A stretch of DNA of 26,922 nucleotides from a virus. The notes beneath the pieces are model-generated. The model was not told where the DNA came from and did no database searches. It was given only the letters and a program-made list of their open reading frames with translations. This document shows positions 1 to 26,922 of this stretch, piece by piece. The stretch lies in the IMG/VR virus record IMGVR_UViG_3300035228_001046, positions 1 through 26,922 of that record. One strand, written 5' to 3'. Positions within the stretch are counted from its first letter, which is position 1, and each line of letters starts with the position of its first letter. Made by a program: the position numbers and the translations under genes.

Positions 1-332
1 CATCTGTTGCACATTGGTTAGATGAAGGAGACTTCCGTAACAACGGTGGTGTCATGAATCATGAGACTGGTGAAACGATGTCCAAGCGTAACAAGCCTTT
101 CACGGTAGACTACACTGGATTCGGATGGGTACTCATTAAGCACGGCGTCTTTGAGCATGCTGAAATGAAGTATCCATGGTTTGCACCCAAGATGCAAGTC
201 TTCGAGTCTGGGGATGTTCAGGACATGTGTGGAGAGGATGTGAGTTTCTGTCTGGATGCTATCGAAGCAGGAATCGAGATCTGGTGTGACCCTCGTATTA
301 GAGTTGGTCACGAGAAGATGCGTGTTATCTGA
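1..332 (+). CDS. Glycosyltransferase-like protein, C-terminal part (5' partial)
   Basis: The reading frame is open from the first full codon (base 3) to TGA at 330-332, so the gene begins upstream of the window. About 109 residues are visible. The motif GEDVSFCLDAIEAG followed by DPRIRVGHEK is typical of the C-terminal half of GT-A fold glycosyltransferases: the E-D pair is the usual catalytic-base region, and the late His is in the position that often helps bind the metal. The preceding VDYTGFGWVLIKHGVF and YPWF segments are what I recall from glycosyltransferase-like proteins common in T4-like cyanophages. The likely role is sugar transfer from a nucleotide sugar, possibly onto virion or host components; the acceptor cannot be read from sequence. 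The stop overlaps the next start (ATGA). An internal ATG at 54 is unlikely to be the true start because homology-like sequence continues upstream of it. Confidence 0.75.
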   Translation, partial: SVAHWLDEGDFRNNGGVMNHETGETMSKRNKPFTVDYTGFGWVLIKHGVFEHAEMKYPWFAPKMQVFESGDVQDMCGEDVSFCLDAIEAGIEIWCDPRIRVGHEKMRVI

Positions 333-499
333 TGGCACTGACAGTCTACACAATCTATGTTGATGGGTCTGAGAAGCACACCGATGTAAGTGAAGACGAG
401 TTCATGGATCTTATGGAGGAGTATGCTATCTCATTTTATGAGACAGGTACTCCTCATCCCGATAACATTAAACATACTATGAAGGAACCAAATGGCTAA
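332..499 (+). CDS. Small conserved-type phage protein, 55 aa, unknown function
   Basis: This 55-codon frame starts with ATG at 332, overlapping the TGA of the upstream gene, and ends with TAA at 497-499. The protein starts MALTVYTIYVDG, is acidic in the middle (SEDEFMDLMEEY) and ends HTMKEPNG. It has no signal peptide or membrane segment. The pattern of a short beta strand with VDG, then an E/D-rich helix and an FYETGTPHP segment, resembles small hypothetical proteins placed ahead of the baseplate genes in T4-like cyanophages, as I remember them. The tight overlaps on both sides suggest translational coupling. No function is proposed. It is too short for an ORF caller with a 60-codon cutoff. 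Confidence 0.7.
   Translation: MALTVYTIYVDGSEKHTDVSEDEFMDLMEEYAISFYETGTPHPDNIKHTMKEPNG
482..486 (+). promoter_or_regulatory. Shine-Dalgarno site for the 48-aa gene
   Basis: AAGGA lies five bases before ATG 492, inside the 3' end of the preceding gene. It is one of the clearer ribosome binding sites in the window and supports 492 as the start of the small basic protein. Confidence 0.6.
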
Positions 500-638
500 G
501 GTTAAAAAATCGTTGCTCGGTGGATCATTTATCCAAGCCACCCCCAAAAAAACTCGTCAAGGGGATGGCAAGCATACAAAACTTAGCGCGACGAGCGCGA
601 ACGCGGCTCGGAAGCGATATCGTGGACAAGGTAAGTGA
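492..638 (+). CDS. Small, strongly basic protein, 48 aa
   Basis: ATG 492 overlaps the end of the previous frame, and TGA is at 636-638. The product begins MAKVKKSLLGGSFIQATPKK and ends ARKRYRGQGK. It is very rich in Lys and Arg, has almost no acidic residues and contains no Cys. I recall small basic proteins with the same LLGGSFIQA start and RYRGQGK end in many T4-like cyanophages, always unannotated. The composition would suit nucleic-acid or acidic-protein binding, but that is inference. A clear AAGGA site precedes it, and its stop overlaps the GTG start of the 217-aa gene. The codons around 585-615 are unusually G+C- and CpG-rich for this genome. Confidence 0.75.
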   Translation: MAKVKKSLLGGSFIQATPKKTRQGDGKHTKLSATSANAARKRYRGQGK

Positions 639-1288
639 GTCAATTAATCATCAATCTTCCTGCACAAAAGGTCTGGGTTCGTAAAGAATACCTTAGAGAT
701 CTTAAAGATGGATTTGGTGAGTTTGTAGAGGGCGTTTGGGTATCGTGTAAATCGATACCTGGACGCGCTTTTTATTTTGAGACATACTTACCTGAGTATG
801 GAGCAATGTTTGATAAACTACCGATCTCTGCATTTTTATCCCGCCCCGAAACGCCGACGCCCGATCTGGATCTTCCTAACCTCCAGTTCTGGAACTGTAT
901 GGACTATGGCGTCAGATGCCTTGAGAAGCAGTTTATCGGGTCAATGGATTTCCAAGTACGCACACGCAACTTTGGATCAATGAAGGGCGAATACTGCTTC
1001 ACTCTGGACAACTATCATCCAGATTGCGATACTACAAATAGTAATGTAAGTGAAGTCCCTGACGAACATAAGTCACATAACTGTATTGAACTAGATAATG
1101 GTCAGTTCTGTTTGTATCCTAATAACCGAACTCGGATCTATGATTTGTCAATTACACCAGAGAATCCCAAGACACCTGATTTTAAGGTAAGTACAAAATA
1201 CTTCCAAGTAGAGAATGGTGTTAGATGGGGTCGCTTAGGTAATACTGATGATTATTTCTGGGAGACAGAATCAGAGAAGAAGGAATAA
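635..1288 (+). CDS. Conserved-type cyanophage protein, 217 aa, unknown function
   Basis: The frame starts with GTG at 635, overlapping the upstream TGA (GTGA), with AAGG at 628-631 three bases before it. It ends with TAA at 1286-1288. No ATG offers a better start, because the N-terminal strand INLPAQKVWVRKEYL lies before any in-frame Met. The protein is soluble, aromatic-rich and without signal or membrane segments. Recognisable stretches are FYFETYLPEYGAMFDKLPIS, LQFWNCMDYG, CFTLDNYHPD, HNCIELDNGQFCLYPNNR and FKVSTKYFQVENG. I recall this pattern from hypothetical proteins adjacent to gp25 in T4-like cyanophages. Placement directly ahead of the wedge genes hints at late expression, but no enzymatic motif is visible and no function is assigned. 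Confidence 0.85.
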   Translation: MSQLIINLPAQKVWVRKEYLRDLKDGFGEFVEGVWVSCKSIPGRAFYFETYLPEYGAMFDKLPISAFLSRPETPTPDLDLPNLQFWNCMDYGVRCLEKQFIGSMDFQVRTRNFGSMKGEYCFTLDNYHPDCDTTNSNVSEVPDEHKSHNCIELDNGQFCLYPNNRTRIYDLSITPENPKTPDFKVSTKYFQVENGVRWGRLGNTDDYFWETESEKKE

Positions 1289-1291
1289 ATA
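1284..1291 (+). promoter_or_regulatory. Candidate T4-type late promoter box (AATAAATA)
   Basis: AATAAATA differs from the T4 late consensus TATAAATA at the first base only. It overlaps the TAA stop of the 217-aa gene (1286-1288) and lies about 25 bases before the ATG of the 50-aa gene, a plausible distance for a short leader. A similar box with perfect consensus occurs 186 bases downstream. Confidence 0.5.
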
Positions 1292-1315
1292 ATCTTACAA
1301 TATTATAATAGTAAA

Positions 1316-1468
1316 ATGGAAGACGAGCTCGATCTTATTGTAAATATGGACGGTGGCGTTGGTGGTTCATGGAGAGTTAAATCTGATCGTAAATCAGACA
1401 AAATTATCCGTGAAGTAGCTGGTGATTATAAAAATGATGAGACAGAACCCAATCTTCTCCAAGAGTGA
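1316..1468 (+). CDS. Small acidic protein, 50 aa, unknown function
   Basis: A 50-codon frame runs from ATG 1316 to TGA 1466-1468. The protein starts MEDELDLIVNMDGGVGGSWRV and continues KSDRKSDKIIREVAGDY. It is charged and soluble, with a probable beta-hairpin (around the GGVGG turn) followed by a short helix. Proteins with a similar VKSDSKTDKIIREVA-type stretch occur just before gp25 in cyanophages as far as I recall. No Shine-Dalgarno site is evident in the A+T-rich 27-base gap before it. It sits between two late-promoter boxes, so it may be transcribed from the first one. Confidence is moderate because of the short length. Confidence 0.6.
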   Translation: MEDELDLIVNMDGGVGGSWRVKSDRKSDKIIREVAGDYKNDETEPNLLQE

Positions 1469-1469
1469 C

Positions 1470-1477
1470 TATAAATA
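1470..1477 (+). promoter_or_regulatory. T4-type late promoter (TATAAATA) for gp25
   Basis: A perfect TATAAATA octamer lies one base after the TGA of the 50-aa gene and 23 bases before the gp25 ATG. In T4-like phages this octamer is read by RNA polymerase carrying the phage late sigma factor (gp55), giving a start roughly six bases downstream. That would give gp25 an mRNA leader of under 20 bases. Confidence 0.75.
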
Positions 1478-1500
1478 ATCTCGATATATAGTGCCTAAGG

Positions 1501-1899
1501 ATGGCTTCATCAAAATCAAAGGCATTCAAAGATATTTCACTGTCATTTGAGCCTCATCCTGTTAGTGGAGACATAAGAGTTCTCAAAGATGAGGACGCAA
1601 TTAAGCGTGCTGTCAGGAATTTGGTGCAAACTATTGTGGGAGAGCGTCCATTTAGTTCTGTTTTAGGAACTAATGTTACCTCTTCCCTTTTTGATTTTGT
1701 AGACTATGCAACATCGGGCGTTATTGCTCAGCAAATTCTCGATGTTCTGAAGGGATTTGAAGGTAGAATTGCAAATACTACCGTTCAGGTCAGTCCAAGA
1801 CCAGATAATAATGCTTTTGAGGTGACAATTAACTATGACATTGTGGGCGAAGCGTTCCCAAGTCAAAGTTTTGACTTTATTTTAGAACCAGCTAGGTAA
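1501..1899 (+). CDS. gp25: Baseplate wedge protein gp25 (lysozyme-like fold family)
   Basis: The 132-aa product has the same length as T4 gp25, which sits at the inner end of each wedge next to the tail tube and sheath. The family signature is clear: IKRAVRNLVQTIVGERPF, then LGTNVTSSLF, a central helix (TSGVIAQQILDVLKGFEGRI), and a C-terminal pair of strands (TTVQVSPRP and FEVTINYDIV). The GERPF-x-x-x-x-G core matches the gp25/W lysozyme-like family (Pfam GPW_gp25). It is directly followed by gp6, its T4 partner in the inner baseplate. A perfect late promoter lies just upstream. The purine run AAGG touches the ATG with no spacer, so the start is chosen from the protein family length rather than from a ribosome binding site; GTG 1491 is out of frame. 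Confidence 0.93.
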   Translation: MASSKSKAFKDISLSFEPHPVSGDIRVLKDEDAIKRAVRNLVQTIVGERPFSSVLGTNVTSSLFDFVDYATSGVIAQQILDVLKGFEGRIANTTVQVSPRPDNNAFEVTINYDIVGEAFPSQSFDFILEPAR

Positions 1900-1903
1900 A
1901 AAA

Positions 1904-3823
1904 ATGCCATCTTTTAAGTATACTAACCTAAATTTTGATCAAGTCAAAGGATCGATCAAAGATTACTTGAGGGCAAACTCGGATTTTTCCGATTTTGACT
2001 TTGAAGGATCGAATATGTCGGTCTTGATTGACATATTAGCGTATAATACTTACCTGACGGCTTTCAATAGCAACATGGTTGCTAACGAATCCTTCTTGGA
2101 TTCCGCAGTTTTAAGAGAAAATGTGGTTTCTCTTGCTAGAAACATTGGATATGTTCCAAAATCACGAAAGGCAGCACAGGCAATAGTCAATTTTGACTTT
2201 AAATTTAACGGAAATAGCACAACTGTCACTCTGAAGAAAGGATTAGTGTGTGTTGGCGCTATAAACGATACAAATTTCGTATTTTCTATCCCAGAAGACA
2301 TCATTGCAACCAGTCCAATTGATACTGGAGGCACTGCAGGAGCAAATCCGCCGCGTACAGCACAATTTAAGAACATTAATGTGCTCCAAGGGACTGTTTT
2401 AACAAAAGAATGGGTGGTAAGTGGTAGTACAGATCAAAGATTTATCATTGACAACCCAAATGTAGATATTGACACTCTCAGAGTAGAGGTTAGAAAGTCT
2501 GGTGCGTCTGCTGGATTAGCATTTTCCAAGGTTGACAACATTATTAACATAACTGACAAGTCAAATATCTATTTGATTCAAGAAGCACCGAACGAAACAT
2601 ATGAAATGTTGTTTGGTGATGGTCTTTTTGGTACAAAATTAGAACAGGGTGATATTGTCGATATTAGTTACATCGTAACTGATGGAAAAAATGGTAACGA
2701 AGGCAAGAATTTCTTTTTCTCTGGTGATGTACAGAACGATGCTAAGCAGAGTTTAACATCTTCCAATATAGTAACCGTAACAACCACTCAGAACGCCCGT
2801 AATGGGTCCGACATTGAGGCAATTGACTCTATACGATACTATGCACCAAGAATGTACTCCGCACAGAACAGGGCGGTTACACCGAGAGATTACGAAGCTA
2901 TCGTTCAAGACATTTATCCTAATACAGAATCAATTTCTGTGGTCGGTGGAGAAGAATTAGACCCACCAGAGTTCGGAACTGTAGTTTTGAGTATCAAACC
3001 TAGAAATGGTACATTCTTATCCGACTTTACTAAGCAGAATATTCTTAATAAATTAAAACAATATGCAGTTGCTGGAATTAACCAAAGAATTGAAGATCTG
3101 AGAATTCTGTATATTGAACTTGACACTAGTGTCTACTATAACAACTCTGTTTTTGACGATGCAAGTGAATTAAAGGCAGAAATTACTCAATCTTTGACTG
3201 CATATGGCAATTCTGCTAATTTGAATAGATTTGGTGGAAGATTTAAGTATTCTGAATCACAAAATATTGTAGATAATACAAATAACTCGATTACATCAAA
3301 TATTATGAGGGTCACCATTCGTCGTGACCTAAAAGCACTGGTTGATCAAGTCGCACAATATGAATTATGCTTCGGAAACCAGTTCCACATTCTAGAAGGT
3401 GGCGGAACAGTCAAATCTACCGCATTCACCATTGCAGGAGTCACTGAAAAAGTATATCTTACCGATATTCCGAGAATTGATGGCAGAACTGGCGATATTG
3501 CTATTTTCAAACCTGCAAAAATTGAAGGGGACGGCGCAGAAGTTGTTGTCAAGTCAGCTGGAACGATAGATTACATAAAAGGTGAAATATTACTGAATGC
3601 TGTTAAGATTACTTCTACTGAAAAGGGTAATGGAATCATCGAAGTGCAAGCATATCCAGAATCTAATGATGTTATTGGGTTGAAAGATATTTACTTGACA
3701 CTAGACTTGTCAAAATCTGAGATAAATATCGTGAGAGACACTATATCCTCTGGTCAGCAAATTTCTGGCATTGGATATCAAGTTACATCTAGCTACTCCA
3801 ACGGATCGCTAATTAGACAGTAG
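1904..3823 (+). CDS. gp6: Baseplate wedge protein gp6
   Basis: The 639-aa protein is close to T4 gp6 (660 aa), the core wedge subunit whose dimers form the ring holding the baseplate together and which belongs to the baseplate J-like family. Residues about 35-90 carry the characteristic helical signature: MSVLIDILAYNTYLTAFNSN, then NESFLDSAVLRENVVSLARN and IGYVPKSRKAA. Residues about 310-420 (RYYAPRMYSAQNRAVTPRDY, then YPNTESISVVGGEE) are the typical J-like region in which the chain turns back from the host-facing to the inner domain. There is no signal peptide or transmembrane segment. The gene begins 4 bases after gp25, with a weak TAGG at 1893-1896, and ends one base before the giant gp7-like gene. 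No large insertions are seen, unlike its downstream partners. Confidence 0.93.
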   Translation: MPSFKYTNLNFDQVKGSIKDYLRANSDFSDFDFEGSNMSVLIDILAYNTYLTAFNSNMVANESFLDSAVLRENVVSLARNIGYVPKSRKAAQAIVNFDFKFNGNSTTVTLKKGLVCVGAINDTNFVFSIPEDIIATSPIDTGGTAGANPPRTAQFKNINVLQGTVLTKEWVVSGSTDQRFIIDNPNVDIDTLRVEVRKSGASAGLAFSKVDNIINITDKSNIYLIQEAPNETYEMLFGDGLFGTKLEQGDIVDISYIVTDGKNGNEGKNFFFSGDVQNDAKQSLTSSNIVTVTTTQNARNGSDIEAIDSIRYYAPRMYSAQNRAVTPRDYEAIVQDIYPNTESISVVGGEELDPPEFGTVVLSIKPRNGTFLSDFTKQNILNKLKQYAVAGINQRIEDLRILYIELDTSVYYNNSVFDDASELKAEITQSLTAYGNSANLNRFGGRFKYSESQNIVDNTNNSITSNIMRVTIRRDLKALVDQVAQYELCFGNQFHILEGGGTVKSTAFTIAGVTEKVYLTDIPRIDGRTGDIAIFKPAKIEGDGAEVVVKSAGTIDYIKGEILLNAVKITSTEKGNGIIEVQAYPESNDVIGLKDIYLTLDLSKSEINIVRDTISSGQQISGIGYQVTSSYSNGSLIRQ

Positions 3824-3824
3824 G

Positions 3825-6800
3825 ATGATCGAGACAAACTCCCCCTTAAGTCCACGGGTAAAGACATATCAGGTTATATCTGAATCTGTACCCGAATTTG
3901 CTGTATCTGAGAACCCCAAGTTTGTTGAGTTCTTAAAACAGTATTATATCTCACAAGATTATCAGGGTGGTCCTTCTGACATCGCTGAAAATATTGATGC
4001 GTACATCAAAATTGATAATTTGACTGTAGATGTCATTAGAGGAGTCACAAATCTGACTTCTGGCATCTCAGCAAGTGATGATACGATCAATGTAACTAAT
4101 ACTGACGGATACCCTAATAACCATGGTCTGATTAAGATCAATAATGAGATTATTACCTATGCAGAAAAAACTCAAACTACTTTTTCTGGATGTACCAGGG
4201 GATTCAGTGGAATCAGCACTTATACCACTCCTAATGATCCTTCCAATCTAGTTTGGGAGCAAACTACTGCTGGAATTCACACTACTGGGGATTCTGTACA
4301 AAATGTTAGTGCTCTTTTTCTGAAAGAGTTCTATAAAAAGTTAAAAACGATGTATACTCCCGGATTAGAGGGAGTAACTTTATCACCACAGTTAGATGTC
4401 AATAATTTCGTCAAAGAAGCAAGAAGTTTATACGAATCGAAGGGAACACAGGATTCTTTCAAAATTCTCTTCAAAGCATTATTTGGTATTGAACCAAAAA
4501 TCAACGATCTTGAGAAATATCTCATTAAACCGTCATTTGCAAATTATGTTCGTAGAAAAACTATTTCCGTAGAATTAATTTCAGGAGATCCTGAAAATCT
4601 TGTCGGAGAAACTCTCTTTCAAGATGATGATCCCAATAATGATAATTTTAGAGCGGCATCTGGTCCTATTTCCGAAGTTTCGCTAATTAGAGACAATTAT
4701 TTTAAACTTTCCCTGTTTACAGGTTTTGATGAGCGATCTCTTACTGATGGAGAATTCAAAGTTCCTGGTAGAACTAGAAATATTGGTTTAGTTGGACTTG
4801 GTGCATCTGTAATCACTGTAGACTCAACTATTGGTTTTTCTAGCACGGGTACTCTGAATATTGGTGATCCTGAAAACGGTTATTCCCAAACCTTAACATA
4901 TTCGACTAAAAGTATTAATCAGTTCTTTGATGTAAATCCATCTATTGCAACTGCTATCCCAAATAACTCAAAAATCTCTTCACCTAACATTGTTTTTGGT
5001 TATGAAGGTGGAGACCTTACTAAAAAGGTTGAAATGAGAGTTACTGGTGTTCTGAACCAGTTTTTAACTAATCAACAACTCCAAAACTTAGATGAAACAT
5101 CATCTATTAAAATTAGAAACTTAGGAAGGTATATTGACGATCCTGAAAATAATAGAAGTTACGAGGAGATCTTTTATAACTCCTGGGTATACAACACTTC
5201 CGCAAGATATTTTATAGATTTATTTTCTGGTTCTAGTTTTGTATTAGTTGGCAATATTAACAAAGCTAGTCTTAGAATTGCTGATGAAATTGAGATTGTC
5301 GGTAGAAATAGTGATTTAGTATATGCAACTGGGTTAACAGTCGCTTCTATCAATACCTCTACTAATACGATCACTATATCGGGTACAATTCCAACTTTAA
5401 ACACATCTCTCAATTACGATATTAGAAGAGTACAGAAAAAAGCAAATTCTTCTATTGTACCAATTAGAGGCGGACAAGATCAACTCTTATCTGACATTAA
5501 TAATACTTATATCGTAACTGAGAACGAATCCGATAGTGGTAAAAGAGAAGCATATGTTGCATCAAGTTCTTTACCAAGTTATCTAATTTCTTCCGACAAA
5601 ATTAGATCTACTTTGGTAGATCCATCTGTCGCTCTTGGCAACTTTGATGGATACAATAGCATAGAAGATGCATATTCTGTAGTTGCATTTACAAATGATG
5701 TTCCATTCAGAACTGGTGATGAAATTACATATGTTCCTAATGGAATTCCTATTGCTGGACTTATCCAAGGAAATTATATTGTAAAAGTTCTCAGTCCCGC
5801 TAACCGCATCGAACTGTATGCATCTAGAGCATTTACTAAAGCAAATCTTCCAGAATACTTCAACCCTCCGACTGGGACTGGTACACATGATTTTATTCTG
5901 AGTTCTCAAGGAACCAGAAGTATTTTCCCATCTAGACCAGTTCGTAGATTTATTCTTGAGCAAGATCTTAAGAGTGGTAAAGAAGCACAGACTACATCGG
6001 AAAGAACTGCCGATGGCAACACTGCCATGCTTACAAATGGTACGGAAGTTCTTAACTACAAAGGTGCTGATTCAGTTTTCTATGGTCCACTGAAAAGAAT
6101 TAACATTCTGAGTGGTGGAGATGGGTATGATGTCATGCATCCACCAAGTATCACTATCGAAGATCCTCTTGTCAGTGCTGCAAATACTGCAGCTGCGCTA
6201 GTTAGTGTTGCTGGAACAATTTCTAATGTTTTTATTGACCCATTTGACTTTGATATTAACAAGATTATCACTGTTGAGATATATGGTGGTAATGGATCTG
6301 GAGCGAGAGGTAGAGCACTAACTGAGGAAAGATACCGTGAGGTCACTTTCAGTGGCATCAGCACTCTCTCAGGTGGCAATGTAGAGGCAGTTAATGATTT
6401 AATCAACTTCAATAAGAGTCACAATATGGTGACTGGTGATAGAATTGTCTATAACAGCAATGGTAATGCAAACTTAGGTATTGCTACAACTGGTTCTTCA
6501 AGTACTGAACTGACCCTCATGAGTGGTCAGGATTACTATGTCAGAGCATTTGATAATGATTCTCTGTATATTCACTACAATAAGAATGATGCTGTAAACG
6601 GTATCAACACAATTACGATTTCTGAGGATGCTGCATCATCAAATAGTGGTGTTCATATCCTTAGGACTTATCAGAAGAAAACGACTATTTCTAGAGTTAA
6701 TGTAGAGGACTCTGGAGAAAATTATAGAAGTAGAACTCTTATTGTAAAACCAGTAGGAATCAACACATTTAAAGATTTTGTAGAATTCAATAATCACGGA

Positions 6801-9800
6801 TTAGTTGACGGTGATGTCCTAAATTACGAATTTGATACAACTACCATCATTGGTCTTAGTTCTACTAAGCAGTATCAAGTAATTAAATTAAACGACAGTC
6901 AGTTCCGTTTGTCTGAGGCAGGTAATAAAGGAGATAAGTCTCCAAATAAAATTAACTTTAACAATAGAGTCTATTCATTTTTAGATTCTCAAGGAAGTGG
7001 ATATCAAAGATTCTCCTTCCCCAAGATTGAGTGTCAAGTCAAGGTTCTTACAGAAGATCAAAAAGAACAAACTCTTACTGCAACTCCTATTGTAAGAGGT
7101 AAAGTAACAGATGCTCTTGTCTATGAGCCAGGTGAAAATTATGGTTCAACAATCATCAATTTTGTAAATGCTCCTACCATTTCTATTCCTAGAGGAACTT
7201 TAGCGCAGATTGGATTAATTATTTCTAATGGTAGAATTATTAGTGCATTTGTTAAAGCATCTGGTTCTAATTACTCTGGTCCTCCAGAAATCAATGTTGG
7301 TAGTGCCAACACCCTAGCGAGTGGCGCTATTCTTAGGGCAGTTGTGGAAGAAGGATCTGTCACTGATGTAAAAGTCATCTCTGGTGGTGTTGGATATGCA
7401 ATCACAAATACAACGATTAATATTCAACCAGTCGGTAATAACTTAAGACTTGAATCTGAACTAAGACCTATTACGGTTAACAAGGCATTTGGTCTTGATG
7501 ATACTGAACTTGACTTCTTGTCTCCCCTCGGTGATGGTCTCGCTGTAAATTATATTGGTTATGGTAACTCTGTTAGAAACTTTTATGGAGATGATGGATC
7601 TAGTCACTCTCCAATTATCGGTTGGGCATATGATGGTAACCCGATTTATGGTCCATTTGGTCTGAAAGATCCTGATAATATTCAGTCGGATGTTCAACTA
7701 CAAACTTCTAGTTACGAAATTTCAGCAACTGGTATTGTTAACAGACCATCAACTGCCGATTTCCCATTCGGATCTTTAGTAGATGATTATGTCTACAGTG
7801 GATCAGGAACTCTTGACGAGCATAATGGTAGATTTACCAAGACTCCAGATTTTCCTCTAGGAGTTTACGCATACTTTGCTACTGTAGATAACCTAAACAA
7901 ACCAGCATTCCCATACTTCATTGGTGATAGTTATAGAAGTTTTGCTATTGTAGAGAACACAGTAAGGGGTTTAGTAATTGATCAAACCAATTTTGACTTT
8001 GAGTCTTCTAAGTTGGTAAGAAATACATTCCCATATAATATGTTTGGTGATGGTCTGGCATATGATTATGTCTTCCAACCATACTTGACAAACAATCAAG
8101 TATCTAGTCCAGATAATCTTGGTATCGGATCCATTACTAGTATCATAGTTACCGAGCGTGGAGAAGGATATAGTGTAAATGATTCTATTGGATTTGATGA
8201 GACTGGATCTAATGGTGGTGGTCTAAGTGCTAATGTACAAAAAGTCTTTGGTAAAGATATTACTAGAGTCACTAGCACTAGTCAAAGTTTCTCAGGTGTT
8301 CCCTTTAAGACTATTCGCGATGGTGTTAAGTTTAGAGTAAATCCTTTCCATGAGTATAAGGAAAATTCATTCGTAAAGATAAGTGGTGTCACCACATTTG
8401 TTCCTCAACTTGAAGGTTTCCATAAGATCTCTCTACCAACATATACAGCTGGTCTTGTAGATAATGGGTACACTGGAATCATCACAGATATCAGAGTGAC
8501 TACAGTTCCTCCTAATGTGTCTGCTGGAGATTCTATTGGTATTGGAACTGAGTCAATGCGTGTTATTAACACATTCCCTCGTGAAAATATCGTAAGAGTT
8601 GAGAGATATGCTGGATTTGCCACTGCATCTGCTGGTGCTGCGGTAACTTATTTCACTAGCGAGTTTACTATTCCTTTACAAGATGTAACTCCTATTGATT
8701 CCAACTTCCAAGACTTGTATTACTTCAACCCTAAAGAAGCGGTTGGTGTAGGCACAACTGTAGGTTTCTCTACATCAGTTAGTGTTTCTCTTAATGGAGT
8801 AACTAAGACACGATCAATTCTCTCTAAATCTATTTTTATTGGTGATCATGATTTTAGAACAAATGATATTGTTACCTTCAACCGTAATGGTAATACGAAT
8901 ATTAATGCTACAAGGTCTGTAGATCCGTATATCGCTCCTAGTGCCCTTCCAAGCAGTCTATATGTTGTTAGGAAGACATCTACCACGATTGGTCTTAAGA
9001 CGACTCCAGACACGGCAGAACTGTTCTTTACGAGCACTGGTGACGACAAGGCAAACTATTACTTTGAATCAAACTACAAACAGGAAAATGCTGACATTGA
9101 GAAAAACGATTTAGAGGTAGTTGCCTCAGAAAATCATAATCTCTCTATTGGTGACAAGTTTACTCTGGTCGTTCAACCTGGACTTACTACGGGTATTGGA
9201 AACTCTACAAATGTAAGAGTTCAAATTCTTGATGGTAATCTAATTGTCAATCCTGTTGAGATTCCTAGGGCGGGCGTTAATACGATAACAGATACATTTA
9301 CAGTACAAAGACACGGTTTTGAGACTGGATACAAAATATTAGCATATGGTAGTCTTGGCACGGCAAGTAGTCTTCCCAGTGGTCTTGAGCAGAAGACTTA
9401 TTTTGTATTGAAAATTGATAGTGACAACTTCCAACTGTCTGATTCCAGAGTTCAACTCTTTAAAGATCCTCCAGAGGTAGTCAGTGTAGCGTCAACGGGT
9501 TTCCCAGGGCAGACCTTCAATCCAATCAATCCACCACTTAAGGTAACTAAAAACAACAATGTTGTTTTCAATCTTAATGATCCATCACTATCTGGGTCTA
9601 AGTTAAAAGTATTCTACGATAACAACTTCTTTAATGAGTTTGTTGGAAGCGGAACTACTGCAAATGTTGAGGTAACTGAGTTTGGTACAGTTGGTATTGG
9701 AACAACCTTAACTTCTGCCACACCCACAAAGACTATCAAATACAACAAGTCATTTAGTGGTGAGTTGTATTATGGTGTTGAGAAGGGTGGATATATGTCC

Positions 9801-12800
9801 ACTTCCGATACAGAGGTAATTGGATACAATAAGATTACATATGAAAATAGTGGATATAATGGAACATATACTGTCGATGGAATTGGGTCCACTACATTTA
9901 GTGCTAATTTAGCATTAGAACCAGAAAAAGCACACTACCTGTCTACTGACTGTGTTGAACTTTCCTATACCACAACTTCTATCGGTGCAACTGGTGGGAT
10001 TGCAAAAGTCCGTCTACTCAACGGTGGATTTGGGTATGAAAAATTTCCTGCAATTACATCCATTGGAAATACTGGAATTAGTGGACAACTTCAGTTAATT
10101 GGCGAAAATATTAACCTTCTGTCTAATCTTTCTGTTCCAACTGATGTATATGGATATCCTTCTGATAATACTCTTAAACCAGACGCTTTCTTACCTAGAG
10201 TTGTAAGAATTAAGAATGCCAACCAAGTAGTTGCAGCTGAAGTTACTTTTGGTGGTAAATCGTATCTGAATGCTCCTTCACTTGCTCTCTTTGATAAAAA
10301 CACTGGAGAAATTATCAATAATGGTCTTATTAAATGTGAACTGAGTGATTCTGCTGTAAACACAGTAGAAGTTTCCGTACAACCAAGAGGATTATCTGGT
10401 GCTGAGTATGGACTTGCTCCTCTCAGAAACAGTAACGGTATTTCTATTATTGAGGCAGAATCTGATGTAGGTTTCCTTACATGTAAGATCACAACTCCGA
10501 TTTTAGGATATGTTAACGAACCATTCTTTGTTGGTGAGTCTGTATTTCTTGAGGGTGTAGAATTTAATAATGATGGCGACGGATTTAACTCTGGTGACTA
10601 TAAGTTCAAAAACTTTACTATTTCTGATTATAACTCCGCAGTAAACCCAAGACAAATAACATTTGCATATTCTTCTCTCTCTGCCAACCCCGGAACTGGT
10701 GCAACAGTTAAACCTGGATTTGGTCAGATCGTTAAGGCAGGAAACCTTGCACAATTTGCGGTAACCAAGGCATTCTCCCCATTTTCTATTAATGAATCCC
10801 TTAGAAGAAATAACGACTTAGAATTAGATCTTATTTTAAGATCTATTGACACTAGCACTGGAGTCATGGTTATTGAGGGATCCAGACCTCTGGAACCCGA
10901 TGATCTGCTTGTAGGTACAAATAGTGGTGACCGTGCAGAAGTTGATAGCATTAGTGAGTTTGATGGATACTTTGATATTGGTTCTACAATCGATACAAAT
11001 GTTGGTTGGTCGGATAACATCGGTTTAGTCGGTGACAATAACCAATTCTTGCCAGATAATGATTATTATCAGAATATGTCATATGCTATTGAAAGTGATA
11101 AGACATATGATGAAATCATTACTCATGTAAATGACATTGTTCACCCTGCAGGGATGAAGAACTTTGCTAATACTCAGATTCTTTCTAGCGGTAATGCTGG
11201 CGAGTCTACGAGACCTGCAGATGATGCCGGTGGATTTGTACTTGATTTTATTAGTGATCCTCTGAGGGTTGATGCAATCTATGGATTTGACCTTGCTAGA
11301 GATGTAAATGCTGCGGACAATGTTTCTAAGTTCGTAGAACTTAAGTCCACAAGACTCTCTGACTTCATCCTGAACAAAACTAACAGAGTTCTTCAGCATG
11401 ACGATATCTCACCTCTCTTCGTAAGTAACGAATCTAATGACCTGAGCGATGATAGAACTATTGCAGCAGCTGTTGCTGGAAGAAACTTCTCAAGATATTT
11501 GATCATCACCAAGCATGATGCTGCGAATCCTCTTCAAAATCAATATCAGTTCAATGAAGTTATTTTAGTAGTACAAGATGGCAATACATATCTTCTACAA
11601 AAAGCACAACTCAACAACACCAACAATGTTGGTTTAGCAACTGGTTATGCAGAGTTCTTCTCTTTCTTCAATTCAAATGACAACCTTACTGAAGTAAGAA
11701 TCAAACCTTACGAGACTTTCGACACTGATTATGATATTAAAGCATTCCAACAAGGATTTGCTTCTGATGTAGGTATCGGTTCCATTAACACTGGTAATGT
11801 AGTTAACTCTTCTGCTAATATTACGGTTTCCGCTGGAACTACAACACAAGTTACTGGTTTCAGCACAACGACATTTGTAGGTGGTATCGGTCACTTTGTT
11901 GTTGTGAACAATGCTGACGGTAAGATTGATTATGTCGAGTTGGCATTGCAGCATGACGGAACAGATACTTATCTGACTGAGTTAGCAACTTTCAACACTA
12001 AGCAAAGTGTCGGTGGTCTGTCTAGTCCCAACTTCATGGGAACATTTACTTCTTCCATTGAAAGTGGTGTTGTTAAGATCAATTATGTCCATAATGAATC
12101 AACTCCGTTATCCATAAGAAGTAAGTTCATATCATTTGAGAATGTTGGTCTCGGAACAACTAGCGTCAGGCATCTCAATCTTGAGTTTACTCCCGAAGGT
12201 ACAGAAAGAACGGCTAGAGTTGTTGTTGGATCATCGGCAACCACAGGTATTTCTACTATTGTAGGAGTCACAACATTCACTGATATTTCATTCAAGACAA
12301 CTGCACATGTAGCGATTGGTGAAACTCAGACATTACATCAAATCTATGTCTTGAGTGATCCAGAAAAACAAGATACATTCATCACACAGCAACCAATTGC
12401 TGCTGTTGGAACTACATCTGGTCTTGGAACATTTGGTGCAGAATACAGAGGAAATCAAATTGTCCTTGAATTCTTCCCTGATGCTGGCGTGTCTGGCATG
12501 GTTAGTATCTTTTCTTACAACGAAGTTCTTTATAAAGACGATGATCCTAACGGTACTCTTGCTGGTATTGGTTCATTTGACTATGGTAAGGTATTTGAGA
12601 ATGTTACATCAAATACCTACCTGGGTATCAACAACAGAAACCTTAGAACTTTCGATCTTAAGTATGAAGGAACTCCGATTTACGAAAGAAATCTTAATCC
12701 TCAAAACCCCAACCAAATTAATTTTGGAAATGGGTTAATAAGTTTCAAGCACTTCTTCTCTAATACTGAGGAAGTTTCTTACAACCCAGGATCAAATATC

Positions 12801-15800
12801 GTTGGTGTTGCTGCTAGTGCATTACAATATGTTACCGGTTATGGTCATACTACTCTGCCAAGCACCGTCTTTATTGTTAAGAGCAATAATAATCAGTTCT
12901 TCATCTCTACTAATATTACCGATGCTAGACAGGGTATTGCCGTAACATTCCAACCGGGAACTGCTGCTGGTAACCAGCATAGGTTCACTATGAATAAGAG
13001 AGATGAAAAATCAATCATCGCTCTCAACGGTATTGTTCAGAAACCAATCTCGTTCACTAAGATCATTTACGATCTTGATGTAGCAGTCAATGGTTTTGTT
13101 ACCGCATTTGCTCTTAGTGGTCTTAGTACAGTTGCCTCAGGTGACTTGTTAAAGATTGATGAGGAATACTCTATTGTACAAACTGTTGGTTTTGCAACTC
13201 AACCAGGTGGTCCTATTACTGGTATTGGCACCTGGAATATTGTTGAGGTAGAAAGGGGTGCTGTTGGATCCATTGCTACAAGTCATTCTGTTGGTGATGT
13301 TGCAAGAATCCATAGAGGTGCTTTCCAGATCCTCAACAGTCAAATTCACTTTACTGAGGCACCTTTAGGTGGTGACCTTGGAATTATCAACCCCGCTAAC
13401 CTTCCTTATCCTAGAGCATCCTTTGGTGGTAGAACTTACCTCAGACAAGATTATAAAACTAACGAATTATTTGATGACTTCTCTGATCAGTTTGATGGTC
13501 TTCAAAATACCTTTGACCTGTCAGCGACTGGTGCTGCTGTAACTGGTATTGGTTCTACTGGTGGTAACGGTGTACTGTTTATTAACGGCATCTTCCAAGC
13601 ACCATTTGGTGAGAACAACGAGGGTGTTTCTAACTTCAAGATTATTGAAGATCCAGTCTCTACTGCTGCTAGTGTTCAGTTCAGTGGTATCACATCAGTT
13701 GGATTTACGGATCTAATTATTGATGAGGATGATATTAACCAAAACCAGTTACCAAGAGGTGGCGTTATTGTCTCTATTGCATCTACTCCTGGTAGAGGAT
13801 ACGCACCGTTCAATGGTTCATCTGTCAAGGTCAATGTAAACACTGCTGGAACAATTACAGAAATTATCGGCGTATCTACTACAGGTGCATTCGTTAACAT
13901 CGAAAATGCTGCTTATGACAATAAGACTGGCATTATGACAGTCTCTACCATTGGCAACCATACTCTTCTTCTTGAAAATTCAGTCAAGTTGGCTGGTCTT
14001 GCGTTTACATGTCCTAAGAATCCTGTTGGAACGCCCAATGGGTTCACTTATGATTCTTCTACAGGTATTTCTACTATCTCGTTTGCAAGTCCTCATGGAC
14101 TAGTAAATGGTGATGCAATCTCTATTGAAGCGAACAGCATTACATTTACATGTACACAGGGTCCTGGTAACCATACATATCCCCGCGTAACTGATCCCGC
14201 ATTTAACCAGTATCTAACTATTTCTGGTGTAACTGCAAATTCATTCAAAGTCGATGTTGGGACTGGTGGTACAGGCACATCTCCACATACATTTATCAGT
14301 GCGGCTACTGATTCTATTAAGACTTTAAATTATCAGGGTATTACTACTAGTATCTTCCCAGATCATAATGATCCTTTCTATGTTGTTGGTATTACATCCG
14401 CAAGAACATTCAAGGTACAAGTTGGTGCATCTACTATTCCCCACACTTATGTAAGTGGTGGTACTGCTGCACCATTCTTCCCATTGACATTTGGTTCTGG
14501 TTACAATACTAATTTTGGAACAATCGGTATTGCTATTACTGATGTTGCGTTTGAGCACAGATTTGCATCTGCTGGCATCAACTCCATCACTGATAACACC
14601 GGAACGAGACATACTGCTACTAATTCTAGTTATACATCACGAACGGGTAAATTGGTTGTCACTGTTCCTGCACATGGTTTGACGACTAGTAATACTGTTG
14701 GTATTGATACAGGATCTCTTGGATTTACTTGCGGTAAGGATAACTTCTTAGGAGTCCATCTTTATCCTAGAGCAACCGATCCTGTTGCTGGCATCTTTAC
14801 TGCAATCACTGCTACAACCGTAAATACTTTTACAGTATTTGTTGGACCTGGCGGTGGTGCTGGTACTGGAGCAGATGTATCTGCTGTAGTTGGTGCTGGT
14901 GGTAGTCTCGTATATACGGTTAACGATGGTGGTGTTGGTTATGTAAATGCACATGCATTGCCACCTGAACCCAATGGTGAAAATCTGCCCGTTGTAGGGG
15001 TATCCAGAATTGGTCTAGGTAATACGACTATAACAGGTGTTGGTTGCTCCGTCACAGTACAAATCACAGGTATCAGCACTGCAACTGGAATTGGATCCAC
15101 TTACTTTGCAGTTACTGAGTTTGAACTCTCTAAGAAGGGTTATGGATTTAAGCGTGGAGACAAGTTTACCGTTACTGGTCTCGCAACAGATCCTCAGGCA
15201 GGAAATAATTTCTCTCCGTTTGAACTTGAGGTTGTCGATGTATTTACCGACCAAGTAGCATCTTGGCAGTTTGGTAATATTGATTATCTTGACAATATTG
15301 CGAGATATCAAAACGGTGATCAGAAGAGATTTATTCTAGAATATCAGAGACAGATTGTCTCCTTTGAGATTGACAGAAATGATCAAGACTCTAAAGAAAT
15401 TGACCTTGCATCTGTTCTTCTAATCTTTATCAATGGTGTTATTCAAGAACCTGGAATTCACTATTCATTCGATGGCGGTTCTGTTATTGAATTTACAACT
15501 GCTCCTACTAAAGAAGATAATGTCGTTATCTTCTTCTACAGAGGATCTATTGGTCAGGATAGTTTCTTATTCGATGTTAACGAAATTGTTAAGGTTGGTG
15601 ACAATCTTAGACTGAGAAAGAGTTCTCAAATTGAACTTAATCAGGTTGCTAAGAGCACTCCTAACTTTGCACAAAGTGCAGAAAGAATCGTTAAGAGGGT
15701 TGATAGTGCCGCCACTGTAGAGACTGCGTTCTATCAGGGTGTAGGTATCAGCAACGATAACTACAAACCGATGGATTGGATCAAGCAGAAGAAGGATATT

Positions 15801-16601
15801 TTGATCGATGGTTCTATTGTATCTAAGGCAAGAGATTCTATTGAGGCACAAATCAATCCAATCGCAAATGTAATTGGTGTCGTTAGCACTACTGATGCTT
15901 TTGTATATGTTGATTCCACAGCATTATTCAAAGACACTGATGGTTTGTTAAACGAGTCATTCTCTCTTGCATATGTTGCAGAGGTTGGATTCGGAACAAC
16001 TGCAGTTTATGGTATTAACTTTGAGAATATGACTAGCATTGAACCTCTTGTGGCTAATATTCAAGGATTCATCGGAGTTGTTACAGGCATCAGCACCTGT
16101 CCTGGAATCGGTACTGATCTAGGCATCAAGATCCAGTTTGATGTCCAGAGTTTTGTAAATGCCGGTAACGATCCTACTGGATTGCAGACGGGTCAACCAT
16201 TCAAACTTTATGGATCTGGTATCAATACTGCAGGTGTTGCAGTAACTAGTATTGACACTCATGACACTGACATTGTTGGAATCAGCACCTTCAATGGTGA
16301 CAACATCTACTACAACCATGCAATTTCGTTTGTACCTGCAACTGGTAGTCGTCTTGGTGTAATGACTGCCAATATTGCTTCTTACACTGATATAAGTGAT
16401 TTTGTAGGTGTTGGTTCTACCGCTGGTCCATACTGTTACTTCACCTGGGGCAAGTTCAACGGAATTACCAGAGATGCTGGTAGTCCTGTTTACGCAAACC
16501 TTAAGGGTATTACTTTTGACCCAGATCTAACTAACTATCCTATTGTACAAAGGCGTGGTTGTGGTTTGAGAGGAACTGGAGGATTGCCGAAGATCTTATA
16601 A
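3825..16601 (+). CDS. gp7: Giant gp7-like baseplate wedge protein, 4258 aa, modular
   Basis: A single uninterrupted frame of 4258 codons starts at ATG 3825, one base after the gp6 stop. It sits between gp6 and gp8, where T4 has gp7 (1032 aa), the wedge initiator that binds gp10 and gp8. From memory of T4 gp7, residues about 18-40 (VPEFAVSENPKFVEFLKQYY), 163-215 (LKEFYKKLKTMY, then LYESKGTQDSFKILFKALFG) and 259-265 (LVGETLF) match its C-terminal third. YYQNMSYAIES (from Y2414) plus VNDIVHPAGMKNFA (HPAG 2440-2443) match a T4 motif that follows soon after. The roughly 2150 residues between are inserted modules: GxGY hairpins, HGxxxGD modules and a YHYH-like domain (1241-1370). The C-terminal half adds INGxxQ modules (N3068, N3254, N3870) and FTC repeats (3394-3636). 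The tail is YPIVQRRGCGLRGTGGLPK. It is beta-rich, without signal peptide or membrane segments. Confidence 0.85.
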   Translation: MIETNSPLSPRVKTYQVISESVPEFAVSENPKFVEFLKQYYISQDYQGGPSDIAENIDAYIKIDNLTVDVIRGVTNLTSGISASDDTINVTNTDGYPNNHGLIKINNEIITYAEKTQTTFSGCTRGFSGISTYTTPNDPSNLVWEQTTAGIHTTGDSVQNVSALFLKEFYKKLKTMYTPGLEGVTLSPQLDVNNFVKEARSLYESKGTQDSFKILFKALFGIEPKINDLEKYLIKPSFANYVRRKTISVELISGDPENLVGETLFQDDDPNNDNFRAASGPISEVSLIRDNYFKLSLFTGFDERSLTDGEFKVPGRTRNIGLVGLGASVITVDSTIGFSSTGTLNIGDPENGYSQTLTYSTKSINQFFDVNPSIATAIPNNSKISSPNIVFGYEGGDLTKKVEMRVTGVLNQFLTNQQLQNLDETSSIKIRNLGRYIDDPENNRSYEEIFYNSWVYNTSARYFIDLFSGSSFVLVGNINKASLRIADEIEIVGRNSDLVYATGLTVASINTSTNTITISGTIPTLNTSLNYDIRRVQKKANSSIVPIRGGQDQLLSDINNTYIVTENESDSGKREAYVASSSLPSYLISSDKIRSTLVDPSVALGNFDGYNSIEDAYSVVAFTNDVPFRTGDEITYVPNGIPIAGLIQGNYIVKVLSPANRIELYASRAFTKANLPEYFNPPTGTGTHDFILSSQGTRSIFPSRPVRRFILEQDLKSGKEAQTTSERTADGNTAMLTNGTEVLNYKGADSVFYGPLKRINILSGGDGYDVMHPPSITIEDPLVSAANTAAALVSVAGTISNVFIDPFDFDINKIITVEIYGGNGSGARGRALTEERYREVTFSGISTLSGGNVEAVNDLINFNKSHNMVTGDRIVYNSNGNANLGIATTGSSSTELTLMSGQDYYVRAFDNDSLYIHYNKNDAVNGINTITISEDAASSNSGVHILRTYQKKTTISRVNVEDSGENYRSRTLIVKPVGINTFKDFVEFNNHGLVDGDVLNYEFDTTTIIGLSSTKQYQVIKLNDSQFRLSEAGNKGDKSPNKINFNNRVYSFLDSQGSGYQRFSFPKIECQVKVLTEDQKEQTLTATPIVRGKVTDALVYEPGENYGSTIINFVNAPTISIPRGTLAQIGLIISNGRIISAFVKASGSNYSGPPEINVGSANTLASGAILRAVVEEGSVTDVKVISGGVGYAITNTTINIQPVGNNLRLESELRPITVNKAFGLDDTELDFLSPLGDGLAVNYIGYGNSVRNFYGDDGSSHSPIIGWAYDGNPIYGPFGLKDPDNIQSDVQLQTSSYEISATGIVNRPSTADFPFGSLVDDYVYSGSGTLDEHNGRFTKTPDFPLGVYAYFATVDNLNKPAFPYFIGDSYRSFAIVENTVRGLVIDQTNFDFESSKLVRNTFPYNMFGDGLAYDYVFQPYLTNNQVSSPDNLGIGSITSIIVTERGEGYSVNDSIGFDETGSNGGGLSANVQKVFGKDITRVTSTSQSFSGVPFKTIRDGVKFRVNPFHEYKENSFVKISGVTTFVPQLEGFHKISLPTYTAGLVDNGYTGIITDIRVTTVPPNVSAGDSIGIGTESMRVINTFPRENIVRVERYAGFATASAGAAVTYFTSEFTIPLQDVTPIDSNFQDLYYFNPKEAVGVGTTVGFSTSVSVSLNGVTKTRSILSKSIFIGDHDFRTNDIVTFNRNGNTNINATRSVDPYIAPSALPSSLYVVRKTSTTIGLKTTPDTAELFFTSTGDDKANYYFESNYKQENADIEKNDLEVVASENHNLSIGDKFTLVVQPGLTTGIGNSTNVRVQILDGNLIVNPVEIPRAGVNTITDTFTVQRHGFETGYKILAYGSLGTASSLPSGLEQKTYFVLKIDSDNFQLSDSRVQLFKDPPEVVSVASTGFPGQTFNPINPPLKVTKNNNVVFNLNDPSLSGSKLKVFYDNNFFNEFVGSGTTANVEVTEFGTVGIGTTLTSATPTKTIKYNKSFSGELYYGVEKGGYMSTSDTEVIGYNKITYENSGYNGTYTVDGIGSTTFSANLALEPEKAHYLSTDCVELSYTTTSIGATGGIAKVRLLNGGFGYEKFPAITSIGNTGISGQLQLIGENINLLSNLSVPTDVYGYPSDNTLKPDAFLPRVVRIKNANQVVAAEVTFGGKSYLNAPSLALFDKNTGEIINNGLIKCELSDSAVNTVEVSVQPRGLSGAEYGLAPLRNSNGISIIEAESDVGFLTCKITTPILGYVNEPFFVGESVFLEGVEFNNDGDGFNSGDYKFKNFTISDYNSAVNPRQITFAYSSLSANPGTGATVKPGFGQIVKAGNLAQFAVTKAFSPFSINESLRRNNDLELDLILRSIDTSTGVMVIEGSRPLEPDDLLVGTNSGDRAEVDSISEFDGYFDIGSTIDTNVGWSDNIGLVGDNNQFLPDNDYYQNMSYAIESDKTYDEIITHVNDIVHPAGMKNFANTQILSSGNAGESTRPADDAGGFVLDFISDPLRVDAIYGFDLARDVNAADNVSKFVELKSTRLSDFILNKTNRVLQHDDISPLFVSNESNDLSDDRTIAAAVAGRNFSRYLIITKHDAANPLQNQYQFNEVILVVQDGNTYLLQKAQLNNTNNVGLATGYAEFFSFFNSNDNLTEVRIKPYETFDTDYDIKAFQQGFASDVGIGSINTGNVVNSSANITVSAGTTTQVTGFSTTTFVGGIGHFVVVNNADGKIDYVELALQHDGTDTYLTELATFNTKQSVGGLSSPNFMGTFTSSIESGVVKINYVHNESTPLSIRSKFISFENVGLGTTSVRHLNLEFTPEGTERTARVVVGSSATTGISTIVGVTTFTDISFKTTAHVAIGETQTLHQIYVLSDPEKQDTFITQQPIAAVGTTSGLGTFGAEYRGNQIVLEFFPDAGVSGMVSIFSYNEVLYKDDDPNGTLAGIGSFDYGKVFENVTSNTYLGINNRNLRTFDLKYEGTPIYERNLNPQNPNQINFGNGLISFKHFFSNTEEVSYNPGSNIVGVAASALQYVTGYGHTTLPSTVFIVKSNNNQFFISTNITDARQGIAVTFQPGTAAGNQHRFTMNKRDEKSIIALNGIVQKPISFTKIIYDLDVAVNGFVTAFALSGLSTVASGDLLKIDEEYSIVQTVGFATQPGGPITGIGTWNIVEVERGAVGSIATSHSVGDVARIHRGAFQILNSQIHFTEAPLGGDLGIINPANLPYPRASFGGRTYLRQDYKTNELFDDFSDQFDGLQNTFDLSATGAAVTGIGSTGGNGVLFINGIFQAPFGENNEGVSNFKIIEDPVSTAASVQFSGITSVGFTDLIIDEDDINQNQLPRGGVIVSIASTPGRGYAPFNGSSVKVNVNTAGTITEIIGVSTTGAFVNIENAAYDNKTGIMTVSTIGNHTLLLENSVKLAGLAFTCPKNPVGTPNGFTYDSSTGISTISFASPHGLVNGDAISIEANSITFTCTQGPGNHTYPRVTDPAFNQYLTISGVTANSFKVDVGTGGTGTSPHTFISAATDSIKTLNYQGITTSIFPDHNDPFYVVGITSARTFKVQVGASTIPHTYVSGGTAAPFFPLTFGSGYNTNFGTIGIAITDVAFEHRFASAGINSITDNTGTRHTATNSSYTSRTGKLVVTVPAHGLTTSNTVGIDTGSLGFTCGKDNFLGVHLYPRATDPVAGIFTAITATTVNTFTVFVGPGGGAGTGADVSAVVGAGGSLVYTVNDGGVGYVNAHALPPEPNGENLPVVGVSRIGLGNTTITGVGCSVTVQITGISTATGIGSTYFAVTEFELSKKGYGFKRGDKFTVTGLATDPQAGNNFSPFELEVVDVFTDQVASWQFGNIDYLDNIARYQNGDQKRFILEYQRQIVSFEIDRNDQDSKEIDLASVLLIFINGVIQEPGIHYSFDGGSVIEFTTAPTKEDNVVIFFYRGSIGQDSFLFDVNEIVKVGDNLRLRKSSQIELNQVAKSTPNFAQSAERIVKRVDSAATVETAFYQGVGISNDNYKPMDWIKQKKDILIDGSIVSKARDSIEAQINPIANVIGVVSTTDAFVYVDSTALFKDTDGLLNESFSLAYVAEVGFGTTAVYGINFENMTSIEPLVANIQGFIGVVTGISTCPGIGTDLGIKIQFDVQSFVNAGNDPTGLQTGQPFKLYGSGINTAGVAVTSIDTHDTDIVGISTFNGDNIYYNHAISFVPATGSRLGVMTANIASYTDISDFVGVGSTAGPYCYFTWGKFNGITRDAGSPVYANLKGITFDPDLTNYPIVQRRGCGLRGTGGLPKIL
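4128..4220 (+). repeat. RG module copy 1 in gp7 (EIITY...GCTRG type)
   Basis: Residues about 102-132 of gp7 read LIKINNEIITYAEKTQ, then FSGCTRGFSGIST. This is the first of four related modules with the pattern I-x-I/D-x-E-x-I-x-Y, a variable loop, then (V)-x-RG. Other copies lie at 8532-8672 and 13146-13332 in gp7 and 24382-24567 in the 2440-aa protein. It interrupts the T4-like N-terminal helical region. Confidence 0.55.
7545..7934 (+). other. YHYH-like domain inside gp7 (residues about 1241-1370)
   Basis: The segment carries HSPIIGWAYDGNPIYGPFG (GWAYDG at 1266-1271, NPIYGP following), then DEHNGRFTKTPDFPLGVYAY (D1331 onward) and a final FPYFIGDSY. The order 'hSPIIGxAxDGxPIYGP', 'DxxNGRFxxTPxFPxGxYAYFAT' and 'PYxIG' is what I associate with the bacterial YHYH domain (Pfam YHYH). 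Its biochemical role is not established. It lies between GxGY repeats, as if inserted in a beta-rich arm. Confidence 0.6.
13911..14046 (+). repeat. FTC module, degenerate copy 1 (gp7)
   Basis: The segment begins AYDNKTGIMTVS, continues NHTLLLENSVKLAGLAFTC (F3394-C3396) and then stops short, lacking the HxYPRxTDP part present in the next copies. It joins directly to copy 2. Confidence 0.55.
14046..14294 (+). repeat. FTC module, full copy 2 (gp7)
   Basis: TYDSSTGISTI, then HGLVNGDAISIE, ITFTC (F3441-C3443), HTYPRVTDP, VTANSFKVDVG and PHTF. The order of sub-motifs matches copy 3 at 14628-14882 closely, so these are diverged duplicates within the protein. Confidence 0.65.
14628..14882 (+). repeat. 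FTC module, full copy 3 (gp7)
   Basis: SYTSRTGKLVV, then HGLTTSNTVGID, LGFTC (F3634-C3636), HLYPRATDP, TTVNTFTVFVG and a Gly-rich end. It aligns unit by unit with copy 2, with the same spacing between HGL, FTC and YPRxTDP. Confidence 0.65.
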
Positions 16602-16604
16602 ATA
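16597..16604 (+). promoter_or_regulatory. T4-type late promoter (TATAAATA) overlapping the gp7 stop
   Basis: A perfect TATAAATA includes the TAA stop (16599-16601) of the giant gene and lies 33 bases before the gp8 ATG. It gives gp8 and the genes after it their own late transcript, so they need not depend on completion of a 12.8-kb upstream gene. Confidence 0.75.
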
Positions 16605-16637
16605 CAAAAAAGTTAGACCCTCCGCCCGTTCATAATA

Positions 16638-18212
16638 ATGGCAGCCATTATCACCGACCAATTCAGGGTTATTAATGCAAATAATTTTGTAGACTCTGTA
16701 ATTGACGGTACTAATTCCTACTTTACTTTTTTAAGTCTTGCCAACCCGACTATCACGGGTTATGGGAGAACCAGTACCTGGAATAGTACGACGGTTCAAC
16801 CTCCATCTCCGATTGATAATATTACATATATCAATCATGTGTATGATACGATGCTTTTCGGGCGGAAGGTATTGCCTGGTGATGTTAGAAGATTGATTCG
16901 TAAGACTCAGTGGACTAAAGGTACATCATATGATATGTACCGTCATGACTATGATACTAATAACCGATCATTAGTATCAAACTCTAGCAGACTGTATTCA
17001 TCAAACTATTATGTTATTAATAAAGACTTCCGAGTCTATATTTGTATCAATAATGGTTCAGCAGGTATCACATCTTCAGCAAATGCATCACTAGATGAAC
17101 CTACATTTACTGACTTAGAACCTTCCGCTGCAGGAACAAGTGGCGACGGTTATCTGTGGAAATACCTTTTTACTGTCCCTCCTGCTGACATTGTTAAATT
17201 TGACTCAACGGAATATGTAGCGGTTCCTAATGAATGGGCAACTTCCTCCGAGAATGAAGTTAAAGTTATTAGAGATAACGGAGATTCTGCGATAAACAAT
17301 AATCAGATTAAAGTCGTTTCAATTGACGAGCAGGGTGAGGGATATTCCTTCTTGTCAACTCCTATAGAACTTGATATTCTTGGAGATGGAGTTGGAGGTA
17401 AAGTAAGGGTACAAACTAATACAAACGGGCAAATTATTTCTGCAACTGTAACTTCTGGCGGTCAGGGTTACAGTTTTGGTCGAGTTGATCTTTCTTCTAT
17501 CAACTCTTCTGCTACTAAGTTTGCCAAACTGACCCCAATCATTCCTCCATCTAGTGGACATGGTTTTGACTTGTACAAGGAACTAGGAACTGATAAAGTT
17601 CTAATTTATTCTAGATTTGATAGTTCCTCATATGATTTTATTTCAGACACTACATTTGCTCAGATTGGTGTAATCAAAAACCCGATTTCTGCAGGTGCTG
17701 GATCTACTGCTATTCTGAATACTTCAGAATTCTCTGCCTCTAAATCAATTAAATTTACAGGAAACACTAGTCAAGCTCTTGCCATTGGAGGTAAGATTGA
17801 ACAAAATATTACTGGTGTAGGAACAGCAAAGGGATATGTTGCTTCCTACGACATTAGTACACAAGTTGTCAAGTATTTCCAAGATAGAAATCTGTATTTG
17901 AATCCCAATCTTTATGATTCTACAGATAGTATTGGTGTGGGTGGAGATGCCAAAGTTATTGACTTTGACTCTTCTAGCAATGCTATAACTGGTCCTAGTG
18001 GATTCAGTGTTAACATTGACTCATCATTCTCTGGCATCTCAACTACTACACCTGCAGGTAAAGTTGTTGATTTGGGTGTTCAGTTTACAAATGGACTTGC
18101 TGGTGCCGAAATAAATAAAAGGACTGGAGAGATCATATACCTTGATAATAGACCATCTATTACAAGGAATGAGCGTCAAAAAGAAGACATCAAAATCGTT
18201 TTAGAATTCTAA
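16638..18212 (+). CDS. gp8: Baseplate wedge protein gp8, enlarged (524 aa)
   Basis: This is the homologue of T4 gp8 (334 aa), which forms a dimer in the wedge bound to gp7 and gp6. Matching features in order are TDQFRVINANNFVDSV, YFTFLSLANP with GRTSTW, DTMLFGRKVLPGDVRRLIRK, GDGYLWKYLFTVPP, VAVPNEW (P197-W200), FAQIGVIKNP (340-349), and the C-terminus RTGEIIYLDNRPSITRN, then KEDIKIVLEF, which resembles T4 GEMIYMENRPP...INILF. About 190 residues are extra relative to T4. One insertion (about 201-335) holds two GxGY hairpins at 233-236 and 274-278. Another lies between about 350 and 490 and contains a GISTTT element. No Shine-Dalgarno site is visible in the leader. It is followed 4 bases later by the 2440-aa gene. 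Confidence 0.92.
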   Translation: MAAIITDQFRVINANNFVDSVIDGTNSYFTFLSLANPTITGYGRTSTWNSTTVQPPSPIDNITYINHVYDTMLFGRKVLPGDVRRLIRKTQWTKGTSYDMYRHDYDTNNRSLVSNSSRLYSSNYYVINKDFRVYICINNGSAGITSSANASLDEPTFTDLEPSAAGTSGDGYLWKYLFTVPPADIVKFDSTEYVAVPNEWATSSENEVKVIRDNGDSAINNNQIKVVSIDEQGEGYSFLSTPIELDILGDGVGGKVRVQTNTNGQIISATVTSGGQGYSFGRVDLSSINSSATKFAKLTPIIPPSSGHGFDLYKELGTDKVLIYSRFDSSSYDFISDTTFAQIGVIKNPISAGAGSTAILNTSEFSASKSIKFTGNTSQALAIGGKIEQNITGVGTAKGYVASYDISTQVVKYFQDRNLYLNPNLYDSTDSIGVGGDAKVIDFDSSSNAITGPSGFSVNIDSSFSGISTTTPAGKVVDLGVQFTNGLAGAEINKRTGEIIYLDNRPSITRNERQKEDIKIVLEF

Positions 18213-18216
18213 GAAG

Positions 18217-21200
18217 ATGCCACAACAGACTAACCTCAATGTAAGTCCGTATTATGATGATTTTGACCCTAGCAAGGGTTATCATCGTGTCCTGTTTAAA
18301 CCAGGATTCCCTGTACAGGCTAGAGAACTTTCTACTTTACAATCTATTCTGCAAAATCAGGTAGAAACATTTGGTAGTCACATCTTTAAAGAAGGGTCCA
18401 TTGTTATCCCTGGATCCGTCACATTTGATGGGCAGTATTATGCTGTTCAAGTAAATCCAACTCACCTTGGCGTAGATGTTGGAGTATATGCTAATAATGT
18501 TATTGGCAAAAGGATAAAGGGTCAATCCTCTGGAGTGACCGCTAAGGTTATTAACTATATCAGCGCATCTCAATCTGATACTGATTATGATACTTTCTTT
18601 GTAAAATATATTAACTCTGCTACAACTGGCGACTTTAGCTTCTTTGGTGAATCTGAAGTTTTAGTTGCTGAGGAGGCATTTACTTATGGTGGCACAACTA
18701 TCAATGCTGGTGGCACTTTTGCTTCTACTATTGATCTAACTGCTTGCACTATTGGTTCTGCTGCTTCTGTTGATGAGGGTGTATATTTTATTAGGGGTAA
18801 TTTCGTAAGAGTAAAAAAACAAACAATTATTCTCGATCAATATAGTTCGCAACCTTCGTTCAGAGTAGGACTTAGAGTTGTAGAGAGCAATGTATCAGCT
18901 AAATCTGATAATAGTCTCTATGATAATGCAAAAGGTTTTAGTAATTTTGCTGCTCCTGGTGCTGATCGACTTCAGATCAGTCTTATTCTTGATAAGAAAT
19001 CTGTAACTGATTTTGATGACACTGACTTCGTAGAAGTTATGCGTGTCAATAATGGAGATGTTCTTTCTATTAAGAAAGAATCAGAATACTCTAAAATTAG
19101 AGATTATCTTGCTAGAAGAACTTTTGATGAGTCTGGTGACTACACGGTCAATAAGTTTCTACTAAATGTTACCGAATGTCTCAATAATAGACAGGGTAAC
19201 GACGGTGTATATTTCTCTGATCAAACTACATTTGATGGTAATGAACCAAATGAGGATCTTGCTTGCTTAAAAATTAGTGCAGGTAAGGCGTATATTCATG
19301 GTTTTGATGTTTCAACTGATGGTCCTACGACTCTTGATTTCTTCAAACCAAGAGAAACTCAAGAAGTAAAAGATAAAGCGTTCCCATTTGAGATGGGAAA
19401 CAAGTTCATTGTAAACAATGTATCTGGTATTTCCACCTTCACCAACAGAATTAATCTGATGGGTGGACCTAATAGTGGTGGTAGTGCTAATGTAGCAGGC
19501 ACCAGTAGTAAAATTGGTGATGCTAAAGTTTATAACTTTGCAGCAAAAGATAGAGTATATGAAGATGCTTCTACTGAATTTGATCTCTATCTCTATGATA
19601 TTCAGACATATACAACCCTTAAGTTAAATGATAATGTAACTGCTACAGAAATTATTGAATCTGCATATATTGTTGGTGAGGAAAGTGGCGCAAATGCATT
19701 TGCTGTAGCAGCAGGTGCTGGCTCTAGCACTATTCAAGTTACCCAGACATCAGGATCATTCCGTCCGGGAGAAAAACTTCTCATCAATGGGACTGATGAT
19801 CTGTCTAGAACTGTAGAAGAAGTAACATCTTTTGGTGTTAACGATATATTCTCCTTCGCTCAAAGTGGTAACAGTTTTACTGCTAACAAAAAATTAAATG
19901 ATAGGATTCCTCCCAGATTAGGAACTGGCAATGTAAAGATCACAAAGGCTGGTGCAACAGCAACAGTAACTGCACCTAGAATTGATAGTTTTCAAAGATT
20001 CGGTCCTGGTGATGTTATCAGGTTTGTAGAAGGTGGTGATCAATATCAGAATGTTGTATTGACAATTGCTGCTGACCTGCAGTCCATGACTGTTGGTGCA
20101 ATGACAACAGTTGCTAACTTGTTTAAGGGAACTGTTAAGACTTTTGAAGGACCAATTACTATTGGTAATCAAGATACTAGCACTGAGAATGCATCTTTGA
20201 TATCAGTCATTCCTGATCTGAATGTTTCTAATGTTGACTTTACTGGGTCTACCCTCTTACTGTCTGCACAAGTTACTAACGAATCTACAAATTCACTTGG
20301 TCAGTTAGTTGTACCTATTGCATCTGTAAATATTGATGATGCGTCGTTTGCGGCATATGATGAGGAAAGGTATCAAGTTCAATACTCCAATGGGACTATT
20401 GCGGTAGTTGAGGACAACCAAGTAACGGTATCAAGTACTTCTCTTACCATTACAGGTCTTGATGCCTCTCAGACAGGCATGAAAGTCAATGTCACTGTAA
20501 TCAAGGCAAACATCAAGAACAAGGTAAAAGAATTTAAGCGTTGCCAACAAGTCGCTGTTACCAGATCCGCAAATAAATCATCAGGCACTGATCCTGCCAT
20601 TAGTATTGGTGATGGTCTGAATCATAGCGAACTGTATGGTTTGAGAGTTCAGGACAGAGACATTTCACTGAATGTACCTGATGCTACTGATATTGTTGCA
20701 ATCTACGAATCTTTAGATAGCAACGCTCCAATTACGGACAAACTGATTTTCACATCTACTGACGATGTGTTTACTAGTGCTATCATCGGTGAAAATATCT
20801 TCGGATCAACTAGTAAAGGTATTGCTAAGGTTGTTTCTATTGATGCTGGTAACAATACAATTAGCGTGGTATATCTGACCAGCGATAGATTTGCTGTTTT
20901 AGAAGCTCTGACATTTGAAGAGTCAAGCACAACTGCTGTATTGCAAGCAGCAACTCCTGGTAAATATAGAGATGTCACTAGCAGTTATCTACTCGACAAA
21001 GGTCAGAGAGATCAATACTACGATTATTCTAGAATTGTTAGAAATAGAGGAGCATATATTCCCCACAGACAATTGCTGATCGTCTATAACAGATATGACA
21101 TTCCTAGTGGGGACACTGGAGATGTATTCACTGTTAATAGTTACGATGAGGAAAGATATACTAAAGATATTCCTCAGATCGGCCCTAGACGCATTGAAGC

Positions 21201-24200
21201 ACATGATGTATTAGACTTCCGTCCTAGAGTTGCTACATTCAATACTGCATCTGGTACTGTATCACCTTTCTTCTATACGGCAAGAAACTTTGATAATCAA
21301 CCAGATAGAATCCTGACTCCTAATGAGTCAATGGTCTTTGATTATGATTTCTATCTACCCAGAATCGACAAAATAGTTCTTCTTCCTGATGGCAATTTTG
21401 ACCTGTTAAAAGGTAAACCATCCAGACAACCAGTTCCACCTGTTCATCAAGGAATGGGTATGGAGTTGGGAACTATCCTTCTGCCTGCATATCTTAGAGA
21501 TACTGAAGAGGCAAGAGTATATTTGAAGGATAACCGCCGCTACACCATGAGAGATATTGGTGATCTTGCGGATAGAATCGAGAACTTAGAAACCGTTACA
21601 AGTTTGAATCTTCTTGAGAAGAGTGCCGAGAGTCTGCAAATTAGAGATGCACAAGGTCTTAACAGATTTAAGTCTGGTTTCTTCGTAGATAACTTCAAGA
21701 CCTTTGACTTCATGCATCCCAGTTCTCCTTGTGAGATTGATAAGGATCTTGGGGAATTGCGTCCCATGAGAGAATTTGACTCATCTGCTCTGCAAGTTGC
21801 AGCTCAATCAGATCTTCCAGTATCACAGCTTGACTACAGCACTGATTTCCCGCTCTTAGACTTTAACAATACTCAAAAAACTGGTAACCTTCTTTCCTTG
21901 AAGTATGAGGAGGTTGTATACATTCAACAGGAGTTTGCCACAAAGGTAAATAACATCAACCCATTCCATGTTGTTGCATTTACCGGAGAATTAAAACTCA
22001 ACCCTTCTATTGATAATTGGATTAATACTAGAGAAACTCAGAATGTTATCCGTAATACAATTGGTATTACCGTATTCAATAACCAAGTTGCTGCTAACTT
22101 CTCTGTAACTAGAGGGGGATCTCTTGGCGGTTCCGCTACTGTAACAACTAGAGAAACTGGCAGAACTGTACAAAGAGATGACATCAGATCAGAGAACACC
22201 TTCATTGCTGAAGAAACCTTTGATCCATTCTGCCGTTCTAGAAACATTGAATTTAGAGCAGTTGGTGTAAAACCATTCACCAACTTCTTCCCATTCTTTG
22301 ACAATCAAGCAGGTGTAGACATTATTCCTAAACTGCTGGAAGTTACATCAGTAACTGGTTCTTTCCAAGCAGGAGAAACCGTAAGAGGATCTATTGTCAC
22401 TACAGGTGGTGGAACATCATTTGAATTTAGACTCTGCACACCAGACCATAAGGCAGGTCCATTTAACGCACCCACAACAACATATACTGTCAATCCATAC
22501 GATCCAACATCAACTCTTCCCAACGGATATTCTCAGGCATCTACTGTCCTGAATATTGATACAGTTGCTCTTTCTGCTCAGGCACAAGGCGCTTTCTTCG
22601 GATTTGCACCTCCCGGTATGGTGATGAGAGGTCTTACAAGTGGTGCTCAAGCGACTGTATCGGGCGTAAGATTAGTATCTGATGACTTTGGTGATCTTAT
22701 TGGTTCCATCTTCCTCAGAGATCCTAATCAGACTCCTACAGCTCAGGTGAGAGTTAGGTCTGGTAATAGAGACTTTAGACTAACATCTAGCGAGACGAAT
22801 AACAATCCGACGCCCGGAAGTACCTTAATTTCTCATGCTACTGGTAGATACACTGCTACTGGTACTACAAGAGTTGTTCAAACTGATATTAGAATTACAA
22901 CTCTGGAAACTACGACTATTACCAATCTATCAACGATTGATATTAGAGCGACTATTCCGCCCCCACCTCCACCACCACCACCGGTAATCATCAATAATAC
23001 TAGAGTTATTGATAGAACTAGAACGGTCATTAGAAACCGTACTAGAGTTATTAATAGAACTCGTGTTGTTCGTGTAAGAAGAAGAGACCCGCTGGCGCAA
23101 ACGATTGTGACTGGACCAGAAGGAGCTTGGATTACCTCGCTAGATATTTTCTTCTCTGCCAAGAATTCTGGCACTACTCCAATGAGAGTAGAGGTTAGAA
23201 CAGTTGAACTGGGTACTCCGACTCTATTTGTTATTGACAGAGCTGCTCAGGCAACACTTCGTCCTTCAGATATTACAACATCCAACGATGGATCTGTAGC
23301 AACTAATGTCAGATTTGAAACTCCATTCTACCTGGATCCAGATACATCTTATGCAATCATTCTTCTTTCTGATAGTGATGAATATGAGGTATTCTGTGGT
23401 CAGATGGGTCAGAAGGCACTGAATCAGCAAACACTCCCCTCTGCTCAAGGTAAGATTTACTCTCAGCAGTTCGCGATGGGTTCTCTGTTCAAATCACAGA
23501 ACGGTTCAACCTGGACACCTTCACAGTTTGAAGACCTTACATTCAAACTTTATAGGGCAAAGTATACTGCAGATATTGGTCTGCTCACATTCTTCAACCC
23601 TCCAGTCGAACCAAACAATGGAATTCTACCACCTCTTCCATTCGATCCAATTACCTCTATTCCTAAGAAAGCAAAACTTGGTATCGTTACTACTTCAAAC
23701 TCTGGTTTGATTGGTACAGTATTTGTTCCTGGTCGTAAGATTAGTCAAAGCACTGAAACTTATCGCTATGGTTTTGTTGAGTCTAAGGGTGGTCCCGTCC
23801 TTGGTGTTCCTGGTATTGAAACTGGTGGTACTAACTATGGTACTCCTACCAATCCCGTAAGCACTTACAACATTACTGGCGATGGATCTGGGTTAACACT
23901 TACCGCAACAATCGGTGCTGGTATCTCTGCTATTACTGGAGTCTCTATTGCATCTTCTGGAAGAGGATATAAGGTTGGAGATGTTGTTGGCATTCTTACT
24001 GCTGATACCGGTGGATCTGGTTCAGGTGTTCGCATCGGTATCAATTCTCTCGGTGGTATCGACACTCTGTATCTGACTAATGTTCAGGCAGAAGAATTTG
24101 ATACTACAACTGGTACAGATGTAACATATTATCATGGAGCAGGTAGTATAGTTGACACCGGATTAGATGTAACTACATATGACTCTACTGGAAGTATCTA

Positions 24201-25539
24201 CACTGGTGAATACTTTAGAGTCAATCATCGTAATCACGGGATGCATAGTCCCCTGAACACAGTTATTCTGAACGATGTTGAATCCGATGTTCTTCCTACA
24301 GAACTGTCTGTAGACATTGCGTCGAATGAAACTGCTATTTCTATCGCATCTACCGAACAATTTAATGAGTTTGAGGGCGCTGTTGTTAGTGCTGCAAACA
24401 CTGGATATGCGTTTGTTGGTAGTGAGATTCTTTCTTACACTAGCGTAGGCATCTCTAGTCTTGGTGGTGTTGTGAGGGGTGTTGACGGAACTAAGTCACT
24501 AAATCATCTCAAAGATGACATCATCACCAAGTATGAGTACGCTGGAGTTTCTCTGCAGAAGATCAACACTGAGCATGATGTACAATCTCTGAATAGAGGT
24601 ATTGATGATTACTATCTGAAGATTGATAGAGGATCTAGTAGAGGTTCTGATGATACTTCCAATAATATACCTCAGGTATCCTTCAGAGAAGAAGCTTCTG
24701 GTGGTGGTCAGAATGTACATGCTTCTAAGAATATCCAGTATGATGCCGTAAGACCTCTACTTGATGCTGCTACATTTGGACCTCAGGACTTTATTTCTCT
24801 GCAAATGAGAAGTATCACAGGCACCTCTCCTGATGGTAGCGAGACATCATTCGTTGATGCTGGTTTTGAAGATCTAAACTTCAATAGAATAAACCAATTG
24901 GAGACTACTAGAATTCTTAGTTCTAGAGTTAATGAGTCAAATCGCCTTGGATCTCTACCTAGAAACAAGTCATTCACATTTACAGTGGAACTTGCTAACA
25001 ACGGTGATGAATTCAACTCTCCCACAGTCAACCTGGAAGGAGCAAACGCACTCTTCTATGAGAATAGACTGAACAGTCCAATTGATGACTATAGAACGGA
25101 TTCTAGAGTTAAGTCTAGATTCAATGATCCACATGCTTCTTACTATATGTCGGGCCCGATTTACATTAAGAATCCTGCAACTTCAATTAGAGTTGTATTT
25201 GAAGCTCGCAGACCAATCGAATGTGATTTCCGTGTTCTGTATAGCATCCTCAAGACAGACTCTAACGAGGTAACCCCAGACTTTGAATTGTTCCCTGGTT
25301 ACTTTAACCTCAGAGATACTGATGGAGATGGAATTGGAGATGAGACCATTGATCCTACCCAAAATGATGGTAGAGCAGATGCATTTGTTCCTTCTGATCC
25401 ACTCCAATATAGAGAGTATACATACTCTGTAGATGATCTTCCTAGTTTCAACGGTTTCCAAATCAAAATCGTATTCACTGGAACTAATCAGGCAAGGTAT
25501 CCTGTATTGAAGAACCTTAGAGCAATTGCCGTAGCATGA
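18217..25539 (+). CDS. DUF4815-like giant virion structural protein, 2440 aa
   Basis: The gene starts 4 bases after gp8, preceded by AAGAAG, in the position of gp9/gp10 in T4. The N-terminus (YYDDFDPSKGYHRVLFKPG, then VQARELSTLQSILQNQVE and HIFKEGSIVIPG) is the hallmark of phage DUF4815-type proteins. Later conserved blocks are GQRDQYYDYSRI (Q930 on), LDFRPR (to 1004), NRRYTMRDIGDLADRIENLE (around 1106-1125, helical), DPLAQTIVTGPEGAWITSLD (from D1624), and SLFKSQNGSTWTP (1756-1768). Between 1581 and 1623 lies a nine-Pro run followed by an Arg-rich tract. Residues 1870-1918 carry two GxGY-type hairpins, and a DTDGDGIGDE loop lies at 2367-2376. No signal peptide or membrane segment is visible. 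I infer a baseplate-periphery or fibre-attachment protein that replaces gp9/gp10 function; the exact T4 counterpart is uncertain. Related proteins exist in other cyanophages as unassigned virion structural proteins. Confidence 0.85.
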   Translation: MPQQTNLNVSPYYDDFDPSKGYHRVLFKPGFPVQARELSTLQSILQNQVETFGSHIFKEGSIVIPGSVTFDGQYYAVQVNPTHLGVDVGVYANNVIGKRIKGQSSGVTAKVINYISASQSDTDYDTFFVKYINSATTGDFSFFGESEVLVAEEAFTYGGTTINAGGTFASTIDLTACTIGSAASVDEGVYFIRGNFVRVKKQTIILDQYSSQPSFRVGLRVVESNVSAKSDNSLYDNAKGFSNFAAPGADRLQISLILDKKSVTDFDDTDFVEVMRVNNGDVLSIKKESEYSKIRDYLARRTFDESGDYTVNKFLLNVTECLNNRQGNDGVYFSDQTTFDGNEPNEDLACLKISAGKAYIHGFDVSTDGPTTLDFFKPRETQEVKDKAFPFEMGNKFIVNNVSGISTFTNRINLMGGPNSGGSANVAGTSSKIGDAKVYNFAAKDRVYEDASTEFDLYLYDIQTYTTLKLNDNVTATEIIESAYIVGEESGANAFAVAAGAGSSTIQVTQTSGSFRPGEKLLINGTDDLSRTVEEVTSFGVNDIFSFAQSGNSFTANKKLNDRIPPRLGTGNVKITKAGATATVTAPRIDSFQRFGPGDVIRFVEGGDQYQNVVLTIAADLQSMTVGAMTTVANLFKGTVKTFEGPITIGNQDTSTENASLISVIPDLNVSNVDFTGSTLLLSAQVTNESTNSLGQLVVPIASVNIDDASFAAYDEERYQVQYSNGTIAVVEDNQVTVSSTSLTITGLDASQTGMKVNVTVIKANIKNKVKEFKRCQQVAVTRSANKSSGTDPAISIGDGLNHSELYGLRVQDRDISLNVPDATDIVAIYESLDSNAPITDKLIFTSTDDVFTSAIIGENIFGSTSKGIAKVVSIDAGNNTISVVYLTSDRFAVLEALTFEESSTTAVLQAATPGKYRDVTSSYLLDKGQRDQYYDYSRIVRNRGAYIPHRQLLIVYNRYDIPSGDTGDVFTVNSYDEERYTKDIPQIGPRRIEAHDVLDFRPRVATFNTASGTVSPFFYTARNFDNQPDRILTPNESMVFDYDFYLPRIDKIVLLPDGNFDLLKGKPSRQPVPPVHQGMGMELGTILLPAYLRDTEEARVYLKDNRRYTMRDIGDLADRIENLETVTSLNLLEKSAESLQIRDAQGLNRFKSGFFVDNFKTFDFMHPSSPCEIDKDLGELRPMREFDSSALQVAAQSDLPVSQLDYSTDFPLLDFNNTQKTGNLLSLKYEEVVYIQQEFATKVNNINPFHVVAFTGELKLNPSIDNWINTRETQNVIRNTIGITVFNNQVAANFSVTRGGSLGGSATVTTRETGRTVQRDDIRSENTFIAEETFDPFCRSRNIEFRAVGVKPFTNFFPFFDNQAGVDIIPKLLEVTSVTGSFQAGETVRGSIVTTGGGTSFEFRLCTPDHKAGPFNAPTTTYTVNPYDPTSTLPNGYSQASTVLNIDTVALSAQAQGAFFGFAPPGMVMRGLTSGAQATVSGVRLVSDDFGDLIGSIFLRDPNQTPTAQVRVRSGNRDFRLTSSETNNNPTPGSTLISHATGRYTATGTTRVVQTDIRITTLETTTITNLSTIDIRATIPPPPPPPPPVIINNTRVIDRTRTVIRNRTRVINRTRVVRVRRRDPLAQTIVTGPEGAWITSLDIFFSAKNSGTTPMRVEVRTVELGTPTLFVIDRAAQATLRPSDITTSNDGSVATNVRFETPFYLDPDTSYAIILLSDSDEYEVFCGQMGQKALNQQTLPSAQGKIYSQQFAMGSLFKSQNGSTWTPSQFEDLTFKLYRAKYTADIGLLTFFNPPVEPNNGILPPLPFDPITSIPKKAKLGIVTTSNSGLIGTVFVPGRKISQSTETYRYGFVESKGGPVLGVPGIETGGTNYGTPTNPVSTYNITGDGSGLTLTATIGAGISAITGVSIASSGRGYKVGDVVGILTADTGGSGSGVRIGINSLGGIDTLYLTNVQAEEFDTTTGTDVTYYHGAGSIVDTGLDVTTYDSTGSIYTGEYFRVNHRNHGMHSPLNTVILNDVESDVLPTELSVDIASNETAISIASTEQFNEFEGAVVSAANTGYAFVGSEILSYTSVGISSLGGVVRGVDGTKSLNHLKDDIITKYEYAGVSLQKINTEHDVQSLNRGIDDYYLKIDRGSSRGSDDTSNNIPQVSFREEASGGGQNVHASKNIQYDAVRPLLDAATFGPQDFISLQMRSITGTSPDGSETSFVDAGFEDLNFNRINQLETTRILSSRVNESNRLGSLPRNKSFTFTVELANNGDEFNSPTVNLEGANALFYENRLNSPIDDYRTDSRVKSRFNDPHASYYMSGPIYIKNPATSIRVVFEARRPIECDFRVLYSILKTDSNEVTPDFELFPGYFNLRDTDGDGIGDETIDPTQNDGRADAFVPSDPLQYREYTYSVDDLPSFNGFQIKIVFTGTNQARYPVLKNLRAIAVA
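22957..23085 (+). other. Nine-proline run plus Arg-rich RTRV tract (residues 1581-1623)
   Basis: Nine consecutive Pro codons (22957-22983, mixed CCA/CCC/CCG/CCT) are followed by 34 residues with 12 Arg and no Lys, built from TRVIDRTR- and TRVINRTR-like units and ending VRVRRR. It separates the DUF4815-like part from the DPLAQT beta domain. A stiff or extended linker is the simplest reading. Confidence 0.8.
24382..24567 (+). repeat. RG module copy in the 2440-aa protein
   Basis: The segment includes GSEILSYTSVGISSLGGVVRG, then VDGTKSLNHLKDDIITKYEY, and matches the pattern of the gp7 modules at 4128-4220 and 13146-13332 (E-I-x-x-Y, loop, V-x-RG-x-x-G-T/S, H-x-x-x-D). It shows that gp7 and this protein share modules. 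Confidence 0.5.
25315..25344 (+). other. Possible Ca2+-binding loop DTDGDGIGDE (residues 2367-2376)
   Basis: The spacing D-x-D-x-D-G-I-x-D/E is that of thrombospondin type 3, dockerin and EF-hand-like calcium loops. It sits near the C-terminus, in the conserved region ending NLRAIAVA. Calcium binding is inferred from spacing alone. Confidence 0.5.
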
Positions 25540-25739
25540 GTCTGATTCCTGTTGAAGGACATTCTCACTTATTCAGAGATTCTGATACTGGATCCATCAT
25601 TAATACCGATGATTCCAGTTATCAGTCTTATCTGAGACAGAAGAATGCCAAAAAAAGTGAACGAGAAGAACTTGATGATATGAAAAGGGATATCGATGAG
25701 ATCAAGAATATGTTAAGTAAAATCGTGGATAAGTTATGA
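25536..25739 (+). CDS. Small coiled-coil protein, 67 aa
   Basis: ATG 25536 overlaps the TGA of the 2440-aa gene (ATGA). The N-terminus MSLIPVEGHSHLFRDSDTGS is one I recall from many T4-like cyanophages, followed by INTDDSSYQSYLRQKNAKK. The C-terminal third (ELDDMKRDIDEIKNMLSKIV) has heptad spacing of Ile, Met and Leu and should form a coiled coil. The likely setting is a small virion or assembly component of the baseplate or fibre region; no function is known. Its stop overlaps the next small gene by ATGA, whose product has a similar helix. Confidence 0.85.
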   Translation: MSLIPVEGHSHLFRDSDTGSIINTDDSSYQSYLRQKNAKKSEREELDDMKRDIDEIKNMLSKIVDKL

Positions 25740-25900
25740 CCAGAAATCCTCATTCGGAGTTTTTAAAATATCATGGATATGCAGATGTATCACAATCTAC
25801 TATTCTTCCTACAGACATAGAAATTCTTAGATCGGAGGTTGCTGAGATAAAAGTGACCATACAATTAGTGTTACAGGAATTAAGGCAACTAAATACCTAA
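25736..25900 (+). CDS. Small coiled-coil protein, 54 aa
   Basis: ATG 25736 overlaps the TGA of the 67-aa gene, and TAA is at 25898-25900. The N-terminus MTRNPHSEFLKYHGYADVSQ is followed by a helix ILRSEVAEIKVTIQLVLQEL with heptad hydrophobics. The helix resembles that of its neighbour, with a shared E-I-K core in the same register. It has no membrane segment or signal. The four-base overlap and paired helices suggest the two products are made together and may form a heteromeric coiled coil. It is below a 60-codon ORF cutoff, so it is easy to miss. Confidence 0.7.
   Translation: MTRNPHSEFLKYHGYADVSQSTILPTDIEILRSEVAEIKVTIQLVLQELRQLNT
25888..25895 (+). promoter_or_regulatory. Weak late-promoter-like box (ACTAAATA)
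   Basis: ACTAAATA has two differences from TATAAATA and lies just before the stop of the 54-aa gene, 28 bases ahead of ATG 25924. Position resembles the stronger boxes at 1284, 1470 and 16597, all at gene ends. The match alone is weak. Confidence 0.25.
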
Positions 25901-25923
25901 TAGGATAATCCGTGATGTAAAGA

Positions 25924-26262
25924 ATGGCAGTTTACATTGCTAATCTCTCAGTCGATACAGGTGTTGATTTTCAACATGGGTTCAGTCTAGGAGACAACGA
26001 TACAGGCACATTTTTGAATTTAACAAACTATACCGCCACATCTCAAATGAGAAAGTGGGCGGGAAGTTCAACTGCCGTTTCGTTTGCGTCAACTATTACC
26101 GATCCAGAAGCAGGTCAGATCCAGATATCTCTGGCATCTACGCTTACAACTGATATTAAACCAGGGCGATATGTATATGATGTGAATCTCGAAGACTCTG
26201 GTGGATTCAAGTACAAGGTCGTTGAAGGAATGGTCCTAGTCAGAGCAGGAGTTACAAAGTAA
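25924..26262 (+). CDS. Small beta-rich virion-type protein, 112 aa
   Basis: The frame runs from ATG 25924 to TAA 26260-26262, after a 23-base gap containing TAAAGA next to the start. The product begins MAVYIANLSVDTGVDFQHGF and contains LTNYTATSQMRKWAGSS, IQISLASTLTTDIKPGRYVY and VVEGMVLVRAGV. This pattern of paired strands, with 'F.L..YTA.a.mRk...s' and 'lkpGRYvYDv', is common in small structural proteins near tail-fibre genes of cyanophages, and loosely resembles the N-terminal beta domain of BppU-type baseplate upper proteins. I infer a tail-fibre-associated or baseplate-periphery structural protein. It overlaps the next gene by one base. Confidence 0.8.
   Translation: MAVYIANLSVDTGVDFQHGFSLGDNDTGTFLNLTNYTATSQMRKWAGSSTAVSFASTITDPEAGQIQISLASTLTTDIKPGRYVYDVNLEDSGGFKYKVVEGMVLVRAGVTK
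26247..26251 (+). promoter_or_regulatory. Shine-Dalgarno site for the 70-aa gene
   Basis: AGGAG lies ten bases before ATG 26262, inside the end of the 112-aa gene. It supports that start. Confidence 0.5.
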
Positions 26263-26474
26263 TGCCCTCATTACGAATTGGCACATCAAATCAAGTAAAA
26301 GTTATTGCTAGCGGATCCCTAGGCGGGGGTTCTGGCGGTCGATTAACTTTGCTCGCAGATGTTGATGCATCTAGCCTGGAAGACGGTAGCATTTTGGTAT
26401 ATGAAGCTGCGTCTAACGCATTTAAAACAACGAAGAATTTCCCCGCTGCCATCATTGACGGAGGCGTCTACTAA
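26262..26474 (+). CDS. Small structural-type protein, 70 aa
   Basis: ATG 26262 shares its A with the upstream TAA. The protein begins MPSLRIGTSNQVKVIASGSL, has a Gly/Ser-rich turn (GGGSGGR), then LTLLADVDASSLEDGSILVY and ends FPAAIIDGGVY. The layout 'RIGxxNQxKVIAS...L.DVD.s.leDG.iLvYd...x.F.tt' and a terminal DGG-aromatic matches short proteins that I recall between baseplate and tail-fibre genes in cyanophages. The 'LsDVDxxxxxDGxxLxYdxxxxxF' part is also a frequent phage fibre motif. The stop shares its last base with the start of the next gene. Confidence 0.8.
   Translation: MPSLRIGTSNQVKVIASGSLGGGSGGRLTLLADVDASSLEDGSILVYEAASNAFKTTKNFPAAIIDGGVY
26460..26464 (+). promoter_or_regulatory. Strong Shine-Dalgarno site for the tail-fibre-like gene
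   Basis: GGAGG lies nine bases before ATG 26474, within the last codons of the 70-aa gene. It is the best ribosome binding site in the window and fixes the start of the last gene. Confidence 0.65.
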
Positions 26475-26922
26475 TGTCCGCAACTATCCTCCTCAAAAGG
26501 ACACTTGGCACTTCGCCTCCTAATATCGCTCCCGTTGGTACTGGCGTATCGTTCGGTGAGTTAATCTATACTTACGATACCAGCGATGTTGGTGCTGGCA
26601 AATCTTACAAAAAATTATATATTGGTAATCCAGCTGGTCCTGGTTCAGCACCCATTCCTATTGGTGGTGAATACTATACCAGTCTTTTTAATGAAAATCC
26701 TTCCGATTACGGAAAACCACAAGCATCTAAAGTATTAATCTTAGATGATCAGGCAAGAGTTGCTTCTTGGACTGTTGTAGATGATTTCTACACTGCTGGT
26801 ATTGGTACAGTTGCTGGCAACTTTAGTGTTGGCGGAAACCTTAATGTAACAGGAGACCTCGTTTATGACGAGGCTAATGCTAGAAACTGGAATGTATCTG
26901 GTATTGCAACTGCTGCTACATT
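26474..26922 (+). CDS. Tail-fibre-like structural protein, N-terminal part (3' partial)
   Basis: The frame is open from ATG 26474 to the window edge (149 full codons). The N-terminus MSATILLKRTLGTSPPNIAP, then VSFGELIYTYDTSDVGAGKS and YKKLYIGNPAG, fits the 'LKR...P....L..GEL......KLYIG' layout found at the start of many phage tail-fibre and tropism-determinant proteins. From about residue 116, short repeating phrases begin (FYTAGIGTVAGNFSVGGNLN, VTGDLVYDEANARNWNVSG, IATAAT), typical of cyanophage fibre-like proteins with many 'SGIATAxxFxVxGxxT' units. Total length cannot be known here. It is preceded by a strong GGAGG site and overlaps the previous gene by one base. A role in host contact is inferred. 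Confidence 0.8.
   Translation, partial: MSATILLKRTLGTSPPNIAPVGTGVSFGELIYTYDTSDVGAGKSYKKLYIGNPAGPGSAPIPIGGEYYTSLFNENPSDYGKPQASKVLILDDQARVASWTVVDDFYTAGIGTVAGNFSVGGNLNVTGDLVYDEANARNWNVSGIATAAT

Follow-up and report, generated by a model that had tools for sequence, protein, structure and literature searches.

The giant gp7 homologue of a T4-like cyanophage carries two separated core blocks and a probable linker site for accumulated beta modules

The analysed stretch of DNA (the window; 26,922 nucleotides, IMG/VR record IMGVR_UViG_3300035228_001046) is a contig of a T4-like cyanophage with the gene order gp25, gp6, a giant ORF, gp8 and a 2440-aa ORF (Table 1). The size of the giant ORF, 4258 aa or 47% of the window, was given correctly in a first-pass annotation. 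The mass of the encoded protein is about 459 kDa, compared with 119 kDa for the baseplate wedge protein gp7 of T4 (1032 aa, PDB 5IV5 and 5HX2). The place of the gene between gp6 and gp8 is common to the window, T4, P-SSM2, Ochrobactrum phage OC and Pelagibacter phage HTVC008M. The giant ORF matched phrog_2885 'baseplate wedge subunit' (4179 positions) across residues 10-4039 with an E value of 0, and its architecture recurs in some 30 further metagenome contigs and in several cultured isolates. The same giant architecture was found in P-SSM2 gp7 (5195 aa, annotated as gp7), whose C-terminal part, with 2,668 residues following the second block, is longer than that of the window protein, and in phrog_2885, annotated as baseplate wedge. 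A giant protein of 6180 aa, annotated as hypothetical, occupies the gp7 place in S-SM1. Giant cyanophage gp7s were already in the databases before the present analysis.

Table 1. Genes of the window and parts of the giant gp7 homologue. Residue numbers refer to the giant protein.
Feature	Residues	Window position	Strand	Basis or remark
gp25		1501..1899	+	PF04965, E 8e-11
gp6, partner of gp7 in the T4 wedge		1904..3823	+	PF21379, E 2e-17; phrog_219
gp7 homologue	4258 aa	3825..16601	+	single uninterrupted ORF between gp6 and gp8
First gp7 core block	1-317	3825..4775	+	HMM 31.3 bits at 193-245; hhalign
Smaller N-terminal insertion, about 110 residues	roughly 69-162	4030..4310	+	beta module inside the helical part
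Insertion, beta-rich modules	about 318-2389	4776..10991	+	no hhalign match to short gp7s except at the 3' end
YHYH domain in the insertion	1257-1355	7593..7889	+	PF14240, 77.8 bits, E 1.4e-21
Module resembling the domain-V barrel	2319-2389	10779..10991	+	directly before the second block; hhalign
Second gp7 core block	2390-2457	10992..11195	+	HMM 40.0 bits; hhalign E 2e-14 to short-insert gp7s
C-terminal extension, 1,801 residues	2458-4258	11196..16598	+	contains the NGVIQEPG motif
gp8		16638..18212	+	PF09215, E 3.5e-14; phrog_438

The features of the broad gp7 family, namely the gene place, a helical part with the KG motif, a domain-V barrel and a YY...S...HPxG segment, are present in the window protein, whereas those of the narrow Straboviridae (T4-type) gp7, domains I-IV and the T4-specific Pfam domains, are not. 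The helical part, the domain-V barrel and the YY...HP.G segment stand in the same order in T4 gp7, where the equivalent motifs are KG...SYKFLFK.LYN in the helical part and YY...S...HPVG in the segment. In T4 gp7, domains I-IV precede the core and domain VI follows it. The first residue of the window gp7 corresponds to T4 residue about 640, and domains I-IV are lacking, as the first-pass annotation had noted for the N-terminal domains. The Pfam models Gp7_helical, Gp7_5th and Gp7_6th, which all match T4, gave no match in the window up to E 1, and T4 domain VI was not detected in the window gp7 with Pfam. The scores of PF23786 were 21.0 bits with the whole protein and 25.8 bits with residues 1-345, both under the cut-off of 27. 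A search of the window for PF21446, a Pfam scan of residues 2300-2500 and a phmmer search of the whole window gp7 against the PDB resulted in no matches.

The first block consists of the helical part, the motif KG...SF.ILFK.LFG (203-221) and a domain-V-like beta barrel (about 243-317); the second follows the pattern GW...G......D.DYYQ..SYAIES...HPAG...F. Two profile HMMs were built from T4-type and short-insert gp7s with all cyanophage sequences left out. These matched the window protein at 193-245 (31.3 bits, E 6.6e-12) and 2405-2457 (40.0 bits, E 1.2e-14), whereas the best scores among 200 shuffled copies and the reversed protein were 2.5 bits for the first block and 6.3 bits for the second. 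A chance match was set aside, as the scores lay far above these 201 controls. The motifs LVGETLF, YYQNMSYAIES and HPAG of the window protein occupy residues 259-265, 2414-2424 and 2440-2443, respectively, and the T4 counterparts LVGQTIY, YYVM and HPVG are at 781, 861 and 884. The distance from LVG to YY is thereby 2,155 residues in the window gp7 versus 80 in T4. The two gp7-like stretches in one frame reported in the first-pass annotation, one at about 18-265 ending in LVGETLF and one from YYQ to HPAG (2414-2443), were both recovered by the HMMs; the spacing of about a hundred residues given there for T4 compares with the 80 measured.

The profile-profile comparison with T4 that had been proposed as a check gave an unequal outcome for the two blocks. 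With hhalign, the first block aligned to short-insert gp7s with E 2e-19 and to T4 alone, C-terminal third against residues 201-350, with E 2e-7. In the case of the second block, the T4-only profile found the correct register with a score at noise level (probability 4-8%). The significance of the second block therefore arises only through the intermediate short-insert phages, and the suggested likeness of residues 2414-2443 to T4 gp7 holds by this route, the direct match not being significant alone. The short-insert family itself is linked to T4 gp7 over 249 columns with E 1.6e-18. When the protein was scanned in 150-residue windows, a strong match to short gp7s (probability 97-99%) was obtained only inside 1-350 and 2301-2550; the overlapping window 2251-2400 gave 45% and every other window about 2% or less. 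An alignment spanning T4 and the short gp7s was too divergent for scanning contigs. A plain tblastn search with the core of OC found T4-type gp7s (residues 3-273, E about 2e-4 to 3e-5) together with hundreds of cyanophages. The second block is single-copy per genome in 461 records, and the order of the two blocks is kept across hundreds of genomes. In OC, HTVC008M, Mosig and S-SM1, gp7 was the only gene matched by PF23786, a curated Pfam model independent of the alignments built here. In each of these four genomes the match was broken at model position about 222-235 into separate pieces that kept their order.

For structure prediction, a natural insert-free homologue (IMG/VR locus L113) was folded in place of the joined window blocks. 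The L113 model matched T4 gp7 with a Foldseek E value of 2.7e-9, and the matched region, T4 residues 640-896, reached Z 10.0 over 223 residues. The relative placement of the parts of this model is not reliable since its pTM was 0.38 and the rmsd of the T4 superposition was 24 A. A Foldseek search of a 1200-residue model of the window protein against the PDB gave nothing below E 0.001. A refined fold pass resulted in Z values of 7-9 to EF-Tu-type barrels, Uba1, phage tail and capsid-entry chains and an endosialidase domain; such matches of single predicted modules were treated as unspecific and are no evidence of function. The T4 chain was missing from the refined list, which at the model size of 1200 residues excludes nothing.

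The insertion, estimated at about 2,100 residues in the first-pass annotation, was determined to be about 2,070 residues long. It was placed in the linker that leads from the domain-V-like barrel to the YYQ...HPAG segment, so that no folded domain is broken; in this respect the original description of an insertion into a conserved fold was corrected. Insert-free relatives have a short linker (GYY.GT.GFLSSDK.LQD) between the barrel and YYQ, and in L115, L118, L120, Marzo and others the additional sequence is located between the barrel end and that linker. The AlphaFold2 models had barrel strands at 243-300 in the window protein and a barrel at 132-218 in L113, the YYQ segment of which begins at 236; on these grounds a complete barrel is predicted to be kept while the chain grows from the linker. 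The second barrel-like module (Table 1) abuts the second block, so the 3' border of the insertion is uncertain and may lie up to 70 residues earlier. Positions 117-273 of the short-gp7 profile aligned with window residues 2319-2448 in hhalign, and the module is possibly a duplicated barrel. The smaller insertion in the helical part was deduced from the start of the first block at 193 in the window versus 83 in OC and from a gap at that place in the hhalign alignment. A predicted beta domain at 69-175 had Z 9.3 to phage tail-tube, tail-complex and VP1 capsid-entry chains. The large size attributed to insertion is accordingly accounted for in part by the linker, with about 1,800 residues after the core and the smaller N-terminal insertion adding to it.

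The first 900 inserted residues were predicted by AlphaFold2 as successive beta domains with a mean confidence of about 70-90 and low-confidence linkers between them. Predicted beta domains were located at about 327-405, 461-540, 593-700, 760-890, 900-1110 and 1118-1200. G.GY-type motifs are present in the inserted parts of both the window gp7 and the short relatives and absent from T4. Within the clade of the window the insertion length is nearly constant, and the identity was 60% for the first block, 58% for the YHYH domain, 55% for the second block and 44% for the whole insertion. An identity of 44% and a fixed length do not by themselves separate a scaffold from a receptor-binding role. 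The C-terminal extension is missing in short gp7s and nearly so in S-CREM2, where 15 residues follow the block; PF13799 in this extension had E 0.03, under the cut-off. As a side observation, a nucleotide search with the first 4.2 kb of the giant gene gave 137 phage records with some match. The DNA of the YHYH core (window 7589-7673, GWAYDGNPIYGPFG) is the part of these 4.2 kb common to most of the phage records listed.

The split of gp7 noticed in the window stands as far as the core in two parts is concerned, but it is not a one-off, as graded inserts were found in many other phages. The number of extra residues in the barrel-YYQ linker is 0-490 in many phages, about 1,500-1,550 in S-PM2 and S-CREM2, about 2,070 in the window and about 2,600 in S-SM1. 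The T4 group has a spacing of 124-127 between the two blocks, and OC, L113, L114 and Desulfovibrio phage 7757 have one of 144-153 (144-145 in OC and L113). About 50 other phages, pelagiphages included, have spacings of 226-615 (Mosig 424, HTVC008M 574). The largest values were 1,640 in S-PM2, 1,689 in S-CREM2, 2,212 in the window, 2,281 in P-SSM2, 2,401 in MED4-213 and 2,764 in S-SM1; the closely related cyanophage contigs had 2,181-2,253. The graded inserts at one site in other T4-like phages therefore indicate a real and widespread growth hotspot and not an oddity of one genome. OC and L113 have a contiguous gp7 core, free of the insertion and of T4 domains I-IV.

Pelagibacter phage HTVC008M (I899_gp055) and Mosig (Mosig_00105) carry both blocks as in the window, and Mosig gp7 has two insert modules collinear with the window insertion. 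The pelagiphage gp7 profile aligned collinearly with the window protein, 7-53 to 13-59, 190-274 to 185-270 and 550-658 to 2337-2445, with the modules 363-416 and 457-514 matching 1428-1481 and 2058-2115 inside the insertion. The cyanophage insert consequently looks like an enlarged pelagiphage-like insert. In a tree of the core, insert-free and insert-bearing forms were intermingled; as the tree was based on about 100 residues only, its deep part is unreliable, and the tree is too shallow to order the gains.

Several observations on the relatives were made in parallel. The S-SM1 gp7 (L089:4726-23268, 6180 aa) has its first block starting at 688, with about 600 extra residues in the helical part before the KG motif; gp7 therefore has a second, independent insertion site. 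In Stenotrophomonas phage DLP6 gp7 (L134:3001-6867), the core is followed by a C-terminal, threonine-rich stretch of degenerate repeats (T.R.T.T.FDT...) several hundred residues long. The gp7 homologue of HTVC008M (I899_gp055, L141:33435-36485) is annotated 'head closure Hc2' despite its two blocks. The OC gene at the gp6 place (L084:3848-5731) is noted as 'T4-like gp7', like the true gp7 after it, and is probably mislabelled.

Gp7 was omitted from the core-gene list of T4-like phages (PMC2993671), was placed in the non-cyanophage core (PMC3037559), and was stated to be absent and replaced by VrlC in cyano- and pelagimyophages (PMC7029224). In HTVC008M both gp7 blocks lie in the gene between gp6 and gp8, and gp8 is followed by VrlC. 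VrlC, a DUF4815 protein, thus does not replace gp7 as PMC7029224 had proposed. The 2440-aa ORF that follows gp8 in the window (18217-25539) matched DUF4815 as well (PF16075, E 6e-65). Gp7 is present and single-copy in cyano- and pelagimyophages, where it is hidden by the insertion, and it is therefore a candidate core gene of the superfamily. The split or graded insertion site was not described in the open-access literature searched.

The giant ORF is very probably a cyanophage gp7 whose conserved core is kept as two blocks and whose barrel-YYQ linker is a tolerant site accumulating beta modules. In T4, gp7 is a wedge protein present in six copies which forms with gp8 a platform for gp6, and pins made of gp7, gp10 and gp11 change their orientation on contraction (PMC3004832). 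The core of the cyanophage protein would do the job of the T4 core beside gp6, the two blocks presumably folding together as in T4 and binding gp6. Beta modules would pile up at the linker and give a chain of about 2,070 residues, which may leave the core as a side branch in the form of a peripheral ring, a brace or a fibre dock; if the T4 number holds, six copies of it would surround the baseplate. Such a peripheral role would correspond to that filled in T4 by gp7 domains I-IV and other peripheral proteins. We infer that the insertion is probably a peripheral ring or fibre dock, and a baseplate outline changed by the giant gp7 is plausible. It is a doubtful extension of this view that in marine T4-like phages gp7 is the main outer-baseplate block, with the linker chain and the C-terminal extension replacing the T4 shell (gp7 domains I-IV, gp10-gp12) and six copies setting the outline and carrying host-contact domains. 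The gp7 linker is one site at which repeated gains, ranging from tens to more than two thousand residues, have enlarged a baseplate protein, and it allows changes in the size and host contacts of contractile-tail baseplates to be tested directly.

The nearly fixed length of the insertion in the cyanophage contigs of the clade and its fairly even identity are more like a scaffold than like an array for receptor binding or adhesion, in which the beta and YHYH domains would touch the host surface and the core would merely anchor them. This reading is possible yet rather unlikely. It agrees with the beta-rich, modular content, with the listing of YHYH among host-recognition domains (PMC7029224) and with fibres held by gp7-like wedge parts in other injection systems (PMC8894135); a resemblance of one module to a phi92 endosialidase domain (Z 7.1) also fits, but the Z values are within the range that the tool calls unspecific.

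A gene fusion or domain reuse, by which the block at 2414 would be an unrelated or relocated motif copy and not the other half of the core, is very improbable. Beta modules do recur in several structural proteins and a domain-V-like module abuts the second block, but the conserved order and single copy of the blocks, their contiguity in short-insert phages and the graded intermediate sizes all stand against it. The position between two conserved blocks is intein-like, and an intein or another self-excising or mobile element would leave a short mature gp7. Pfam scans of the whole protein and of most of the insertion found no intein or endonuclease domain, however, and stepwise growing beta modules that are collinear in pelagiphages make this explanation extremely improbable. 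ORF122 of Synechococcus phage S-CREM2 (77594-83407, 1937 aa), 'baseplate wedge protein, intermediate', with the blocks at 185-236 and 1874-1922, was identified in virions by mass spectrometry with 91 unique peptides and 27% coverage (PMC10665884); these peptides support the long form as the mature protein, in a relative and not in the window phage itself. An assembly artefact or frame fusion, which a metagenomic contig might suggest, is hardly conceivable given this virion protein and a layout that recurs in some 30 further contigs as well as in several cultured phages.

Two neighbouring genes deserve a remark beside the gp7 linker site. The window ORF 635-1288 matched phrog_3704 'ferredoxin' with E 7e-109, and phage records over it read virion structural protein, phosphoribosylaminoimidazole synthetase or ferredoxin; the names are unreliable. 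The window gp8 has 524 aa versus 334 aa in T4. Its residues 205-281 matched phrog_460 'head closure Hc2', a beta module whose GEGY/GQGY motifs resemble those of the gp7 insertion, and a module of this type seems to have entered gp8 as well.

Follow-up and report, generated by a model that had tools for sequence, protein, structure and literature searches.

The first of the FTC units in the giant baseplate protein analysed here is not truncated: a second, complete unit is nested within it, in the loop that follows its conserved Cys, and the second half of the first unit lies downstream (14337–14426) because of this nesting. Our reading is that the FTC units are nested, exchangeable small β-barrels carried in loops of a giant gp7-type protein and presumed to bind host glycans; we put the probability of this reading at about 0.7. 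Natural pairs of viruses differ by one whole predicted module, which makes domain insertion directly testable. The self-nesting, together with a near-identical virus that lacks the inner copy, hints at a way in which tail parts could be assembled and exchanged in viruses of this type.

The stretch of DNA that was analysed (the window) is a virus record of 26,922 bases and covers a baseplate region, apparently of a T4-like marine phage. All FTC units lie in one open reading frame of 4258 aa on the + strand (3825–16601), located between a gp6-like gene (1904–3823) and a gp8-like gene (16638–18212), the latter followed by the gene for a DUF4815 protein of 2440 aa (18217–25539). Along almost all of its length, the giant protein matched the phrog_2885 profile, annotated “baseplate wedge subunit” (E 0, best stretch aa 10–4039), and its gene is flanked by the baseplate wedge proteins phrog_219 and phrog_438; the Pfam Baseplate_wedge family reached 21 bits, below its cut-off of 27. 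The name gp7 was taken from the annotation of relatives; T4 gp7 is held to be absent from cyano- and pelagimyophages in the available text of one paper (PMC7029224). The gp7-type protein also contains a YHYH domain (PF14240, E 1.4e-21) at aa 1257–1355, and the DUF4815 protein downstream of gp8 has a proline run followed by two NTRVIDRTR-type stretches 42 nt apart (22982–23068). Cyanophage gp7-type proteins range from ~3,900 to 8,600 residues, and unit insertion may help to explain this size range as well as the diversification of the tail surface.

The units are carried by a β region of the gp7-type protein with approximate bounds 13737–15200, defined by alignment A3 and by alignment with more distant relatives in which this region is free of units (L225, L226, L228, L234, L235 and L240). 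All of its features are on the + strand. The first half of unit 1 (Y...FTC, 13914–14012) matched positions 1–37 of the unit profile with 31.6 bits. It is followed by the nested cassette of 309 nt, or 103 codons (14028–14336), seen as a gap run in the alignment; its exact ends depend on the alignment, and the blastn blocks stop at 14012 and restart at 14341. Within the cassette are the core of unit 2, a full FTC/HTYPRVTDP unit (14049–14261, 77.9 bits), and its HTF strand (14286–14294), the His of which is invariant in alignment A5 (column H134) and which forms strand 134–139 in the model. The second half of unit 1 (GITTSIFPDHNDPF...FKVQVG, 14337–14426) matched profile positions 39–72 with 16.9 bits. 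Further downstream, a second inserted cassette (14550–14861), recognised from a gap run and alignments, contains the core of unit 3, FTC/HLYPRATDP (14631–14846, 84.7 bits). The iterated profile matched along the window at positions 1–37, 1–72, 39–72 and 1–72, giving the order n-n-c-c-n-c, which is that of nesting, not decay.

The original prediction, made from the window alone, had described one degenerate and two full tandem copies. Both full FTC...HxYPRxTDP...VxVG units and the FTC-bearing partial first copy were found, as was the conserved Cys in a Cys-poor protein (12 of 4258 residues are Cys, and three of these belong to FTC). The units do repeat, but calling them tandem is misleading: units 1 and 3 sit in different loops of the host domain and unit 2 in a loop of unit 1. 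The proposed spacing TG-x(14-16)-HGL did not hold, the sequence giving TG-x(8-9)-H, nor is HGL present in every copy, since copy 1 reads HTL. The claim that copy 1 had lost its second half was wrong, because that half is displaced by the nested unit and matched downstream of it. The observation of the units was therefore borne out in part.

A plain tandem array with one decayed copy would account for the HxYPRxTDP block being missing from copy 1 and occurring only twice in the protein, where FTC occurs three times. We consider this very improbable: the “missing” half directly follows unit 2, the two halves are contiguous in five relatives (below), and together the outer halves appear to match one barrel in the predicted model.

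That the repeat is not due to chance follows from the half-unit profiles, which at a threshold of 8 bits or more matched the open reading frames of the collected loci 912 times (N-half) and 729 times (C-half), versus 0 and 1 times for the reversed frames. All 40 units in alignment A1 matched each of phrog_1276, phrog_701, phrog_18802 and phrog_5342 (for phrog_1276, 40/40 with a best value of 2.7e-18); on the gp7-type protein itself, the phrog_1276 profile matched with 1.1e-18 (best stretch aa 3408–3483). Conservation was counted in 421 units outside the DNA pattern by which sequences had been fetched, with 236 matching units set aside; some bias is left, since the units were gathered with motif-built profiles. 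In this set, Cys34 and Pro46 are kept in ~100%, Asp50 in 95%, Arg47 in 94%, Tyr45 in 93% and His15 in 85% of units, and at position 43, 58% have His and 25% Lys. The suggestion that HxYPRxTDP is a binding or folding signature is plausible for this putative element. In the window family, the Cys of the outer unit 1 is retained, but FPDHNDP or a similar stretch is found where other units have YPRxTDP.

Alignment showed that unit 1 is uninterrupted in L006, L007, L017, L018 and L020, with 4–5 residues (e.g., GAAHA), where measured, in place of the 108 in the window. L006 is 99.2% identical to the window by blastn over 710 and 4,070 nt on either side (4,780 nt), but lacks 309 nt (14028–14336) and keeps unit 1 whole. 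L007 is ~96% identical over 10,405 and 7,073 nt, with no gap in either block, and the nested cassette is the sole indel between it and the window across 17.5 kb. No target repeat was seen at the cassette junctions by reading, and 15 nt (GAAHA) of the empty allele replace 324 nt. Unit 3 has an empty site as well, 14550–14861 being missing from L008, L009 and L186.

The window is an IMG/VR virus record that may be a fragment, and chimeric metagenome assembly could in principle produce such a junction. However, the 108-residue loop is present in eleven records, the window included, and the same nesting is found in the P-SSM2 (positions 4065–4242 of the open reading frame) and P-SSM7 genomes (5289–5469 of the stretch examined), again after the Cys, so that we regard this explanation as scarcely credible.

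Relatives range from no unit to eight or more, the post-Cys loop of unit 1 accounting for zero to eight further units among them, and in L016 the units are nested three deep. The distances between fixed anchors on the two sides are quantised at 270–272, 365–375, 459, 477, 686 and 1095–1097 residues in the window and 39 other loci, a count that leaves out loci without both anchors, zero-unit loci among them. The post-Cys loop of unit 1, measured in 46 loops from contigs without deduplication and with a pattern that missed loci such as L017 and L210–L213, has 4–5 residues in 11 cases, 51 in seven, 82 in three, 97 in one, 108 in 11, 322 in 10, 723 in one and 828 in two. The 51-residue loops are nested unit-1-type copies and the 97-residue loop is that of L016; both are under-measured by the pattern, the true content of the former being longer. 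In L221, L222 and L223, the acceptor loop holds ~82 residues of a different, non-FTC sequence, from which it appears that the post-Cys loop may accept other domains too. In L188–L196 and L220, three units lie inside the unit 1 loop (322 residues), and the sequence that precedes the outer second half is similar to the end of the window's cassette. Judging by this similarity, internal deletion in larger cassettes may have given rise to smaller ones.

These long arrays bear on another explanation, in which the nesting is false: an older tandem array would have lost first a C-half and later an N-half by partial deletion, leaving the order n-n-c-c, with the outer halves as remnants and not one domain. 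The loops of 322, 723 and 828 residues in relatives fit such a history, as does the sequence by the outer second half of L188, with its likeness to the window's cassette end. We nevertheless judge it improbable, since in relatives the same two halves form a unit 1 without interruption, the cassette ends fall close to the domain ends, and the break points are complementary.

The complementarity was assessed on 623 full units with distinct context, 194 of which have an N-part upstream and 81 a C-part downstream. Both parts were present for 59 units, compared to 25 expected if the two were independent. The break points of the flanking parts were complementary within 10 positions in 78%, versus 53% when permuted (maximum 74.6% of 2000 permutations), but the 59 split cases are related by descent, with many window-family loci, and the permutation value overstates their independence. 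By loop class, 44 of the 59 agree on both sides (22 post-Cys, 12 post-YPR and 10 at the HGL hairpin, the last with weak upstream matches of 8–13 bits), while 15 are mixed. Several units in L032–L038 and L040 lack the first hairpin and start at an HTFVSA-like strand; in some of these cases, the preceding unit has an orphan hairpin on its upstream side, as nesting at the HGL loop would produce. An excision test, in which the flanks were rejoined and rescored, did not discriminate and carries no weight here: of 692 units removed, 378 were spanned by their joined flanks at 20 bits or more, versus 379 with randomly paired flanks. The control probably fails because the outer parts are interchangeable between loci.

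Comparison of the window with L008 showed 289 of 290 identical positions in 14011–14300, whereas the neighbouring segments were only 78% and 73% identical upstream and 91%, 81% and 67% downstream (blastn). With the nearest parts of unit 1 excluded from the flanks, the tract (314/317) differs from the outer flanks (568/785) with a Fisher p of 4e-32. A near-identical inner unit in diverged surroundings points to recombination, and the inner cassette is probably an allele exchanged by homologous recombination, with the conserved unit 1 halves as the matching sequence. Of the 27 positions in 13608–15200 at which the window and L006 differ, 25 surround the cassette (13993–14444). A tree of the flanks was built for 30 loci with 23 different rows and sites of up to 480 residues; recombination in the flanks could distort it. 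On this tree, the nested state changes at least six times and unit 3 at least three times.

The gain and loss of units that had been proposed is supported, and the original interpretation as a whole in part. The acceptor loop differs in length among relatives (4–5, 108, 322, 723 or 828 residues), the cassette is present in one and absent from the other of two contigs that are 99.2% identical, and the state changes repeatedly on the flank tree; neither the number nor the position of units is constant in all relatives. Copy-number variation is great between species, but was not seen between two isolates of ACG-2014d, Syn7803US5 and Syn7803C72, in both of which the gene is 20,454 nt long, so that there is no unit-sized change between them. 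S-RIM2 phages have one place each among the rows listed for a P-RSM6 unit as query. Unit number within species looks constant in these two cases.

With unit 2 as query, tblastn against 50,697 phage records gave matches in 372, the best of those listed having E 1e-19; all 372 have names that start with Synechococcus, Cyanophage, Prochlorococcus or Marine. The P-RSM6 unit matched 327 records at 908 places, and each of the 60 records listed has between 1 and 17. By the profile used, no unit was present in the gp7-type open reading frame of S-SRM01 (3898 aa) or in that of ACG-2014f (4228 aa). The motif also occurs in 22 genome-contig stretches: 18 titled MAG, three of one Prochlorococcus genome (AG-418-C09) and one of Nonlabens xiamenensis. 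The unit in the last (NZ_RMVE01000006, a 188 kb contig) is almost identical to one of cyanophage P-TIM40, so that for this contig a contaminating phage genome is a likelier explanation than a gene of the bacterium.

The nested segment (13887–14459) was modelled from 110 rows with a mean pLDDT of 83.9 and a pTM of 0.59; by ten-residue block, pLDDT for the inner unit was 74–94. The empty-site rows in alignment A5 are only 33–39% identical to the query; it was probably the inner unit to which they were aligned, so that few rows remain for the outer one. For the outer unit, we used the first model (A4, 531 aa), with a mean pLDDT of 58. VIA-align matched the inner unit (model residues 43–147, nt 14013–14327) to the FCCH barrel of the E1 enzyme UBA6 (Z 8.5, rmsd 2.4, 78 residues) and, with Z 6.2–7.1, to endosialidase barrels; by the aligner's own notes, models that lack a clear match often reach a best Z of 7–8. 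The outer unit appeared to match E1 chains, including the FCCH barrel of Uba1, with Z up to 9.8 and rmsd 2.0–2.2; unrelated rows had Z 6.7 or less. E1 chains fill rows 1–34 of both comparisons, with matches in the segment called FCCH half-domain in 2v31. The outer-unit matches span model residues 89–293 with only 77–83 aligned, and the inner unit occupies ~136–240, which suggests that both outer halves were used and the insert skipped. Inner and outer units are thus both predicted to fold as barrels, and the modelled inner domain agrees with the DNA cassette (14028–14336) to within 15 nt. The predicted fold shared by the units is of the FCCH type; shared fold is not proof of descent.

Foldseek with the nested-segment model gave no PDB match below 0.001 (best 0.014, phi92 endosialidase), but 32 below 0.001 among viral models. 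Seventeen of these are named: 14 are Synechococcus phage proteins, and the 17 include one FCCH-domain protein of an uncultured phage and one endosialidase of S-PRM1. No Pfam family reached its cut-off on the units. E1_FCCH (PF16190, curated cut-off 29.5 bits) reached at best 12.6 bits (E 0.14) in four scanned regions, in the P-SSM2 unit region, and matched 1 of 40 unit members (0.16); End_beta_barrel (PF12195) matched 2 of 40 (best E 0.033). With hhalign, the units matched the K1F barrel over only 23–24 columns (probability 8–13%, P 0.0023–0.0041). Two PDB sequence matches were rejected: FtsZ (4b46, E 0.002) and iota-carbonic anhydrase (7c5x, 5.6e-5), the latter a sum of three stretches of 5.5–9.7 bits, of which the best alone has E 8.7.

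We propose that the FTC units are copies of one small β-barrel domain of about 75–105 residues. Unit 1 would sit in one loop of the host domain and unit 3 in another. Unit 2 would occupy the loop that follows the invariant Cys of unit 1, which would make unit 1 a discontinuous domain wrapped around unit 2; the inner cassette would move by recombination through its conserved flanks. An inserted barrel that enters and leaves through one loop should form a side projection instead of lengthening the chain. The barrels may bind glycans on the host surface, and their insertion and exchange could then alter reach or specificity.

Whether the barrels bind anything is the less certain part of this proposal. 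They could be spacers or decorations without a ligand, in the same architecture, gained and lost nearly neutrally and spread by ordinary recombination; this is the main competing account of function and a serious one, if somewhat short of even odds. The FCCH barrels of E1 enzymes are not known to bind glycans, which would fit a spacer. The conservation of C34, P46, Y45, R47 and D50 in 93–100% of the 421 units is more than a spacer seems to need, and lectin-like LamG domains occur among the units in P-RSM6 and P-SSM7. According to the available text of a preprint (PMC12632334), the β-barrel of the K1F tailspike holds one of three polysialic-acid sites and barrel substitutions such as S460R, S468D and G504V affect host discrimination, but the barrel is largely permissive to mutation, as a spacer would be. 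If the numbering is the same, S460, S468 and G504, which belong to a sialic-acid site, lie within the fold-matched stretch 424–505. By analogy, the K1F sialic-acid site and the LamG domains among the units favour glycan or host-surface binding, to which, taken by itself, we would give close to an even chance. Between FTC units of P-RSM6 (NC_020855), at ~aa 5326–5379 of a protein of 8573 aa, there is also a helical-looking repeated segment that matched the Pfam family Phycobilisome (PF00502) with 27.8–29.5 bits (cut-off 22.2), odd for a tail protein; the match in P-SSM7 is much weaker (E 0.16).

A bolder version, which we consider rather unlikely, is that the unit is a self-recursive domain whose loops accept its own copies, building branched, coral-like barrel stacks on the baseplate one barrel at a time. 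Whole branches would be traded by homologous recombination, acting as a discrete dial for host recognition. What defines the module might be a metal or thiol site made up of the invariant Cys and of conserved residues (His, YPR and Asp).

The closest likeness in predicted fold is the FCCH barrel of E1 ubiquitin-activating enzymes (PF16190; Z 8.5 for the inner and 9.8 for the outer unit), which is itself an insert in E1. The FTC units differ in that they repeat, nest, carry Cys...YPR..D and lack the E1 context, and their sequence score is far below the cut-off. The phage endosialidase β-barrel (PF12195) may be similar in predicted fold as well (Z 7.1 and 8.4 for phi92, 6.2–7.3 for endoNF entries, mostly below the tool's distinctive level). 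The K1F endoNF barrel shares the HGL-x2-GD hairpin with the units, the only part covered by hhalign, and both proteins are phage tail proteins, but in K1F it is one domain of an enzyme, without an array. The four phrogs that match the units (unknown function, virion structural or tail fibre) are whole-protein clusters, labelled without mention of a unit of this kind or of nesting. BACON is a different domain from the FTC unit. In the available text on crAss-like phages (PMC6949934), BACON is likewise a small domain repeated in a phage protein and an evolutionary hotspot, but its repeats are described as tandem, unlike the nested units. No description of FTC units or of domain self-nesting was found in the open-access literature, a scope outside which most subscription papers fall. 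Thus, the fold is known, and self-nesting with gain and loss is new as far as the open-access literature goes: the growth of tandem repeats is familiar, but the insertion of a domain into a loop of another copy of itself, reaching three levels and differing even among near-identical viruses, did not turn up there.
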